Shown piece by piece: positions 1-64,000 of a DNA stretch of 64,000 bases; within the stretch, counting starts at the first letter, position 1, and every line of letters starts with the position of its first letter. Both the position numbers and the translations under genes were made by a program. The notes under the pieces are model-generated. The model saw nothing but the letters and a program-made list of their open reading frames with translations. It had not been told where the DNA came from and did no database searches. Source of the DNA: Lentisphaeria bacterium (GTDB lineage Bacteria; Verrucomicrobiota; Lentisphaeria; Victivallales; Victivallaceae); the NCBI GenBank assembly GCA_017508385.1, contig JAFVZB010000068.1, positions 124,001 to 188,000 of the forward strand, written 5' to 3'.

Positions 1-1
1 G

Positions 2-631
2 CCTGCAGAGAAATTTGCTCCGGAATATATGCACACTCCGATGGTCATGTACGCGCCGAGCAGAAGAGTCGTTCCTGACGACTGGAAAAACGCCACCGGC
101 AAAATTTATGATTCATACTTCAACCGCTCCTTTGCAGCGTTTTGCAGTCACAAACACACTCCGAACAAGCCAGAGGAGTCAGGTTACGCTTCAGGAGTTA
201 TCACAGACAACATCCTCTATTTTGCCCATCCTGTGTTTTCACTCTACCGCCGTTATGGAAACACCGCCGTCAAAGAGCATTTTGCCAAGGCATTTTTTGA
301 ACTGCTCGGCAGTGACCGCAAGTTCACCTGCGACCTGCCGGCTCAGGGACGTGCAACTTTGCAGTACCAGAAAGAGTTTGACCGTGAGATACTGCACCTG
401 CTCTTTGCAACTCCGTCGCTGAGAGGCGGAGGAAGCGGTGAGAGCATCGAGGTCGTCGAAGATCTCCTGCCCTGCCCTGAGGTGAATGTTGAACTCAAAT
501 GCAACCGACCGGTCAAAAGCGTGAGAATCGTTCCGGAAAACAAAGATGTGTGCTTCTCTTTTGACAACGGAGTGCTCTCTTTTACCGCTCCCGGGTTTAT
601 CTGTCATCAAATGTTGGAAATCCAATACTGA
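2..631 (+). CDS. Glycoside hydrolase C-terminal part (beta-galactosidase trimerisation-like), 5'-truncated by window
   Basis: The reading frame is open from base 2, so the N-terminal part, including any catalytic barrel, lies outside the window. The visible 209 or so residues have an ITDNILYFAHPVFSLYRRYG stretch, then an FAKAFFELL helix and a final beta-rich half ending in FTAPGFICHQMLEIQY. In my reading this matches the trimerisation/beta-sandwich tail of GHL6/GH42-like hydrolases acting on galactosides or fucosides. The next gene starts 15 bp downstream on the same strand, so the two are probably co-transcribed, which fits a sugar-degradation operon with an aldolase. The family assignment is from pattern only; the substrate cannot be told. 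Confidence 0.55.
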   Translation, partial: PAEKFAPEYMHTPMVMYAPSRRVVPDDWKNATGKIYDSYFNRSFAAFCSHKHTPNKPEESGYASGVITDNILYFAHPVFSLYRRYGNTAVKEHFAKAFFELLGSDRKFTCDLPAQGRATLQYQKEFDREILHLLFATPSLRGGGSGESIEVVEDLLPCPEVNVELKCNRPVKSVRIVPENKDVCFSFDNGVLSFTAPGFICHQMLEIQY

Positions 632-646
632 AAAGGAATATAAAAA

Positions 647-1939
647 ATGGAAAAAATCACTCAACTTCATCCAAGCGAGCAGATCGTTGAATTCATGAAC
701 CGCATCTATCAGAATGCGATGACCACCACAAGCGGCGGCAATCTTTCGATTCTTGATTCAGACGGAAACATGTGGATCAGTCCGGGAAGTGTTGACAAGG
801 GAACTTTGCGCATCGAAGATATCGTCTGCGTCAAAGCTGACGGCTCGATCGAAGGACGTCACAAACCCTCTTGTGAGTACCCCTTTCATCGTGCCATCTA
901 CCGTCGCCGTCCTGATGTGAGTGCCATTTTGCACGCACACTCCCCTGCCCTTGTCTCTTACAGTATCATCGGAGGTTTGCCCGATACCAATATCACTCCG
1001 CTTACAGCAAAGGTTTGTCAGGAGCCGGGATTCGCTCCTTACGCTGTTCCCGGCAGTGAGGCTCTCGGTGAAAAAATTTCCTGCTGTTTCAGCAAGATGT
1101 ATAACACCATCCTGCTCGAAAACCATGGAACCTGCAACGCAGGAATCTCTCTCATGCAGGCATACAAGCGTTTCGAGACTCTCGATTTCTGCGCCAGAAT
1201 GCTGCTCGGAGCAAAGCACCTCGGTAAGGTGAACTCACTTTCTGATGAGCAACTTGCCGAAGCCGCCGTTGACCGAAACGGCAAGTTTTCTGCTGCCGAG
1301 TTTGAGGTGAGTTCAAGTGTCGAGCGTGATATCCGCTCCAGGATGGTCAAACTCATCCGTCGTGCGTACAGCCAGAAACTCTTTACTTCAGTCTGCGGAA
1401 CCTACGCCGCGAGAGTCAACGCCGATACTTTCATCGTCACTCCTGACGATATCGACCGTGCCACCATCGAAGAGAGTGATCTCGTTCTGGTCAAAGGGTT
1501 CGAGTACGAAGCCGGAAAAGAGCTGCCGGCAAGTGCATGGCTCATCAAAAAGATTTTTGACACCAGAAGTGAATTCAACTCTCTCATCATCGCAGCTCCT
1601 CCGAGCGTGATGGCTTACAACATCACCGACACAAAGTTTGACCCGAGAGTTATTCCGGAGAGTTATCTGCTGCTCCGTGAGATGCCCTCTTTTGAGTTCG
1701 GAGCTTACTACAACTCAAACAGTGTGCTCGATACCCTCTCGATGCGCAACCCGATCATCATGGTCAAAAACGATTGCGTCATCTCTTCGGGCAGAACTCT
1801 GCTCGAGTCATTCGACCGTCTGGAAGTCGCTGAATACAGTGCCCGTGCCACCATCGCCGCAGTTCCCTTCGGAGGAATGAAACCGATGAATCAGGAGCAG
1901 GTTGCAGAAATCGTTGAGGCATTCAATCTCATTCCGTAA
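647..1939 (+). CDS. Tandem class II aldolase/adducin-domain protein
   Basis: A 430-residue protein made of two class II aldolase/adducin-type domains; single-domain members such as fuculose- or rhamnulose-phosphate aldolase are about 210-270 residues. Domain 1 (about 1-195) keeps the family signatures: TSGGNLSI and SPG phosphate-binding regions, the metal-binding HAHS motif and a second histidine in ENHGT. Domain 2 (about 220-430) follows the same order but AAPPS replaces HAHS and KND replaces the NHG histidine, so it should not bind the catalytic zinc. An AAGGA Shine-Dalgarno precedes the ATG. It follows a glycoside hydrolase gene by 15 bp. Likely role: sugar-phosphate cleavage with a structural or regulatory second half; exact substrate unknown. 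Confidence 0.75.
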   Translation: MEKITQLHPSEQIVEFMNRIYQNAMTTTSGGNLSILDSDGNMWISPGSVDKGTLRIEDIVCVKADGSIEGRHKPSCEYPFHRAIYRRRPDVSAILHAHSPALVSYSIIGGLPDTNITPLTAKVCQEPGFAPYAVPGSEALGEKISCCFSKMYNTILLENHGTCNAGISLMQAYKRFETLDFCARMLLGAKHLGKVNSLSDEQLAEAAVDRNGKFSAAEFEVSSSVERDIRSRMVKLIRRAYSQKLFTSVCGTYAARVNADTFIVTPDDIDRATIEESDLVLVKGFEYEAGKELPASAWLIKKIFDTRSEFNSLIIAAPPSVMAYNITDTKFDPRVIPESYLLLREMPSFEFGAYYNSNSVLDTLSMRNPIIMVKNDCVISSGRTLLESFDRLEVAEYSARATIAAVPFGGMKPMNQEQVAEIVEAFNLIP

Positions 1940-1962
1940 AAACGCATTGCGCTCTTTTTCAG

Positions 1963-2003
1963 GTGCGGATGGATCCAATCAGATTTTTATCCGCACTTTT
2001 TTT
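1963..2003 (+). terminator. Rho-independent terminator after aldolase gene
   Basis: GTGCGGAT (1963-1970) pairs perfectly with ATCCGCAC (1989-1996) across an 18-nt loop and is followed directly by a run of seven T. It lies 24 bp after the aldolase stop codon. Confidence 0.85.
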
Positions 2004-2080
2004 GTGCTCAGATTAAAAAAATGTTGAAAATTAATGTGTTTTCTGTTTGATTTTTAATGTATGCAGTTGTACATTAAACC

Positions 2081-2127
2081 TACAACATATTGTGTTTGTT
2101 ACATCACAATACAACAATATATTGTAT
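2081..2127 (+). promoter_or_regulatory. Tandem NrdR boxes upstream of nrdG
   Basis: Two AT-rich near-palindromes of the NrdR-box type (consensus close to ACAcwATATwGtGT) occur at 2081-2096 (core ACAACATATTGTGT) and 2112-2127 (core CAATATATTG). Their centres are 31 bp apart, about three helical turns, which is the spacing expected for cooperative NrdR binding. They sit about 80-120 bp before the first gene of a ribonucleotide reductase operon. Inference: NrdR represses this operon when dATP/ATP is high. Confidence 0.8.
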
Positions 2128-2204
2128 TTTGAGCTCAGAAACAGATTTTCTGAGTACAACGTCATCAAGTCAACTTCAACAAAGGCAAACAATTAAGGGG
2201 TTTT

Positions 2205-2900
2205 ATGCGCTTCGGACTGCAAAAACTGACTCTTCTGGACTTTCCGGAACATGTCGCATGCACCGTTTTTACGGCAGGATGCAACATGCGCTGCCCCTTT
2301 TGTCACAACGCTGACCTTGCCGTCGGTAATGACAGCGGTTTGCCGGAAACTCATGAGTCGCTTCTGGCGTTTCTCAAGTCAAGAAAAAATATCCTCGACG
2401 GAGTATGCGTTACCGGCGGCGAGCCGCTTCTGCATCAGGAAACGTTAGACCTGCTCTCTGAGATAAAGAGTCTCGGTTTGTCTGTGAAGCTCGACACCAA
2501 CGGCAGCTATCCCGGTAGACTCAAGAGTGCGGTCAACGAGGGATTGGTCGATATGGTCGCAATGGATATCAAAAACTCAAGAGCCAAATATCAGCTGACC
2601 TGCGGAAACATCGACCTGCTCGACAAGGTTTGTGAGAGCGTTGAATTTCTGCTCACGGGCAAAGTCGATTATGAGTTCCGCACCACTGTGACCGGAAGTT
2701 TGCATACTCCGGAAGATTTTATTGATATCGGCACCTGGATATCAGGAGCTGAGAGATATTTTCTGCAGAAGTTCAAGGACTCGGGCAATCTGCTTGCCGC
2801 CTCAGAAAATATGATACCGGGCGGGACGCTCCTGCAGGAGTGTCTCAACAACGTCAGGTTGTTTATTCCCGGTGCCGCCATCCGCGGAGATGAACAGTAA
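2205..2900 (+). CDS. nrdG: Anaerobic ribonucleoside-triphosphate reductase activating protein
   Basis: A 231-residue radical SAM enzyme that generates the glycyl radical in NrdD. The CxxxCxxC iron-sulfur motif is CNMRCPFC near residue 30, preceded by the LLDFPEHVACTVFTAGC segment typical of this activase group, and the SAM-binding GGEP motif follows (TGGEPLLH). AAGGGG lies 5 bp before the ATG. First gene of the operon, with nrdD starting 46 bp after its stop. Related pyruvate-formate-lyase activases look similar, but the following nrdD settles the assignment. Confidence 0.93.
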   Translation: MRFGLQKLTLLDFPEHVACTVFTAGCNMRCPFCHNADLAVGNDSGLPETHESLLAFLKSRKNILDGVCVTGGEPLLHQETLDLLSEIKSLGLSVKLDTNGSYPGRLKSAVNEGLVDMVAMDIKNSRAKYQLTCGNIDLLDKVCESVEFLLTGKVDYEFRTTVTGSLHTPEDFIDIGTWISGAERYFLQKFKDSGNLLAASENMIPGGTLLQECLNNVRLFIPGAAIRGDEQ

Positions 2901-2946
2901 CAATAATTTTTTAACATATCAACAAACAAAAAAGAAGGCACAAATC

Positions 2947-5400
2947 ATGTATCAGGTACAGAAAAGAAACGGAAAAAACATCGATTTCGATCTGCAGAAG
3001 ATCTCAGATGCCATCAAAATGGCGTTCGAGGCGCAGGAAAAGCAGTACAATCAATCCATCATCGACTTTCTCGCTCTGAAAGTCACCGCCGACTTTGAGC
3101 CGAAAATCCAGGAAGGACTCATTTCTGTTGAAGATATTCAGGATAGTGTCGAATCAGTGCTCGTTCAGGCAGGTTACGGCGATGTTGCCAAGGCATACAT
3201 CCTCTACCGCCGTCAGCGTGAGAAACTGCGCAACGCAACTTCCACCATTCTCGACTTCAAAAAGACCGTCAACGACTATGTCAAAATCAATGACTGGCGT
3301 GTGAAAGAGAACTCAACCGTCACCTACTCCGTCGGCGGACTCATTCTTTCCAACTCGGGAGCCATCACCGCAAACTACTGGCTCAGCGAGATCTACGACG
3401 ATGAGATCGCCAACGCCCACAGAAATGCCGACATCCATTTGCACGACCTGTCAATGCTCACCGGCTACTGTGCTGGATGGAGTCTCAAACAGCTCATCAA
3501 AGAGGGTCTGGGCGGCGTTTCAGGCAAAATCACCTCGGCTCCGGCTTCACACCTTGCCACTCTCTGCAACCAGATGGTGAACTTCCTCGGCATCATGCAG
3601 AACGAGTGGGCAGGAGCTCAGGCGTTCAGCAGCTTCGACACCTATCTTGCTCCGTTTGTCAAAATCGACAATCTGAGTTACGATCAGGTCAAAAAGTGCA
3701 TCGAGTCATTCATCTTCGGTGTCAACACTCCGTCACGCTGGGGAACTCAGGCTCCGTTCTCAAACATCACTCTTGACTGGACCGTTCCGCCGGATCTTGC
3801 CGAACTCAACTGCATCGTCGGCGGCAAAGAGGTCGATTTCAAATACAAAGACTGCAAAAAAGAGATGGATATGATCAACCGCGCCTTCATCGAGACCATG
3901 ATCGAGGGCGATGCTCAGGGACGCGGATTCCAGTATCCCATTCCGACCTACTCCATCACCCGTGACTTCGATTGGAGCGACACCGAAAACAACCGTCTGC
4001 TCTTTGAGATGACAGCTAAATACGGTACTCCCTACTTCTCAAACTATGTCAACAGCGACATGGAGCCCAGCGATATCCGTTCAATGTGCTGCCGTCTGCG
4101 TCTTGACCTGCGTGAACTGCGCAAGAAATCAGGCGGTTACTTCGGCAGCGGTGAGAGCACCGGTTCGATCGGTGTGGTCACCATCAATATGCCCCGCATC
4201 GCCTACCTCGCCACCGACGAGGCGGATTTCTACGAGCGTCTTGATCACATGATGGATGTCTCCGCCCGCAGTCTTAAAATCAAACGCGAAGTTGTTTCAA
4301 AACTGCTCGATGAGGGACTCTATCCCTACACCAGAAGATACCTCGGCAAGTTCGACAACCACTTCTCAACCATCGGTCTGCTCGGCATGAATGAGGCGGC
4401 TCTCAATGCCAAATGGATCAGAGCCGACCTCACCAACGCCAAGGCTCAGAAGTTCACCGAAGAAGTCCTCAACCACATGCGTGAGCGTCTCTCTGACTAT
4501 CAGGAGCAGTATGGCGACCTCTACAACCTCGAGGCAACTCCGGCTGAGTCAACCAGCTACCGCCTTGCCAAGCACGACAAGAAACGTTTCGCCGACATCA
4601 TCACCGCAGGAAGCGAGAACTGCACTCCGTACTACACCAACAGCTCTCACCTGCCCGTCGGTTACACCGAGGATATCTTCACTGCTCTGGATATTCAGGA
4701 TAATCTCCAGACTCTCTACACCTCGGGAACCGTTTTCCACGCCTTCCTCGGCGAGAAGCTGCCCGATTGGAAAGCTGCGGCAAACCTTGTCCGCAAGATA
4801 GCTGCCAACTACCGTCTGCCCTACTACACCCTCTCACCGACCTACTCGGTCTGCCCCGACCACGGATATATTTCCGGTGAGGCATTCAAGTGTCCGAAGT
4901 GCGGAGAGAAGGCTGAGGTTTACAGCCGTATCACCGGTTACTACCGTCCGGTCCAGAACTGGAACGATGGAAAATCTCAGGAGTACAAAGACAGAAGAGT
5001 TTACGATATCGCAGGCTCAATGAAACGCCGTTTCGAGGATGCTCCCGCCCCCGTGAACGCTCCCGCTCCTGCTGCCGAGCCTGAATTTATTCCGGCTGAC
5101 GGAAACTCCGACTCACTCTTTGCTGTTGCTGACAACGGAGCCACCGAGCAGAGCAAACTCATACTGTTCACCACCAGAACCTGCCCCAACTGCCGCATGG
5201 CAAAGACTTTCCTCGACCGTGCCGGACTCACCTACGATGTGGTCGTCGCTGATGAGGATGTCGAAGCTACCAGAATTTACGGTGTGAAGCAGGCTCCGAC
5301 TCTGGTCGTGGTCACCGGAAACAATGTTGAAAAGATCGTCAACGTTTCCAATATCCGCCGCTTCACCGATGAGCAGGCGACAACTCCGATCATGAACTGA
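2947..5400 (+). CDS. nrdD: Class III ribonucleotide reductase with fused glutaredoxin-like domain
   Basis: An 817-residue anaerobic reductase making dNTPs from NTPs. I start it at ATG 2947 (MYQVQKRNGK), preceded by AGAAGG, because the family begins with the ATP-cone; an upstream in-frame ATG at 2872 would overlap nrdG. In order: ATP-cone (about 1-95), ten-stranded barrel core, a Cys-x2-His-x9-Cys-x2-Cys zinc site (C636, H639, C649, C652), and the glycyl radical in RITGYY (Gly664). After a Pro/Ala-rich linker comes a glutaredoxin/NrdH-like domain of about 80 residues with a CPNC redox pair (C746, C749). A thioredoxin-reductase gene follows 17 bp later, so the enzyme probably draws electrons through its own tail from TrxB rather than from formate. 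Class III enzymes using thioredoxin are known; the covalent fusion is the notable point. Confidence 0.92.
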   Translation: MYQVQKRNGKNIDFDLQKISDAIKMAFEAQEKQYNQSIIDFLALKVTADFEPKIQEGLISVEDIQDSVESVLVQAGYGDVAKAYILYRRQREKLRNATSTILDFKKTVNDYVKINDWRVKENSTVTYSVGGLILSNSGAITANYWLSEIYDDEIANAHRNADIHLHDLSMLTGYCAGWSLKQLIKEGLGGVSGKITSAPASHLATLCNQMVNFLGIMQNEWAGAQAFSSFDTYLAPFVKIDNLSYDQVKKCIESFIFGVNTPSRWGTQAPFSNITLDWTVPPDLAELNCIVGGKEVDFKYKDCKKEMDMINRAFIETMIEGDAQGRGFQYPIPTYSITRDFDWSDTENNRLLFEMTAKYGTPYFSNYVNSDMEPSDIRSMCCRLRLDLRELRKKSGGYFGSGESTGSIGVVTINMPRIAYLATDEADFYERLDHMMDVSARSLKIKREVVSKLLDEGLYPYTRRYLGKFDNHFSTIGLLGMNEAALNAKWIRADLTNAKAQKFTEEVLNHMRERLSDYQEQYGDLYNLEATPAESTSYRLAKHDKKRFADIITAGSENCTPYYTNSSHLPVGYTEDIFTALDIQDNLQTLYTSGTVFHAFLGEKLPDWKAAANLVRKIAANYRLPYYTLSPTYSVCPDHGYISGEAFKCPKCGEKAEVYSRITGYYRPVQNWNDGKSQEYKDRRVYDIAGSMKRRFEDAPAPVNAPAPAAEPEFIPADGNSDSLFAVADNGATEQSKLILFTTRTCPNCRMAKTFLDRAGLTYDVVVADEDVEATRIYGVKQAPTLVVVTGNNVEKIVNVSNIRRFTDEQATTPIMN

Positions 5401-5417
5401 GCGAAAGAAGAGCAGCC

Positions 5418-6326
5418 ATGCACGACATCGTGATCATCGGAGCAGGTCCTGCCGGTCTTACTGCCGCAATCTATGCACGCAGAGCCGGAAAGAGCGTTCT
5501 TGTGCTCGAAAAGGAGACTTTCGGAGGGCAGATAACCTACTCTCCCAAAGTGGAAAACTATCCCGGTTTCTGTGAGCTTTCCGGCAGTGAGCTCGGCGAG
5601 AAACTGGTCGAGCAGGCACTCCATTTCGGAGCCGAAATCGAACTTGACACCGCCGTTTCCATCGCCGACCACGGCAGTTTCAAAGTGGTCAAAGGCGAAT
5701 ACGGAGAGTACTCAGCAAAGGCAGTGATCGTTGCCGCCGGCAGCCGCCATCGGCAGCTCGGACTCCCCCGGGAAAATGAGCTGGTCGGAAACGGAGTATC
5801 GTACTGTGCACTCTGCGACGGAGCTTTCATGAAAGGTAAAGAGGTCGCTGTTATCGGCGGAGGAAACACCGCTTTGCAGGATGCCGTGCTCCTGTCGGAT
5901 ATCTGCTCCAAAGTGACGATCATCCAGAACCTCGGCTTCTGCACCGGTGAACAAACCCTTGTCGATAAGCTCAAAGCAAAAAAGAACGTCTCTTTCATCT
6001 TCAACACCGTTGTCGATGAACTGGTCGGCGATGATGAACTCAAGGCTATCATGCTGGTCAATACCGAAACCGAAAAACGGGAGCGTTTTGAAGTCAACGG
6101 TATCTTTGTTGCCATCGGTCAGGTTCCGGAAAATGCTCCGTTCGAGAGCGTATGCGAACTCAGTGAAAGCGGCTACATCGTTGCCGGAGAGACTACGCTT
6201 ACCGGTACAAACGGTGTGTTTGCCGCCGGAGACTGCCGTACCAAAAATATCCGCCAGGTGGTCACTGCCACCGGAGACGGTGCTTCAGCCGCACTTGCGG
6301 CGTGCCGCTTTGTGGATAGTCTGTAA
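5418..6326 (+). CDS. trxB: Thioredoxin/glutaredoxin reductase (TrxB type)
   Basis: A 302-residue FAD/NADPH flavoprotein. N-terminal dinucleotide fold GAGPAGLTAAIYA, NADPH-binding GGGNTAL, and the redox-active CALC pair in SYCALCDG are in the normal order; length is typical of low-molecular-weight thioredoxin reductases. ATG 5418 follows an AGAAGAGC Shine-Dalgarno and lies 17 bp after nrdD. Inference from context: it reduces the CPNC domain fused to NrdD. Last gene before a strong terminator. Confidence 0.93.
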   Translation: MHDIVIIGAGPAGLTAAIYARRAGKSVLVLEKETFGGQITYSPKVENYPGFCELSGSELGEKLVEQALHFGAEIELDTAVSIADHGSFKVVKGEYGEYSAKAVIVAAGSRHRQLGLPRENELVGNGVSYCALCDGAFMKGKEVAVIGGGNTALQDAVLLSDICSKVTIIQNLGFCTGEQTLVDKLKAKKNVSFIFNTVVDELVGDDELKAIMLVNTETEKRERFEVNGIFVAIGQVPENAPFESVCELSESGYIVAGETTLTGTNGVFAAGDCRTKNIRQVVTATGDGASAALAACRFVDSL

Positions 6327-6343
6327 TAAAATTCAGCACAAAT

Positions 6344-6392
6344 AAAAAATCCGTGACGGAAAACTCCATACTTTCCATCACGGATTTTTTTT
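6344..6392. terminator. Bidirectional terminator
   Basis: An A-run, a stem around ATCCGTGA / TCACGGAT, and a T-run lie between the convergent trxB and LexA-like genes. Poly-A on the left and poly-T on the right make it usable from both strands. Confidence 0.88.
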
Positions 6393-6401
6393 GCAACCGC
6401 A

Positions 6402-6986
6402 TCAACCGATGTATAGATTTTTGCCCATAGAGTGATGTATTCTTACAACAGCTCCGACAACCCTGATGTCATCGGAAAGATAGTTTTTGTCGGCATATAT
6501 CAACTGCTCCGAGTGAATTTCAAAGTATGGATGGTTTTTTAGTTTTTCGAGTATTTTGAAAACTCCGCATTGAATGATTATGAAAAATTCAGCCCCGGAG
6601 TGTATATCTTTATTCTTGCAGTCAATTTCAAGATACTCACCGCGAACAAACTTACGGTGGATGTTGCGTGTGACAACAAACATAACATTGTCTTCTGAGC
6701 TTTTTATTACTCCTGCGGGATGATTCAAGGTCGGAACAACACGGCTCTGCATACATTGTGCCGTTCCGTTGAAAACAAAGAATGTTCCGTCTTCTTTTAC
6801 CGGAAACCATCCGAGACCGGGAATTTTTGCCGCCCTTCCCTTTCTCTCAAGCACAGCCAGACGATGCACGACCGCAGCAGCAGATACACCGAAGTGTTTT
6901 GCGATAACAGATACACCCGGGGCATTCCCATTGTATTGTGTGTAGGAAATGAGAAAATCCCATAATTCCTGTTGTTTTGATATCAA
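6402..6986 (-). CDS. LexA-like wHTH regulator with degenerate S24 domain
   Basis: A 194-residue protein. Residues about 1-60 resemble the LexA winged-helix DNA-binding domain (QQELWDFLISY, then VSVIAKHFGVSAAAVVHRLAVLERKG). The second half has the strand pattern of LexA/S24 peptidases (VRGEYLEID, then VVGAVVRI) but lacks the GDSM catalytic serine; the equivalent stretch reads MFVVTRNIHRKF. It is therefore unlikely to self-cleave like LexA. The start is TTG: no in-frame ATG precedes the HTH, and an AAGGA Shine-Dalgarno lies 9 nt upstream. It stands alone. It may sense something other than RecA filaments; target genes unknown. Confidence 0.6.
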   Translation of the reverse strand: MISKQQELWDFLISYTQYNGNAPGVSVIAKHFGVSAAAVVHRLAVLERKGRAAKIPGLGWFPVKEDGTFFVFNGTAQCMQSRVVPTLNHPAGVIKSSEDNVMFVVTRNIHRKFVRGEYLEIDCKNKDIHSGAEFFIIIQCGVFKILEKLKNHPYFEIHSEQLIYADKNYLSDDIRVVGAVVRIHHSMGKNLYIG

Positions 6987-7237
6987 AATCAGTTTCCTTG
7001 CAAAAAATCCATTTCCCCTGTTATAAGGTAATTCTCAAGCGTGTATTTTTCAAGTGCATGATGAGTTTTTTGCAGCGACAAGGCAAACTTTACTGTATTA
7101 CAGGAAAATCCGGTCGAAAATACCGTTTTTACACTGCGGAAAACTTGAAAAAAAACCTTGCAGGTATTATTTTATAGAAATGTTATTCAGGTATTGCTTT
7201 CAGCAATGATTTTTAAACACAAACAAGGAGATTTGCG

Positions 7238-7930
7238 ATGAACTTCACTAAAGAAGTCGAGCAGATGGTCTGCGTCGCCAAAGGACCGAAACACGGTCCC
7301 GCGCCGATCCCGCAGGAAGGTGCCTGGACAAAGGCCAAAGAGATTACCGACATTTCCGGTCTCACCCACGGTGTCGGCTGGTGCGCCCCTCAGCAGGGTG
7401 CCTGCAAACTGACTCTCAACGTCAAAAAAGGTATCATTCAGGAGGCTCTCGTCGAGACCATCGGATGCTCCGGAATGACTCACTCAGCCGCTATGGCTGC
7501 CGAGATCCTTCCCGGAAAAACCATCCTCGAGGCTCTCAACAGCGACCTCGTCTGCGATGCTATCAACACCGCTATGCGTGAACTTTTCCTCCAGATCGTT
7601 TACGGACGCACCCAGACCGCTTTCAGCGAGGATGGTCTGCCCATCGGAGCCGGTCTCGAGGATCTCGGAAAAGGTCTCCGCAGCATCACCGGTACCATGT
7701 ACGGTACTGCCGACAAAGGTGTCCGCTACCTCGAAATGGCTGAGGGTTATGTCACCGAGATCGCTCTCGACGAAGAGAACATGGTCATCGGTTACAAGTT
7801 CATCAAGCTCGGTCAGATGCTCGATGCCATCGCCAAGGGCGAAGATGCTAACGAAGCGGTCAAAAAGTTCACCGGCACCTACGGCCGTTTCGCCGATGCC
7901 GCCAAAACAATCAATCCGCGTCATCAGTAA
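7238..7930 (+). CDS. NifU-like iron-sulfur scaffold-type protein (GGGtGRT partner)
   Basis: A 230-residue protein with an N-terminal NifU/IscU-like segment; cysteines occur in VGWCAPQQGAC and TIGCSG, the latter a typical NifU_N context. It is followed 15 bp later by a GGGtGRT-family gene, an association I recognise from anaerobic bacteria where the pair is annotated as scaffold plus GGGtGRT protein. AAGGAG precedes the ATG. The role in Fe-S or metal handling is inferred from the family; the chemistry is not established. Confidence 0.75.
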   Translation: MNFTKEVEQMVCVAKGPKHGPAPIPQEGAWTKAKEITDISGLTHGVGWCAPQQGACKLTLNVKKGIIQEALVETIGCSGMTHSAAMAAEILPGKTILEALNSDLVCDAINTAMRELFLQIVYGRTQTAFSEDGLPIGAGLEDLGKGLRSITGTMYGTADKGVRYLEMAEGYVTEIALDEENMVIGYKFIKLGQMLDAIAKGEDANEAVKKFTGTYGRFADAAKTINPRHQ

Positions 7931-7945
7931 TAAGGAGAGTCTATC

Positions 7946-8947
7946 ATGGCACTTTTTGAAAGTTATGAACGCCGGATCAAACAGATCAACGAGTTCCTCA
8001 ACGCCAACGGAATCGCCTCAATCGAAGAGGCAGAGCAGATCACCAAAGGCAAAGGTCTTGACATTTACAAGCGTGTCAAAGACATTCAGCCCATCTGCTT
8101 CGAGAACGCATGCTGGGCTTATCTCGTGGGCGCAGCTGTCGCCATCAAAAGAGGTCAGACCAACGCTGCTGAAATCGCCAAAACCCTCGGTGAGGGTCTG
8201 CAGTCTTTCTGCATCCCCGGTTCTGTCGCCGATGACCGCAAAGTCGGTCTCGGACACGGCAACCTCGCTTCAATGCTTCTGAAAGATGAGACCAAGTGCT
8301 TCGCTTTCTGCGCCGGACACGAGTCTTTCGCAGCAGCCGAAGGTGCTATCGGTCTTGCCCGCAGCGCAAACAAAGCCCGCAAGGAGCCCCTGCGTGTTAT
8401 CCTCAACGGTCTCGGCAAGGATGCCGCCAACATCATCTCACGCATCAACGGTTTCACCGGTGTTGAGACTGAATTTGATTATGCCACCGGCAAAGTCAAA
8501 GTCGTTTCAGAAAAGGCTTACAGCAAAGGTGAGCGTGCCGCTGTCCGCTGCTACGGTGCTGACGATGTCCGTGAGGGTGTCGCCATCATGTGGCTCGAGG
8601 GTGTTGATATTGCCATCACCGGTAACTCCACCAACCCGACCCGTTTCCAGCACCCCGTCATGGCTACCTACAAGAAAGAGCGTATCGAAAAGGGTATGCC
8701 CTTCTTCTCAGTGGCTTCAGGCGGCGGTACCGGACGTACTCTGCATCCCGACAACATGGCTGCCGGTCCTGCCAGCTACGGCATGACTGATACCATGGGA
8801 CGTATGCACTCCGACGCTCAGTTCGCCGGTTCTTCATCCGTTCCCGCTCACGTTGAGATGATGGGTCTCATCGGTATGGGTAACAACCCCATGGTCGGTG
8901 CTTCTGTTGACGTCGCCGTCGCAGTTGCTCAGGCTATGACCAAGTAA
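7946..8947 (+). CDS. GGGtGRT family protein
   Basis: A 333-residue protein of the uncharacterised GGGtGRT family. The name motif is present as SGGGTGRTLHPDNMA, followed by the highly conserved GPASYGMTDTMGRMHSD and a glycine-rich NNPMVGASVDVA end. No membrane segment or signal peptide. AAGGAG precedes the ATG, 15 bp after the scaffold-like gene. Codon use is strongly biased toward frequent codons (GGT, GAC, AAG), which suggests high expression. Biochemical function unknown. Confidence 0.88.
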   Translation: MALFESYERRIKQINEFLNANGIASIEEAEQITKGKGLDIYKRVKDIQPICFENACWAYLVGAAVAIKRGQTNAAEIAKTLGEGLQSFCIPGSVADDRKVGLGHGNLASMLLKDETKCFAFCAGHESFAAAEGAIGLARSANKARKEPLRVILNGLGKDAANIISRINGFTGVETEFDYATGKVKVVSEKAYSKGERAAVRCYGADDVREGVAIMWLEGVDIAITGNSTNPTRFQHPVMATYKKERIEKGMPFFSVASGGGTGRTLHPDNMAAGPASYGMTDTMGRMHSDAQFAGSSSVPAHVEMMGLIGMGNNPMVGASVDVAVAVAQAMTK

Positions 8948-8963
8948 GTCAACACACTGTTGC

Positions 8964-9033
8964 ACTCCGTCAGGAAAAATTTCCGGCGGAGTTTTTCAAA
9001 ATGAGCAGTATTTTATGATACTGCTCATTTTAT
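8964..9033 (+). terminator. Double hairpin terminator after GGGtGRT gene
   Basis: Two hairpins in series: an imperfect one at 8964-8996 (ACTCCG / CGGAGT ending in TTTTT) and a perfect one at 9000-9033 (ATGAGCAGTAT / ATACTGCTCAT followed by TTTTA). They separate the highly expressed pair from the transporter gene. Confidence 0.7.
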
Positions 9034-9055
9034 CTGTAAAAAGGATGTATTTCCC

Positions 9056-9955
9056 ATGGTTATAGGAATATTTGCTGCGGCTCTCTGCGCCCTGCTCCAA
9101 TCTTTCAGCTACATATCGAGTGCCGCTTTCATGAAACGATACAACTCATCGTTCAAGCTGATGGTCTATTCGCAGCTGGCGATGGGAGTGGTGAGTGTTC
9201 CTCTTTCCATAATATTTTTTCCTGCCGGATTGTTCAAAGATATTCCGCTTCTCATCGGATTCATGGTATTATGGGTGGCAGTGACGTGTTCCGGTCAATT
9301 CCTGTTTTTTGCCACTCAAAAACACATTGAATCCAGCCGTTTATCCTCGCTTCTCGGATTGAAAATCGTTGTGCTCGCCATCACAACTGCTCTCTTTTTC
9401 GGAGAAAAAATATCACTGCTTCAGGTGATTGCAATTATCCTTGCCACCTCAGGAGCCGTTGCTATAAATGGAGGAGTCTCCACCAGAAAAGTAACGCTTA
9501 TCGCCGTACTCTATCTTATGGGAGCAATTCTCTCGTACTGTTTTGCCGATTTGATGGAAACCAAACTTATGAAGTTGTCAAACAGCGGCAACATCTGGCT
9601 GGATGGCCTCGGTGTCTGTGCGACCTGTTATGTTTTACTGGGGATATGTATGCTTCCACTGCTCCGCAAAGTTGGTTTCTCTTTTGAGCAGCTCACATAC
9701 GGTTCTCCCTACGGAGTGCTCTATTTTTCGTCTCAGGTAGCTCTCTTCGTCTCTTTCGGAGCTATTGGTCCGGTGTTTGCAAATGTCATTCAGTCCAGCC
9801 GCGGAATAATCTCGGTAATCATCGGAATCGTACTCGGCAGGATGGGATTTGCGGCTCTTGATGCAAAAGGAGATCGCAGACTTTGGGTGCGGCGCATGAT
9901 TTGTGCTGTAATCATGACTTCGGCTATTATAATTTACGCACTATCTTCAAGATGA
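9056..9955 (+). CDS. EamA/DMT-type membrane transporter
   Basis: A 299-residue, very hydrophobic protein with about ten predicted membrane helices in two similar halves, the drug/metabolite transporter pattern (for example GIFAAALCALLQSFSYISSA, then LSSLLGLKIVVLAITTALFF with GEK, and a second-half GPVFANVIQSSRGIISVIIG). Substrate unknown. AAGGATG lies upstream of the ATG. Its last 119 bp are duplicated at 11094-11212, and its stop lies 3 bp from the end of a convergent chimeric gene. Confidence 0.8.
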   Translation: MVIGIFAAALCALLQSFSYISSAAFMKRYNSSFKLMVYSQLAMGVVSVPLSIIFFPAGLFKDIPLLIGFMVLWVAVTCSGQFLFFATQKHIESSRLSSLLGLKIVVLAITTALFFGEKISLLQVIAIILATSGAVAINGGVSTRKVTLIAVLYLMGAILSYCFADLMETKLMKLSNSGNIWLDGLGVCATCYVLLGICMLPLLRKVGFSFEQLTYGSPYGVLYFSSQVALFVSFGAIGPVFANVIQSSRGIISVIIGIVLGRMGFAALDAKGDRRLWVRRMICAVIMTSAIIIYALSSR

Positions 9956-10049
9956 CAACTATTTCAACAGTGTATTTACACTGACCGGATGCGCTTTTTC
10001 AACGTCGGAAAATTCAGTTGCTGACATAGTCGAAATTGAAGAGTCAAGC
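9835..10049. repeat. 215-bp direct repeat, copy 1 (host junction)
   Basis: It spans the 3' end of the transporter gene and the last 29 codons plus stop of the convergent gene. It matches 11092-11306 at 211 of 215 positions by hand alignment. Here the leftward reading frame continues into phage-like DNA at 10050. Confidence 0.95.
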
Positions 10050-10987
10050 TTGTATTCCAGAATATTGTCATAAAGCCAGTTATCTCTTTTTGCCCGCCTT
10101 GCAGCCAGAGCAGCCAGATGTTTTCTTCTGACGATTTCGAGAGCGAAATGGGAAGCATCATCCGGAGAAACATTTTTAACGCCCCGGGATGCGAGATAAT
10201 CCGCATACTCCTCCCGGTCGCGCTCGACCACATCTCCGACAAACGGAGAGAGGATATCCATGATATTGCGCTGTTTTTCCTCCGAAAAATCCGCAATCGA
10301 AAACCGGAATTCTTCAGCACTTGCATTTTCAGAAAATTGTGGTATATTATCTATGAAGTTGGAAATAGTCATAGTTGCTGAGCCTCCTTTATGGAGGGCA
10401 GTTTTCGAGGGTTGTAGTACCCGTGGCTGTTCCAACTTTATGTCATTGTAATTAGACGCCGTTATTTTGAATACCGAGCGGATGTGATTTGCATTTTCAG
10501 CAGTTTGTGATATATTAATACCATCAGCCGGAAGAGCAGAAAATCTGCCTGCTGCCCCCGTTTGGGTAATGATGGTTTTCGGCAGTCCATCCCGGTTGAT
10601 TTTTCTTATCATTCCGTTTTGTTTTTCTGCCCTTGAAATTTTTTGTTTAAGTTGCCTGTTGCCAATATAGTGATAGTTGACAATTTCATATTGTCCTTTA
10701 TTTTCACTAATCTCAATCAAGGCTTGTTTGTTTATCTCTCCTCTCGAAACAAGCATGAAGTAATCAGGCTTTTCTTTGGGATTTGGTTGAATTATGAGGT
10801 CGCAATTATATATTGCATTGCCCAGAATATTAATAATATCACTTTCTGAAAGATCAGAATGTATTTTATTTTTCTCAACTATGTTCTGTTTTAATACCAG
10901 TGGTTTTTCTGTTTTATTTAATTCAGATAAAATTTCTTGCGGCAATGCTTGTAATCTAACATCTTTATCAGGATTGACATTGCGCAC
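9959..10987 (-). CDS. Chimeric gene: nuclease-like domain + phage polyvalent segment + host protease tail
   Basis: A 342-residue frame beginning GTG at 10987 with no clear Shine-Dalgarno and a stop codon 14 codons upstream. Three parts: residues 1-165 are unique in the window and look like a phage Barnase/EndoU/ColicinE5/RelE-type (PBECR) nuclease domain (core YEIVNYHYIGNRQLKQKISR, then RDGLPKTIITQTG); residues 166-313 match the giant phage protein encoded at 34259-34702; residues 314-342 are the C-terminus of the neighbouring GYF/trypsin-like protein (SVNTLLK end). An in-frame ATG at 10372 with a perfect AGGAGG could make a 137-residue shorter product. It may be a decayed fusion rather than a functional gene. 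Confidence 0.65.
   Translation of the reverse strand: MRNVNPDKDVRLQALPQEILSELNKTEKPLVLKQNIVEKNKIHSDLSESDIINILGNAIYNCDLIIQPNPKEKPDYFMLVSRGEINKQALIEISENKGQYEIVNYHYIGNRQLKQKISRAEKQNGMIRKINRDGLPKTIITQTGAAGRFSALPADGINISQTAENANHIRSVFKITASNYNDIKLEQPRVLQPSKTALHKGGSATMTISNFIDNIPQFSENASAEEFRFSIADFSEEKQRNIMDILSPFVGDVVERDREEYADYLASRGVKNVSPDDASHFALEIVRRKHLAALAARRAKRDNWLYDNILEYKLDSSISTMSATEFSDVEKAHPVSVNTLLK
10049..10492. repeat. 444-bp segment homologous to prophage 34259-34702
   Basis: Near-identical to the resident prophage segment at a constant offset of 24210 bp, with roughly twenty hand-counted substitutions and no gap. Homology stops sharply after GATGTGATTTGC at 10492, beyond which the two coding frames encode different upstream domains. 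Confidence 0.95.
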
Positions 10988-11091
10988 ATTTTGAAAAACA
11001 AGGCTTGAAAAAAGCCTGTTTCAGTGATTGATTATTGTTACCACACATACAATCAACAACCTAAAAAGTGCGCAAAACTTCGGACACTACC
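10050..11091. mobile_element. 1.04-kb phage-derived insertion between host direct repeats
   Basis: This segment lies between the two 215-bp host repeats. It holds prophage-homologous DNA (10050-10492) and about 600 bp found nowhere else in the window. No transposase, inverted terminal repeat or short target duplication is visible. The geometry (repeat - insert - repeat) is what a single crossover with a circle carrying the 215-bp host piece would leave. An assembly artefact is an alternative. Confidence 0.6.
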
Positions 11092-11306
11092 CGGCAGGAT
11101 GGGATTTGCGGCTCTTGATGCAAAAGGAGATCGCAGCCTTTGGGTGCGGCGCATGATTTGTGCTGTAATCATGACTTCGGCTATTATAATTTACGCACTA
11201 TCTTCAAGATGACAACTATTTCAACAGTGTATTTACACTGACCGGCTGCGCTTTTTCAACGTCGGAAAATGCAGTTGCTGACATAGTCGAAATTGAAGAA
11301 TCAAGC
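11092..11306. repeat. 215-bp direct repeat, copy 2
   Basis: Second copy of 9835-10049 with four substitutions. Here the leftward frame is the intact 3' end of the GYF/trypsin-like gene, while the rightward transporter end is only a remnant. Confidence 0.95.
11094..11212 (+). pseudogene. Duplicated 3' fragment of EamA transporter gene
   Basis: It encodes only the last 39 residues of the transporter (GRMGFAALDAKGDR to IIIYALSSR) with one Arg-to-Ser change. No start codon or upstream helices belong to it; the short frame running into it from 11024 is fortuitous. Confidence 0.9.
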
Positions 11307-12355
11307 AGATTTGAGTCGGTAATCATTCCGATAACTCTGCCGTCGAGCAACAGCAGCGGAGCTCCTGAGATGTTGCCGGCGACAGGAATATCACAAGTTA
11401 TGTTGCGGCCCGTTTCAACAGTTGACTCCATGATTTTGCCACATTTGGCGAAAAACACAGGAAGTCCGTCACTGTTCTTTTTCATTCCGACACAGCCGAT
11501 AAGAGCTCCCGGCATAATATGCGCTACGGTCGTTGGATCTGCCTGCTTGAAAAAGATATCTCTCCTGCCGCTTATCCGGTACATGGCAATGTCGCATCTT
11601 GGATTTTGAGAGTTGGCTGACGGATGTATTCTAACTGATTTTACAACTGATGCATTGGCAGTACCATGATGATTGATGTAAATCCGTTTGATTTTCAAGC
11701 CGTTATTCACTGCGTTTCTGAGTTTTTTGACTCCATCAGCGTTGACACTGCAAAACTCCCTGAAGTCCGAATAAGAGCTTCTGCTTTTGACGTAGGCACT
11801 GTTCACCGCCTCAAAGACAATGTTGTTCGACATCTCGGCGGATATGTTTTTCAGTGAGTCCAATCTGCTCCAGGTTGACACATAGACATCGGGAGCAACC
11901 GCAAATGCGATATCAAGAGTCAACTCTGAATCGGTATCGAGTCCGGATACACCGGCAAGAGAATCACCGTTTCGGGCGACAAGCTCAACAGTAAGCAATC
12001 CGACTGCACTGTGATATTTGTCTGCGATATTTTTAAATTCCTGTTCAGGAGCAAGTTCCCGGTCTGAACGCAGATAGAACCACCAGTAAGCTCCGGCAAC
12101 TCCGGCGGCAAGAAAAAGCAAGAGCAGAAACGAACTGATAAATCTGCCGAAAACACTGTTTTCTTTCCGATTTGAAGTTGGAACAACTTGCTTTTGATCA
12201 GAATTGATAAAATAAATCAGAGAAATCCATTCGGATTTGTCACAAGAAACTTCGGCGTTGACCGAGAAAAAACCGCGGTCATAAGCTGACACAAGGCGGC
12301 TCTTTTCTATCGGACCGAATAATTTTTTGTCATCCCGGACGTAATATCTTTTCAT
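11216..12355 (-). CDS. GYF-domain, membrane-anchored trypsin-like (probably inactive) protein
   Basis: A 379-residue protein starting at ATG 12355 (MKRYYVRDD), preceded by GGAGGTGATAAA and overlapping the previous stop as ATGA. Residues 1-55 look like a GYF_2 domain (YYVRDDKKLFGPIEKSRL); one membrane helix at about 95-115 (FLLLLFLAAGVAGAYWWFYL); the rest is a trypsin-like fold. The Asp (CDIAMYRI) and Ser (GNISGAPLL, for GNSGGP) regions are recognisable, but the TAAHC/TNAHV position reads VSTWSRLD, so the catalytic His appears to be missing. It is translationally coupled to the 798-residue membrane protein upstream; the two probably act together at the envelope. Function unknown. Confidence 0.65.
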   Translation of the reverse strand: MKRYYVRDDKKLFGPIEKSRLVSAYDRGFFSVNAEVSCDKSEWISLIYFINSDQKQVVPTSNRKENSVFGRFISSFLLLLFLAAGVAGAYWWFYLRSDRELAPEQEFKNIADKYHSAVGLLTVELVARNGDSLAGVSGLDTDSELTLDIAFAVAPDVYVSTWSRLDSLKNISAEMSNNIVFEAVNSAYVKSRSSYSDFREFCSVNADGVKKLRNAVNNGLKIKRIYINHHGTANASVVKSVRIHPSANSQNPRCDIAMYRISGRRDIFFKQADPTTVAHIMPGALIGCVGMKKNSDGLPVFFAKCGKIMESTVETGRNITCDIPVAGNISGAPLLLLDGRVIGMITDSNLLDSSISTMSATAFSDVEKAQPVSVNTLLK

Positions 12356-14748
12356 TTTATCACCTCCGCAACAGGCAGGAATGCCGGCCACCGCAATTTG
12401 AAGTTGCTTCCGGATATCTTTTCAGTCACCTCTTTGTGCAATTCCGAGAGCTTTACTGCCGGAGCAAAAACAAAAAGTATTCTGGTTCCGGGAGAAAATT
12501 CAAAACGCCCGGATATCTTGAGCTTTCCGTCAACAACACTGCCGAACTTCACGCATCCACTGCCCGACTCGTCGAAACAGAAAACGTCTCCGGAATAACT
12601 GCTCATTTCAGAAAGCTGACGGATATTATCTTTGAATGATATTCCGAAAAAACGGTAACGGAGTTTTGATGCTTTTTCCATCAACTCATACTGCAGCTGA
12701 TTGTTTTTCGCGTGCTCGTACAGAGACGGGAAGTCAACTTTACTGATGTAGTCTGCAATAAGTTTTCTATCCGGATTTTTCCGCAGTGCTTCAAGCTCAT
12801 CGTACATGGCTGATATTTTGCGGTCAGAGGTAACTTCTGCCATTTTTGCATTTTGGAGCATGGCAGCTGAAAGAGCGATTTTCCAGTACGGAGCGCAGAG
12901 TGTGTCTTTGAATATCATTTCCATAAATTCAATTGATTTCGGTATCAGCTCAGCTTGAGACAATCCATCTGTTGAGTTTAAGATGAACTCGGCAAAAGTC
13001 TGGTGACGCGCCCGTGATATTTTCAGGATGTTTTTATTCAGTGTTGCCGGGTAAGCCAGAGCACAGCGGTTGAATTTGCGTTTTCCGACAACAACGGTAT
13101 AAACGTAGAAGTTCCTGCCGACACGGACTATTTTGACCGGAGTGCCGTTCTCTGTTCTGAAATGCAGCTCGTTATCTATTTCAAGAATGTTGCTGCCGGA
13201 AACGTATATATCTATGTTTTCTCCTGACAGCTCCTCTTTCATGCGGATAAAACCAAGCTGATTGTTTTCAAACTCGCTGTGCAGTTTTGCAAATGATTCC
13301 CTCAGGCGTTTTTCTGCTCTCTCGCGGTCTCTTTGCGCGGATATAAATGTGTTATACTCACGCACAAGTGCGAAATCAGACGGAGTTGTTGAGAGATTTT
13401 TCTGCCCGTTGATAATACGTTTCAAAAGCGCAGTTTCACGGAGCAGAGCCGCACAGTGGGAGGTGGTATTATTGAAAGAGTTTGCGCTTGCTCCGGCAAG
13501 TTTTTTCAACTCTTCTTCGAGCATATCCAGATCGGAAACAGTAAACGCTGATGTGTTGTCAAAAAAGAGATGCTCCCAGCGTTTGGCATTGGATATCAGC
13601 TTTGACAACTCTGAAACAGAATTCAAAAGCTCAATATCCTCCTTTGCCGCATACTTTTTGATATCACTGCCTTTCAGTTTTCGGGCGTTTTCCGCAAGCT
13701 CTCTGAATTCCAGTGCTGCCTGTTCAAACTCACTGTTGATGATGTGAGAAAGCACTCTTTCCCGGCAAGATCGCAAACCGGATATCTTCTCTGAATAAAA
13801 GTGACGCATTGAAGCCCGATGATTTTCTTCGGCTATCCGGAACCAGTCGCGCAATGTTTCCAACTTCATTTTTTCGACATCACTTCTCACAAGTCCGGCA
13901 AGGCGGACGAAATACTTATCTCCCCTGACTCCGGGATGCCATTGAGATTTGATGTTTTCGAGCTGTTTTATGGTGCGGTTCACTGCATAGATTCGGTCAC
14001 GCTCCAACTTTTCTGCTTTTGCGATCGATGATTGCGCTTTGACAACAACCGGATGTTTGAGCAGCTCGGGATGTTTTCCGGAAATAACTGCGAGTATTTT
14101 TTTCGCACTTTCCATATCAGACCGCACAAATGCGTTATGGAGTTTGGAAATAAGATTTCTGTCATACTGACGTTTTTCAATGCTTTGCATCACCATCACT
14201 GTTCCGCCGAAAACCATTACAGCAATGAGCGCATAAAAAAGAATTTTCAAGGTACGCTTCAATGATTTTACACGCCCGTTTTCCTGTCGGATATCGACAT
14301 CATCTTCATCATCAATATCTTCATCAACAAGCTCCCGGGGAAACTCAGATGCAATCGTGCTCCCGGCAGGTACGCTGTATTCAGGAGTCGAAGCTGACAT
14401 ATCGTCTGACTTTCCGTTCAACATGTCACGCAACTCAGCCGTTTGCTGATGAGTTATCTCATTGAACATCTTCCAATTGTAAAGAAACACGATACGGCTC
14501 AACAATTTGCGTTCAGGGAAAAGCAGATACTCCGCCATGCCGAAGAGTTCAGGTTCACGCATTGCCAGCGCAAGTGCATCCTGCCTATTTTGACTTTTCA
14601 ACAGCTTCGAGCACTCCGCAAGGCGAATGCTGCATGAGTTATTCTGTTCAAGAAAAATTTCGTAACAGGCTCTGAGTTCGTCGGAATCAGTTAAGTCCTG
14701 AGAGTTGAGCAGGTTTCTGAGTTTATCTGTATTGTACCGGTAATCCAT
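12352..14748 (-). CDS. Large single-pass membrane protein of unknown function
   Basis: A 798-residue protein I do not recognise. Residues 1-165 are soluble with an acidic linker (DEDIDDEDDVD); one membrane helix at about 167-188 (ILFYALIAVMVFGGTVMVM); then about 600 residues, mostly charged helices and likely coiled coil. Near the end is a small beta-rich segment (GSVVDGKLKISGRFEFSPGTRILFVF). Stop and start of the next gene overlap (ATGA). Only 49 bp separate its ATG from the prophage end; before integration its upstream neighbour was the tRNA-Leu gene in the same direction, so the prophage now separates it from that promoter region. Confidence 0.6.
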   Translation of the reverse strand: MDYRYNTDKLRNLLNSQDLTDSDELRACYEIFLEQNNSCSIRLAECSKLLKSQNRQDALALAMREPELFGMAEYLLFPERKLLSRIVFLYNWKMFNEITHQQTAELRDMLNGKSDDMSASTPEYSVPAGSTIASEFPRELVDEDIDDEDDVDIRQENGRVKSLKRTLKILFYALIAVMVFGGTVMVMQSIEKRQYDRNLISKLHNAFVRSDMESAKKILAVISGKHPELLKHPVVVKAQSSIAKAEKLERDRIYAVNRTIKQLENIKSQWHPGVRGDKYFVRLAGLVRSDVEKMKLETLRDWFRIAEENHRASMRHFYSEKISGLRSCRERVLSHIINSEFEQAALEFRELAENARKLKGSDIKKYAAKEDIELLNSVSELSKLISNAKRWEHLFFDNTSAFTVSDLDMLEEELKKLAGASANSFNNTTSHCAALLRETALLKRIINGQKNLSTTPSDFALVREYNTFISAQRDRERAEKRLRESFAKLHSEFENNQLGFIRMKEELSGENIDIYVSGSNILEIDNELHFRTENGTPVKIVRVGRNFYVYTVVVGKRKFNRCALAYPATLNKNILKISRARHQTFAEFILNSTDGLSQAELIPKSIEFMEMIFKDTLCAPYWKIALSAAMLQNAKMAEVTSDRKISAMYDELEALRKNPDRKLIADYISKVDFPSLYEHAKNNQLQYELMEKASKLRYRFFGISFKDNIRQLSEMSSYSGDVFCFDESGSGCVKFGSVVDGKLKISGRFEFSPGTRILFVFAPAVKLSELHKEVTEKISGSNFKLRWPAFLPVAEVIK

Positions 14749-14796
14749 TTTCTCTGACGTAACGGAGCTTTCATTGACACAAAACAGGAGGCATAT

Positions 14797-14831
14797 AAAA
14801 CCAATGGTACCCGGAGCGGGACTCGAACCCG
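14797..14831. repeat. Left prophage attachment site (35 bp)
   Basis: Identical over 35 bases to 50677-50711, and includes the last 27 bases of the tRNA-Leu gene plus AAAACCAA just past its CCA. Beyond 14831 the tRNA sequence is lost, so this copy is not a functional tRNA. Confidence 0.93.
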
Positions 14832-14886
14832 TAATTCATTGCTTGTTTATCATTTGACATACATTTTACGCTCCTTTTTTCAAGTT

Positions 14887-15999
14887 TCAAACCAATTTAA
14901 CCAAATTATCCAATTCAACAGCGGGCAGCTGCTGCACCATGCGGGCTGTATGTAAATCGTGACTGTAGAGATCAGTCTGTTCATCCGAGACATGTCCCAC
15001 AATGCCGCGTATAGCATGTCGGGGAATACCTGCAGCATCGCAACGAGTCACAAAGCTATCCCTGAAACTGTTGAAATTAACGATTCCCTGTTCAGTAGCG
15101 GTTATTCCCAGCTTGGCAAGAAGCGAGGCAAAACTTTCGTTAAACTGCTTTCTGCTCAGTTGCCATGCCCCCAGCACTTCAGGAGATACATGCGGCAAAG
15201 TGCTCAAAACTGCAGCCAACTGCGGATGTACTGGAATTTGAACAGACCTGCCGAAACGAGCTGTCTTCGCCGGAGTTGTGGTAATGACATCAGAACTGAT
15301 AAGATCCCAGCGCAACTTGAATACATCCTTTTTGCGTAACCCGGTAAACCATGCTATAAGAGAAGCTGTCTTCCATGGCTCAGGAGCAGCTGAATAAATT
15401 CGCTTGAACTCCTCTTCGGTGAACGGTCGCTGGTGTATTGTATCGAGTTTGCGGTTGACTATCTTGCTGAACGGAGAATCTTCCATACCTGACTCAAGCA
15501 GTGTCAATCTGAAAATAGTATGCAAAGCCGATTTTGTATTATTGAAATTTTTGCCGCTTCTGCAGTTCTCATCAAGATAGCGAAAAGCATCTTGGGCTGT
15601 TACTTCGTCCATGTAAATAAAGTTTGTCTGCCGGATAAACTTGTTCCAAATTCCGACAGCTGAATATCCCTGCTTACGATACTTGCCGGCAACCTCAAGC
15701 GCATCTGTTAATTTGAGCCTTTTTCTTCTTTTATCTCTTGTGATCACGGGCAAATCCTTTGCCGGGCACAGCCCTGCCTCAATATCCAGGCGGATCATGT
15801 GGGCAGTTGCCTTCTGGTGGAGACGTGCAGCGGCATTCTTCCGCATAAGTTCTGCTTCCATTGCCCGTGCAGCCAACAAATCATCGGTCCCGAGATTGAC
15901 TGTTCTGGTCGCATATTTCAGCGTTCCGTCCGGACGTGACATCACCGTCCTGAAGTAAGCGCAGTAATATCCTTTTTTTCCTCTTTTACGCAGAGCCAT
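14887..15999 (-). CDS. int: Phage integrase (tyrosine recombinase)
   Basis: A 370-residue tyrosine recombinase lying 56 bp inside the left attachment site, as expected for the enzyme that inserted this phage. An AP2/arm-type N-terminus (RKRGKKGYYCAYFR), SAM-like core-binding domain (about 95-180), and catalytic domain with R222 (TGLRKKD), K245, R313 and H336, and nucleophile Y345 (DLYSHD). The box II HxxR motif reads NSFR, so the usual His is Asn310, a tolerated variation. The start overlaps the end of the next gene by 14 bp. Confidence 0.93.
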   Translation of the reverse strand: MALRKRGKKGYYCAYFRTVMSRPDGTLKYATRTVNLGTDDLLAARAMEAELMRKNAAARLHQKATAHMIRLDIEAGLCPAKDLPVITRDKRRKRLKLTDALEVAGKYRKQGYSAVGIWNKFIRQTNFIYMDEVTAQDAFRYLDENCRSGKNFNNTKSALHTIFRLTLLESGMEDSPFSKIVNRKLDTIHQRPFTEEEFKRIYSAAPEPWKTASLIAWFTGLRKKDVFKLRWDLISSDVITTTPAKTARFGRSVQIPVHPQLAAVLSTLPHVSPEVLGAWQLSRKQFNESFASLLAKLGITATEQGIVNFNSFRDSFVTRCDAAGIPRHAIRGIVGHVSDEQTDLYSHDLHTARMVQQLPAVELDNLVKLV

Positions 16000-16669
16000 T
16001 TGATTTTCTCCTGAAGCTCAAGATTTCCAGAAAAATCAAAAATAAAATTGCAAAGAAATTGCACCGCGACCAAACATCTCTGTCATCGAAACGAACTGGA
16101 ATTACGGGATTATAGATAATAGCTCCTGCAAGCAGCATAAATTTCAAAAATGCGCTGCGCACCCCGAAATACTTCCCGATAAAAGCAACACAGACGCTGC
16201 AGCGCAGCAGCGTGTAAAATCCACTGCTGTACCTTGTTAACATAGCTGATACCATTAATCCAATTGCAGCAATGGAAAAGAAAAAGAAAATTTTCTCATG
16301 TTCGCGCAACGACTTGTATTTTTGAGCAAAAGAGCGAAAAAAAACAAACATCTTCATAAAAGAAACAAACATCTTCATAAAAGAAACAAACATCTTCATA
16401 AAAGAAACCTTCACAAAACATTTTATATTCGTGCAAAATTTTTGTATTGCAAACAATTTTGCACGCAAGACACTTATAAGAAGCAAAATCATGAAAGAAA
16501 AAAACCACAACGCTGTAAAAGAAAAATTATTATTTTCCTGACCTAAATCAAAAGCCAAAGCAACAACAGCAAAAAGAATCAAAAAAAGAATCAAAAAAAG
16601 TATTGAAAAAAAAGAATACGCAGAAATTTCGTGATCATGGCTCTTCATGGTCGCCCCTCCAGACATCAT
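15986..16669 (-). CDS. Prophage membrane protein with 7-residue tandem repeat
   Basis: A 227-residue very hydrophobic protein with four or five likely membrane helices (ILFLILFLILFAVVALAF near the N-terminus). A central FVSFMKM heptad is repeated three times, encoded by three perfect 21-bp repeats. It lies between the integrase and the repressor genes, where temperate phages often carry superinfection-exclusion or lysogenic-conversion membrane proteins. No family recognised. The first ATG gives MMSGGATMKSHD; M8 is an alternative start. Confidence 0.55.
   Translation of the reverse strand: MMSGGATMKSHDHEISAYSFFSILFLILFLILFAVVALAFDLGQENNNFSFTALWFFSFMILLLISVLRAKLFAIQKFCTNIKCFVKVSFMKMFVSFMKMFVSFMKMFVFFRSFAQKYKSLREHEKIFFFFSIAAIGLMVSAMLTRYSSGFYTLLRCSVCVAFIGKYFGVRSAFLKFMLLAGAIIYNPVIPVRFDDRDVWSRCNFFAILFLIFLEILSFRRKSNGSA
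16344..16406. repeat. Three perfect 21-bp tandem repeats
   Basis: The unit ACAAACATCTTCATAAAAGA plus one A occurs three times without change. The length keeps the frame, adding seven residues per copy to the membrane protein; the copy number is likely to vary by slippage. Confidence 0.95.
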
Positions 16670-17013
16670 TTTTCGACCCTTTTCAGGACTTTTATGAATT
16701 TTATTTTTTCTTCAGCAGACAGGGTGTCATCGTTTATAATTTTTTCGACATTTTTCTCGAAATCGCCGCCGCCATTGATGGTCAGATTGGCATGGTCAGT
16801 AGCGATATTAGCCCCATTCAAACTGATTTCCGCATTGGGAAATAACTTAAACAGCGTTTCAAGCTTCATCGTTTCCACTTTTCTTTTCCCTGATAAAAGG
16901 TTGTTGATATATGCATCAGTTAAATTAGCTCTATCAGCAATCTGACGTTGAGTAACCCCCCTTCTCCACTCTGAAAGTAGCAACTCTTGAATTTCCCTGT
17001 AAATCTTTTTCAT
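16666..17013 (-). CDS. Repressor-like HTH protein, paralog 1 of 3
   Basis: 115 residues. An N-terminal Xre/Cro-type helix-turn-helix (GVTQRQIADRANLTDAYINN, then LLSGKRK), a glycine/asparagine-rich beta-like linker (SLNGANIATDHANLTINGGG), and a C-terminal helix SAEEKIKFIKVLKR. The same three-part layout recurs in the two genes upstream. It overlaps the membrane protein gene by 4 bp. Position between integrase and the divergent early promoter indicates an immunity or lysogeny role. Confidence 0.72.
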   Translation of the reverse strand: MKKIYREIQELLLSEWRRGVTQRQIADRANLTDAYINNLLSGKRKVETMKLETLFKLFPNAEISLNGANIATDHANLTINGGGDFEKNVEKIINDDTLSAEEKIKFIKVLKRVEK

Positions 17014-17031
17014 ATAACCTTAGAGTTTTTG

Positions 17032-17397
17032 TCACACATTTTCTAAAAATTTCAAGAACTTTATTTTCTCGTCAGCAGAAAAACTATCATCGTTCAATAA
17101 TTTCGCTCTGATTTTTTCCGCGCAACTTTTGTCCTGGTTAAAAAAATTATTGCTTCCATTTACTGCGCCTACATTCATTCCACCGGAATTGTTGTTGGCA
17201 CTCCCACCCAGAGAGACGACTGCGCCAGGAAAAACCTTCATAAGCGTATCGACAGAAAGGTTCTTAGGCAAACGGGAACCGTTAATAGCATGAGCTATTA
17301 CCGAAATGGATATGCCTGTCCGTTCCTTCATTTCCTTATACGTCATACCTTGAGAATACATCTCTCTCAGCCGTTCAACAACTTCTTTCTCGTACAT
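17032..17397 (-). CDS. Repressor-like HTH protein, paralog 2 of 3
   Basis: 121 residues. HTH region GMTYKEMKERTGISISVIAH, then AINGSRLP; linker rich in Gly/Asn/Ser (GGSANNNSGGMNVGAVNGSN); C-terminal SADEKIKFLKFLENV nearly identical to paralog 1. All three share the phrase L-F/M-K-(L/V)-FP-(N/G/D)-A after the HTH. Same strand and 18 bp from paralog 1. Confidence 0.72.
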   Translation of the reverse strand: MYEKEVVERLREMYSQGMTYKEMKERTGISISVIAHAINGSRLPKNLSVDTLMKVFPGAVVSLGGSANNNSGGMNVGAVNGSNNFFNQDKSCAEKIRAKLLNDDSFSADEKIKFLKFLENV

Positions 17398-17452
17398 AAA
17401 ACCCTTCGATTTTGTTGAAAAAAATACACCTGATTATTAAAAAAACAAGTTT

Positions 17453-17797
17453 TCATTTTCTCAACACCTTGAGTACCTTTACTTTTTCAGCATCGGACAA
17501 CTCATCGGATGTGAGAATTTTATTTATAGCATCGTTGTTGTCATTCGTGGATATGCTTTTTATTTTTCCGCCGTTATTCACAACGTTAGTGAAATTCCCC
17601 CCCGAAAAAGTCAAAGTCGCATCAGGAAACAACTTGAAAAAAAAATCAAGAGAAATACCCGACACTGCTCGCTTGCCATTCAAAAGGTTGTGCATATGCG
17701 TGTACGAAATACCATATTTATCCGCCAGCTCCTTGTATGTTGCTCCGGACTCATACTCTTGCCTGAGAACTTCAATTATTTTTCTATATACGTCCAT
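17453..17797 (-). CDS. Repressor-like HTH protein, paralog 3 of 3 (operator-proximal)
   Basis: 114 residues from ATG 17797 (MDVYRKIIEVL), which has AGGAGG six bases upstream; longer frames to 17857 lack this. HTH GATYKELADKYGISYTHMHN, then LLNGKRA; FKLFPDATLTFSGGN linker; C-terminal SDAEKVKVLKVLRK. It is nearest the divergent early promoter, so it is the best candidate for the phage repressor proper. Confidence 0.75.
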   Translation of the reverse strand: MDVYRKIIEVLRQEYESGATYKELADKYGISYTHMHNLLNGKRAVSGISLDFFFKLFPDATLTFSGGNFTNVVNNGGKIKSISTNDNNDAINKILTSDELSDAEKVKVLKVLRK

Positions 17798-17828
17798 ATC
17801 ATCCTCCTGTGGCATAAGATACAGTAAT

Positions 17829-17893
17829 TTTCCACTTTTTTCCACTTTATTACACAAAAAACACTTGACTTTATCTCAAAAGAGATATACATT
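17829..17893 (+). promoter_or_regulatory. Divergent immunity-region operator and early promoter
   Basis: TTGACT (17865-17870) and TACATT (17888-17893) are 17 bp apart, a good sigma-70 promoter toward the early genes. The spacer is a perfect inverted repeat, TATCTC-AAAA-GAGATA (17872-17887), ideally placed for repression. Just upstream TTTTCCACTTT occurs twice in direct orientation (17829-17850), a possible second operator. Confidence 0.75.
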
Positions 17894-17921
17894 ATTATAG
17901 CAACTAAAAAAAAGGAGAAAA

Positions 17922-18119
17922 ATGAAAAAACAACTATCAATCTGGGCTACCCAGGAAGAAGTCGCAAAACTTGAGCTGATAAGGAACTTCCACAAAAGAA
18001 ATACTTTATCAGACACCCTGAGACACCTTATTAACAGCGAACATGAAAAAATTTTTCTTAAAATCATCTCAAATGAGACAAACAATGAAGAAATCAACAG
18101 CTTTTCCCAAGGCAAATAA
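17922..18119 (+). CDS. Small ribbon-helix-helix-like early regulator
   Basis: 65 residues, first rightward gene after the operator, with AAGGAG seven bases upstream. The pattern QLSIWATQEEVAKLELIRNF followed by TLSDTLRHLI fits an Arc/MetJ-type ribbon-helix-helix fold. By position it is the Cro-like or early control protein. Residues after 45 are polar and unrecognised. Confidence 0.6.
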   Translation: MKKQLSIWATQEEVAKLELIRNFHKRNTLSDTLRHLINSEHEKIFLKIISNETNNEEINSFSQGK

Positions 18120-18169
18120 TTCACTTAGAAAATGGCACAGCCATGAAAAAGAACCATAAAACAGAAACA

Positions 18170-18198
18170 GCCATCTGTATGGAAAAGGCTGATGCACC
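18170..18198. repeat. 29-bp direct repeat, copy 1
   Basis: Exact match to 18646-18674. This copy lies in the 115-bp gap between the ribbon-helix-helix gene and the next gene, where a short unassigned frame (from 18143) reads AICMEKADAPKV. Confidence 0.95.
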
Positions 18199-18234
18199 AA
18201 AAGTAAACACAATCCACAAAAGGAAACCACCATT

Positions 18235-19017
18235 ATGCAGGAAGAGAGAAATTACATGGTACCATTGTCGCGTGATGAGTTGCTTACGGCTGCCGAAATT
18301 GCCGCTATGCTCACAAATGCGATCGAAGAGAAAAAAGCTGTATTCATTGCACAGCGCAACGAGTTCAGAGAAAGTATAAAAAGCCTGAATGAAGAACTCA
18401 GAAATCAACTTGATAAATTAAGCAGCAAGCGTGAACTCCGACTGGTCACGCTTGACATCGAATATAATACTCCCGAAGAGGGAAAGAAAACTATTATGGA
18501 TGCCAAAACCGGTGTAGTATATGACATTGTCGCCATGACCGATGAAGATAAAGAAAACCTTTTTGCGCAGCCGCTTCAAAATGAAAGTGATGATTCAGTC
18601 AGGCGCAGACGTGGCATTCCGGAATGGCAAGGCAACCCGATGAGTGCCATCTGTATGGAAAAGGCTGATGCACCGGAAGTATGCGCAGTCTGCAAAGAGT
18701 GCCATAGCGTGCTGCATATCGATCGGGAAAAGCCAATATGTGGAAATTGCCGTGAACGCAAAAACAAACCAAACCTCGAGGCCATCGAGAGACTGAAAAA
18801 CTATTGGAACAGCCGCGGCAGCACAGCGCCTAAATTCAGAGCTGCATTCGGTCACGGATGCAGTTCCCCAAAAAGAGACACCACTTGCTTCCGCTTCATG
18901 CTGCCATCCGGCAGCTGGGGAAATCCGGTGTACCTTGCCGGAGATTATACATATACAGGCAGTCAAGCTGAGTCATATTACCGGGAACTCAAAAAGGAAG
19001 GATGGGCAGAGGGATGA
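18235..19017 (+). CDS. Phage early protein with zinc-ribbon motif
   Basis: A 260-residue protein, function unrecognised. The N-terminal 80 residues are helical/coiled coil (ESIKSLNEELRNQLDKLSSK). A treble-clef or zinc-ribbon-like cluster CAVCKEC...CGNC sits at about 150-175. The C-terminus has CSSPKRDTTCFRF and ends in ELKKEGWAEG. AAAGGA precedes ATG 18235; M8 (18256) is an alternative. The stop overlaps the next ATG (ATGA). Confidence 0.55.
   Translation: MQEERNYMVPLSRDELLTAAEIAAMLTNAIEEKKAVFIAQRNEFRESIKSLNEELRNQLDKLSSKRELRLVTLDIEYNTPEEGKKTIMDAKTGVVYDIVAMTDEDKENLFAQPLQNESDDSVRRRRGIPEWQGNPMSAICMEKADAPEVCAVCKECHSVLHIDREKPICGNCRERKNKPNLEAIERLKNYWNSRGSTAPKFRAAFGHGCSSPKRDTTCFRFMLPSGSWGNPVYLAGDYTYTGSQAESYYRELKKEGWAEG
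18646..18674. repeat. 29-bp direct repeat, copy 2 (coding)
   Basis: Exact copy of 18170-18198, here coding AICMEKADAPE just before the zinc-ribbon cysteines, in the same reading frame as the short upstream frame. Confidence 0.95.
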
Positions 19018-19274
19018 CAACACCAGAACTTACGGAAATTTTTTCAGGCGTGGCAGCTGCACTTGAAGAGCGCATAATGCGAAACTTCACGGTAATGCCG
19101 ACCTTGACGCTCGAGCAGGCAGCCAAAGAGATCGGAGTGAGTACTGAAACCATGCGGAAGCTTTGTAAGGATAAACGCATTCCGCACATCAAAATGGACC
19201 GTGAATACCGGATTAGACCGGCAGATATAAACAATTTCCTTGAGAGCAGATACGAGAAAGGAGCATCCAAATGA
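19014..19274 (+). CDS. Excisionase/HTH_17-like DNA-binding protein
   Basis: 86 residues from ATG 19014 (an alternative start at 19002 adds four). The C-terminal half is a MerR/excisionase-type helix-turn-helix: LTLEQAAKEIGVSTETMRKL followed by RIPHIKMDREYRIRPADINN. It could be the excisionase counterpart of the integrase or an early regulator; it lies far from the attachment sites. ATGA junctions on both sides. Confidence 0.68.
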   Translation: MTTPELTEIFSGVAAALEERIMRNFTVMPTLTLEQAAKEIGVSTETMRKLCKDKRIPHIKMDREYRIRPADINNFLESRYEKGASK

Positions 19275-19420
19275 ACATCTACGGAGCAAATTACCACAGA
19301 AAACAGCGAGACAAATCCGCCCAGACCGCAGCCTTGATACTGGTCGGTATTATCGCTCTTAGTATGCTGTTCTCACTGTTCGGCTTCATTTTTGGAATAA
19401 TCGCAATGTGCTGCAGGTAA
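19271..19420 (+). CDS. Short membrane protein (49 aa)
   Basis: Frame starting ATG at 19271, overlapping the previous stop (ATGA). A basic N-terminus (RKQRDK) is followed by one strong membrane helix, AALILVGIIALSMLFSLFGF and onward, ending CCR. No family recognised; it fits the tightly packed early operon. Confidence 0.55.
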   Translation: MNIYGANYHRKQRDKSAQTAALILVGIIALSMLFSLFGFIFGIIAMCCR

Positions 19421-19424
19421 GGAA

Positions 19425-19607
19425 ATGAGTGAATTCTGCCGCAAATGCCTTGCGGGAAACGAACCTGAGGTAAAAATAAATCAGCTTGCGCCCCCTCCTG
19501 AAGGATGCTGCATCATCTGTTGGGTGCGTTACGGCAAATTCGTTCCGGCTTGCAAGACTCTTGGCGAATTATCAGTCAACAATAAGGGCACAAAAAATGA
19601 GCAATGA
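19425..19607 (+). CDS. Small cysteine-rich protein
   Basis: 60 residues with CRKC near the N-terminus and CCIIC in the middle, a likely zinc knuckle. AAGG lies close before the ATG. The stop overlaps the next gene's start by 11 bp. Function unknown. Confidence 0.5.
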   Translation: MSEFCRKCLAGNEPEVKINQLAPPPEGCCIICWVRYGKFVPACKTLGELSVNNKGTKNEQ

Positions 19608-20181
19608 GAATTCAAGAATAACGTTCTTTCTCTCATTTGTGCGTGCGATCGACTCCGGTTGCCGCACCGATGCAGAGAAAGGCAAATTGTACTCAGCAAT
19701 AACACACTACGCATTCTACGATGAAACGCCGGAGCATCTTCCGGAGCATCTTTCCGCTCTTTTTGAGCTGATAAAGCCTGTTTTTGATGCGGCACAAGCG
19801 CGAAAAAGGAAACGAACAAAAACCGAACAATGTTCGCACAATGTCAGCGCAGAAGCGGAACAAAATCAAAACAATGTTTGTACTTCCTCTCTAAATGATA
19901 TCCATACTCCATTATCTATTAATCCCAATACATCTGTATCGGTATATCCCGGTACAGTTGGCGAGATATTGGCAGAGGCGGAAAAAGCAGGCTGTGTAAT
20001 GTCGGAAGAAGAGGCAGAGAAATACTTCGTCTGCCGGATGTCCACCGACTGGATCGATGCAAGCGGCCGCAAAATCCCGCGCAGCCGCATAGGCTACGAT
20101 CTCAAACGATGGATGCTGAACAAACAGTCCAGTTCCGGAACCACAAAACAGAGAGAGGTGAAATATGTCCCGGAGTTCTGA
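19597..20181 (+). CDS. DUF6291-like phage replication protein
   Basis: 194 residues from ATG 19597. The N-terminal part (FFLSFVRAIDSGCRTDAEKG, then LYSAITHYAFYDETPE and LSALFELIKPVFDAAQARKR) follows the DUF6291 pattern seen in phage replisome-organiser-type proteins. A polar linker with many Gln/Asn leads to a C-terminal winged-helix-like part (YFVCRMSTDWIDASGRKI). It lies directly upstream of a DnaC-like loader, the usual initiator-loader pair. Origin binding is inferred. Confidence 0.65.
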   Translation: MSNENSRITFFLSFVRAIDSGCRTDAEKGKLYSAITHYAFYDETPEHLPEHLSALFELIKPVFDAAQARKRKRTKTEQCSHNVSAEAEQNQNNVCTSSLNDIHTPLSINPNTSVSVYPGTVGEILAEAEKAGCVMSEEEAEKYFVCRMSTDWIDASGRKIPRSRIGYDLKRWMLNKQSSSGTTKQREVKYVPEF

Positions 20182-20893
20182 AAACGTGACAAAAACTTTT
20201 CTTCTTGTTTGTCCTGATTGCAAAAAGACCTACCCCTTAACTGTGACTTGTGAACCAGACTTTATGTGTTTGAATGATGGTGACAGGATACTTTGTACTC
20301 CATGCGGTACTGCGAGACGTGCAGCCGAGCAGCTCAGACACGCAGCCAACCAAATGCTGCAGAGAATCAATGCTGCAGGAATACCGCCCGAATTCCGCAA
20401 CTATGACCCGGAAAGGGGAAATCCTGCGATGCTTGAGTGGATTGCTTCAAACAGTGAAAAAAACATTCTGCTTATGTCAGAAGTCAATACGGGCAAAACA
20501 AGAGCACTTTGCAAAGTTCTTCTCGATGCCGTCAAAAGCGGAATACATTGCCGCTATGCCGACTTTGTGGATTTGTCGTCCGAGTATTCCGGAGCCAAAA
20601 AAGAAAGCACCACGGCAGCGCAAAGAGTACTGAAACGGATTTTGCGCAATTATGATATTCTGTTTGTCGATGACATTGATAAACAGAAGTTGACCGAGAC
20701 CACTGGAGAGCTGCTGTACAAAATTTTCAATGCCGTCTATTCAGGAACCGCCCGCTGCCGGATCTGGGCGACAATGAACCACAGCGGCGTGGAATTCATG
20801 AAACGTTTCGAGAATGCCGACCAGGGAGCAGCAGTTCTGAGCAGAATTGAGCGCATGATGACTGATGCTCGTTTTGCCGTAAAACATTTTTGA
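20165..20893 (+). CDS. DnaC-like replicative helicase loader
   Basis: A 242-residue AAA+ ATPase with an N-terminal zinc ribbon (CPDCKKTY and CTPCG), a P-loop written SEVNTGKT (so the leading glycine of GxxxxGKT is not kept), Walker B ILFVDDID, and a sensor-like WATMNHS. AAA+ loaders of this size with an N-terminal Cys cluster deliver the host helicase DnaB to the phage origin. It overlaps the replication gene by 17 bp. Dependence on the host helicase fits the absence of phage polymerase genes. Confidence 0.78.
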   Translation: MSRSSENVTKTFLLVCPDCKKTYPLTVTCEPDFMCLNDGDRILCTPCGTARRAAEQLRHAANQMLQRINAAGIPPEFRNYDPERGNPAMLEWIASNSEKNILLMSEVNTGKTRALCKVLLDAVKSGIHCRYADFVDLSSEYSGAKKESTTAAQRVLKRILRNYDILFVDDIDKQKLTETTGELLYKIFNAVYSGTARCRIWATMNHSGVEFMKRFENADQGAAVLSRIERMMTDARFAVKHF

Positions 20894-20900
20894 GGTAAAA

Positions 20901-21059
20901 ATGACAGACCAAGCTAAAATAAAAGCCATGCAGGAAATGCTTGAGGCGGTGATTACAATTAACGAAGTTATTACCGGCATTCATAATTTACCGATACTTG
21001 AAAAACTCAACAGAGAAATAAAAAGCGAACTATCGATAATCCAATCCGACAAGGAGTAA
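20901..21059 (+). CDS. Short early protein (52 aa)
   Basis: ATG 20901 preceded by TGAGGTAAAA; the frame MTDQAKIKAMQEMLEAVITI continues to SIIQSDKE. Probably all helical; no family recognised. AAGGAG at its end serves the following gene. Confidence 0.5.
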   Translation: MTDQAKIKAMQEMLEAVITINEVITGIHNLPILEKLNREIKSELSIIQSDKE

Positions 21060-21061
21060 AA

Positions 21062-21370
21062 ATGGAAGAAAAATTATTTTTGATGATGGCAGCCGTGCGG
21101 ATCCAAAAAGTCTGGTACAGATTAACGCTCACCGCCAGCTGCAAGAGAGAGCTCTGTAAAAGAACGGTTGAAAAACTCAGCCGGATACTATCGAGAACAA
21201 AACAGCCGGCAAGAGAGCTGCACTTGAATTGGGGAGCAATAATCAACAACGGCGAAAGGATCGGCAGCTATTTCATCCGGAATATCGAAAGTAAAAACAC
21301 CGAAAAAGCAGAACGCTTTGAACCTGTACTTCCGGCTGACCGCGCACAGAAGGAGTTGAAAGATGAGTGA
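21062..21370 (+). CDS. Early operon hypothetical protein
   Basis: 102 residues, basic and helical (RIQKVWYRLTLTASCKRELC near the N-terminus). AAGGAG lies before the ATG and the stop overlaps the next start by 8 bp. No family recognised. Confidence 0.5.
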   Translation: MEEKLFLMMAAVRIQKVWYRLTLTASCKRELCKRTVEKLSRILSRTKQPARELHLNWGAIINNGERIGSYFIRNIESKNTEKAERFEPVLPADRAQKELKDE

Positions 21371-21602
21371 TAACAAACAAAAACTGGAATTTGATGATAT
21401 GATCGCAAATAACATGGTTGCTGTACTGATTTCAGAGACAAGTAGACTTTGTGGTAAAATATCTGCTATTCACGACAGTATAAACTTCGATAAACTTACA
21501 GAACACAAAAGAAATGAAATACTGAACATAGAACACCACTTAGCCTCTGCATTGATGCATTTGCAAGAATACTTCATGATTAGAAAGGAACAGAGCAAAT
21601 GA
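21363..21602 (+). CDS. Early operon hypothetical protein
   Basis: 79 residues, acidic and helical, no signature. AAGGAG precedes the ATG; start and stop overlap both neighbours. Confidence 0.5.
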   Translation: MSDNKQKLEFDDMIANNMVAVLISETSRLCGKISAIHDSINFDKLTEHKRNEILNIEHHLASALMHLQEYFMIRKEQSK

Positions 21603-21856
21603 TTATAATTACTTTCCGAGATATAGTTGGCTTAATCCTGCTTGGACTCATAGTAACGCCCTTTGTATTGCTGCTTCTATGGCTGGGCATCAAAGATGTT
21701 TTTGCTGTGATCAGACTGAAAAAGCGGGGGTTCAGCAGAGTTGACAGAAGTTGTGAATATATGTTGCACTGTGGAGCTTACGATACCGGATTTTGCACTC
21801 GGATTAATGGAAACGAATGTAAATTTCACCCGAAATATAAGGAGCAGACCAAATGA
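21599..21856 (+). CDS. Membrane-anchored small protein
   Basis: 85 residues with one N-terminal membrane helix (IVGLILLGLIVTPFVLLLLW) and a cytoplasmic tail with cysteines (CEYMLHCGAYDTGFCTRING). AAGGAACAGAGCAAATG start; ATGA junction with the following gene. Confidence 0.5.
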   Translation: MIIITFRDIVGLILLGLIVTPFVLLLLWLGIKDVFAVIRLKKRGFSRVDRSCEYMLHCGAYDTGFCTRINGNECKFHPKYKEQTK

Positions 21857-22158
21857 GTATCTGTTACGATTGCACCAAAAAAAGAACTTGCAGAAACAAG
21901 CCTATATGGCACACTGGATGCAGAAAATATGAGGGTAAAAAATACTGGCGTGTGACATTGGACAAGTGGCAAGATTTTTATGCCATAGCAGAAACCGCTT
22001 CAAAAGCAAAAGGGGCTATGTGGGCGGCAATCCAAAAGGAAGAGGAATATGAATACTACAAAACATCGTTTTATGATTTTGTCCATAGCGGATTGTACGT
22101 TATGCAGGTTGACCGTTTTACATACGATTGCCATAAAGAAAATGGGTGGTGTGTATGA
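21853..22158 (+). CDS. Cysteine-containing early protein
   Basis: 101 residues. N-terminal CYDCTKKRTCRNKPI...TGCRKY could bind zinc; the rest is rich in Trp/Tyr. No family recognised. It ends in an ATGA junction with the ASCH gene. Confidence 0.5.
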   Translation: MSICYDCTKKRTCRNKPIWHTGCRKYEGKKYWRVTLDKWQDFYAIAETASKAKGAMWAAIQKEEEYEYYKTSFYDFVHSGLYVMQVDRFTYDCHKENGWCV

Positions 22159-22532
22159 AAACAGCAATTATCAGCATCAAGCCGGAGTTTGTTGACAAGA
22201 TTTTCAACAGAGAAAAGTGGTGGGAACTGCGGAAACAAAAAATAAACGCAGATCACTTTATTGTTTACGCTACTGCTCCGGTAAAAATGGTTGTAGGACA
22301 TTTCTTTTGCGATGAGGTAATCAAAGACACTCCAAACAGTCTTTGGTTTTGGTTGCGTGGATTTTGTATCAAGCACCGTGATTTTGATGCTTATTTCAAG
22401 GGCAAGGATTTTGGTTATGCTCACAAGATTGTCCGTCCGCAGTTGTTTCCGAAGCCGTTACCAATTACGCATTACGGCTTAAAAAGACCGCCGCAGAGTT
22501 TTTGTTATTTGAAAGAGGATATTGAAAGATGA
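22155..22532 (+). CDS. ASCH-domain protein
   Basis: 125 residues from ATG 22155. The N-terminus TAIISIKPEFVDKIFNREK followed by WWELRKQ is the hallmark of the ASCH/PUA-like fold (strand, helix with E-R-K). Such domains bind RNA or modified nucleotides, and small ASCH proteins are common in phages. Exact ligand unknown. Confidence 0.68.
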   Translation: MKTAIISIKPEFVDKIFNREKWWELRKQKINADHFIVYATAPVKMVVGHFFCDEVIKDTPNSLWFWLRGFCIKHRDFDAYFKGKDFGYAHKIVRPQLFPKPLPITHYGLKRPPQSFCYLKEDIER

Positions 22533-22795
22533 CTACTGATGAACTGAATAAACAATATGATAATTTGCTCCGCAAAGAGGGATATATTAAGGGAATGTTT
22601 GCCATTGCAAATATGATTGAAAAATTTCTTCCCAAACTGCAAAAATTGAACGGAAAACAATGTTGCACAGTTCTGTTGGAATCCATCCGTGAACAGGCAA
22701 AAGAACGCAAAAAAGAGTGCGAAAAAGAAAGAAGTGAAATACAGAATATCGCAACTCAAGAACTGATCTCTGAATGGGAGGATAAGGAAGAATGA
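22529..22795 (+). CDS. Coiled-coil early protein
   Basis: 88 residues, mostly charged helix (EQAKERKKECEKERSEIQ). ATGA overlaps on both sides. No family recognised. Confidence 0.48.
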   Translation: MTTDELNKQYDNLLRKEGYIKGMFAIANMIEKFLPKLQKLNGKQCCTVLLESIREQAKERKKECEKERSEIQNIATQELISEWEDKEE

Positions 22796-23046
22796 ATAAA
22801 CCTGTTTGCCTTTTCTGCGGCAGTGATAAACTGAAATTTTCCACCCGGATTTCAGGAGGGTACATACGGCATTACATCGGACAGTTTCATTGTTTGAAGT
22901 GCGGAGCACGTTCACCGATTGTCAACAGTCGCAAGATGGACTTTCGAGCACACCTTACGCAAGCGGAAGAAATGGAACTGCAAAAACAAGCCTTGCAAGC
23001 GTTTCAGCCACGCAAGGAAGATAAACAAGAGGATGATTTGATATGA
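22792..23046 (+). CDS. Lar-like zinc-ribbon protein
   Basis: 84 residues with CLFCGSDKL near the start and CLKCGARSP about 30 residues later, the CxxCG...CxxCG layout of the Lar restriction-alleviation and related phage zinc-ribbon proteins. If the similarity is functional it would temper host type I restriction; that is inference from the pattern only. Confidence 0.5.
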   Translation: MNKPVCLFCGSDKLKFSTRISGGYIRHYIGQFHCLKCGARSPIVNSRKMDFRAHLTQAEEMELQKQALQAFQPRKEDKQEDDLI

Positions 23047-23465
23047 GCAACATACATAAAGACGATATTGTCGAGTTCTTTCACGAAAACGGTGAAAGAG
23101 GATATGGTTATGTAATTCAAGTTCATCAAACAGATGCTATTGATGCCCTTGTTGTTGCGGTGTTAGACGCATACGGAAAAATCCTAATGATACCCCGTCA
23201 CCGGGTAAAAGAAACTTGGCGTAATCTCAGAGGTTATGTGACAGACTGTCAAATTCTGCAAGCGGAGGTGGAGCGGCTGAAAGAAGAGCGTGAAAACGCC
23301 TTTATGATTTGTCGGCAACTTGATTGGCTTTATAGTGAGGAAAACGAAAATGCAAGAATGTGGGAGTTGAAAATAGGTGGTCTTTCGCCGTCAGAATGGA
23401 TGTGTGATATTGTTAGAAAAGCAAGAGAAATTATCGGTAACATTCACGAGGAGCAGACCAAATGA
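23043..23465 (+). CDS. Early operon hypothetical protein
   Basis: 140 residues. An SH3-like N-terminus (KDDIVEFFHENGERGYGYVI) then a helical segment (QAEVERLKEERENAF). ATGA overlaps with both neighbours. No family assigned. Confidence 0.5.
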   Translation: MSNIHKDDIVEFFHENGERGYGYVIQVHQTDAIDALVVAVLDAYGKILMIPRHRVKETWRNLRGYVTDCQILQAEVERLKEERENAFMICRQLDWLYSEENENARMWELKIGGLSPSEWMCDIVRKAREIIGNIHEEQTK

Positions 23466-23548
23466 GCAGCGGAGATATTATTTCATTAGTGATTATTATT
23501 CCAGCCGTGTTTTTACTGTTTGTGTTTTTGGGAGATGGAGAATGCTGA
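23462..23548 (+). CDS. 28-residue membrane microprotein
   Basis: ATG 23462 overlaps the previous stop (ATGA) and follows GAGGAGCAGACCAA. The product MSSGDIISLVIIIPAVFLLF continues VFLGDGEC and is almost entirely one membrane helix; the end overlaps the next gene by 7 bp. The packed context supports real translation. Confidence 0.45.
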   Translation: MSSGDIISLVIIIPAVFLLFVFLGDGEC

Positions 23549-23772
23549 TCCACATCTGCATCGACATTCCCGGCACCGGATTATGCGCAATAATAGACCG
23601 CCACAACTGTACTGCCGAGCTGTTCTGCGGAATGTACTGGGCAGTCAAAAAAATGTGGAAATACGAAACTGGAATATCTGTTGAGCCGATATTTGCCGGT
23701 GGCTTTGTTTACATCGACGACAACGGCAGTTGCCGCCGCAGAATAGGGAGCTATCGCTTATGCCAGGGATGA
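23542..23772 (+). CDS. Small early protein (76 aa)
   Basis: ATG 23542 (MLIHICIDIPGTGLCAIIDR), with GGAGATGGAG just upstream. Beta-rich with several cysteines, ending RRRIGSYRLCQG. Overlaps the second recombinase gene by 13 bp. No family recognised. Confidence 0.5.
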   Translation: MLIHICIDIPGTGLCAIIDRHNCTAELFCGMYWAVKKMWKYETGISVEPIFAGGFVYIDDNGSCRRRIGSYRLCQG

Positions 23773-24389
23773 GATCACTTCCATTGCCGGAAGTCCTGCA
23801 GTTGCTCGATGAACTTCCTGCCAAATATGCCTGCCTGGCTGCAATAGGCGTAACGACAGGCTGCAGGATTACCGAATTGCTTTTGTTGCAGCGGCATGAT
23901 TTATTGGAGCGTGATGGAACATTAAAAAGGGAAATCGCCTTTGTAAAACTGAAATCGAAAAAACTGATCCACCGCAAAATGATGATTCCCGAGGATTACC
24001 ATCCGTACATTCTGCGCCATCTGCAGGAAGAGGAGCAGCGTGGCTACGATATGCCGCACAACTATGTTTTCCGCGGCAAACTTGGCAAGCCGCTGTCACG
24101 GATAACAGCATATAACAGATTTCGCCGGCTGCTTGGCAGTGGATACGGAACACACTGGATGCGAAAAACTTTTGCTCAGTCACTTTTCGGATTCTTCCTT
24201 CAGGAAAACCCGAGAGACCCGATGCGCGCCTTGGATCTGACCCGGCGTGCTCTCGGGCATGAGCGACTGGATACGACAGTGAAGTATCTTGGAATACGCG
24301 AAGAAGCAATAGCAACGGCACAAAACAGTGTTTTTAACATAAGGAAAATCAAAAGTGAACAAAGAACCCCTGCGCGTAAACGTTTATAA
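23760..24389 (+). CDS. Second tyrosine recombinase (catalytic domain only)
   Basis: 209 residues from ATG 23760. It carries a full recombinase catalytic set: R36 (TTGCRITEL), K65-68 region (KLKSKK), H132 and R135 (THWMRKTFA), H167 (LGHERLD) and nucleophile Y176 (VKYLGI). There is no arm-binding or core-binding N-terminal domain, so it is about half the size of a normal integrase. It lies near the end of the early operon, 8 kb from the attachment site. Possible roles: resolving genome multimers, controlling integrase, or moving another element. Confidence 0.8.
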   Translation: MPGMRSLPLPEVLQLLDELPAKYACLAAIGVTTGCRITELLLLQRHDLLERDGTLKREIAFVKLKSKKLIHRKMMIPEDYHPYILRHLQEEEQRGYDMPHNYVFRGKLGKPLSRITAYNRFRRLLGSGYGTHWMRKTFAQSLFGFFLQENPRDPMRALDLTRRALGHERLDTTVKYLGIREEAIATAQNSVFNIRKIKSEQRTPARKRL

Positions 24390-24585
24390 GCTCATCGGCG
24401 ATAAATGTCGTCTGTCTGAAAAAACTGTCAGGACTGCATTCTCGCGTAAACCGGTAACTTGGCAAACAGCGAGATTGCTTGCAAGAGCTCTTGATATCGA
24501 CACGGTCGATTGCTTCGTAATAAAAACCGACCATCGTGGCAGAAGGAAAAAAAAGTCCGCTGCGCCAGCGGACGGAGAAAAATAA
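24355..24585 (+). CDS. Cro/C1-type HTH protein, end of early operon
   Basis: 76 residues from GTG 24355, overlapping the recombinase gene by 35 bp. The core CRLSEKTVRTAFSRKPVTWQ then TARLLARALDI fits a lambda-repressor-type HTH. The lysine-rich tail KKKSAAPADG is encoded over a perfect hairpin (see terminator). A candidate late-gene control protein. Confidence 0.58.
   Translation: MNKEPLRVNVYKLIGDKCRLSEKTVRTAFSRKPVTWQTARLLARALDIDTVDCFVIKTDHRGRRKKKSAAPADGEK
24547..24573 (-). terminator. Terminator of the late (leftward) operon, inside a convergent gene
   Basis: Read leftward, GTCCGCT pairs perfectly with AGCGGAC (24555-24561 and 24567-24573) around a 5-nt loop, followed by eight T. It lies within the 3' coding part of the HTH gene on the other strand, about 65 bp past the last late gene. 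A second G/C hairpin without T-run lies at 24593-24634. Confidence 0.8.
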
Positions 24586-24636
24586 ATTGTTTGTCCCGCA
24601 GCGACTCCCAAAACACCGGAGTTGCTGCGGGAACTC

Positions 24637-25011
24637 TTACTGCTTCTTGACACCGGCAGCCGAGACATCCAGTTTGCCGGCAAAGAATTTTTCAACGATG
24701 TCAGCTCCACCTTTGAAATTTGCATTGTCTCTTGCGTTGACGAGCGCAGTTTTTCCATGTGCGATTTTGGTCACAACACCGGGAGTACAGTTCTCTCCTG
24801 CTGTTGCCGAAGCCTCAAAACCGATGTAAGTACCATCAATGAGTATGAGCTGACTCTTCTCATTGGTGCCATCCATTACCCGGCTGAAATTTGTTACTTC
24901 TTCGATTTTTGTGACCTTGCCGCTGCCGTCATAATGCGTCACGGTAGAGGTGCATCCGGAACAGGTAATGATCACTGCTCCCATTACAATAATTGCGATG
25001 ATTTCTTTCAT
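24637..25011 (-). CDS. Phage lipoprotein
   Basis: 124 residues from ATG 25011 (MKEIIAIIVMGAVIITCSGC), a signal peptide with lipobox ITCSGC. The mature part is small and beta-rich (VTHYDGSGKVTKIEEVTNFS). It directly follows a small membrane protein at the end of the late operon, the position of lysis genes, so it could be an Rz1-like or spanin part, though it is longer than usual and not proline-rich. Confidence 0.55.
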   Translation of the reverse strand: MKEIIAIIVMGAVIITCSGCTSTVTHYDGSGKVTKIEEVTNFSRVMDGTNEKSQLILIDGTYIGFEASATAGENCTPGVVTKIAHGKTALVNARDNANFKGGADIVEKFFAGKLDVSAAGVKKQ

Positions 25012-25244
25012 TTTGTCAAATCCTTTCTGTTTATCTGATTGCACGGACACTGTGCCCGCAGCCTTTCACATTCGTCTTTTGATATGCGCTTTTTCAACTC
25101 TTTTTTCAACATTTTGAAATCACGTTTGTGTTCGGTTATCACTTCACGCTGCCCTTTTTCAATACGGTGGACTATCCACTTTGCTATACCTCCAAAACCG
25201 AGCAGCAGGGTGACGATTTTTGTTACTGCCTCAAGGTGTTCCAT
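25008..25244 (-). CDS. Small membrane protein, putative holin/lysis
   Basis: 78 residues with one N-terminal membrane helix (VTKIVTLLLGFGGIAKWIVH) and a highly charged helical tail (EHKRDFKMLKKELKKRISKD), holin- or i-spanin-like. ATGA overlap with the lipoprotein gene suggests joint translation. Confidence 0.5.
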   Translation of the reverse strand: MEHLEAVTKIVTLLLGFGGIAKWIVHRIEKGQREVITEHKRDFKMLKKELKKRISKDECERLRAQCPCNQINRKDLTK

Positions 25245-25614
25245 TTTGCGACACCTTCCCCGGCTTGTAAGCCGACCAGCCGAAGAGCTGGCAAATTACC
25301 GCTGCAGCGGAACCGGTGAGCAGCTTGCCGGACTTGGCAGCATTGTAAGCAAGGCGCAAATTTGCTTTGGTAAAATTCCAGTAGCTTTTGGGCAGACAAG
25401 TGAATTCATAGTCATGTATGAGCGAAGCAGCAGCAAGAAAAGAGAACCACTCAGTCAGCAGCCGTCTCATGCGGTGCGGCATCCACTGGGCTCCCACACC
25501 GTTGTAGCAGCCGAAAAGACGGAGCAAACTGCACTCGGCGAAACCTTCAGGCAAACTGAGCTTCATCCAGACAGCAGCCTGCTTGAGTGTCAAAATATGC
25601 ATCAAGTCATCCAC
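25231..25614 (-). CDS. Phage protein with conserved LIHDYEF motif
   Basis: 127 residues if started at GTG 25614, which has GAGG at correct spacing and abuts the tail protein stop. A region VGAQWMPHRMRRLLTEWFSF then AAASLIHDYEF has the G-W-P ... HD pattern of DUF1353-like phage proteins of the tail/lysis region. No classical lysozyme or amidase motif. Exact role unknown; it might replace the missing lysin. Confidence 0.45.
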   Translation of the reverse strand: MDDLMHILTLKQAAVWMKLSLPEGFAECSLLRLFGCYNGVGAQWMPHRMRRLLTEWFSFLAAASLIHDYEFTCLPKSYWNFTKANLRLAYNAAKSGKLLTGSAAAVICQLFGWSAYKPGKVSQNGTP

Positions 25615-25615
25615 A

Positions 25616-27199
25616 TTAATACCTCGCTTTATTTGAAACCCGCACTGCTGCCATCTTCCCCTGCCACCGTGCACTGAAGTCTCCGGCATCATCTCCCCAC
25701 ATTCCGAGGGTGAAATGTTCTGCGGTTGTTTCTCCATAGTTATCCGTCCCGATAGTTGCCTCATCGGATATTGTGTAACCAGTTGCAACACCATCAATAT
25801 AACAAGAGATGACTCCGTTTTTGCGCTGTATTGCAATGTGATACCACCTGTTGAGTTCAAGGGCATCGCTCATCTGTTCATCAGTCCAATTGCCGGGATG
25901 AAATACGCTGATTTTGCGATCGTTAGTTCCATCATAAGAGAAACACACTCCGAAAAGATAATCGGAGTCATAGGCGAAAATGCACTGTCTCGAAGCGGCT
26001 GTCGGATAAACGTCAACCTCCATGCAAAAGTCACCGTCAAAGAGGAAAGCATTATCAGTGTTTTTCACTTTGATATAGCCTCCATTGAACTCACAAAACG
26101 TGACATCCCTACCACCATCAGAGTAAAAAGTTAACTCACTCGTACCAGTGGTCTCGTGGTGCATAATGGAACCGTCAACCAAAAAAGAGTCGCGATTCTC
26201 TCCTTCCGCAAAAGGCATAACAAGCCGAGTGTAACCATCCCGCTTATATGGCAAGACTATCCCGTAATCAACATCTATTTTTTTGCCAATGAGAGCACCG
26301 TCATAGACTGCATAAACCGCACCCACTTCCGGAGTCTCCTCAAATCCTGAGTAACTTCCTGTAGTTTCGGCAGATACCCACTTGTAACCGTCAAAGCCAC
26401 TCATACCGGAACCGGTCAATACAAGCTCCTGCTTCGGGTATTCGGTGACGGTAGGAGTCAGGGTCAGAGTTACGCTGTCGGACTCTTCTTGCAAGTACCA
26501 AGTATTAGCTCCTGCCGGCATATCGCCACTGGAAGAGTTGAACATAAGACAACTGTATGTGCTTGCATTTGAGTAAGTGTCACGGAAGAACCAGCCCCAA
26601 CCATTTCCACTTTCATTATCATAATAGCGGAACAGATACATCTGCTCTGTTTCGTGCTTGAATACACGCTTTTTAGTGCTGTTAGCGGATGCAGTCTCAG
26701 CAATCACGTTATATGTGCCGTTGTACTTCGAGTAATCAACACTCTCATCCCCCAGAGTGTGCGTGCCGAAACCTGAGACCATGACTTGCGTTGCTGCAGA
26801 ATAAGCATCTTGCGCAGCGGTGTAACCTGTGACTTTGACCAGGGAAACGGCAGAAGCGTCTGCACTGCTGTTTCCCTTTTCGATAACGACAGTATCCTTT
26901 ACCCAACCTTTGCCGACAGTCACCTGAGAGTCGCTCTCTTCAATAACAGCTTCCGGAGCGGTAAGCGTTGTACTGTTGACATACCCCTCTTTCACCGTGA
27001 AAACATTGTCGTCTCTTTCAGGAACAACAACCGGAACAACAACCGTCTGGGCAGCTATCTTGCCGGCTGTGATTTCAATGCGATTCTGCTTTATTGTAAC
27101 AGTTGCATTGGCAAGCTCTTCTCCGCCTGTGCCGGAATCGGTACCACCGGAATCAAATGCAGAAATTTGCAAAGTCCGGGATATAATATCGAATTTCAT
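25616..27199 (-). CDS. Tail fibre/receptor-binding protein with LamG-like domain
   Basis: 527 residues. The C-terminal 150 or so (DFCMEVDVYPTAASRQCIFA ... GMWGDDAGDFSARWQGKMAA) form a concanavalin/LamG-type jelly roll used in glycan binding. N-terminal half rich in Val/Thr repeats typical of fibres (TVVIEKG, ATVTIKQ). It lies at the distal end of the tail gene block, where host-recognition proteins sit. Confidence 0.68.
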   Translation of the reverse strand: MKFDIISRTLQISAFDSGGTDSGTGGEELANATVTIKQNRIEITAGKIAAQTVVVPVVVPERDDNVFTVKEGYVNSTTLTAPEAVIEESDSQVTVGKGWVKDTVVIEKGNSSADASAVSLVKVTGYTAAQDAYSAATQVMVSGFGTHTLGDESVDYSKYNGTYNVIAETASANSTKKRVFKHETEQMYLFRYYDNESGNGWGWFFRDTYSNASTYSCLMFNSSSGDMPAGANTWYLQEESDSVTLTLTPTVTEYPKQELVLTGSGMSGFDGYKWVSAETTGSYSGFEETPEVGAVYAVYDGALIGKKIDVDYGIVLPYKRDGYTRLVMPFAEGENRDSFLVDGSIMHHETTGTSELTFYSDGGRDVTFCEFNGGYIKVKNTDNAFLFDGDFCMEVDVYPTAASRQCIFAYDSDYLFGVCFSYDGTNDRKISVFHPGNWTDEQMSDALELNRWYHIAIQRKNGVISCYIDGVATGYTISDEATIGTDNYGETTAEHFTLGMWGDDAGDFSARWQGKMAAVRVSNKARY

Positions 27200-27200
27200 G

Positions 27201-27443
27201 TTACGCCTCTTTTGTCACCTTGATGACCACATTATTGTTTGCATACTTCATATAAATAACATCGTCACTCTGTTCAATGTGAACCAATGCCGGAGCAACA
27301 CCGCTGCCGGCAGCGCTCGAATTAAGGTGATTGCCGTAGGCGTCAACCTCGACTCCGGAAGAGTCACGCTCCCCCATTTTTGTGTAGTTGAGCGTTTTGC
27401 GATCATCCCATTTTCCCTGGGCAAAAAAGTAGTTGTAAACCAT
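27201..27443 (-). CDS. Small tail-region protein
   Basis: 80 residues starting MVYNYFFAQGKWDD after AGGAGAAAACAA. Beta-rich, acidic, ends VVIKVTKEA. Between two fibre-type genes; probably a fibre accessory protein. Confidence 0.5.
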   Translation of the reverse strand: MVYNYFFAQGKWDDRKTLNYTKMGERDSSGVEVDAYGNHLNSSAAGSGVAPALVHIEQSDDVIYMKYANNNVVIKVTKEA

Positions 27444-27456
27444 TTGTTTTCTCCTG

Positions 27457-28128
27457 TCAGTTAATAGTGAGAGTTGTGTTTATTTTGGAAAGCTGAATAA
27501 CAGCATTCTCTTTGAACGCCATGACATAATCAGCATCGGCAAGCTGTTCCTCAGTCAACTCTTGAATACTGGCATTGAGTTGTCCCTTGACGGTCTCAAC
27601 GCTGATAATCATTTGTGAGCCAAACGCAAAACACTGTTTGAATTGCTCTTTATTGACCGGGAGCATTGTCGGGACTTCACCTTGCCAAACCTCCCACGGA
27701 ATAACGGTATCATCCGGCAAAACCTCAAACATCGCCAGTACAGAGTTACACCTGGTAATGTTGTCGGTTGTGGTCTTGAAAAGGTACTCCTGACCATTGG
27801 CAATAATAGTTATGCCGCCGTAGGCTATTTTATCTGCTTCAACTGCAACAAACTCAATAAGCTCTTTCTGAGTGGTCACTTTTACCGGAGCTTTGCCGGC
27901 AAGATACCACGAGCCGTCATGCGCCTGCTCAACGTCCATAAGTTGCATACCAACGGATTTATAAAAATCCCGGACATACATTACCCACAGCTCCGTTTTT
28001 CCATCAGGATTTTCCTCTGTCGGCTCTTCGACAACAACGGTCCTGATCTGATACACTGCCTCGGGGTCACCGATGCCGACCTCAACTGCTCCTGTTGCCT
28101 CGTCAATGATTTTTGCAAATTTTTGCAT
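27457..28128 (-). CDS. DUF4376-like tail fibre assembly protein
   Basis: 223 residues. The central part (AYGGITIIANGQEYLFKTTT then DNITRCNSVLAMFE) matches the pattern of DUF4376-type phage tail proteins (G-I-x-V ... F ... D-x-x-R-x-x-x). Likely a fibre chaperone or tip part. Directly after the long fibre gene. Confidence 0.58.
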   Translation of the reverse strand: MQKFAKIIDEATGAVEVGIGDPEAVYQIRTVVVEEPTEENPDGKTELWVMYVRDFYKSVGMQLMDVEQAHDGSWYLAGKAPVKVTTQKELIEFVAVEADKIAYGGITIIANGQEYLFKTTTDNITRCNSVLAMFEVLPDDTVIPWEVWQGEVPTMLPVNKEQFKQCFAFGSQMIISVETVKGQLNASIQELTEEQLADADYVMAFKENAVIQLSKINTTLTIN

Positions 28129-28143
28129 ACTGTTTTCCTTTGT

Positions 28144-30708
28144 TTATCGGTTCGGGAAGAAAGTAATATCCGCCGTGGTTGCTGTTCCGTCTGTGCTCTC
28201 CTTGTCACTGGCGAACACGGTCACAACATCTGCTGCTTTGACCGGGAACATTGCCGTTGTTCTGTCGTGATCACTGCCGCCGCCGGTCCCGGCAAGATAG
28301 CCGTTTACTTTTATATTCAGATATTTGCCCTCCTGCTGTTTCTTGACCATCACCCAGCCGTCTGCAGCTGCAGTGTAGGTGCTTGCTGTCGTCTTTGTTC
28401 CGGCTGCATAATTCGGATAGCCGAGCGTAATATCCACGCTGTTCCACGTCATGCCGCCGGCAGGAGTTCCAAGCAGTTCGCTGTAAGTTCCGTCTGAGTT
28501 TACCGCTCTGAGCTTGAACATTCCGGGAGCATCCGTGCCGTTGTTGTGGTTCATGCCCCACAATACAAGACTGGCTCCCTCGCCGTACTTCATGCCGCCA
28601 TGAAGAGCGGACTGAGTTGCGTTACTTTCAGCCTGCCTTATGGCTACTTCCCGCCATGCGCTCCACCCTCTGCTGCTGTAATAAGTTCTCACCCACATCT
28701 CTCCGGTCAGATATCGGGTAATGCGCTGGTACGTCATCCATGTGGAGCCATATACTTCAAGAACAAAACTCACCTGCACCGGGCAGTTGGTAAACGTCTT
28801 TGCCGTCGCATCGCTCTGAACGTTCCAGTAGCCCGGCGTGGTAAAAGTATTCAAGTCCGCATTGGCTGGGATTTCTCTCACGCTCGTGATGAGTCCCGGC
28901 AGATTGACGTTTCCATAGACATTAGCGGTGACACCATTTACACTTCTGACAATATGTTTGCCGCCTGCAAAACACGCTCCGTCAGGTCTGAGCAGCAAGT
29001 TATTGGTGTTTGTTCCGTCTGTCGCAGTAATCGTCACATATCCGGGATTGGTGGTGTTCTTGCCGCCAAAAAGCTGAATACGCCCTGAGCTTTCCCAGCT
29101 CGTGCCGCCGACAATAGTTATCCAGTCGGTGTCAACGTCTCTGTTAATGAAATCCCGTGGAGCAATTATCTTCCCGGTCATCGTGCCGCCGGAAAGTGAC
29201 AATTTGGAACCAAAAAGATTTTTGTGAGATTCGCTTGAAGCATTGTGCAGTGTGATACTCTTTTCGGCTGCACTCGTTGCAGCACTGTCAGCTGCAGAAC
29301 CGGCGGCAAGAGCAGAAGCCTCTGCATCGGAAGCCTTTAGAGCGGCATCCTGAGCGTGCCTCAACGCTTCTGCTGCGGAATTGGCTGAGTTGTCGGCATA
29401 ATTCTGCGAGCTTGTTGCGGCATTCTGAGCAGCCTGCAAACTGCCTGCCGCCTGATTTGCGAAACCTGCAGCCGAATTGGCAGCACTGTCAGCTGCATTT
29501 CTGAAGCGTTCTGCAGCAGAACTTGCAGAGTTGGCATCATCGAGGTAGCCGTTGAGAGTCTCGAGCTCTGCAATCCGCTTGTCGATGATATCGACAAGAT
29601 CAGTCTTTCCGGCGGCAACGGCATTCTCCCTCATTTTCTGGAGGTCCTCAATACTTCCGGAAACGGTTGCCCTGGCATCATCGAGGTAGCCATCAGCAAT
29701 GAGCTGAGCACGTTCAAGAACAGTTTGAACATCGATAGATACGCTGTTTATTTTGTTTTGAATCTCCTGCAGTCCGGAGTTTTTTGTGTCATTAAAATCG
29801 GTGATACCCTGCTGTAACTGCTTCAATGTGCTGTTTGCGGAATCAATGGCATCCTGCCGGGCACTTTCAACATCTTTGATGCCACCGGCAATGGCAGCGC
29901 CGAGCGCACCTTCGGCACCGACAGCCTGAGAGATTTGGATGGATAGCTGATCGGCGATCGTGCCGCTGATAGAGCCGGCGGAATCAGTGGCAGCCTTGGC
30001 GGCATCAGTCGCCTCTTTGGCAGCCTGCTGAGTGGAGGCAATAGCAGTTGCGCCGATGTTGGTTATTTCGCCGATGGCGATCTCTTTCGCCACCTTGATA
30101 GCACCTGTTGCCTCAGCAGCCTCCTTGACAGTGATCAGCGCATTTTCGGCAAGGGTATCGTCACCCGTGAGTTCCGCCCAGATAAGAGACATATTGCGCT
30201 CACAAACACTTGCAGTAAGAGCAGAATGAGCCGCAGAATCAGCAGCATTGAGAGCAACATCCTTTGCATTGACAGTTATGGTACTCAAATTTTTGAAATA
30301 CGCAACCGGGTCATAAGTTGATGTAACTTCTGTTTTGAGCGTGCGATCAAGCTCTTCCTGAAGCTGCTGAAGAATCATGAAGATTTTGTCAAAATCGGCT
30401 TCAATAGGCTTGCTCGGCAGCTTACCGTGCTCAAGCAGAGAGAGCTGCTGAAAGAGATCGCAAATACGGCAAATGGCAAGTTTCTTTCCGGTCGGCAACG
30501 GGTCGATATTGAGAGTAACCAGAGCACCATCCGAATAATCCTCTTTGACTTCCACGGTAAAATCTTTTCCCCTGACGAGCTCAACGGCAGAATCATCGGT
30601 TTCAAGAAAAAGATGAATATCTTCCGGTTTGATAAACTTGTAGTTGAAGGGAAAACTTCTGCTTTCGCCAATTACATAAAGAATTTTATTTTTCGTGCTT
30701 TCTACCAT
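28144..30708 (-). CDS. Tail fibre (T7-like N-terminus, pyocin-knob)
   Basis: 854 residues. The N-terminal 130 (FPFNYKFIKPEDIHLFLETD ... DPLPTGKKLAICR) match the T7 tail-fibre N-terminal domain that docks to the tail. A long alanine/serine-rich helical coiled coil follows (about 130-480, repeated ADSAANSAA-type words). Then a KLSLSGGTMTGKI motif and a pyocin-knob domain (REIPANADLNTFTTPGYWNV ... TYQRITRYL...WSAWREV). The C-terminus is a beta-rich head. GGAGG before the ATG; a shared phage promoter element lies just upstream. Confidence 0.88.
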   Translation of the reverse strand: MVESTKNKILYVIGESRSFPFNYKFIKPEDIHLFLETDDSAVELVRGKDFTVEVKEDYSDGALVTLNIDPLPTGKKLAICRICDLFQQLSLLEHGKLPSKPIEADFDKIFMILQQLQEELDRTLKTEVTSTYDPVAYFKNLSTITVNAKDVALNAADSAAHSALTASVCERNMSLIWAELTGDDTLAENALITVKEAAEATGAIKVAKEIAIGEITNIGATAIASTQQAAKEATDAAKAATDSAGSISGTIADQLSIQISQAVGAEGALGAAIAGGIKDVESARQDAIDSANSTLKQLQQGITDFNDTKNSGLQEIQNKINSVSIDVQTVLERAQLIADGYLDDARATVSGSIEDLQKMRENAVAAGKTDLVDIIDKRIAELETLNGYLDDANSASSAAERFRNAADSAANSAAGFANQAAGSLQAAQNAATSSQNYADNSANSAAEALRHAQDAALKASDAEASALAAGSAADSAATSAAEKSITLHNASSESHKNLFGSKLSLSGGTMTGKIIAPRDFINRDVDTDWITIVGGTSWESSGRIQLFGGKNTTNPGYVTITATDGTNTNNLLLRPDGACFAGGKHIVRSVNGVTANVYGNVNLPGLITSVREIPANADLNTFTTPGYWNVQSDATAKTFTNCPVQVSFVLEVYGSTWMTYQRITRYLTGEMWVRTYYSSRGWSAWREVAIRQAESNATQSALHGGMKYGEGASLVLWGMNHNNGTDAPGMFKLRAVNSDGTYSELLGTPAGGMTWNSVDITLGYPNYAAGTKTTASTYTAAADGWVMVKKQQEGKYLNIKVNGYLAGTGGGSDHDRTTAMFPVKAADVVTVFASDKESTDGTATTADITFFPNR

Positions 30709-30717
30709 TTTTGCCTC

Positions 30718-30734
30718 CTGTTTTTAATGTAGCA
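30718..30734 (-). promoter_or_regulatory. Shared 17-bp phage promoter element, tail-fibre copy
   Basis: Read leftward TGCTACATTAAAAACAG, identical to 43966-43982 before the capsid gene. TGCTACATT has the form of an extended -10 (TGN-TACATT). It lies immediately before the tail fibre ribosome site. No good -35 is visible. Confidence 0.5.
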
Positions 30735-30761
30735 CATTGAAGAACCAAATATTTCTTTGAA

Positions 30762-32588
30762 TTATTTTTCGTTGCTGATTTTGTAAATTTTCCTCGCTTC
30801 TCGTGCAATGGCACCGGCTTGAGCAGCAGGTTTGAGAAAATAACCGGCAGCCTGCAAAAGTCTGACGGCATCAACGTAGGCATTGTCCGATATTTTTTTA
30901 TTCTTCCCTAACTGTCGTTCAACAGCGTAGTATCCCATAATTATATCACTGCTCCAGAAATTGGAAGGCATAAAACCATCCGGCTTGGCAGCACTGATGA
31001 CTTCACTGGCAATTCTGCCGAACGGACCGAATCCGGTGACTGCGTCCGCAAGAACATTAAAAAAGAGCTCGCCCCATTGATACTTGTCATCCTTGTAGTG
31101 CTCCTTCATCTGGTCAAAAACGGTCATGGCGGCACTTGAAAGAATGAGTGCTGCAATTCCCCTGACAGCTTTTTTTAACGGAGCCGTTTTTCCGTAGTGC
31201 ACACTTTTGTATATGGCTGAAGCGTAGTTGTTCCAGAGCAGGATCTGGTTAGAAGTAAAGGTGGTGAAAATTCTGCTTTCTGCGCCGCCACGTTGGAACT
31301 TATTCAGCAGAAATGGAGCACTCGACTGCTGGGTGCGCTCAGTAGCCATTTCCCATTTCTGCAGAGCCTCTCTTCTTGCCTGAGCATGATCCATGCCGAA
31401 TTTCACAAGATTGTCATAATGATACTTGTAAACAGCAAACCCGCCAAAAAGCACACTTGCGGCATCGCCGAGACGCAGCGGCAGAGTGCTTATATTATCC
31501 ACAGCATCGAAAAAAACCGACGCCATCGAAGCATCCCGACCGGAAGCATCGAGGAGCAGTCGCAAATCTGCATTAGCTCCGGAATTCCAGCGAATACGGA
31601 AATAATCAGTATTGCCGAGAGTCCGCCACACCTCCTTCGGGTGAGCAGCGGCATAAGCCATGCCTTTGGCGAGAGCATCAGGTGGAATTTCCTGCAAATA
31701 ACTTATTGCACCCATAGTTTGCTTGATACCCGAAATAACATTGGCAGCCATTTTTGAGCGCACCGCATTGCCATAGATTTTGGAAACCATACTGTTGACA
31801 TCGACATCGATATTCCCGCCGTTAATAAAATCCTGCAAGGCAGTTTTCAGTTCCTGATACGCAACAATACCATGCTCGGATTCAATCGCGTTTTTCACGT
31901 CGCTGCTGAGCAGAACGGAGCGCATTTTTCTTGCTGCAGCGGCATGAGTAACGAAGTGATTCATCATCAGGCGGTGATTCTGGAACACCGTAAGAGCATC
32001 TGTATCGGAACGGATTGCTTTCAGGTGGTAAACACGCACCTTGAGTGCACCTGGAGTGTAAGCGACAGCACCGGCAGCGGAACCCGGCTGAGCAATATCG
32101 ACACTCTGACCATTGACATTGTTTCCGGATACTTTGTAAACAGCCGGGAAATAATTATCCTCTTTGGGGAACTCGGCAAAATACATCTGCCGGTAAACCT
32201 CTTCGATCCGGCTTCTGTCGGCTTCCAGCTGAGAGCGCATCCAGGCACCGAACGCTTTGACTTCAGGAAGCAGGAATTTATCAATCTGCTGCATAGTTTC
32301 CTGAGTATATCCGTTGTAGTGCATTTTGAAGCGGATATCTTTCTGATCCCACATAAGTTTAAGGTAAAGAGCCTGCATCTGCGTAAGCGGCACCTCCTGC
32401 GACGCACCATTGAAAGTCTGCCGTGGAATAATCACGACCGGCTCTTTACTGCCCTCGTTTTCCGCTCTTATTATTTTCATGAGTTGATCAGTTGCTCCGT
32501 CTCTGAACTCTTCCGGGACATCATATTTTATTTTGCGGTCAAGAGTTGAAAGTTGCTGGCGAATAGCCTCCGCCTCATAATCGGGCAT
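30762..32588 (-). CDS. C-terminal part of giant internal virion/ejected protein (separate or frameshifted)
   Basis: 608 residues. Helical, with hydrophobic stretches (AVRGIAALILSSAAMTVF) and a C-terminal YFLKPAAQAGAIAREARKIY typical of the ends of phage internal virion or polyvalent ejected proteins. Its ATG has no Shine-Dalgarno, unlike most other late genes, and it begins inside the preceding ORF in the -1 frame right after an A7 run. It is most simply read as the continuation of that ORF. Confidence 0.68.
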   Translation of the reverse strand: MPDYEAEAIRQQLSTLDRKIKYDVPEEFRDGATDQLMKIIRAENEGSKEPVVIIPRQTFNGASQEVPLTQMQALYLKLMWDQKDIRFKMHYNGYTQETMQQIDKFLLPEVKAFGAWMRSQLEADRSRIEEVYRQMYFAEFPKEDNYFPAVYKVSGNNVNGQSVDIAQPGSAAGAVAYTPGALKVRVYHLKAIRSDTDALTVFQNHRLMMNHFVTHAAAARKMRSVLLSSDVKNAIESEHGIVAYQELKTALQDFINGGNIDVDVNSMVSKIYGNAVRSKMAANVISGIKQTMGAISYLQEIPPDALAKGMAYAAAHPKEVWRTLGNTDYFRIRWNSGANADLRLLLDASGRDASMASVFFDAVDNISTLPLRLGDAASVLFGGFAVYKYHYDNLVKFGMDHAQARREALQKWEMATERTQQSSAPFLLNKFQRGGAESRIFTTFTSNQILLWNNYASAIYKSVHYGKTAPLKKAVRGIAALILSSAAMTVFDQMKEHYKDDKYQWGELFFNVLADAVTGFGPFGRIASEVISAAKPDGFMPSNFWSSDIIMGYYAVERQLGKNKKISDNAYVDAVRLLQAAGYFLKPAAQAGAIAREARKIYKISNEK

Positions 32589-35500
32589 ATTTTTTTGCCT
32601 GCATCATAATTTTGGAGCATAACTCTTGCCTGGTCAACAGACAGACGTTCATACTCGAACTGCCTTGCATCCGGATCAGGAACAAACCGTTTGACCCCTG
32701 TTTGCACTTGGATTTCCCGCCATTTTCCTATTTTTTCGGCAATGGTGAATGGTGATTTTGTTTTCAGTAATTTTTTCAAAAACTCATGACAGTCATCAGA
32801 GTTGGATGAATTGAGCACATCTTTTGCAAGTTTAGCCTCGTGAGCCATTTGCCTGAAACGGTTGACAACATTTTCATCATTGGCAAAAAGAGCCATTGCT
32901 TCAAGCATACCGTCAAAACTCAAGCTCTGCCAGAAAGTTTTATCAAGATTTTTTTTAGCTCTGGCAGATTTTGTATTTTTGTCTGCCAGAGTTTTTTGTT
33001 CGATATCGTTGTAACGCCTGCCGCCGTTGACGGCACGCCATAACTCGTTGCGGTCGTATTCATCATCGGCAGCACGCTTATTTATTTCTGCGAGCAGATT
33101 GTCTTTGCCGGATCTGGCAAGCATTTGCAGATGTTCAAACGCCGTATTTACTTCGCCTGCGCTCTTATTCCAGAGCGTGCCATACCTGTTGAGCAGAGCT
33201 ATATCGTACTCGAGTTCAGAGGTATCTGCCCCGAGAGACAGTAACTCTTCAATCTTTTTTTGATTTTCGGTTATTGCCATGTTGAGACTTCCGGCATCGA
33301 GACGGGATATCGCAATAATTCTGTTGAGTCGCCTCTGCGTGTCGATATCCCGCATACCTCGCACCCTGCGCCCGGAATCGGTTCTTTCACCAAGCTGCTG
33401 CAGCCGCTTGGCTATTTTGTCGAGCAGCTCAGTTTTCCTTACTTCCGCTGCCCGTTCAGTCATTCTGGCAATAATTTTGTCAAACTCTGTTTTGCGGCGT
33501 CCCTCGGGAAACCTTGCGCTGGGAGCATTGGAGTATTCAAGCAATCCGACAATGTTCCGCACAAATTCGCTCTGATTGGCTTTTGGCAGATTTTTCTGAG
33601 CGAAAGCGACAGCCTCACGCTGAAGCCTGACAGCATCAGTCATACTGCTGAGAACCTTTTCCCTGAGCTCTTTGAGTTTTCCGCTGTACTGCTGCCATGC
33701 TTTTTCTTTGGCATCCTTAAAAGCCTGTGCATAAACATCAGCATTGCCGCTCTCCTGAACGAGAGCCATATTTATTGCTTCGATATCCGCCTGACTTGGA
33801 GTGTAAGGCGGATTTCTGTCAGGAAAAATCTTTTTGTAAAGCTCTTTGAAAACATCTCTGTTTTCGTTTATCCACTGCTCATTGACGACCGGCTTACCGT
33901 CGGAGAAAATTTGAACGATTTCATCCTGTATTCGGAATTTTTCCTGCTCAAGAAACTCCTCTTTTGCCTGCCGGTCGGCATCCCGGTCGGCAGCAATCAT
34001 CTCTTTGCGGTATTTCGTGTATTCTTTTCTCAGTTCGACCCAGGTCAAATCATTGTAAAAGTCGAAGAGCTGCTGTTCGATATCGAGCTCATTACCTCCG
34101 ATTTCGTCGGCGACATACCTTGCCAGTTCATCGAGATTGATAACCGGAGTACCTTTGTCCTTTTTGCCGAGCCAGAAAGTTCCTGAAGTATCTTTTCCCC
34201 GAAACCTGGGAGAGAGCTTGATTTGGAAACTGGAAGAGCCGGAAAAATCCACCGCCCACTTGTATTCCAGAATATTGTCATAAAGCCAGTTATCTCTTTT
34301 TGCCCGCCTTGCAGCCAGAGCAGTCAGATGTTTTCTTCTGACGATTTCGAGAGCGAAATGGAAAGCATCATCCGGAGAAACATTTTTAACGCCCCGGGAT
34401 GCGAGATAATCCGCATACTCCTCCCGGTCACGCTCGACAACATCGCCGACAAACGGAGAAAGGATATCCATGATGTTGCGCTGTTGCTCCTCAGAAAAAT
34501 CCGCAATAGAAAACCGGAATTCTTCAGCACTTGCATTTTCAGAAAATTGTGATATATTATCTATGAAGTTGGAAATAGTCATAGTTGCTGAGCCTCCTTT
34601 ATGGAGGGCAGTTTTCGAGGGTTGTAGTACCCGTGGCTGTTCCAACTTTATTTCATTATAATTAGACGCCGTTATTTTGAATATAGAACGGATGTGATTT
34701 GCCTGACCTTTGATGTCAGGATTTATCTCAATACGATAGATGTCTCCTGTAACTTCATCAAAACCGACAAACGATATATTTCCTTTAATATCGGCAACCT
34801 GTTCAGGTTTTGCCAATACTAACTCGACAGCGGCTCTGGTCTCTTGTGGATTTTTGAAATACCGATAATGTCTTGAATAAAGAAATTCATAATCAGCATA
34901 TAATGACTTTCCTTTGAGTCCAGCCCATTCCATGAAACCGTCAGCATGCGGAACATGCCCATCAACCAATTTTCCTTTTTGTTCTGCATTATTGGGATCG
35001 CCTTGTTTGCGTAATGCGGCAAACCTCAGCCCGTCCTGACCGTCAACATCTAAGTTTTGCTTATCTGTTGCAGTGTTTACTGTGACGACCGAACTCTCTC
35101 TGCCGAAGCGGTTGCGCCGGACTTTGCGTGAAGCCCTGGCAAGAAGAGTCTCGATCTGATTGTCGGACATACGAAACTCTTTTCCGAAAACTTTGGCAAA
35201 CGCCATGCGTACCTTCTGGAGAACCTCCTTCCACCACTTTGGCTTTACTTTTGTTTCGGCGATGTGAGCAATGTACTCTTCTGCTGCGAGCCGCTGGTCA
35301 CCGATTTTATCGAGCGAGATATCGAGATATGGCACACCATCTTCATCAACCAGTTCGACGGGCTTAAAATACTTGGCTGCAATATCCTTGAAAGACTGCT
35401 CCTGACAGTGGTCACGATACACCTGATCCAGAACGGAGTCGAGGTCTGCACCCTTCAACACTGAACGCAGCCCCTTGTGACCGACAACTTCATGCAGAAT

Positions 35501-37264
35501 TATTTGGGGAACCTCATGCGGGCGAACCGCGGCGGCATTGATATAAACCTCCCCTGTTTCGATGTTATACGCTGCCCGTTTTCTCACATCGAGATTCGGA
35601 ATGTCAGCTACGTTCTGCCAGTTGTCAACGACATGAAAAACAGTATCCTTGAAAATTTTTGAAATATCAGTGACAGCATCGGCGACATCGGCGACATTCC
35701 ACGTTGCAGTAACATCAAAACTGTTCTTCCGTTCAGCTTTTACTGCGGCAACCAGCTCTTCATTAGAAGTTGCATACGCAGCAGTTTTTTCGATATCCCT
35801 GTAAGTCGGACTATTCTGAATATCCTCATCTTCCTGAACTTTTTTAAGCGTATCATTGATGTGGTCAAGAGCAAGCATCTCCTGCGGAGTTCCTGCTTCA
35901 AGAATTTTTCTTGAGACCTCAAGCTGAGCAGCTTCAGCATCTGATAGCTCATCCTTCGCCGAAAGCTCTGTTGCACTCTTTTCGTGCTTAACCCGTATAT
36001 CATTGACAATACCGGCAACCCTGCGGGCGCTGAAATACCCCGTAACTCCCTCGGGAAATCCCCACACACCGCCGATAAAACCGGCTTCCGGAACACCGGC
36101 AAACACTCTTGCCAGCAGCTGCATACCGTTGAGCTGATTTCTGTTGCCATCGATATCATAAACAAGGTCAGTGATGTTGGATAACAGCTGCTGGGCGCCT
36201 TCACTGCCACCCTCTTTGGCAAAGGATTTGCCCATATACTTCAACAGTCCCTGCTGAATGAGTTTTGCGCCGGCTTCCCTGCTCATTTTACCGCCGACGA
36301 TTTTGGAAGTGACTATTTCAAATAATGCCTCATTGGCAGCTGACAGCCCGATGTAAGACCACTTTTTAGAACCGTCCCATTCAGGATGCTTGTCGTTGAC
36401 CTCATAATCCTTCATGGCGACGGTTTGAGTTCCGATGATCGTCGGCAGAAGCCAGGGGCCGGCAGCTGCACCGGCTAAAATCTGAAAAGCCATGCTGGGC
36501 GCACTTCTCGCCAGAGCTTTGGTGAAATCCCTGGCGGAAACCTGATCAAAATCTCCGGTAAACAAATCTGTAACAAATTCAGGATTGGCATTTGAAGCTT
36601 TGTCGAGTTTTTGTATGATTCTTCTGTTTTCCTTGACAGCCACCTCCTGACCGATATTTTCGAGGAGCTTTCCGTATCTAAACGCCATTTTTTTCTGCTC
36701 TTCACTCATGAGCGGAGAAAGTATGCTTGCCTGCAAATCGCTGCCCCACTTTGCCACTTTCAAATAAGTAGCTGCCAATGTGGAAGCAAGTTCAAGTGAA
36801 CCGGCACCCAATGCAGCAAGATCTTCCATGAGATTTTCCTTTAATACACCTGGCAGCTCTTTGAGCATGCTGCCTTTTTCGACACCGTGCATTTTCTGAA
36901 AATCGCTGTAAGCCTCGTCAACAGAAATTTTTCTTCGGTAAAAGCTCTCTAAAATACCGTCAAGATTGTGCATATTGAAACTGAAATCAGAGCCTTTGTT
37001 TTCATGGGTGAAATAAGCAGCCAACGCCATGCGTTTGCGATACTCATCCCGATCCGGCAACTGCTCGGTAACATGCCTCAGGTACAGCCTCTCACCTTCA
37101 TCAGCAATAAACGCCAATGGATCACCGGAAAAAGAGTTATAAACCCTCCGTCTGTCTGCGGCAGACATTGCCGGATGAATAACCACCTTTCTCGGGTCTA
37201 TCAGCTCCGGCTCTGTATCGACAATCACCTTTGACGGGTCTATCGGCTCAAAATTATTTTGCAT
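32528..37264 (-). CDS. Giant polyvalent internal virion/ejected protein (T7 gp16 position)
   Basis: 1578 residues from ATG 37264 (MQNNFEPIDPSKV); a longer start at 37357 overlaps the upstream gene by 104 bp and is less likely. Residues 100-430 contain several hydrophobic helices, suited to forming a conduit. A metalloprotease motif HEVVGHKGLR (H591, E592, H596) with a downstream AAEEYIAHIAE follows. An RFAAL linker leads to a Barnase/EndoU/RelE-type (PBECR) nuclease-like domain (about 760-865; HYRYFKNPQETRAAVELVLA ... GDIYRIEINP). Then comes the segment shared with 10049-10492, another RFSI linker, and about 550 helical residues. Such multi-domain proteins are thought to enter the host with phage DNA. 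The ORF probably continues by -1 frameshift into the 608-residue frame, giving about 2,170 residues. Confidence 0.72.
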   Translation of the reverse strand: MQNNFEPIDPSKVIVDTEPELIDPRKVVIHPAMSAADRRRVYNSFSGDPLAFIADEGERLYLRHVTEQLPDRDEYRKRMALAAYFTHENKGSDFSFNMHNLDGILESFYRRKISVDEAYSDFQKMHGVEKGSMLKELPGVLKENLMEDLAALGAGSLELASTLAATYLKVAKWGSDLQASILSPLMSEEQKKMAFRYGKLLENIGQEVAVKENRRIIQKLDKASNANPEFVTDLFTGDFDQVSARDFTKALARSAPSMAFQILAGAAAGPWLLPTIIGTQTVAMKDYEVNDKHPEWDGSKKWSYIGLSAANEALFEIVTSKIVGGKMSREAGAKLIQQGLLKYMGKSFAKEGGSEGAQQLLSNITDLVYDIDGNRNQLNGMQLLARVFAGVPEAGFIGGVWGFPEGVTGYFSARRVAGIVNDIRVKHEKSATELSAKDELSDAEAAQLEVSRKILEAGTPQEMLALDHINDTLKKVQEDEDIQNSPTYRDIEKTAAYATSNEELVAAVKAERKNSFDVTATWNVADVADAVTDISKIFKDTVFHVVDNWQNVADIPNLDVRKRAAYNIETGEVYINAAAVRPHEVPQIILHEVVGHKGLRSVLKGADLDSVLDQVYRDHCQEQSFKDIAAKYFKPVELVDEDGVPYLDISLDKIGDQRLAAEEYIAHIAETKVKPKWWKEVLQKVRMAFAKVFGKEFRMSDNQIETLLARASRKVRRNRFGRESSVVTVNTATDKQNLDVDGQDGLRFAALRKQGDPNNAEQKGKLVDGHVPHADGFMEWAGLKGKSLYADYEFLYSRHYRYFKNPQETRAAVELVLAKPEQVADIKGNISFVGFDEVTGDIYRIEINPDIKGQANHIRSIFKITASNYNEIKLEQPRVLQPSKTALHKGGSATMTISNFIDNISQFSENASAEEFRFSIADFSEEQQRNIMDILSPFVGDVVERDREEYADYLASRGVKNVSPDDAFHFALEIVRRKHLTALAARRAKRDNWLYDNILEYKWAVDFSGSSSFQIKLSPRFRGKDTSGTFWLGKKDKGTPVINLDELARYVADEIGGNELDIEQQLFDFYNDLTWVELRKEYTKYRKEMIAADRDADRQAKEEFLEQEKFRIQDEIVQIFSDGKPVVNEQWINENRDVFKELYKKIFPDRNPPYTPSQADIEAINMALVQESGNADVYAQAFKDAKEKAWQQYSGKLKELREKVLSSMTDAVRLQREAVAFAQKNLPKANQSEFVRNIVGLLEYSNAPSARFPEGRRKTEFDKIIARMTERAAEVRKTELLDKIAKRLQQLGERTDSGRRVRGMRDIDTQRRLNRIIAISRLDAGSLNMAITENQKKIEELLSLGADTSELEYDIALLNRYGTLWNKSAGEVNTAFEHLQMLARSGKDNLLAEINKRAADDEYDRNELWRAVNGGRRYNDIEQKTLADKNTKSARAKKNLDKTFWQSLSFDGMLEAMALFANDENVVNRFRQMAHEAKLAKDVLNSSNSDDCHEFLKKLLKTKSPFTIAEKIGKWREIQVQTGVKRFVPDPDARQFEYERLSVDQARVMLQNYDAGKKICPIMRRRLFASNFQLLTAK
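34259..34702. repeat. Prophage copy of segment found in chromosomal chimera
   Basis: Counterpart of 10049-10492, in frame in both genes (residues about 855-1002 of the giant protein). Its left edge coincides with the end of NILEYK and its right edge with ANHIRS. Confidence 0.95.
34580..34599 (-). promoter_or_regulatory. Strong internal ribosome-binding site in giant gene
   Basis: Leftward AAGGAGG (34593-34599) stands 10 nt before an in-frame ATG (34580-34582, MTISNFIDN). The chromosomal chimera has the same site at 10370-10389. It would produce a nested C-terminal product from residue 895. Confidence 0.6.
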
Positions 37265-38846
37265 ATTCCCATTTCCCATTTTTGAAAACAACGTCTTTTC
37301 CATTAAACTTGCCTGTTCTGCGATCAGTTGCGTTTTGGTGTTGTGCCATATTGGCAATCTCTTCTACAGTGCTCTTGTTGTAATAAGTGATTCTCTCGTC
37401 AATATATTTGTCTATTTCCGGGAATTTAGCTTGAGGATTCTGCTGGATGAAATCATCGACATCGATTGTCAACAGCTTTTCAATATAAGTCACGGTTCCG
37501 GCTGAGTCATCCTCGGCATCATCAGTTCCCCACCAGCTTTTAACAGCGGCACTCAGTCTGCCGTTTTGCTTTGCATCTTTGATCTTGGCAGTGGCGGCTT
37601 GATACACCGGAGAGTTTTTGTAAGAAGAACCGCCAGTCTCAGCCGGTTCTTTTACCCCTGCTGCGGCCGGTCTGGGTCTGGCTGCATAGACTGAATCAAG
37701 TTGAGAGAGAAGCCTGTTCACTGCCTGACCGTCACCGGAATACCGGGAAAAAATATCTTTTTTCGTACGGGAATAAACTATGGCAGCATCCTCATTGTTG
37801 ACGGGAAACTCCATAGTGATAATGCCATACAAATAATTGTTAAGCTGGTCATCGTAATGTTTTTTCTGAGCTGCGGTCTGTGCCCGTTTTTTCGCACTCT
37901 GAAAGCGATCGATCATTTGAAGTTGTTGATTTTTCTGATTTAAATCCTCGGGAGAAGTTTTCCCCTCGAAATTCTTTTCGACAATATCGGCAGTGTACTC
38001 CATTCCACCGGCAAGCAGCTCATATATCCGGGCATTCTCCTCGGCTCTTTTCTGTTCATCTTTTGCCCTGGCATAACGCACGAGAGTGGTGCGGTGTTCA
38101 GGAGTCATGGCTGGATAATTGATATAACTCCCCTGCTCATCCACCGCTTCGAGTTGTGAAATTATATTCTCCTTGCCGGCATCGATATCACGCCTTGCCT
38201 GAGCTGATTGAAACAACCTCGGCAAATCAACATCGCGCTTGGTCAGATACTCCTGTTCGCTTATCAAGGTGCCCCGGAAATTGTCAAGAAGTTCAAGAGC
38301 AGCCCCCATATCAGTCGGAGCAAAATGCTTGAACAACTCCTGAAAACGGGTGTAATCGGCTGTTATTTTTGCGTGCATGCCTATTTTTTTTCTTTTCTCG
38401 AAGGTGGAATTGCGTATTCCCTCAAAGTCAGCCTCAAACTGCTTGCGGAAATCCGGAGTCATCCGTTCAAGAAAAGGCTTTACCTCTTCACTGAAACGAC
38501 TGTCGGCATCCTTCGCCCAGTCGGCGAACTCATTGAAAAGTCCGGGATTCTCCGTCATTCTCAAATCAACTTCGCTGTTAATCTGTGAGTACAAATTTCT
38601 CGCCTCGGTGGCAGCAAGTCTGTTTTCGGTATCTTCATACTTTTTTCTGAACTCTTCGGCGACAGCAGATTGCCTCTGATATTCCCTTGCTGCGGCAAAA
38701 GTCAGCTGCTCCATACCCTTGCGGAAATTGCCAAGAGCCCCGGCAGTGCCGTCTCCTCCGTAATATCTGACCTGGTGATTGCTTAATGGCACACCTGCAT
38801 TGACGTGATCGAGCAAGTGCAAGTTGCTTTTTGGTATTTCCGGCAT
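37254..38846 (-). CDS. Internal virion protein (T7 gp15-like position)
   Basis: 530 residues, almost wholly charged helix and coiled coil (GKEN, FRKKYEDTENRLAATEARNL), no signal or membrane segment. N-terminus MPEIPKSNLHLLDHVN. Between a gp14-like core protein and the giant ejected protein, the place of the T7 internal core protein gp15. Assignment by position and composition. Confidence 0.65.
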   Translation of the reverse strand: MPEIPKSNLHLLDHVNAGVPLSNHQVRYYGGDGTAGALGNFRKGMEQLTFAAAREYQRQSAVAEEFRKKYEDTENRLAATEARNLYSQINSEVDLRMTENPGLFNEFADWAKDADSRFSEEVKPFLERMTPDFRKQFEADFEGIRNSTFEKRKKIGMHAKITADYTRFQELFKHFAPTDMGAALELLDNFRGTLISEQEYLTKRDVDLPRLFQSAQARRDIDAGKENIISQLEAVDEQGSYINYPAMTPEHRTTLVRYARAKDEQKRAEENARIYELLAGGMEYTADIVEKNFEGKTSPEDLNQKNQQLQMIDRFQSAKKRAQTAAQKKHYDDQLNNYLYGIITMEFPVNNEDAAIVYSRTKKDIFSRYSGDGQAVNRLLSQLDSVYAARPRPAAAGVKEPAETGGSSYKNSPVYQAATAKIKDAKQNGRLSAAVKSWWGTDDAEDDSAGTVTYIEKLLTIDVDDFIQQNPQAKFPEIDKYIDERITYYNKSTVEEIANMAQHQNATDRRTGKFNGKDVVFKNGKWEYAK

Positions 38847-38854
38847 AATTCACC

Positions 38855-39454
38855 TCAACTTTTTTTGTTATTGCTGCTTTTGTCAGCACTGCTTTTGTTA
38901 GCACTGCTTAGTGCGGAATAAATACTGATACCCTGCCCGACTGCGCCGGTAGTTCCGCCGGCTATGTTAAGACCGAGACTTGTACCTGAAGGCCGTGCAG
39001 CTCTTGCAGCAAACATATTCTGTCTGGCTACGGCAGCCCCGTAACCATAATCAGTCGCCTTAGCCCTATGAGCTGCGACAGAGCGTGCAGTCTGATAATG
39101 ATTATCCATTATTGCCATTTCGTCATCGGCGGCAGCAGAGCCTAAAACAGCCAGCGGACTGCCTGAACTCATGGCTGCGCCTGATTTACCGAGCATGGCA
39201 ATGCGCTGACTTCTTGCACGTTCGGCAGCTTCCCGCTGCCGTCTGGCATTTTCTGCACCTTCAGCTTCAATAGCAGCCGCCTCACGCTCTTCCATGCGCT
39301 GATTGTATTCCATTTGCTGCTGCTGCAAACGGGCATTATCCTCCGCATTCTGAGCAGCCTGCTTTGCATCGGCATGACCTTCTATTGCAGTAGCAGTAGA
39401 AACAGCGGCACTGGCAATTGCGACAGCGGCACCCACCCAAATTTCCCAACCCAT
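38855..39454 (-). CDS. Internal virion protein (T7 gp14-like)
   Basis: 199 residues. N-terminal hydrophobic stretch VGAAVAIASAAVSTATAI, a long Gln/Ala/Glu/Arg-rich helix (NARLQQQQMEYNQRMEEREA), then SQRIAMLGKSGAAMSSGSPL and a Gly/Ala/Ser-rich end. This is the usual layout of phage virion-core gp14-like proteins: S-x-x-A-x-x-G-x-x-x-S-G-S-P-L. Good match to the T7-type morphogenesis order. Confidence 0.72.
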   Translation of the reverse strand: MGWEIWVGAAVAIASAAVSTATAIEGHADAKQAAQNAEDNARLQQQQMEYNQRMEEREAAAIEAEGAENARRQREAAERARSQRIAMLGKSGAAMSSGSPLAVLGSAAADDEMAIMDNHYQTARSVAAHRAKATDYGYGAAVARQNMFAARAARPSGTSLGLNIAGGTTGAVGQGISIYSALSSANKSSADKSSNNKKS

Positions 39455-39466
39455 AAAACACTCTCC

Positions 39467-39877
39467 TTATAATGCCATATACATATTAATTGCTTTTTCA
39501 CCGGTGATAAAACCTGCCTTTGCGGCAATACGGTTGATTCCCCTGTTGCCGAAAGTAGAAAGCAAAATTGTTGCGCCTTTGCTTCTGGCGAAGTCCGGCA
39601 TGGCATAAATCAACGCATGTACCGCCTCAGCTGATACCCGCATAGAGTTTTCCGGGTCAGCGATACACCAGCCGCACACGGCAATGCTCGAACTTTTTTC
39701 GAGATATAGAAAAGCAACTGCACGCAAGCGTTCACCTTCATAGCAGGCAAGCCCGGTTCTGGGGAGCACACCAGCCGGAAAACCACACTCAACGCCATGC
39801 GTTTTCATTCTTGCATTCAGCCATTCAACAGCCTTTGCGGCATCACCTAAAGATAATTCTTTTGTTGTCATATTCAT
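39467..39877 (-). CDS. GNAT-like phage virion protein
   Basis: 136 residues with a GNAT-type pattern (LYLEKSSSIAVCGWCIADPE, then GATILLSTFGNRGINRIAAK and AGF). T7-like phages carry an acetyltransferase-fold internal virion or scaffold protein (gp13/DUF2833) at this place. Activity as an acetyltransferase is not implied. It abuts the tail tubular B gene. Confidence 0.62.
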   Translation of the reverse strand: MNMTTKELSLGDAAKAVEWLNARMKTHGVECGFPAGVLPRTGLACYEGERLRAVAFLYLEKSSSIAVCGWCIADPENSMRVSAEAVHALIYAMPDFARSKGATILLSTFGNRGINRIAAKAGFITGEKAINMYMAL

Positions 39878-42142
39878 TTATTTTTCCGCTACATCAAGAG
39901 TTATAACCAAGCTGCTTACATTGAGCGGCAGCGGGTCGATTTGCCTGATTTCGATGTTAGTTTCGCAGGCAAAACCAGAGAGTAAATTCATTACAACAAC
40001 TTCAGTCTTGAGATTGACTCTGGCATCCATGCTGTCGGATAAAACATCTCTGGAAATAACCTGCTGAAAATCTCCGTTGCCGGAAGTGATTTCACCGCCG
40101 ACGGAGTCATAAACCCGCACCCTCACTTCCCCGACCGCCTTTTTTCGGAGCATACTTGTGCCGTCAGGCATATCGACCTCATACGGCATGGGAGCAACTA
40201 CCGACTCATAGGCAAGCCCTATAACGACCTTTTTGGCAGGAACATCGAGAATAACCTGACCGTTCTCAACGACTTTGCCGGTCTGCAATGCGCCGTCAGC
40301 AAGGATAGATACCGTCATACCTTCAAGATGATCGAGATTATCAATCGTATCCGTCTCAGTACCATTGTAAATAACAGCCGAATCAACAAAACAGGCATCG
40401 GCAATATCATCAAATGTTCTGGGCGAAAGGATTTCTATACATGTTTCACCTGCACGATCGACAGCAAAATATATATCGTTGCTCACCTGATCCGGAACGG
40501 CACAAACCGAAACGAATTTGCCGGCAGTAGTATGGCGGTGCCAGCCGATAACCTCCTGATCCCGCTCATAGGTAAGAGCGGCAATAGTGCCATTGCCGAG
40601 CACGCACCACAAAATACTGTCCGGCAGCTGCTGCAGAGTAGTCTCAATAACCTCGCTCCTTGTGATATGTTCAGCAAGGACTGTCATGTCAGGACTCGAA
40701 TATCCCTCTTTTTCCCAGGTGTAAACAAATTCTCTGATTTTTCTTTTGCCCCGTTGAACAAACAGCACTGTATCGCCGACCATAAGGGCAGGAGTTCTGC
40801 TTGAACCGTAAACACTCTGACGCTTGACCTTGGCGTTGGATGGAGTCAACGCAGCTCCTGAATCCGAAGCAGACAACGTCCATTCTGAGTCAAGCGTACC
40901 AATTATGAGTGCATTGTGCTGACACATCCATGAAATAGTGTTGACGGTATCGCTGGCAAGAGTGAACTCCAAACCTGCATCGTCCTTATCTGAGAGCAGA
41001 AAGTTATCCCAATCGCCGGTTTTGCTTCCCCAGACAGTTTGCGGTCTGCTGGCAGTACCGCCGAACATCATTCGCTCCTCAAAAAAAGCAACACTGCATG
41101 GGAACCCCCGCCTGTTGCTCCACGCACCCTCATTCCATTCAAAAGTAGCATCCGTGCCGCCGAGCTTGCGGATAACGTTTCCTGAAGCGTGCCTGGCGTC
41201 GGCGACAGAAGTGATTCTGACAACTCCTGTTGTGACGAAGTCTGGATTAACAAACAAAATCCTGCAGAGTTTGAGAGTTCCGGTATCCGACTGCTCATAA
41301 TCCTGCATGACAACTCTGTAAAGAACATTCTCATCCTGCTCGATGCCTGAAGTTGAGGTATTGCTGTCTTTTGCACTTGAAAAAGTCTGATAATTGTACC
41401 ACGACTCGCCGCCGTCATAGCTTCTTTGGAGCACGACATTACCGGTCCAGGTTCCGTGAGTTGTAAAAGTCCAATTGCCGAATACCTCAAGAGTATCCGA
41501 GACTCCGTCTGAGTCAAAATCCTTTTTTATCTCACTTTTTTTTCTGGTGTGAACCAGCTGCCAAAAACCGCCGATATTTCCTGCATCAAAAACATCGGCA
41601 GTGGCAACCAACTCGATGGTGCCGGAAACAGCGGAAGGAGTTATTTTAATGCTGTCGTCAATATTTGGCTCCAATACCGGAGGGTACTCGAACTCTTTTT
41701 CAATGAGAACAAAAGAGTTTTCTTCGATTCTGCGCAACTCCATAACCGGGTGAAGCGGATGCACGATTGTCATAACATCGGCGGACTGAATAACCTGAAT
41801 ACGCTCAAGCTGGTCAGCAGTGTAGAATGTGGCAATTTCGACCGGAGCACCGTCACATACAAGCTGCCTGCCGTTACGGAAAAATCTGATATACCTGTCA
41901 CCGAATTCGCAAACATAAGCGGCATCGGAAGAGAAAACGAATTTGATCAGCCTGACACGTCTGCTTTTCGACTTGGCAACAAAAAGAGTTCCTGGTCTGC
42001 GTTCGACCGCACCGTAGGGCGTAACAAAGAAATTGCATAACTTCCGACACCCCTTCGCATACTGCGACACATCGGTTCTGCCAATCATCTTGGGAGAGAG
42101 CTCACCGGCATTAAAACTTGTGACTGCACCATAGACCGGCAT
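39878..42142 (-). CDS. Tail tubular protein B / nozzle-type tail protein
   Basis: 754 residues from ATG 42142 (MPVYGAVTSFNAGELSPKMI), preceded by AAGGAG. The start, followed by GRTDVSQYAKGCRKLCNFFV and RRPGTLFVA, is the signature of podoviral stabilisation/nozzle proteins (T7 gp12-like). Beta-rich throughout. ATGA-type overlap with the tubular A gene. Confidence 0.85.
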   Translation of the reverse strand: MPVYGAVTSFNAGELSPKMIGRTDVSQYAKGCRKLCNFFVTPYGAVERRPGTLFVAKSKSRRVRLIKFVFSSDAAYVCEFGDRYIRFFRNGRQLVCDGAPVEIATFYTADQLERIQVIQSADVMTIVHPLHPVMELRRIEENSFVLIEKEFEYPPVLEPNIDDSIKITPSAVSGTIELVATADVFDAGNIGGFWQLVHTRKKSEIKKDFDSDGVSDTLEVFGNWTFTTHGTWTGNVVLQRSYDGGESWYNYQTFSSAKDSNTSTSGIEQDENVLYRVVMQDYEQSDTGTLKLCRILFVNPDFVTTGVVRITSVADARHASGNVIRKLGGTDATFEWNEGAWSNRRGFPCSVAFFEERMMFGGTASRPQTVWGSKTGDWDNFLLSDKDDAGLEFTLASDTVNTISWMCQHNALIIGTLDSEWTLSASDSGAALTPSNAKVKRQSVYGSSRTPALMVGDTVLFVQRGKRKIREFVYTWEKEGYSSPDMTVLAEHITRSEVIETTLQQLPDSILWCVLGNGTIAALTYERDQEVIGWHRHTTAGKFVSVCAVPDQVSNDIYFAVDRAGETCIEILSPRTFDDIADACFVDSAVIYNGTETDTIDNLDHLEGMTVSILADGALQTGKVVENGQVILDVPAKKVVIGLAYESVVAPMPYEVDMPDGTSMLRKKAVGEVRVRVYDSVGGEITSGNGDFQQVISRDVLSDSMDARVNLKTEVVVMNLLSGFACETNIEIRQIDPLPLNVSSLVITLDVAEK

Positions 42143-42144
42143 AA

Positions 42145-42783
42145 TCACTTCTCCTTCTGAATACCGGCATTGCCGGCAACAAACCTGATATGATTACTTG
42201 CATGAGCGGAAAAACCATCTCCGCATCTTGCAGCAATAAAACTGCTCCTGAAATGCCCTGGCTGATAACTGTGAACATTCTCCTGACTGTCAATGCAGCG
42301 TGCATCGGCGAGTATTCTTTCGTATTCCTTGCGGTAGTACGCAACAAGATTGCCGTCCCTGGTATTGGCAAGACCGATTTCGGCAGCGAGCAGATATTGA
42401 AGAGCTTCAACAAAAGAATCATCGAAGAGCTCGGTGTCCTCGATTCTTCTGGTATAAACGAGAGTTATATCGTTATCATTGACAAAAATTTTATCAGCAG
42501 CCTTCCTGTATGGAACAGCCGGAAAAAGTTCATTGATACGGATAATATCCGGCGGCAACTGCATTGCGAATTGAAAATTCGGGTCAAATGGAGTCTCATT
42601 GAGCAGAGAAAGATGCAAAGCAGATACGGCAAAACTCCAAGTATGGTCACGCAAAACCCGATCCCGCAGCACCGGAAAAAAACGCTTACAGAGTTTCGCA
42701 TTGTTGTTTTCATCCTCGAAAGAAAGGATATTGGGAATGCCCAGCATATTGAGAGCAAGATTGCAAATCGAAACAGAGTCCAT
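42145..42783 (-). CDS. Tail tubular protein A (T7 gp11-like adaptor)
   Basis: 212 residues from ATG 42783 (MDSVSICNLALNMLGI), preceded by AAGGTGGTGATT. The pattern N-x-AL-x-x-LG ... CKRFFPVLRDRVLRDHTWSF ... FAMQLPPDIIRI is typical of tail tubular A adaptors that sit under the portal. A few more residues would be added by the 42792 start. Confidence 0.88.
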   Translation of the reverse strand: MDSVSICNLALNMLGIPNILSFEDENNNAKLCKRFFPVLRDRVLRDHTWSFAVSALHLSLLNETPFDPNFQFAMQLPPDIIRINELFPAVPYRKAADKIFVNDNDITLVYTRRIEDTELFDDSFVEALQYLLAAEIGLANTRDGNLVAYYRKEYERILADARCIDSQENVHSYQPGHFRSSFIAARCGDGFSAHASNHIRFVAGNAGIQKEK

Positions 42784-42897
42784 AATCACCACCTTATAAA
42801 AAACAGACGGATGAGGAAGATGAATAAAGAGCTGAAAGGAAAACTACCACCAAAAAAACCTTTATTTTCATCCATCTCCCCATCCGTCAAAAACAGA

Positions 42898-43800
42898 TCA
42901 GTTTTTCTCGTAGCAGAAAACCTGCAGGAGTTTTGCATCTTCGATGCGGGTCGCACCAGCCTTTACAGTAGCGAGAGCCTGCCAGCTGTCCCACTTGTCG
43001 TGGTTGGTGAAGATAGACATATTCATCTCCTTCTGCATGGCAAGCACGATACCGGACTTGCACCAAGCAGCGCAGAGGCGTGATTTGCCGCCGTCCACCG
43101 CAGTGGCTTTCAGACGTCCGGTGCGGACAAAGTGTATGCCGAGAAACTCAGAAGTGACACCTTTGAGCAGAGCCTGCAGAGCGTCATAATCACGACTGCG
43201 GACTTCAACACCTCTGGCAAGGTCATCCAGCTGAGTCTGAGTGATTGCCATATACACTTTGTTTGCCGGGTCATCGAGGTCGATGTCTGCATTGCCGAAT
43301 CGGCTGCGGACTTCGAGGATTTTCTCAACAGTAAGACCCTCGTTCTCACCTGAACCGCCCCAGGTGACAGGAATTTTCTGAGAGTTTGGCAGAGCGACCT
43401 GAGTGATACCCTCTTTGCCCTCATAAGCGACACCATCGAATGCGTTCTCGATAATAATGTCATCAATGACACGACCGAGAGCATAGCCGCCGGAAGCAAC
43501 AACGTCGCTGGTCGGGTCGAGAAGCAAGTCAAGTTTGTCCTGCCAGTCAATGAGATCACTCCATCCGTAAGCGAATCCCCAGACGGTACGTCTGTCGAAC
43601 TCAGTGTGAATAAGCTGAGTGTCGCTGTACCGGCTTTCGATGCGGACTGCAGAAGTAGGTTTGACCCGGTCAAATGTGCGCTTCTCACCTTCGAGCGGAA
43701 CGACTGTCACAAAAGGACGAAGCCGGGAACCCTTCTGTTGAGCAAGTGTGTAAACATTGCGTGAATACTGAGTGACGTAATTTTTGGAAAGTTCTGCCAT
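42898..43800 (-). CDS. Major capsid protein
   Basis: 300 residues, HK97-fold type as far as the pattern allows (AELSKNYVTQYSRNVYTLAQ, then DRRTVWGFAYGWSDLIDWQD). Preceded by AAGGAG and by a 273-bp gap holding a terminator and a promoter-like element, as expected for a gene expressed above its neighbours. Just downstream of the scaffold gene, the usual order. Confidence 0.82.
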   Translation of the reverse strand: MAELSKNYVTQYSRNVYTLAQQKGSRLRPFVTVVPLEGEKRTFDRVKPTSAVRIESRYSDTQLIHTEFDRRTVWGFAYGWSDLIDWQDKLDLLLDPTSDVVASGGYALGRVIDDIIIENAFDGVAYEGKEGITQVALPNSQKIPVTWGGSGENEGLTVEKILEVRSRFGNADIDLDDPANKVYMAITQTQLDDLARGVEVRSRDYDALQALLKGVTSEFLGIHFVRTGRLKATAVDGGKSRLCAAWCKSGIVLAMQKEMNMSIFTNHDKWDSWQALATVKAGATRIEDAKLLQVFCYEKN

Positions 43801-43965
43801 GATATTTTCTCCTTATTTTATTGGCATTTTTCCGTTAGTTGTCGCGTAAGACTCTTCATGGTTGCCCGACACCTGCCGGACCATTAGTTTCTGACCGCCG
43901 TCAAAAACTGAATAACATGAAGCATCCGGATCACCTGAAAGGAGATTGCCCATAGCTTTAAGTTT

Positions 43966-43982
43966 CTGTTTTTAATGTAGCA
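43966..43982 (-). promoter_or_regulatory. Shared 17-bp phage promoter element, capsid copy
   Basis: TGCTACATTAAAAACAG leftward, identical to 30718-30734, located 166 bp before the capsid start and after the scaffold terminator. Confidence 0.5.
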
Positions 43983-44011
43983 TAATGCGGTAAAAATTAT
44001 TTCCCTGACAC

Positions 44012-44059
44012 AAAAAAGGGACTGTCGCCCACTTTTTTTTTGAAGCATGGCGACAGTCC
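44012..44059 (-). terminator. Terminator between scaffold and capsid genes
   Basis: Leftward GGACTGTCGCC / GGCGACAGTCC, an 11-bp perfect stem with a 19-nt A-rich loop, followed by C and six T. It lies 15 bp past the scaffold stop. Confidence 0.85.
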
Positions 44060-44073
44060 GGTAAGGTAAAAAC

Positions 44074-44967
44074 TTACCCCTGAGAAATAAGAGCAACAAG
44101 ACGTTTAGCCTCAGCCACAGCCCGATCATGCCCGGGATGATCGAAGTGATAGATCGGATTGTCGGGGTCGGCATAAATTGCATCAAGCTGCTGCTGCGGA
44201 GTGGAAACACTCTGGCTGATATCAGAATTTTTCAACTTGCTTTCGCTGATTGACTCGCCGATTTTTGCAAGAGCCTCAAAAATCTGATAATTATTGGTCA
44301 AAGCTTTTTCCAGGAAAATCTCTTTGATTCCGAAAGTGGTAAGAGCCTTGTCCACCTGAGCGATTCTTGCCGGCAGATTGCTGCCGTATTGCTGCTGAAG
44401 TTTGGACATAGTCTCATCATACTCTTTATTCTGAGCCGCGACAGCCATCTCCTGAGCGGCACGGAACCGTTCAATGTCAAAAGCAAGAGCCTGCTCAAAA
44501 ACATCCTGACTCAAATTCTGAGAGAAAGCAAACTCCCTGAATTTCTGCATTGCGCCTTCGTCAAGAGTGATACCTTCAGGCAGCTCAACGTTATCGACCG
44601 AATACTTGTCTGCAGCATCAGGACGTCCGAGAGCTGAATAAAAAGCGTCTTTTTCCTCCTGAGTTGAATTCTGATCAGGCAGGGCAATTTTATTTTTACC
44701 GATCATTTTTTGAGCGTTGACATAACTCTTAGCGAGAGTGGTAAAATTTTTTATTGAGTCCAGGCAGGGCTCACCTCGCAAATCTTCGGGCAGACACTCA
44801 CGCCAGTTTTCTCCCAAAAAGCCCTGGCTGTCGATCATGCCGGAGTAATCAAATGTATCACCGGCACCGACAGAAGAGTCTTTGTCTGCTGCTTCATTCG
44901 GAACAATCTGTTGCTCATCGACCACGGCGGAATCACCGCCTGAGAGAATAGTTTTTGTCTCTTCCAT
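44074..44967 (-). CDS. Capsid assembly scaffolding protein
   Basis: 297 residues, acidic and helical. The pattern ENWRECLPEDLRGEPCLDSI then FTTLAKSYVNAQKMIGKNKI and GRPDAADKYSV is the standard scaffold/assembly protein of T7-like and related phages. Directly upstream of the capsid gene. Confidence 0.87.
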   Translation of the reverse strand: MEETKTILSGGDSAVVDEQQIVPNEAADKDSSVGAGDTFDYSGMIDSQGFLGENWRECLPEDLRGEPCLDSIKNFTTLAKSYVNAQKMIGKNKIALPDQNSTQEEKDAFYSALGRPDAADKYSVDNVELPEGITLDEGAMQKFREFAFSQNLSQDVFEQALAFDIERFRAAQEMAVAAQNKEYDETMSKLQQQYGSNLPARIAQVDKALTTFGIKEIFLEKALTNNYQIFEALAKIGESISESKLKNSDISQSVSTPQQQLDAIYADPDNPIYHFDHPGHDRAVAEAKRLVALISQG

Positions 44968-44969
44968 AA

Positions 44970-45464
44970 TTATAACCTTTCAAGTCGTCTGACCAGCTCA
45001 ACAATCTGAGCAGGAGTAAGTTTGTGTTTTGCGATAAATCTTTTGAATTCGGGCGTTGAAGTTCCCAGAGCAGGATCGAACGCCGGCAGCTCACTTTCGG
45101 GTATATCCCAAATTGCAAGCTGCTCGACAACTTTTTTGTGTTCTTTTTTTACTTCTGCTGCCGGAGCAGAAGTACCGCCTTTTGGCGGAGCATCACCAAT
45201 AACGATGCGGGATTTTTCACACTCATCCTGAAGAGCAGAGGTATTGACCTCTTCCTCTTCGGCATCGGGAAACGGCGACATAGTCAGAGGCAGCACAGCA
45301 GCTTCAACGAAACTGCCTTTGACCTCTTCATAAAACGCCTTCACTTTTGGAGTCAGTGCATTTTTCCCGGGCTGCATCTTAACGCTTCCGTTTTCAATGA
45401 CAGCCACAAGGTCGCCACTGACTTCAGAAAAAATCTGATTTCCGTTAATTTTGAAATTGCTCAT
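44970..45464 (-). CDS. Phage structural-module protein of unknown role
   Basis: 164 residues with an N-terminal FKINGNQIFSEVSGDLVAVI segment, an acidic middle (FPDAEEEEVNT) and a C-terminal helix (TPAQIVELVRRLERL). It sits between Bbp19-like and scaffold genes. No family assigned. Confidence 0.55.
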   Translation of the reverse strand: MSNFKINGNQIFSEVSGDLVAVIENGSVKMQPGKNALTPKVKAFYEEVKGSFVEAAVLPLTMSPFPDAEEEEVNTSALQDECEKSRIVIGDAPPKGGTSAPAAEVKKEHKKVVEQLAIWDIPESELPAFDPALGTSTPEFKRFIAKHKLTPAQIVELVRRLERL

Positions 45465-45658
45465 TTTTTCTCCTGTAAAATTTTTCTTATCTCACAAACA
45501 ACCGACCTCCTGCCTTGCAGGTAAGCCGCCAAATTGGCATCTGCGATGTATTCTGCATCATTCATCTGAGCAAAAATTTCAAGCTCATGTAAAACAGCCG
45601 CTCCTTCGGGAGTCTCAAAGAGCCGGCGAAAAAGAGAAACTATCTTCTCGGAGTACAT
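45461..45658 (-). CDS. Bbp19-like phage protein
   Basis: 65 residues from ATG 45658 (MYSEKIVSLFRRLFETPEG). The pattern F-x-T-P-E-G-x-x-V-L-x-x-L...GRRSVVCEIRKIL fits the Bbp19 family found next to podoviral portals. Start chosen because GGGGG lies upstream and the longer frame would run into the portal gene. Confidence 0.68.
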   Translation of the reverse strand: MYSEKIVSLFRRLFETPEGAAVLHELEIFAQMNDAEYIADANLAAYLQGRRSVVCEIRKILQEKK

Positions 45659-45659
45659 A

Positions 45660-47297
45660 TCAGACCCCCTTTCCCGACATAACAGCTTCAAGCGGACTGC
45701 CCGGTTCAGGAGCCTTACCAAGATTATTGCCGAGTATGCCGGCCCCCTGCATAAGCTGCGCTGCCGCCTGCTGCTGAGCCTGCTGCTGAGCCCTTTTCTC
45801 TCTGATTTTTTTCCGCTCTCTTACCGGAACCAACATAGCCGGATTGACACCATTGACAAGTGCAATTTCCCTTGAGACCTCATCGAGATTGAAATTATCA
45901 ACAACGTCAGGCTTGATTGCCATAATGTTTTGCAAACTTGCCTCAGTCTGCAGCCAACCCAAAACTTCGAGTTTTTTGAGACTTCGGGCGATTTTTGAAA
46001 CAAAATTTATTTTATAAGTGCTGTTATCCTGAAGCACCTCCGGCACTGGCGGCAGTTTCCCCTGCCTTGCCAAAAGACCGAAAACCCGGTGAATTATCAC
46101 AGCAAAAAGTTCAGAGTGCAGATTGCCGGCAATTGGAGCGAAGGGGATCATTTTTCCCTCGTTGCGAATTTCCGCCTCGGTGGCTGTAATCTGCCGCAGA
46201 TCTCCGAGCGGGTCAAAAATGTCCCAGAAAAACCCCTGTTTGACAGTGGTACGCTCTTCCTGAATATCCCGATACAGAGAAAGTAAATCAGCGGCATTGG
46301 GTAACACCTCCGGCTTCTCGCCATTCATTCCGCGCTTGTAAGGAATGATTGCACCGGGAGATGTATCAAAGACTTTTGAAACCATTGTACCGTCAGGAAC
46401 AAGATAACTTGGACTTGATTGTTTTTCCCTTCCGACAATGTAAGCCTGCCGCATTCTGTTCAACATTCTTATATCCGGCAGCAAGTCAATACCAGGTCCC
46501 CGTCCATATTGCTCATTGCTTGCCTTCTGAAAACGGCAAACAGCAAACGGAGATTCCACAAACCCACCCTCGGAAATGACAGTTTTGCTTTGGATGTCAA
46601 TGTAAACGTCAGCAAATGGCATATTTTTTGCATCGATCATTTTAGGATTGCGCTTCTGTCGAGGGAAAACGGCGTGCAAAAGCACATATTCATTGTCCAT
46701 CAACTTATTGTCCCTGGCATCGGCAATGACTTTTTCGGGAAGATTTTTCTCATCGAATTCCTGAAGCATCTGGCGGGCAGTCATTTTCAGTTCAACAAAA
46801 ATGGTATCGACTTTCCCCTTGGCACTTTCTGCATAACAGACAGTCTCAACTGGATAGCACCGAAAAACCAGCGGATCCGGGTCAGCAGAGTCTTCACAAT
46901 AGACGATTCCATCGAGACCGCAGGCGAGGTTATTGAGAGTCTCAATAAGTACACTTGACCAGTTAGAGTTAGCCAGAGCCTCAGCAACAATTCTTGTAGC
47001 TTCAGAGAAAAACTTTTTGACCTCGTCATCTTTTTCCAGCTGACGATCTCGTGGAGACAATTCAAACCACCTCTGTTCAGGCGGAGCCATCCAGTTGTAC
47101 ATACCGGCAGCCAAACGTTGACGAGCCTGCACAGCAGTGGTATCAAAAATATCAGCGGCACGCTCACCGCCTTCAGTTTTATCCGGCTGTTCAGTAGGCA
47201 TACAAAACCTGCGAGCCTGCTGCCAAACTTGCAGCCAATACCCATCCCGTTTAGCCTTCAACCGTTCATAACGGGAAACAAGAGCAGCAACATCCAT
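45660..47297 (-). CDS. Portal / head-to-tail connector protein (T7 type)
   Basis: 545 residues. N-terminus RYERLKAKRDGYWLQVWQQA then RRFCMPTEQPD and AADIFDTTAVQARQRLAAGM are typical of the T7-like head-tail connector family (PF12236-type). A Gln/Ala-rich C-terminus (QQQAQQQAAAQ) ends near SGKGV. GGAGG precedes the ATG. Confidence 0.92.
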   Translation of the reverse strand: MDVAALVSRYERLKAKRDGYWLQVWQQARRFCMPTEQPDKTEGGERAADIFDTTAVQARQRLAAGMYNWMAPPEQRWFELSPRDRQLEKDDEVKKFFSEATRIVAEALANSNWSSVLIETLNNLACGLDGIVYCEDSADPDPLVFRCYPVETVCYAESAKGKVDTIFVELKMTARQMLQEFDEKNLPEKVIADARDNKLMDNEYVLLHAVFPRQKRNPKMIDAKNMPFADVYIDIQSKTVISEGGFVESPFAVCRFQKASNEQYGRGPGIDLLPDIRMLNRMRQAYIVGREKQSSPSYLVPDGTMVSKVFDTSPGAIIPYKRGMNGEKPEVLPNAADLLSLYRDIQEERTTVKQGFFWDIFDPLGDLRQITATEAEIRNEGKMIPFAPIAGNLHSELFAVIIHRVFGLLARQGKLPPVPEVLQDNSTYKINFVSKIARSLKKLEVLGWLQTEASLQNIMAIKPDVVDNFNLDEVSREIALVNGVNPAMLVPVRERKKIREKRAQQQAQQQAAAQLMQGAGILGNNLGKAPEPGSPLEAVMSGKGV

Positions 47298-47300
47298 GTA

Positions 47301-47507
47301 TTAACCTCCGAGAATAGTTTTCTTGATAGAATTGTCACCGGTGTTATTTCCGGCAAGAATGGTTTTGGTCCTGCCATAATTACCAGCCATTCTTTTGCGT
47401 TCAGTTCTGACCGCGCCCTGCACCTGTTCTGAGGAACTTGCAGTATTGATAGGCGTCGGATCCGGATCGTCCGGAGTAGTAATGTTCGATTTTTTCGCTT
47501 TAGTTGA
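47301..47507 (-). CDS. Small phage protein upstream of portal
   Basis: 68 residues from ATG 47507 (MSTKAKKSNITTPDD), preceded by a perfect AAGGAGGT. The repeated KTILAG/KTILGG motif near the end resembles short phage proteins found beside portals. Function unknown. Confidence 0.58.
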   Translation of the reverse strand, partial: STKAKKSNITTPDDPDPTPINTASSSEQVQGAVRTERKRMAGNYGRTKTILAGNNTGDNSIKKTILGG

Positions 47508-47542
47508 CATAAAAGACCTCCTTGTTGATGATATAAGATACC

Positions 47543-47935
47543 TCATTGCGTGTTCAAATATTGCAACAGAATAATTCTGCCCTCATTTTCTCTGACGAAA
47601 GCTGCACCAGTAACCGAAAAATTCATTGCAGCTAAAAGCCTGATGAGAGTTCTCTTTTTTTCGGGAACAGTAGCAAAAACAACACTGCCGAAGATCGGAA
47701 AGAGCTTTTTTGCTTTGCGGAAAGCAGATAACACAGTAGAAAAGTGGATATTTATTCCGGCAACTGGAAGAAAGTGGATAATAACGCCATCGCCGCATAA
47801 CAACGTAGCGAAAAAGACCCCGACATACCGCCCGGAAACTTCGCGTATATTCCAGACATATCCATGTGCAATATGCCACATAACTTCCTCAGCGGTGACA
47901 CATGGGATTGTTGTTTTCTCAAAATTGACTCTCAT
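47543..47935 (-). CDS. GNAT-fold-like phage protein between terminase and portal
   Basis: 130 residues from ATG 47935, overlapping the terminase end by 4 bp. Pattern TAEEVMWHIAHGYVWNIREV ... GVFFATLLCGDGVIIHFLPV ... LLAAMNFSVTGA suggests an acetyltransferase-like fold, similar in style to the protein at 39467. Assignment weak. Confidence 0.45.
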   Translation of the reverse strand: MRVNFEKTTIPCVTAEEVMWHIAHGYVWNIREVSGRYVGVFFATLLCGDGVIIHFLPVAGINIHFSTVLSAFRKAKKLFPIFGSVVFATVPEKKRTLIRLLAAMNFSVTGAAFVRENEGRIILLQYLNTQ

Positions 47936-49416
47936 ATTTTCCTCAACCCGCCGACAGTTTTTGCGTGAATGACTGCAGTACCGGTATTGACCAGCCCCAA
48001 CTTCCAAGCCTGAGCCATTGTGCGGAACGAGTCAGCTGCATGACTCGACCAGTCGTGAAGCGGATGACTCTTGTAACAACCGTGCTTTTCGTCCCACTCT
48101 TTTTTGTATGCTTCAAGAGCTTTGCGTCCCTCTGCAGTCTTACTCTCATCGAACCAGCAGTACCCGAGCATCTCCCTGCAATTTTCGATACCGCCCATTA
48201 AATCGACATTGGTTGGAATGCGCTCAAATTCACAACCGAGCTTTCTGGCGGTCTCCATGCGGGAAACTCCAGAAGAAAGTTCACGCACCGCAATATCATG
48301 CGGAGCAAAATGTCGAGCATACCGATACTCTTTTTCTCTCAATACATTGATGTAATGTCCGAGACTTTCACCATTATTTGAGTAGAAATCGATGACCCTG
48401 ATTTCTTTGCCATAGAATTGAAAAAACCAAATAGAGGTCTCATCGGACATACCGAGGTCCCACGCAGTAAAAACAGGCAAATAAGGATTGTAAGGAATTT
48501 TGCAAATTCTGTTTTCGGCATAAATTTTCTGAAAAACCTTGCCGTAATAACTTCCATCCTGAACGACTTCAAAAGCCTCATCAACGTAGCTGGGATATTC
48601 CTGCTTGATTTTCTCGTGATAAATATCCTCCTGGATAGTGTACCAAGCCATCTGCTCTTCAGAGAGAGCAATTCCGAAAGAATCATATAATTTATCGAAG
48701 TAATTCAATAACCTGGCAGGAATAACAACCGTGCGAGGGTCAGCTACATACTTTTTATCCTCGTGCCACGGATAAAAATGCAGCATAAAATCCCGTTTGT
48801 CGAGCGGTCTGCCGACAAGCATTTTAGCCTTTGCCCGCTGAACCATATCGAAAAAATGTCCGCTGTTACCCATGGCCGTGCTCTCAACGAAACAAAAAGA
48901 ACCGGAGTGAACAGCAGGGAAAGAGCCGGTTAAAATTTCATCAGCTTTTTTTGGAGACTTAGCACAAACCGGACCGAACTCAGAGACATGCAGAAATTGA
49001 CATGTACCGGAACGGGCTGAAACCATCACCTTTATGCAAGAACCGTTTTTGAAGTGCAGTTCACCGTCAGCAGAATACTGCACAACCGGACACCAGTCGC
49101 GCAACTCCTTGGGTAAAGCTTCGTAAGGGTGGACAACCTTGGCAGAGAAAATATCAGCTGCCTTTTCTTTTGTTTCAGCAATTATAATCGAGGTAAAATT
49201 TGGACGAAAAATAGCGAAGTCCAACCCCATGATATCGATCAGTGTTGTAAACCCGAGCTGCCGCGCCTTGAGAATAACATTAAAGTACCAATAGTCATCG
49301 AAAAACTTCTCCTGCTGTGGTCTCATGACAAATTGAACATCATCTCCGTGCTCATCAATAATACGATACAGATTGTTGATGCGCCACTTCTGACTGCCTA
49401 CCGCATTGACTTCCAT
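47932..49416 (-). CDS. terL: Terminase large subunit
   Basis: 494 residues. Motor domain with Walker A-type LKARQLGFTT, Walker B region FCFVEST, and a nuclease half containing TAWDLGMSDETSIWFFQFYG and HDWSSHAADSFRTMAQAW, the usual end of terminases. It overlaps TerS by 19 bp. Packaging motor of the phage. Confidence 0.93.
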   Translation of the reverse strand: MEVNAVGSQKWRINNLYRIIDEHGDDVQFVMRPQQEKFFDDYWYFNVILKARQLGFTTLIDIMGLDFAIFRPNFTSIIIAETKEKAADIFSAKVVHPYEALPKELRDWCPVVQYSADGELHFKNGSCIKVMVSARSGTCQFLHVSEFGPVCAKSPKKADEILTGSFPAVHSGSFCFVESTAMGNSGHFFDMVQRAKAKMLVGRPLDKRDFMLHFYPWHEDKKYVADPRTVVIPARLLNYFDKLYDSFGIALSEEQMAWYTIQEDIYHEKIKQEYPSYVDEAFEVVQDGSYYGKVFQKIYAENRICKIPYNPYLPVFTAWDLGMSDETSIWFFQFYGKEIRVIDFYSNNGESLGHYINVLREKEYRYARHFAPHDIAVRELSSGVSRMETARKLGCEFERIPTNVDLMGGIENCREMLGYCWFDESKTAEGRKALEAYKKEWDEKHGCYKSHPLHDWSSHAADSFRTMAQAWKLGLVNTGTAVIHAKTVGGLRKI

Positions 49417-49865
49417 TGTTCACTCCATGCCTGGAACATCGAGACCGCCTCAGCGTTGATAGAGTTTTCGACTTCGATTTTGTCCTTGTAGTGTTCAGCA
49501 TTGTTGTTTTTGAGCAGGAATTGAGCGAAGGACGAGTTTTGCGTACCATCCAAAGCACCCTCCATGCGATTAGCAGTAATCGTCTGATGAATAAGTTCAG
49601 CTTGATAAGCGAGCTCATCATCTCCCTTGCGCCAACGGGTAAATTCATTGCGTAAAATAGAAATATAAGAGCAGAAGCCCTCAATTGAATAAGGTGCGGG
49701 ATTGGGAATGCGCTCGACTCCATCTTTGGTAACAACAGTTTTAGTCCTTCTGTCGCATTTAGCAAAATACTTGCGAGCTGCCTCGGCGAGAGCCTCAGCG
49801 GTCCAGGAAGTTGCTTTTCTTGGACGACCAATTTTTTTTGAAGAAAAATTTCTTACATCAGCCAT
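49398..49865 (-). CDS. terS: Terminase small subunit
   Basis: 155 residues. KKIGRPRKATSWTAEALAEA start and YSIEGFCSYISILRNEFTRW DNA-recognition region; HYKDKIEVEN near the end. Resembles the gp3-type (P22-like) small terminases. Located just before TerL. Confidence 0.82.
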   Translation of the reverse strand: MADVRNFSSKKIGRPRKATSWTAEALAEAARKYFAKCDRRTKTVVTKDGVERIPNPAPYSIEGFCSYISILRNEFTRWRKGDDELAYQAELIHQTITANRMEGALDGTQNSSFAQFLLKNNNAEHYKDKIEVENSINAEAVSMFQAWSEQWKSMR

Positions 49866-49965
49866 AAAAGAAACCTTGCGGGAAATTTTTGATAAATATA
49901 AATTGAGTAAAGCATCAAGGAGTTGTAATTATTTTCAAAATTTTTGGAGAAATAATGTTGACAAA

Positions 49966-50187
49966 TCACTCAGCTGAAACTAAACGGCATTCGAGATAAG
50001 CTCTGAGAGCCCATCCGGTAATCATGTATCCGCCTCGATCACACCTTGCAGCCAAAACGCCCTGGCGGCACATTTTTCTGACAGTGGAAGGGTGACGGTG
50101 AATGATAACGGCGATCTGTTCTACGGAGTAGCAGCAGTTCTCATAAAAGCGAACCGGCTCGGAAGAAGTTTTAACTTTTTTATCCAT
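49966..50187 (-). CDS. HTH DNA-binding protein, first gene of late operon
   Basis: 73 residues: CYSVEQIAVIIHRHPSTVRK followed by GVLAARCDRGGYMITGWALR, a MerR/excisionase-type HTH. It is transcribed in front of the terminase genes and may start the late programme or act as the excisionase. Iterated motifs lie directly upstream. Confidence 0.65.
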   Translation of the reverse strand: MDKKVKTSSEPVRFYENCCYSVEQIAVIIHRHPSTVRKMCRQGVLAARCDRGGYMITGWALRAYLECRLVSAE

Positions 50188-50214
50188 GCTATAACCTTTA
50201 TAAGAGATGTAATT

Positions 50215-50267
50215 CTAATGAAGCATCCTAATGCAAAAAGAGCGAAATCTAATGCAACTTAATGCAA
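50215..50267. repeat. Iterated CTAATGCAA motifs before the late operon
   Basis: Copies at 50228-50236, 50249-50257 and 50259-50267 (last TTAATGCAA) and a partial one at 50215-50220. Spacings of 21 and 10 bp equal about two and one helical turns, so sites face the same side of the helix. Likely operator of the first late gene's own product or another phage regulator. Confidence 0.6.
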
Positions 50268-50638
50268 AATATAGCACAAAGCGACAAAAAATATTTCCCT
50301 GCCGCCAAGCTCACCGGTGGACATGAATCAAAAATGGCGAAAAAGGATGTAAAAACAGAGCAAAGCTGTGAAAGCCTGAAGAGCGTGAGAGGAGTGTAAA
50401 TAGAATGCTGTTGAAGTGCACGCGCGCGCGAGATAAAACGCTGGTAAAAAGCTAATAAGAAATAAAAACATTAAGAAAAAGAAATCCCATTTTGTTGTCA
50501 TTAAGACAACAGGAGGGAAAAACCGACTATCAGAACGAAGCGAAAGCGGCAACATAAACATAAGCTGAAACCGTCACTCGAGCCACCACAAACGTCATAC
50601 AAATTGACATACAAAAACAAGACAAAATAAAAACAAAC
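50268..50638. other. Gene-free right arm of the prophage
   Basis: About 370 bp with no convincing frame. It holds a small hairpin (TGTTGTC/GACAACA, about 50493-50511), an alternating CGCGCGCGCG tract near 50424, and A-rich stretches toward the attachment site. Probably promoter/operator and integrase arm DNA. Confidence 0.5.
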
Positions 50639-50668
50639 AAAAAGCACCTCAAGAAAAATCTGAGGTGC
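50639..50668 (-). terminator. Terminator downstream of tRNA-Leu, phage-borne
   Basis: Leftward GCACCTCA / TGAGGTGC perfect 8-bp stem with 9-nt loop followed by TTTTT, 17 bp past the tRNA 3' end and just inside the prophage. Confidence 0.82.
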
Positions 50669-50676
50669 AAAGACAA

Positions 50677-50711
50677 AAAACCAATGGTACCCGGAGCGGG
50701 ACTCGAACCCG
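50677..50711. repeat. Right prophage attachment site (35 bp)
   Basis: Identical to 14797-14831; here it forms the 3' end of the intact tRNA-Leu gene. Bases on both outer sides differ from the left copy. Confidence 0.93.
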
Positions 50712-50768
50712 CACTTCTTTCGAAAGAAGATTTTAAGTCTTCTGTGTCTGCCATTCCACCATCCGGGC
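50685..50768 (-). tRNA. tRNA-Leu (UAA)
   Basis: 84 nt including encoded CCA. Acceptor GCCCGGA pairs with TCCGGGT (one G-U), anticodon stem-loop GAAGA-CTTAAAA-TCTTC with anticodon TAA, long variable arm CTTTCGAAAG, and TPsiC arm GCGGGTTCGAGTCCCGC. The prophage is inserted at its 3' end and leaves it intact. Confidence 0.97.
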
Positions 50769-50820
50769 AACATCAATATAAAATAAGTGTTATTTTCATT
50801 TTTTCAAGCCGAAAACAAAT

Positions 50821-50855
50821 AAAAAACCGCAAACTGCAAAGCAATTTACGGTTTT
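50821..50855 (-). terminator. Terminator of GT2 gene
   Basis: Leftward AAAACCGTAAATTGC pairs with GCAGTTTGCGGTTTT (two wobble pairs) and is followed by a T-rich run. Nearly the same hairpin ends the unit at 51723-51758. Confidence 0.85.
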
Positions 50856-50918
50856 GTGCAGATTACTGTTCTTTATTCTGAGTCAACCTGTTTTATCTTG
50901 TTTCCAAGTGTCTCATAT

Positions 50919-51635
50919 TTACTTTGTGTATAGAAACAGTTTTATAAAATCAACCATGCAGGAAATATATCTGAGTTTGCTCCCGGATACATCCAGCCAG
51001 CTTTCAAGCGGGAGTTCGAGAGAACGGGATAAAACGACATCGGTTCCATAATGTTTTGTCATCCGTTTGAGTATCTCCACATCGAAAAACCATCTGGTGA
51101 CAAAACGGTGCTCCGTAATAAATGGAACGCACTCTTTTTTATAAAGTTTTGCTCCGCACTGGGTGTCGTAAACAGGAAGATCCAAATAGAGTGATACCGC
51201 TGTGGCGAAAACTCTGCCGAGATAGTGGCGGTACCACTTGCGCTTTATTCTTCCTCCGAGCCGCAGCAGACGGCACCCGGAAATATAGAGCATCTCATCT
51301 GTCGCTGCCTCAAGCATACGCTCAAGTTCACTCAGAGGAGTTGCAAGATCGGCATCCCAGAATCCGATGTAATCGGAGTTGTGTTTCATCGCTATCTTCA
51401 TTCCCTGCCGAACCGCTTCTGCTTTGCCTGAATTCTTTTCCAGAGAGCACCACTCTGCCCGGTTGGCGGAACAGAAGTTGGCAAGAACTCCGGCGGTACC
51501 GTCACAGCTGCCGTCGTTGACGAAGATGAAATTCACATCAGGATGGGTTTCGATAAATTCACGGAACGCCGGAAGATCAAGTCTCCCCTCTTCGTTGTAG
51601 CATGGTATGATTATTGAACAACTTGGTCTATTCAT
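50919..51635 (-). CDS. Family 2 glycosyltransferase (dolichyl-P-glucose synthase-like)
   Basis: 238 residues. GT2 fold: SIIIPCYNEEGRLDLPAFRE, donor site VNDGSCDGT, and FWDADLATP (DAD for DxD), then RVFATAVSLYLDLPVYDTQC typical of polyprenyl-phosphate sugar transferases. No C-terminal membrane pair. It likely transfers a sugar to a lipid phosphate at the inner membrane. AAGGA before ATG; conserved promoter upstream. Confidence 0.85.
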   Translation of the reverse strand: MNRPSCSIIIPCYNEEGRLDLPAFREFIETHPDVNFIFVNDGSCDGTAGVLANFCSANRAEWCSLEKNSGKAEAVRQGMKIAMKHNSDYIGFWDADLATPLSELERMLEAATDEMLYISGCRLLRLGGRIKRKWYRHYLGRVFATAVSLYLDLPVYDTQCGAKLYKKECVPFITEHRFVTRWFFDVEILKRMTKHYGTDVVLSRSLELPLESWLDVSGSKLRYISCMVDFIKLFLYTK

Positions 51636-51670
51636 TGTGACAAAATCCTTCTTTCGCTGTTTTCAAAAGT

Positions 51671-51709
51671 ATATTATACACAAAGTACGGAATAAATCAA
51701 TAGCAAAAA
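51671..51709 (-). promoter_or_regulatory. Conserved promoter element, copy 1 (GT2 gene)
   Basis: Leftward: TTTTGCTA, -35 TTGATT (51695-51700), 16-bp spacer TATTCCGTACTTTGTG, -10 TATAAT (51673-51678). The spacer is nearly identical in the copies at 55094 and 57617. Confidence 0.8.
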
Positions 51710-51722
51710 CGAACGAAAAAAG

Positions 51723-51758
51723 AAAAAACCGCAAACTGCCGATGCAATTCACGGTTTT
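51723..51758 (-). terminator. Terminator of pseudopilin/beta-helix operon
   Basis: Leftward AAAACCGTGAATTGC / GCAGTTTGCGGTTTT followed by a T-run, 19 bp past the beta-helix gene stop. Confidence 0.85.
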
Positions 51759-51776
51759 CTGATAAATTACAGTTCC

Positions 51777-54200
51777 TTATTTCACAGCACGTTTATTTTT
51801 GAGCTGCCACTCGTAAATCGAGGGAACCGCAAGTTTCGGACGCGGCGCAGATTTATCGTACTTATAAAAACGGTTGTTTTTATTTATAAATGGCTTCTGA
51901 AGTCCGGCACTGAGTTTTCCGCTGCCTCCGTAAATTTTGTTGTCGGTGATTTCAATTCCTATACAATCAGGACTGGCAAAACGGATAAACGGACTTGACG
52001 GACTGTCAAATATAAACACATTGTTTTTGATGATATGGTCAAAACTTGCGTTCTTGACAAAAAATCCGGCTTTTCTGACCGTGCGCATACGGTTGCCGAC
52101 AAAAATCCAGTTTTCATTCATGCCGCCGAGATAAATGGCATCCTCAATGCCGAAACCGTCACAGTTGTAAACTACGTTACGGGGACCATTGGGACCGTGA
52201 GAGCCATCTTCAGGCGGAGATGCCCACAAAACATTTCCGTAGCCGCCATTTTCTTTGGTATCTGATATTATACGGCAGTTCTCAAAGAGATTTTCATTGC
52301 TCCATCCGGCGTGCCACTGGGCATCACTGTTATAGAATACTCCATTGCGGATAACATTGCCGTTTGCCGACCACTGCACCACGGGGGCATGACGCATTCC
52401 ACGGGTAACTATTCCATCAAGAAGAAAATCATAACAGCTGTCACTGCCGATATAAGCGGTTCCGCCGCCTCCTTTGAAAAAGGCGTCGTTGAATTCACTG
52501 TCAAGTATCGAACAGAACTTGGAGTTATTGGCGTAAACAGGATTGCGTCCAGCCATAATGATATTCACACCCTTGACACGGCAGTCGGTTACAAACTGCA
52601 TATCAATAGTGGTGAACCAGTAATCGTTTTTGGTTTCAATCGTTAGATTTTCAACGCCGCAGCCGTGTATGGTGTCGATTTTACGCAGAAATGCTTTGTC
52701 GATCGCATCGTAATCTATTCTCAGCGGCTGATTGAGGAATACTTTTGCTCCGTCTGTACCGGTGACAAAAAATATTGAACTGCGGAAATTTCCCCAGTTG
52801 CAGGCGTTGCGGGTGATCGCTCTGCGGCGGGGAGTTTCGGGAGCACGTAACAAAACAACGTCTCCTTTTTTGAACGGATGTTTTGCATTTTTCAAAATAA
52901 CAAAATCATTTCCGCGTACACCATCTCCGGCAAGCAGATAATCTTTACCGGTAAATCCCCTGCCCTTGATGGATATCGCTCCACGGGGGTAGCCGTTGGG
53001 AAATATCGGTTTCGCCTTTTTGTCGATGACAATTGAGAGTTTTTTTGCATAAACTTTACCGTCACCGTAATTGGCGGTCACAGAAAGTATATGTTTTCCC
53101 TGTTTTGCACTGCGGGGAAGCTGCACGTGAAAATATGATTTATTTCCTGAGTGAAGCTGTTTTGTATATTTGCCGATAATTTTATCATCAAGTTTGGCGG
53201 TTATTGAGTTCAAATCACGTGCACGGGCAATGATCTGCAAATTTTGACGGGGAGCAAGATGCATTCCGTCACTGACCATGTAAATATCGATGAAATCTCT
53301 TCCGGTATCATAGACAAAGTCTATTTTGGTCTTGTCTCTGCCTGCACCTCTGAGCACCACATTGCTGCGCTCTATCTGGAAGAATTTGCCGAGAGTATAT
53401 TTCCCTTCGTCAAACTGGATTACTCCGCCTGAATCAGGCAGCGCTTTTACTGCCCTGGTCAATGCCTGGTAACAATCTTTTCCGTCATTGGCTTTGACTC
53501 CGAAATCAGAAAGCCTCAGCACTTTTGTACCCGGATGGTCAAAAAATCCCTTGCGGACTCCCGCTCTGGTGAAGTCGGGATAAACGATTCCATCCGGACC
53601 GGGAAAGTCTGCCGCAGTTAGTTTTTCCTTTTCGTGCGGACGTATTTTGTACTGCGGTTTCCACGGTGGTGCAGCTTTGAAATCTTCCACTCTTTCAAGT
53701 ACGATATCATCAACGGCAACCACACTTGCAATGCGCCACGGCAGCCAGACGTTTACCCGTGCATAAGCAGTGTTTTCGTCGTAGGCGTAGGCATATTCAC
53801 TGCACTTCTGCCACTCATTGATGTTTGGGGGAGCACTGCCCATATAAATTCCGCCGTTTGACAGCTTGCGGTGTTTGGAATCAAAAAACTCAACGCCGAC
53901 ACTCGAACCGTAATTTTCAATCATCAGCATCTTTGCGCTTATGCGGTAAACTCCAGCCCGTGCCGGGATTTTGATGGAACGCAATGCGTGGTTTCCCCTC
54001 ACCTTGCTGTTTTTAACCGGAGTAAAATCCAACAGTGCAGCTTTTTTTCCGGAAAATGCTCTGTCGGTCAGCTTACGTTTGGTAAGAGTTGTCACCTTAT
54101 CCCATTGCTTGAAACCGTTTTCAAACCCCTCGGTAAAAATGACTTCAGCCGACACAGCAACAGCTATACAAATGGTAAACAGAAAAAATAATTTCTTCAT
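51777..54200 (-). CDS. Secreted parallel beta-helix protein (pectate lyase-like) with N-terminal CBM-like domain
   Basis: 807 residues. Sec signal MKKLFFLFTICIAVAVSA; a jelly-roll carbohydrate-binding-like domain (about 20-165; FTEGFENGFKQWD ... VVAVDDIVLE). The pectate-lyase-superfamily start RLSDFGVKANDGKDCYQALT appears at about 230. A long right-handed beta-helix follows with an inserted Ig-like piece (NLQIIARARDLNSITAKLDD) and repeated N-x-F/V-x-N-C turns (CRVKGVNI, FENCRIIS). Probably cleaves or binds a polysaccharide outside the cell; the catalytic residues were not identified. Second gene after the pseudopilin gene, 16 bp gap. Confidence 0.75.
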   Translation of the reverse strand: MKKLFFLFTICIAVAVSAEVIFTEGFENGFKQWDKVTTLTKRKLTDRAFSGKKAALLDFTPVKNSKVRGNHALRSIKIPARAGVYRISAKMLMIENYGSSVGVEFFDSKHRKLSNGGIYMGSAPPNINEWQKCSEYAYAYDENTAYARVNVWLPWRIASVVAVDDIVLERVEDFKAAPPWKPQYKIRPHEKEKLTAADFPGPDGIVYPDFTRAGVRKGFFDHPGTKVLRLSDFGVKANDGKDCYQALTRAVKALPDSGGVIQFDEGKYTLGKFFQIERSNVVLRGAGRDKTKIDFVYDTGRDFIDIYMVSDGMHLAPRQNLQIIARARDLNSITAKLDDKIIGKYTKQLHSGNKSYFHVQLPRSAKQGKHILSVTANYGDGKVYAKKLSIVIDKKAKPIFPNGYPRGAISIKGRGFTGKDYLLAGDGVRGNDFVILKNAKHPFKKGDVVLLRAPETPRRRAITRNACNWGNFRSSIFFVTGTDGAKVFLNQPLRIDYDAIDKAFLRKIDTIHGCGVENLTIETKNDYWFTTIDMQFVTDCRVKGVNIIMAGRNPVYANNSKFCSILDSEFNDAFFKGGGGTAYIGSDSCYDFLLDGIVTRGMRHAPVVQWSANGNVIRNGVFYNSDAQWHAGWSNENLFENCRIISDTKENGGYGNVLWASPPEDGSHGPNGPRNVVYNCDGFGIEDAIYLGGMNENWIFVGNRMRTVRKAGFFVKNASFDHIIKNNVFIFDSPSSPFIRFASPDCIGIEITDNKIYGGSGKLSAGLQKPFINKNNRFYKYDKSAPRPKLAVPSIYEWQLKNKRAVK

Positions 54201-54216
54201 AAAGAGGAAATCCTTT

Positions 54217-55035
54217 TCAGTTCAGAGAGAAAGTCACTCCATTGGCATCATTGGTCATTTTTACCCACAACGGACTCATTCTGAGCTGATAGCGATCCTG
54301 TGCCGCCACATGACCATCAAAAAACACCATATTGGCACGATCGTTGTGCTGCAACTTGATGTGAGGAGCTCCGCCGTAAGTCTTGCCGACGATAAACTGC
54401 CAGCATGGACGGTTCTTGTTGGGGTCTGCGGCAGTACTGTTGTAGCTTGATTCACCGAAATAGGTCACTGAACCGGGAGTTTTGACGTTGGAGACCTTAT
54501 AAAATCTTATTTGGGCAGAACTGCTGCCTAATTGCTGCTCAAACCAGATATTTCCGAGCAGCTCTTTTTTGTTGTTGCCGGTAGCGGTGTAATCGTTGTC
54601 ACCATTCAGGGTCAACATTCCATATACACGGTACTCGGCATTGCTGTAATCGGAATACGGAGGATCAAAGGCTGAAGATGGACAAAAAGTCACTCTGTTG
54701 AATCTTCCGTATGACCCGCTGTTGCCACTTGGGTATATCTTATTGAAAGTAAGGTATTTGCCATCATAAAGTTTGCTCAGATACGACGGATTGCCGGTTG
54801 GCAGAACATACTGGTAAACGATTATGCCCCGGAAATCATCGGCATAAGAATGCAGTGCACCTGACATACTTTTGAGGTTATTCACGCATACAGCAGCCTT
54901 GCCGCGCTCCCGTGCCGATGAAAGTGCCGGCATGAGGATGGATGCAAGAATTGCGATGATGGCAATTACAACGAGGAGTTCGATCAGAGTGAATGGGGAT
55001 CCATTCACTCTCTCATGAGAGAGTCGTCTTTTCAT
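54217..55035 (-). CDS. Prepilin-type pseudopilin (DUF1559-like)
   Basis: 272 residues. N-terminal prepilin signature [20 protein letters not shown] with basic leader [11 protein letters not shown]; the usual Gly before the cleavage site is Pro here. Then [20 protein letters not shown] and a C-terminal [14 protein letters not shown] block. Proteins of this kind are greatly expanded in Lentisphaerae and Planctomycetes and are thought to be surface or secretion-related. It shares a transcription unit with the secreted beta-helix protein. Confidence 0.9.
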
Positions 55036-55093
55036 GAAAATTTTCCTTTCGTGTTGTTTTCAAAGACATAACTTGTCGGAAACAGACACATAT

Positions 55094-55128
55094 ATTATAC
55101 ACAAACTCCGGAATAAAACAATAGCAAA
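55094..55128 (-). promoter_or_regulatory. Conserved promoter element, copy 2 (pseudopilin operon)
   Basis: Leftward TTTTGCTA, -35 TTGTTT (55116-55121), 16-bp spacer TATTCCGGAGTTTGTG, -10 TATAAT (55094-55099). Confidence 0.8.
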
Positions 55129-55412
55129 ACTGTAAAAAAAGAGGAAAAAAGTTCAAAAAAGCGTAACTTATTATAAATCAAAAGGCTCTGTTCCCGACAC
55201 GGGTAGGTAAAGGTAAATAAAAAAGTTTCTCCGCTTTTCTTGAAAGGGAGAGATCCGCCGTCGCCAAGGCTATGGCGGGACAGGGGGAAAAGAATAACGA
55301 AGCCGACGTTCGGCTTCTTTTCTCGTGAAAAGAAGTTTTCACGCTTTCCCCGCATCATCTCCCCATATCTGGAACAAAGCTAATCAAAAAAATGAAGTGC
55401 CCGGCAAAACAT
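55129..55412. other. Gene-free stretch with hairpins
   Basis: No convincing gene; a short leftward frame here lacks a ribosome site and coding character. It contains the palindrome GAAGCCGACGTTCGGCTTC followed by TTTTC (about 55301-55324) and a second CGTGAAAA/TTTTCACG hairpin right after it. Confidence 0.5.
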
Positions 55413-55453
55413 AAAAAATCCCGGACGATTTCTTTTGGAATCATCCGGGATGA
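55413..55453 (-). terminator. Terminator of GH38 gene
   Basis: Leftward ATCCCGGATGATT / AATCGTCCGGGAT (one wobble) then TTTTTTAT, 28 bp past the stop codon. Confidence 0.88.
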
Positions 55454-55480
55454 GTTTTATTTATCCATGCTCTTTCAGGA

Positions 55481-57562
55481 TCACTCGTATTTACTTGCGC
55501 ACCCGAGAGTAACTTCGCTGAAAAACGGTTTGCTCAACACCTTTTCGCGCAGGGCAAAAGCCTTTTCTGCATCGAACTTATCCAGCATGGCAAGGAGTAT
55601 TTTGGCAGTGCTTTCACCGCATCCGCTCACTTCAAAGGCATGCTCTTCAGGAATGATCCGGGGGTCGTGGTGACTGTATATGGGGGTACGCAGCAAGGTC
55701 AAACGGACTCTGCCGTCACTCTGTACATCACATGCCGTAAACTCTCCGGCGATAACCAGACTTCTGCCGTTGGCAGCTGAAAGCACAATTGCACCTGCCA
55801 CCGGATACTCCTTGCCGTTACAGCTGCGGGGAATAAATGCTCCCGGAACAGCATCATATCTGTGACTGATTTCAAAAGGCAATCTGAACTCCATCTTCAA
55901 AATCTGCTGTTCGCTCTGCCAATTCATCTTCAGAGCAAGAGAAAGCTCTTCCGGCTCAGCCAAATCCCGTCGGACTTCATTCAGCAGATTTGCGCCGCAG
56001 CAGAAAGTTGTCAGAGTATCACTGAATAATACTCCGCGGTTGAAGGAAAAGCTCTTTTTCTTCTCCATTTCTGCCCCGTCTGATGCCGGATAACGATCAA
56101 CACTGTGACTCCAGGTATCAGTCTTATCAGGATAGACGACGTAACTGTGATGCACTCCGAAGAAGGAATCCGCCTTTCCGACCGGCTCCCCGGATGATTT
56201 CCCTGAGTCTTCACGAATAGTGATTATCCGCCTGCCGTGTGCCGGAATATCAAGAAATACTGCAAAACGGCGCAACCCCATGGCGCATTCACACCGGATT
56301 TCCTGCGAAGCAAGTAAATTACCGTTCTCATCGTAAAATGCATAGTTCCTGTTATGAGGAGCGCACCAGTCATAACCGAGCCACGGCTCACATTCCACGA
56401 TTCCGCTGCGGTCGTATTCTGTAAAATTGTCGAAAATCAACTGCTGATAAGGTGATGCCGGAACCTGATTGTTTTTCAGCTTTACTGCCTTTTCAATGAT
56501 GTTGTTTGCCGTGGAGCGGGCAAATCCCAAATCATCGTAAATATCCTCATAGGCAGATTTCACCGATGTACCGGGCAGAACATCGTGAAATGTAGCAAAC
56601 CAGACTTTTTTCCATGCCGCATCAAACATTACTTTTTCTTCATATCCCAATGCGTTTTCAGGAATATCCTTAAGGCAGTTTTCAGCTGCAAGCATGGCTT
56701 TTTCTGCGGTGAGCATCTGACTTTTCATACTTCTTACTGCGCTGTAACAGCCGACAGCATGGTGTTGAAGTTCATTTTTCCAAACCGGTTTTGCAACATT
56801 TTTCACAGCTTCAAAATAGCGGTCAGGGGTGCTGAACTCTATCTCCCAGCCGGGGATGATATCCGGATTGTCGAGCAGAAAAGCTATCTCTGAAGCCACA
56901 GGTCCGCCGCCGTGGTTACCGACTCCGACAAACCCCATGAAGTGCTCAACACCGGGTGCAGTTTCGGCAAGACACGATTCAAGGTTGAGTTTTATACCTT
57001 GACCGAGATCAGGACCGACTGTACAGTAAGCCCCTGCCAAGCGGTAGGTATTGAGAATTCCGCCTTTGACTCCGTGCCATTCAAAGAGGTTGCCCGGCAG
57101 ATTCAGTATGGCATTTTCCGGTCTTGACATCACATAATTTTCAATACCGCAGGCGTTCCAGATATCAGGAATGGTCGCCGCATGACCGAAACTGTCAACA
57201 TTGAATCCGGTCTTAACTCTCAAACCGAAACGGCTTTCAAAATAGTTTTGGGAATACTCGCCCTGCCGGAGCAAATTTTCATACATCGGGATATTGCAGT
57301 CAGGCTGAATATAAAAGCCTCCTGTAACGTGCCATCTGCCGCATTCTATATTTTTCGCAACCTTGCGGAATATATCAGGAGCGCACTTTTCAAGAGTTTC
57401 ATAAAACCATGCCTCCCCGCGGGTTATAATTATTTCCGGAAAACGCTCTATAAGTGTGCATGCGGTGCGTGCTGTTGCTATTACCTCATCAATTCCCTGG
57501 CTGCGTTTCCACGCCCATACCGGATCCAGATGCGAGTTCAGTATCACATGTATTTTTTTCAT
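55481..57562 (-). CDS. GH38-type alpha-mannosidase
   Basis: 693 residues from ATG 57562 (MKKIHVILNSHLDPVW), with AAAGGTGAT upstream; an ATG five codons earlier is less well placed. The zinc-binding HLDPVW at the start and the nucleophile region NVDSFGHA (about residue 125) are classic GH38. No signal peptide, so it acts in the cytoplasm on imported mannosides. Monocistronic, with the shared promoter element. Confidence 0.9.
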   Translation of the reverse strand: MKKIHVILNSHLDPVWAWKRSQGIDEVIATARTACTLIERFPEIIITRGEAWFYETLEKCAPDIFRKVAKNIECGRWHVTGGFYIQPDCNIPMYENLLRQGEYSQNYFESRFGLRVKTGFNVDSFGHAATIPDIWNACGIENYVMSRPENAILNLPGNLFEWHGVKGGILNTYRLAGAYCTVGPDLGQGIKLNLESCLAETAPGVEHFMGFVGVGNHGGGPVASEIAFLLDNPDIIPGWEIEFSTPDRYFEAVKNVAKPVWKNELQHHAVGCYSAVRSMKSQMLTAEKAMLAAENCLKDIPENALGYEEKVMFDAAWKKVWFATFHDVLPGTSVKSAYEDIYDDLGFARSTANNIIEKAVKLKNNQVPASPYQQLIFDNFTEYDRSGIVECEPWLGYDWCAPHNRNYAFYDENGNLLASQEIRCECAMGLRRFAVFLDIPAHGRRIITIREDSGKSSGEPVGKADSFFGVHHSYVVYPDKTDTWSHSVDRYPASDGAEMEKKKSFSFNRGVLFSDTLTTFCCGANLLNEVRRDLAEPEELSLALKMNWQSEQQILKMEFRLPFEISHRYDAVPGAFIPRSCNGKEYPVAGAIVLSAANGRSLVIAGEFTACDVQSDGRVRLTLLRTPIYSHHDPRIIPEEHAFEVSGCGESTAKILLAMLDKFDAEKAFALREKVLSKPFFSEVTLGCASKYE

Positions 57563-57616
57563 AACATCACCTTTCATCTATGATTTTCAAAAGCAGAACT
57601 CTTCTGAAACAATTAT

Positions 57617-57652
57617 ACTATACACAAAGTCCGGAATAAAGCAAGAGCAAAA
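57617..57652 (-). promoter_or_regulatory. Conserved promoter element, copy 3 (GH38 gene)
   Basis: Leftward TTTTGCTC, -35 TTGCTT (57639-57644), 16-bp spacer TATTCCGGACTTTGTG, -10 TATAGT (57617-57622). Confidence 0.8.
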
Positions 57653-57654
57653 CT

Positions 57655-57690
57655 CAAAAAAAGCCACGCTCTGTAAAAAGAACATGGCTT
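57655..57690 (-). terminator. Terminator of GH106-like gene
   Basis: Leftward AGCCATGTTCT / AGAGCGTGGCT (two wobble pairs) followed by seven T. It lies just before the GH38 promoter. Confidence 0.8.
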
Positions 57691-57722
57691 ATCAGATGAT
57701 ATATATTGTTTATTCGGTGGTA

Positions 57723-60700
57723 TTATTTTCTGATTACCGGAGTTTCCATGAGTCCGCACTTGACCAGCTGGCGGGTTTCGGTCTCGACGGCCTTGAATTG
57801 TGCCGGACCTGTCCAGACGGGACGCTTCTCAAGATAAAACGGTCCCATGGCATTGCGGCGGTGTCCGAGAATACGCAGAACGAGAGTTCCTGATACCGGC
57901 TCATCGCCGAGCTCGATGGTGTACGGAGGCCACGAAATCAGCTTGAATTCGCTGCCGTTTATGCTGTATTCGACAGCCACTCCGCGCCACTCGCCGAGCT
58001 CGATGGTTCCTGATACTCCGTCAAGCGGAATGATATAGTCGAGATTACCCGCAAAGTTGGGCAGTCTCTGTTTGCACCAGTCGCCGATTTCAAGTTTTTC
58101 CGGAAGAGTAACGAGGGTGTCGTTTTCGACTCCGAAATCTCCGATGAGATAGCACATCTCGAGTCCGGGCAGCAGATTGGAGTAGCGGCACTCAAGCTCG
58201 AGCGTGTTGTTTCCGACAACGAACATATCCTCGGGCAAAGCCACTTTGCGGATGGCGATATCGCACCACCAGCCGGTATCGCTCTGATCTATCGGCTTGC
58301 CGTTGAAACGCATGGTGTAGAGTCCGGGAGACTCCAGCGCAAACTCTGCACCTCCCGCCGGAATGGTCTCAACGTTGATATTATAACGCAAAGTAAGGTC
58401 GATTTCTCCCGTCTTTTTGCGGCTCGAGTTGCACCACGGCTGAACCATGGCTCCGCCTCTCGGAGCTGAACCGATGAGCTTGCGCAGTTTGTCATCGAGC
58501 GTGAGAACGTACTCGGCGGAGTTCCACTCTGCTCCGTTGACCCGGTATTCAGGCTTATCCAGAACCAGAAGATTCTTTTCTGAGAGCTTGTAAGCAACCC
58601 GTGCACCCTGAGCAAACAGCGGAACAACAGAATTGCTGCGTTTTTTTGCAGCTGTGCAGACCTCTGTGGAAATTTCACTATTGCTGGCAACGTAAACCCG
58701 GCTCTGAAGCGGTTCAAAACCGGTGTTGATGACAGCCAAACCGTCAACCGTTTCAAACGAAACCTTATACCATTTGCCTGTCGCAGTGTCGAGCTCGTAA
58801 ATTCCGTAACCGTCGGGAATGAGCCATTTGATGACGGTTTCAGGATAGGTGCGTTTATTTTTACGCACCATCTGCATCTCTTCCTCACCGAGCACATCTT
58901 CAGGTGCGGGGTTACGGTCAGTATATTGAGTCCATCTGAGGCTCTTGCCGAAGTTGCTGACAAAGAGTGACTGGTAATCTTTTCCGGTATGGATGCTGTG
59001 GAGCATCGAACAGATTTCCTCACCGTTTGAAGTTATCGACACCCGACGTATCGCTCTGCCCAATTCGGTAACGGCTTTATCCTCATCCGCCTGAATGAAC
59101 TTGGCAAAGGCTTTTTCCGCACGGTCACTCAGCTCGGCATCGACTCTCGACGGAGCTTTACCCACATAGACGACGGTTCCGCCTGAAGCGTGGAACTCTT
59201 CGAGCAGTGCAAGCGTGGTCGAGCGGATGGTGAGCATCTGCGGAACCAATACAGCCTTGTAGGCGGCTTTATTGACGAAGAGTTTTCCATCTTCAACTTT
59301 GCCGTGGCGTGACATGATATCTTCACAGCCGAGGTCGAAGTCGAGGTGCTCCATCAGGAGTTTGTTGTGGAGAGGTCCGAACTTTTTGGACTCGAGCAAC
59401 GGGTCGATTTTGGCTCCTGAACAATCACAGTTGTAATCATTGAAGAGAGCTATTCCCCAGAATGATTCAACGGGGTGGATGAGAAGCAAATCACGGGTCT
59501 CCTCGCCGCTGTTGAGCACGGCACTTACTCTGCCGAAGTAGTGCTCGAGCTGTTTGTGGCGGTCTGCCCACGGTGACTGGTAAGAGATGGAAGCAGGGTA
59601 ATCACGTTTCGCTTCGGCGGCGGAAGTGTACCACGCAAGGTGCTGGCAGCGCAGGTTTATGCCGAGAGCCAGCTGCCAGTCTCCGAGAGCCTTGTGTCCG
59701 AAGAAGGGGAAATCCCAGCCGGTACATCCGTAGGTCTCCGAAAGTCTGGTTTTCCATCCGAACTGATGTGCAACACTGGATACCTGTTTTGCAGTCATAA
59801 ATTCGTCACGGTACTCGGTGAGCAAATCCATTCCGGGAGCCTGCATATACTCGTAAAAACGCATACACTCGCCGACACACTGGGTCTGTATCTCTATGCC
59901 GCCCTCCTGCAACAGGTGTCCGGTATAGAGCATATTGTTTTCCTGACACCACTTGCCGATGCGCTCGCCGAAGGCACGGGTGAAGAGCTCGGCGCAGAGG
60001 TCGTAATAGTCGTGGCGGGGTTTGCTGAACATCTCACTCTGTTCGAACATGAAGAGCTCAGGAAGTTTTTCGAGCAGGTCGTAACCGAACCGCTCCATGA
60101 ATTTTTCAGGAATGGCATCTGTCCACTGAATATGATAAGCGTCAACGGCAGAGAGGTGGCGGTAATTGGGCTCATCGGTAAAAATTCCGGGAACCGCCTT
60201 GCCGAACTTATCGGCAATCTCACGGCGGTAGGCTTCGTGGGTGACTTCTATGAACTTGTCAACCGCTTCGGGATTCATCGTATCAAGGTACGCCTCTCCG
60301 TTGAACCAGGAGTTGTCTCCGGAAACAACTCTCACGAAACGAAAGAGCTTTTCTCCATCTTCCGGCTGCTCATTTTCAGCAAGTTTGCGGTAGGATATGT
60401 AACGGCGTGAACCGGGAGCAAATTTTACCGCAAATCTGCCGAGCTCTACGGGGTCGATGCCTCCGCAATTTTCATTCTCTTCGAGCATCACCAAGCCGCG
60501 TATGCGGTAACGCACATCGCTGGTCACCAGACCTCCGGCGGCTCCGCTGGGCCAGCGGTCCTCATCATAGAGCCATGCGTGCATATTGAGTTTTTCAGCC
60601 TCTTCGATACAGGCTTTGACACAATCGAACCACTCTTCTGAGAGGTAGGGAGTATTCAATCCGACACGGGAGTGCATAAAAAAGCCGCCGAGTCCCATAT

Positions 60701-60830
60701 CTTTCATCAGGTGTATCTGACGGATAAGTTCCTCTTTGGTGAGTTTTCCGTTCCATGCCCAGAACGGAGCTCCGTGCAGAGAGGGGTTGGAACTTTCTTC
60801 TGCAACACTTTTCAACAAATCTTTGACCAT
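57723..60830 (-). CDS. GH106-like glycoside hydrolase (alpha-L-rhamnosidase type)
   Basis: 1035 residues. N-terminal catalytic region with PFWAWNGKLTKEELIRQIHL, MGLGGFFMHSRVGL, HAWLYDEDRWPSGAAGG, GIFTDEP (likely acid/base region) and LSETYGCTGWDFPF, the order seen in GH106-like rhamnosidases and related large families. The C-terminal half is beta-sandwich. No signal peptide. AAGGAG precedes the ATG. The divergent AraC gene 145 bp away is the likely regulator. Rhamnose specificity is an inference from family. Confidence 0.75.
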   Translation of the reverse strand: MVKDLLKSVAEESSNPSLHGAPFWAWNGKLTKEELIRQIHLMKDMGLGGFFMHSRVGLNTPYLSEEWFDCVKACIEEAEKLNMHAWLYDEDRWPSGAAGGLVTSDVRYRIRGLVMLEENENCGGIDPVELGRFAVKFAPGSRRYISYRKLAENEQPEDGEKLFRFVRVVSGDNSWFNGEAYLDTMNPEAVDKFIEVTHEAYRREIADKFGKAVPGIFTDEPNYRHLSAVDAYHIQWTDAIPEKFMERFGYDLLEKLPELFMFEQSEMFSKPRHDYYDLCAELFTRAFGERIGKWCQENNMLYTGHLLQEGGIEIQTQCVGECMRFYEYMQAPGMDLLTEYRDEFMTAKQVSSVAHQFGWKTRLSETYGCTGWDFPFFGHKALGDWQLALGINLRCQHLAWYTSAAEAKRDYPASISYQSPWADRHKQLEHYFGRVSAVLNSGEETRDLLLIHPVESFWGIALFNDYNCDCSGAKIDPLLESKKFGPLHNKLLMEHLDFDLGCEDIMSRHGKVEDGKLFVNKAAYKAVLVPQMLTIRSTTLALLEEFHASGGTVVYVGKAPSRVDAELSDRAEKAFAKFIQADEDKAVTELGRAIRRVSITSNGEEICSMLHSIHTGKDYQSLFVSNFGKSLRWTQYTDRNPAPEDVLGEEEMQMVRKNKRTYPETVIKWLIPDGYGIYELDTATGKWYKVSFETVDGLAVINTGFEPLQSRVYVASNSEISTEVCTAAKKRSNSVVPLFAQGARVAYKLSEKNLLVLDKPEYRVNGAEWNSAEYVLTLDDKLRKLIGSAPRGGAMVQPWCNSSRKKTGEIDLTLRYNINVETIPAGGAEFALESPGLYTMRFNGKPIDQSDTGWWCDIAIRKVALPEDMFVVGNNTLELECRYSNLLPGLEMCYLIGDFGVENDTLVTLPEKLEIGDWCKQRLPNFAGNLDYIIPLDGVSGTIELGEWRGVAVEYSINGSEFKLISWPPYTIELGDEPVSGTLVLRILGHRRNAMGPFYLEKRPVWTGPAQFKAVETETRQLVKCGLMETPVIRK

Positions 60831-60912
60831 GGTATATTTCTCCTTATTTAAGGTGACTTTGTTGAAATATATACCTGTTTTTCAAAAAAACCATAAATAA
60901 ATCAACAAAAAA

Positions 60913-60941
60913 TTAGCATTTTCTGACAAATGTGTTATACT
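60913..60941 (+). promoter_or_regulatory. Promoter of araC-type gene
   Basis: TTAGCA (60913-60918) and TATACT (60936-60941) are 17 bp apart, 35 bp before the AraC start. The 145-bp gap is shared with the divergent hydrolase gene. Confidence 0.5.
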
Positions 60942-60975
60942 ATAACAAAAAGCTGTGTCAAAGAGGATTGTTTTT

Positions 60976-61845
60976 ATGAGATATCTGATACTTAACAACA
61001 TTTCCGGACTGAGCGATTTTCAGTTCGTGGTGAAGAATTTTGTGCATGAGCGGTCTGAAAAATTTTCCGATGTCCACGCTCACCGGGACTTCTTTGAACT
61101 CGTGGTGGTCAAAAGCGGCAGCGGAACTCACTGGACTGAAAAAAAGAGTGAAAATTTAAGTGCGGGAGATATCTTTCTCATACCACCGGGAGTTGAACAC
61201 AACTATCCCATTGCCAAGTCACTGAGCATTTACAATGTGCTCTTTTCTGACGGATTTTTTCAGCAGTTCCGTGATGACCTGTCAGCATTTGCCAACTATC
61301 AACTCTATTTCAATCTCTCTTCCACTGCCAACTCAGGAGCAGTGGAGATCATGCACCTCGACAGAAACTCCTTTGCCGAATTGATAAAACTGCTCGAAGA
61401 GACCGTTGCCGAACAGAAAACTCCCGGTCCGGGAAGTCAGACTGCGGTATTGTGCAATGCTCTCAAAATCATGCTGCTGCTCTGCCGTCACGCCAAAAGC
61501 CGCACCTCAGATGAGCTGTCAGGAGCGGTGTTTTCGATAAGCAGACTGCTTGCGGAAATGGAAAATACTCTTGACGAAAAGTGGAATCTGGAAAAAATGG
61601 CAAAAAAATGCTGCCTCTCGGTAAGCAGTTTCAGGCAGCAATTCAAACACTTTACCAGAGTGTCTCCTGCGGCATGGCTGCTTGAAGCCAGAATAAGAAA
61701 GGCTCAGACTCTGCTCAAAAGCTCGGATTTATCCGTCTCGGAAATTTCTGCCATCTGCGGTTTTTCAGACAGCAATTACTTTGCAAGACAATACAAAAAG
61801 CATCTCTCACTCTCACCGAGAGAGTACCGCAAAGAAAGTTTCTGA
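60976..61845 (+). CDS. AraC-family transcriptional regulator with cupin sensor
   Basis: 289 residues from ATG 60976, after AGAGGA. N-terminal cupin-type ligand domain (VHAHRDFFELVVVKSGSGTH, LIPPGVEHNYP) and C-terminal double HTH (WNLEKMAKKCCLSVSSFRQQ; LSVSEISAICGFSDSNYFAR; LSPREYR). It probably senses a sugar and activates the divergent hydrolase gene. Confidence 0.88.
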   Translation: MRYLILNNISGLSDFQFVVKNFVHERSEKFSDVHAHRDFFELVVVKSGSGTHWTEKKSENLSAGDIFLIPPGVEHNYPIAKSLSIYNVLFSDGFFQQFRDDLSAFANYQLYFNLSSTANSGAVEIMHLDRNSFAELIKLLEETVAEQKTPGPGSQTAVLCNALKIMLLLCRHAKSRTSDELSGAVFSISRLLAEMENTLDEKWNLEKMAKKCCLSVSSFRQQFKHFTRVSPAAWLLEARIRKAQTLLKSSDLSVSEISAICGFSDSNYFARQYKKHLSLSPREYRKESF

Positions 61846-61856
61846 CCTGCTTGCTC

Positions 61857-62324
61857 TCAACGGCGTGAACGTCTGCTGCGTTTCATGCGCGGCTTCTTTT
61901 GGGGAGCGTACTGCTGAAGCTGTTTTTCAAGCGTTCCCTTTTTGGTGAAGTCTATCACTTCAGGACTGCGCTCTTCGGTCTGCGCCCAGCACTTTGCCGT
62001 GGGGTCGAGCAGTTTTCCATCGAATACCACTTCGATATTGCGTTTGTGAAGCTCCCAGCGGATAACCGCCCTGCCCGAGCGGTCGCCGTTGTACTTTATC
62101 ATGCAAATGGGGTCGAGACGGCGTATCAATCCTGCCTCCTGCTGACTTATCACGTTGGGCACGTTGCCGGAGAGATAGAGCCGGGCGAGGTTGCAGAGCG
62201 CCATTTCCTCCTCTTCGCTAAGTGCATCATACTCAATGCCGTTCACCATCACTTTCGGTCCGGCACATCCGAAAAAAAACACGCTTGCAACTGATATCAA
62301 CCAAAACAATATCAACTTTTTCAT
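61857..62324 (-). CDS. Lipoprotein of unknown function
   Basis: 155 residues from ATG 62324; signal MKKLILFWLISVASVFFFGC with lipobox FFGC. The mature part ends in a basic tail (KKPRMKRSRRSRR). Last gene of the gatB-recO unit; 2 bp after the recO-like stop. Confidence 0.65.
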   Translation of the reverse strand: MKKLILFWLISVASVFFFGCAGPKVMVNGIEYDALSEEEEMALCNLARLYLSGNVPNVISQQEAGLIRRLDPICMIKYNGDRSGRAVIRWELHKRNIEVVFDGKLLDPTAKCWAQTEERSPEVIDFTKKGTLEKQLQQYAPQKKPRMKRSRRSRR

Positions 62325-62326
62325 AT

Positions 62327-62935
62327 TTAACGCTCCAAGTGATTGTATTCGATAAGAGTATTGAGCCAGTTGTTCAAACTGGTGTAGTATTCGGGATTGC
62401 ACTTCGGCAGCTCTCCGCACTCGATTCCGGCGGCAATCAGAGCTTCGACGAACTCCTGCTGCCTGCCCTGCTGTTCGGGAAGCATTCCGTTTTCATAGAG
62501 GAACACCATCTTTATCACCACGGCGCACTGCTCGAGACTCCATGCGGGAGAAGCGACTCCGCAGAGGTGAGCCAGCACCGAGCGCAGTGCATCGTATGTG
62601 AATGGCACCGGAACTCCGTCGGCAAGATTTTTGAGCAGGAATGAAGATATTTTACCTGCCATTTTGAAGTTGCGCAGATTATCTGACACTCCGTCAAAAG
62701 CCGCAGTCAGTTCGATGTTTTCAGCATCAAAAAGTGTTCCACTGCCGCTGTCACGGTAGGTGACATCGAACTCACGGAACAAATCGACTCCGGAAAACTC
62801 CCCCTTGCCGGAAACGCTCTGCGCTTTTTTTATCACAAGAGAGAGCTTTCCGCAATCCGGACTTATTCCATTGACCAGCATTGCCGTCTCTTTGTACGGC
62901 CTTTTGTCAAGTATGATGAACTGAGTCGATATCAT
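62327..62935 (-). CDS. recO: RecO-like DNA repair protein
   Basis: 202 residues. The N-terminal OB-fold start TQFIILDKRPYKETAMLVNG then GKLSLVIKKAQSV matches RecO; the helical C-terminal domain follows (SPAWSLEQCAVVIKMVFLYE). The zinc-finger cysteines found in many RecO proteins are not evident. Would help RecA loading in RecFOR repair. 11 bp after gatB. Confidence 0.68.
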   Translation of the reverse strand: MISTQFIILDKRPYKETAMLVNGISPDCGKLSLVIKKAQSVSGKGEFSGVDLFREFDVTYRDSGSGTLFDAENIELTAAFDGVSDNLRNFKMAGKISSFLLKNLADGVPVPFTYDALRSVLAHLCGVASPAWSLEQCAVVIKMVFLYENGMLPEQQGRQQEFVEALIAAGIECGELPKCNPEYYTSLNNWLNTLIEYNHLER

Positions 62936-62946
62936 TTTACTGCTCT

Positions 62947-64000
62947 TCAGGCATCAAGTGCTTTTTTGAGCTCGCCCACCACCAGCTGCGGATTGGCTTT
63001 GCCTTTGGATAACTTCATGACCTGACCGACAAAGTATTGCAGAACTTTGGGATTTCCTGCTTTATACTCAGCGACCTGTTTGGCGTTTTCGGCTATCGCC
63101 TGCCGGACAAACTGGGCAATGGCTCCGGCATCGCTCACCTGACTCAGACCTTTTTCCTTGACGATATCAGCAGGAGACTTGCCGGTTTCATACATCTCGG
63201 CAAAGACATCTTTACCGATCTTGCCGCTGATGGCTCCGGATGAAATGAGGTTGGTCAGCTCTGCCAGCTGTGCCGGAGTGATTTTGCATTCGTTGATGGC
63301 GATTTTATCCTCTCCGAGCAGGCGCAGAAGTTCTGAACTTATCCAGTTGGCGACCAGTTTCGGAGTTTTGGCACTCTTTGCCGCCTCATCGAACCATGCG
63401 GCAAGGTTGCGGTCGCCGGTCATTACCTGAGCATCGTACTCAGAAATGGCGTAAGTTTCGACAAAGCGGCGGCGCATCGCATCGGGCAGCTCGGGAAGAG
63501 TTGCTCTTATCTTTTCGATATCCTCATCGGTGAAGGTCACCGGCATCAAATCGGGATCGGGGAAATAGCGGTAGTCGTGGGCGGATTCTTTGGTGCGCAT
63601 GAGATAGCTCTCGCCCTGGTCATCGTTCCAGCCGCGGGTTTCCTGACGCAGTGAACCGCCGTTGTCGAGGATCTCAGCCTGACGCCAGATCTCGTAGTCG
63701 ATGGCACGGTGCACGGCACGGAAACTGTTGAGGTTTTTGAGCTCGATTTTGACTCCGAACTCTTTCTGCCCGACCGGACGCAATGAAATATTGACGTCAC
63801 AGCGCATCTGACCTTTTTCCATATCGCAGTCACCGATGCCGCCGTACTGCATGATCTCCTTGAGTCCGGTCAAATAGGCGTATGCCTCATCGGCACTGCG
63901 CATATCGGGCTCGGAAACCACCTCCATGAGCGGAACTCCGGCGCGGTTGTAATCGACTCCGCTGACACCTCCGAAGTGGGTGAGTTTGGCAACATCCTCT
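62947..64000 (-). CDS. gatB: Aspartyl/glutamyl-tRNA amidotransferase subunit B, 5' part outside window
   Basis: The frame is open to the window edge (last full codon begins at 63999) and reads EDVAKLTHFGG, then DYNRAGVPLMEVVSEPDMRS, a GatB hallmark. Follow-on motifs: KGQMRCDVNISLRP, VKIELKNLNSFRAV, RYFPDPDLMPV. The C-terminal helical YqeY-like tail ends VVGELKKALDA. GatB binds the mischarged tRNA and works with GatA and GatC. Confidence 0.95.
   Translation of the reverse strand, partial: EDVAKLTHFGGVSGVDYNRAGVPLMEVVSEPDMRSADEAYAYLTGLKEIMQYGGIGDCDMEKGQMRCDVNISLRPVGQKEFGVKIELKNLNSFRAVHRAIDYEIWRQAEILDNGGSLRQETRGWNDDQGESYLMRTKESAHDYRYFPDPDLMPVTFTDEDIEKIRATLPELPDAMRRRFVETYAISEYDAQVMTGDRNLAAWFDEAAKSAKTPKLVANWISSELLRLLGEDKIAINECKITPAQLAELTNLISSGAISGKIGKDVFAEMYETGKSPADIVKEKGLSQVSDAGAIAQFVRQAIAENAKQVAEYKAGNPKVLQYFVGQVMKLSKGKANPQLVVGELKKALDA

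Follow-up and report, generated by a model that had tools for sequence, protein, structure and literature searches.

The window, meaning the whole stretch of 64,000 nucleotides analysed here, came from the genome of a Lentisphaeria bacterium. From left to right, the locus contained a transporter gene, a 215 bp host sequence, joint A, a phage gene piece, joint B, an IS remnant, joint C, the 215 bp sequence again, and a GYF/trypsin-like gene. The features are listed in Table 1, together with the resident prophage of the window.

Table 1. Features of the locus and of the resident prophage (window coordinates)
Feature	Position	Strand	Details
Host EamA-family transporter gene, intact	9056-9955	+	Pfam EamA 4e-8
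Repeat copy 1, 215 bp	9835-10049		211/215 to copy 2
Chimeric ORF, phage N-part + 30 host codons	9959-10987	-	Open frame; host stop at 9959
Truncated in-frame phage polyvalent-protein fragment	10050-~10979	-	96% to prophage; no stops in 312 codons
LPD13 domain (PF18825)	10637-10975	-	Profile positions 23-136 of 139
IS256-family remnant	10976-11091	+	Right terminus ...GTGCGCAAAACTTCGGACACTACC intact, ending at 11091
Repeat copy 2, 215 bp	11092-11306		First base directly after IS terminus
Host GYF/trypsin-like gene, intact	11216-12391	-	Trypsin_2 E 0.0026, below cut-off
Resident prophage	14797-50720		44 bp att-like repeats, right one in tRNA-Leu
Prophage stretch matching fragment	34259-34702	-	Within polyvalent gene 32528-37357

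Comparison of the window with itself showed that the two 215 bp copies formed a direct repeat, identical at 211 of 215 positions, with the copies 1257 bp apart and a spacer of 1042 bp (10050-11091). The pair was the second-longest repeat family in the window. The four mismatches were at 9880/11137, 9989/11246, 10014/11271, and 10043/11300, and the longest identical run was 108 bp. This comparison agreed with the preliminary description, which had placed two such copies across convergent host gene ends. The repeat match and the prophage match described below were far beyond chance. Four apparent extra matches ahead of the copies (9831-9834) were attributed to chance; 9834 and 11091 differ, and 11091 is the last transposon base.

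Both flanking genes were intact. The left copy completed the transporter gene, of which the last 121 bp fell within it, and the right copy completed the GYF/trypsin-like gene, of which the last 30 codons lay inside it. Copy 1 thus contained the transporter 3' end and the last 30 codons of the convergent gene. The transporter orthologue in a related genome (G015) was 70% identical and had the same upstream context, but the gene convergent to it was another one, and the GYF-like gene lay on a separate contig. The GYF/trypsin-like gene had distant homologues in same-genus genomes, with about 22–31% identity, and a search of the genome contigs for the GYF-like gene gave a distant match only. Neither an empty site nor a second strain was found in the relatives' genomes or in this search. 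For the polarity of the four repeat differences, the C-terminus of the GYF gene was unalignable in relatives, and the transporter site was ambiguous.

The region was searched in 60 related genomes, and many matches to 10976-11059 and 11064-11092 were found. In G016 (L022:1057-2503), these two segments were the ends of a full element of 1447 bp. Its transposase had 403 residues and was of the Mutator type (Transposase_mut, DDE; PF00872, E 8.5e-109). Because the full copy carried this PF00872 transposase, the remnant was assigned to the IS256 family. The terminal inverted repeats of the element had fixed ends. In many genomes, insertions at unrelated sites broke off at identical terminal bases, left and right, and these insertions placed the right terminus exactly at 11091. 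The right terminus ACACTACC stopped at this base, and repeat copy 2 opened at 11092. Compared with the full IS, the remnant had lost about 12 bp of its left terminus and nearly all of its interior.

IS256 members normally yield 8 bp target duplications and move via circles (PMC7780238). No 8–9 bp target duplication was present at the insert, and none was visible at two-ended copies in relatives either. The remnant contained no transposase gene, and a transposase of IS256 type was not found in the window's genome (86% complete) by a search run without a positive control. It had been stated earlier that short target duplications, inverted repeats and transposase were all lacking. The absence of a transposase gene and of an 8–9 bp duplication was borne out, but the statement did not hold for the IS256 end at 10976-11091. 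The remnant was filed as a degenerate IS256-family derivative, not a normal insertion. Other unrelated flanks of the same IS family had no long direct repeats within the flanking DNA examined, so a long duplication was not a habit of the element. A candidate second IS copy at G000:C75 was rejected, because the match was only 17 bp long, due to chance, and located within a reading frame of no relation. Short, internally deleted IS derivatives with two ends, about 100–260 bp long and MITE-like, were observed at L086 (G030:C122), L087 (G008:C149), and L088 (G045:C17). The G030 derivative measured about 103 bp and that of G045 260 bp, and target duplications were not visible.

The phage part of the spacer had been described as 443 bp nearly identical to the resident prophage. 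The near-identity was confirmed: 10049-10492 aligned with prophage positions 34259-34702 over 444 bp without gaps, with 17 mismatches and 96% identity. The extent was not, since the open frame and the LPD13 domain extended the phage part to about 930 bp. LPD13 occupied residues 5–117 of the reverse-strand frame and scored 64.6 bits against a curated cut-off of 27. Its N-terminal part was absent; the profile match opened at position 23 and was cut at the IS border. A region 43% identical to it in G041 began earlier in the profile and lay within an open frame of 2332 codons. Downstream, LPD13 continued without a frame shift into DNA that shares 96% identity with the 1609-aa ORF of the prophage, and the joint with the prophage-shared stretch lay between ...ENA and NHIRS....

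LPD13 is one of the domains of large phage "polyvalent" proteins, a class described in PMC5512222. The 1609-residue protein of the resident prophage had a different domain in the place of LPD13. In G016, of the same genus, the prophage-type domain was found on the same linker, and in G032 yet another domain was found ahead of the same downstream part. Because the domains differ on the same scaffold in G016 and G032, the insert looked like an ordinary domain variant of a phage polyvalent gene. The codon differences between fragment and prophage were 11 synonymous and 6 nonsynonymous. This is the pattern of two phage genes diverged under selection, and the fragment had therefore not been copied recently from the resident prophage. 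By sequence comparison, the source was a phage related to the resident prophage and carrying a different domain, a point missed in the preliminary description; the resident prophage itself was set aside in view of LPD13 and the 17 differences. No relatives of the phage fragment or of the polyvalent protein were found in viral contigs and phage records. An orphan piece of the same phage polyvalent gene, 354 codons long, was observed in G016:C53 at about 229.3–230.6 kb (L052/L005), between a phosphoesterase-like gene and the contig end. Other phage genes were absent from the stretch examined there, and no IS256 end was seen by eye at its borders.

The resident prophage contained genes for an integrase (14887-15999), a terminase, a head-tail adaptor, and a capsid. 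A second tyrosine-recombinase-like ORF was located at 23730-24389. Three successive similar small ORFs of 115, 121, and up to 134 aa, with a repressor-like helix-turn-helix, were found at 16666-17857 and formed an apparent tandem family. A direct repeat of 51 bp with 84% identity (18170-18220 and 18646-18696, 476 bp apart) was located near the start of the right-facing genes of the prophage.

At the left end of the insert, the phage frame ...NILEYK ran in frame into host LDSSISTMSATEFSDVEKAHPVSVNTLLK. A plausible start of the chimera was the ATG at 10372, with AAAGGAGG upstream, which would give 137 aa with the last 30 residues from the host. A join of this kind is expected to be in frame by chance in about one of three cases. 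The chimeric ORF was proposed to be a by-product of the join, in frame by chance. The frame and the intact gene were real, in line with the earlier claim of a second, chimeric copy of the C-terminus beside an intact one, while a function of the chimeric gene would be speculative. It is very unlikely that IS256-type ends in these bacteria repeatedly capture domain modules of phage polyvalent proteins and paste them beside host genes, and that the host expresses the chimera and benefits from it, for instance in defence against related phages. In the phage linker that encodes PRVLQPSKTALHKGGSATMTISNF, a predicted RNA stem (AAGUUGGAA/UUCCAACUU) closed two hairpins, one of which holds the AAAGGAGG-ATG start, with a z of about -3.5. 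The stem sites were 10355-10450 (-) and 34565-34660 (-) in the window and around 1560-1650 (+) in L005. All three sequences compared, from the fragment, the prophage, and G016 (80% DNA identity), retained the letters of the stem. Comparison of the linker stem with Rfam gave no convincing match.

The three joints differed in character. Joint A (10049/10050) connected host DNA to phage coding DNA with at most 1 bp shared. At joint B, near 10979, phage LPD13 coding DNA abutted the IS interior. At joint C (11091/11092), an exact IS end met host DNA with zero shared sequence. Joint C is of the type that a transposase makes, and joint A of the type that end joining makes. The host stretch between joints A and C was duplicated, as it would be in a target duplication, with 215 bp instead of 8 bp. 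One border was therefore an exact transposon end and the other lay inside phage coding DNA, as in a one-ended insertion; the duplication of 215 bp was not the normal 8 bp of the element. On balance, the structure is probably an IS256-linked insertion with a long target duplication, and it most likely arose when an aberrant one-ended insertion was repaired through the target. The route was termed aberrant and held with moderate confidence because the length of the duplication was abnormal.

In this route, a degenerate IS256-type element would at the start have been located beside a broken phage polyvalent gene. Only one IS end could work, as one-ended events require, because the left end lacked about 12 bp and abutted LPD13 coding DNA. 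The sole intact end, on the right, would have been joined to the host just before CGGCAGGATGGG, near the transporter 3' end, presumably by a transposase. The other border would never have been a transposon end: phage DNA about 930 bp away would have been joined to the host 215 bp downstream. The phage/host closure is present as a joint with 1 bp identity and may have been made by repair and end joining. Because the two joints lie 215 bp apart on the host sequence, the host stretch between them now occurs as two copies, where an 8 bp duplication would be usual. We infer the order of these events; the left truncation and internal deletion of the IS could be later decay. One-ended IS insertions that take along neighbouring DNA are documented, and the experimental cases had target duplications of normal length (PMC3031569). 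The host/phage junction was absent from the 84,980 species genomes searched, and neither the junction nor the IS/host pattern was found in viral contigs; records near the window's genome may have been missing from these collections.

One-ended insertion requires no earlier donor structure at the host site. This point bears on the circle with a single crossover, which had been put forward in the preliminary description. In an amended form of this explanation, a donor of phage DNA, IS end and 215 bp of host DNA was circularised by end joining at 10049/10050 and integrated by one crossover within the shared 215 bp. It produces exactly the observed order, and donor alleles could account for the 4/215 differences. 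Such duplications were present in 56 of 60 recombinants selected in E. coli, measured 109–950 bp in the 14 sequenced, and were attributed to circularised incoming DNA (PMC3240628). However, the proposal had overlooked the IS256 terminus at the start of the repeat. The IS end must already have adjoined this host site in the donor, which is one step beyond one-ended insertion. The circle would give the product and has a laboratory precedent, and as the main rival it is considered possible but rather doubtful. An old duplication followed by gene conversion, also proposed earlier, was not needed and was rejected.

The same pre-made donor joint is required by homology-facilitated illegitimate recombination, in which incoming DNA with phage, IS, 215 bp and GYF sequence recombined by homology on the right and was end-joined to the host at 10049 on the left. 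Given that donor, a single event suffices. Joints with 0–1 nt homology are on record in E. coli (PMC3240628), and a comparable route was proposed for the insertion of modules at T6SS loci of V. cholerae (PMC5361080). This recombination is very rare and typically causes deletion, not duplication, and the explanation is unlikely.

An assembly artefact or strain mixture in this metagenome-assembled genome is quite unlikely, and so is a 1257 bp unit that existed as a free circle or in tandem array and was resolved as one copy. The genome is fragmented (94 contigs, 86% complete), a 108 bp stretch within the repeat is identical, and an independent assembly with the junctions was not found. On the other hand, the joints share 1 bp (host/phage) and none (IS/host), and a false overlap would need more than this. 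With 17 differences from the resident prophage and an LPD13 of its own, the phage piece is distinct, the IS terminus is biologically exact, and the region is well inside a contig of 206 kb. Misassembly was accordingly regarded as unlikely. A further candidate was the remnant of a site-specific element that, in e14/icd style, replaces its target gene's 3' end, the 215 bp repeats then being attachment sites. Direct repeats that span the 3' ends of two genes without disrupting either would fit, but this explanation was rejected as hardly credible: 10050-11091 contains no integrase gene or core attachment sites, the right boundary is the IS256 terminus and not an attachment core, the phage piece derives from the interior of a polyvalent gene, and the related resident prophage uses tRNA-Leu.

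As the repeat begins at the exact end of the transposon, the structure most likely stems from an untidy, transposon-linked insertion; genome accidents of this kind are known, and it is not a new one. A host-phage chimera that seemed to have no mechanism is bordered by a transposon end, and the absence of a nearby transposase is not the absence of a transposon. The locus shows a phage gene fragment fixed between two intact host genes, with neither harmed. It offers, from an uncultured lineage, a small and readable case of IS-linked insertion with long target duplication.

The scaffold of the fragment corresponds to that of phage polyvalent proteins (PMC5512222), in which one scaffold carries exchangeable domains, here LPD13 in the fragment and another domain in the resident prophage; the copy here is truncated and outside any phage. 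"Insertion with long target duplication" was described by Nobusato et al. 2000, as cited in PMC3031569 and PMC11708052. As far as it is presented there, a foreign segment likewise lies between long direct repeats of host sequence, the presumed target; the segments are restriction-modification genes, whereas here the segment was a fragment of a phage gene and one of its borders was an IS end. In the Dup-IS-Dup structure of Pseudomonas fluorescens SBW25 (PMC11708052), an IS also parts two duplication copies without an ordinary target duplication, but that duplication is 60 kb with a complete IS481, compared with 215 bp, an IS256 remnant and phage DNA here. In E. coli, re-circularised DNA that integrated by a single crossover (PMC3240628) also gave duplicated chromosomal flanks of 109–950 bp, from an incoming plasmid with cloned homology and with a border without an IS end. 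The type II products of PMC3031569 (which cites Polard 1994 for IS911), in which an IS inserts by one end and brings adjacent DNA, have one exact IS end and the other border in donor DNA, as in this locus, with a normal target duplication of 9 bp there and of 215 bp here.
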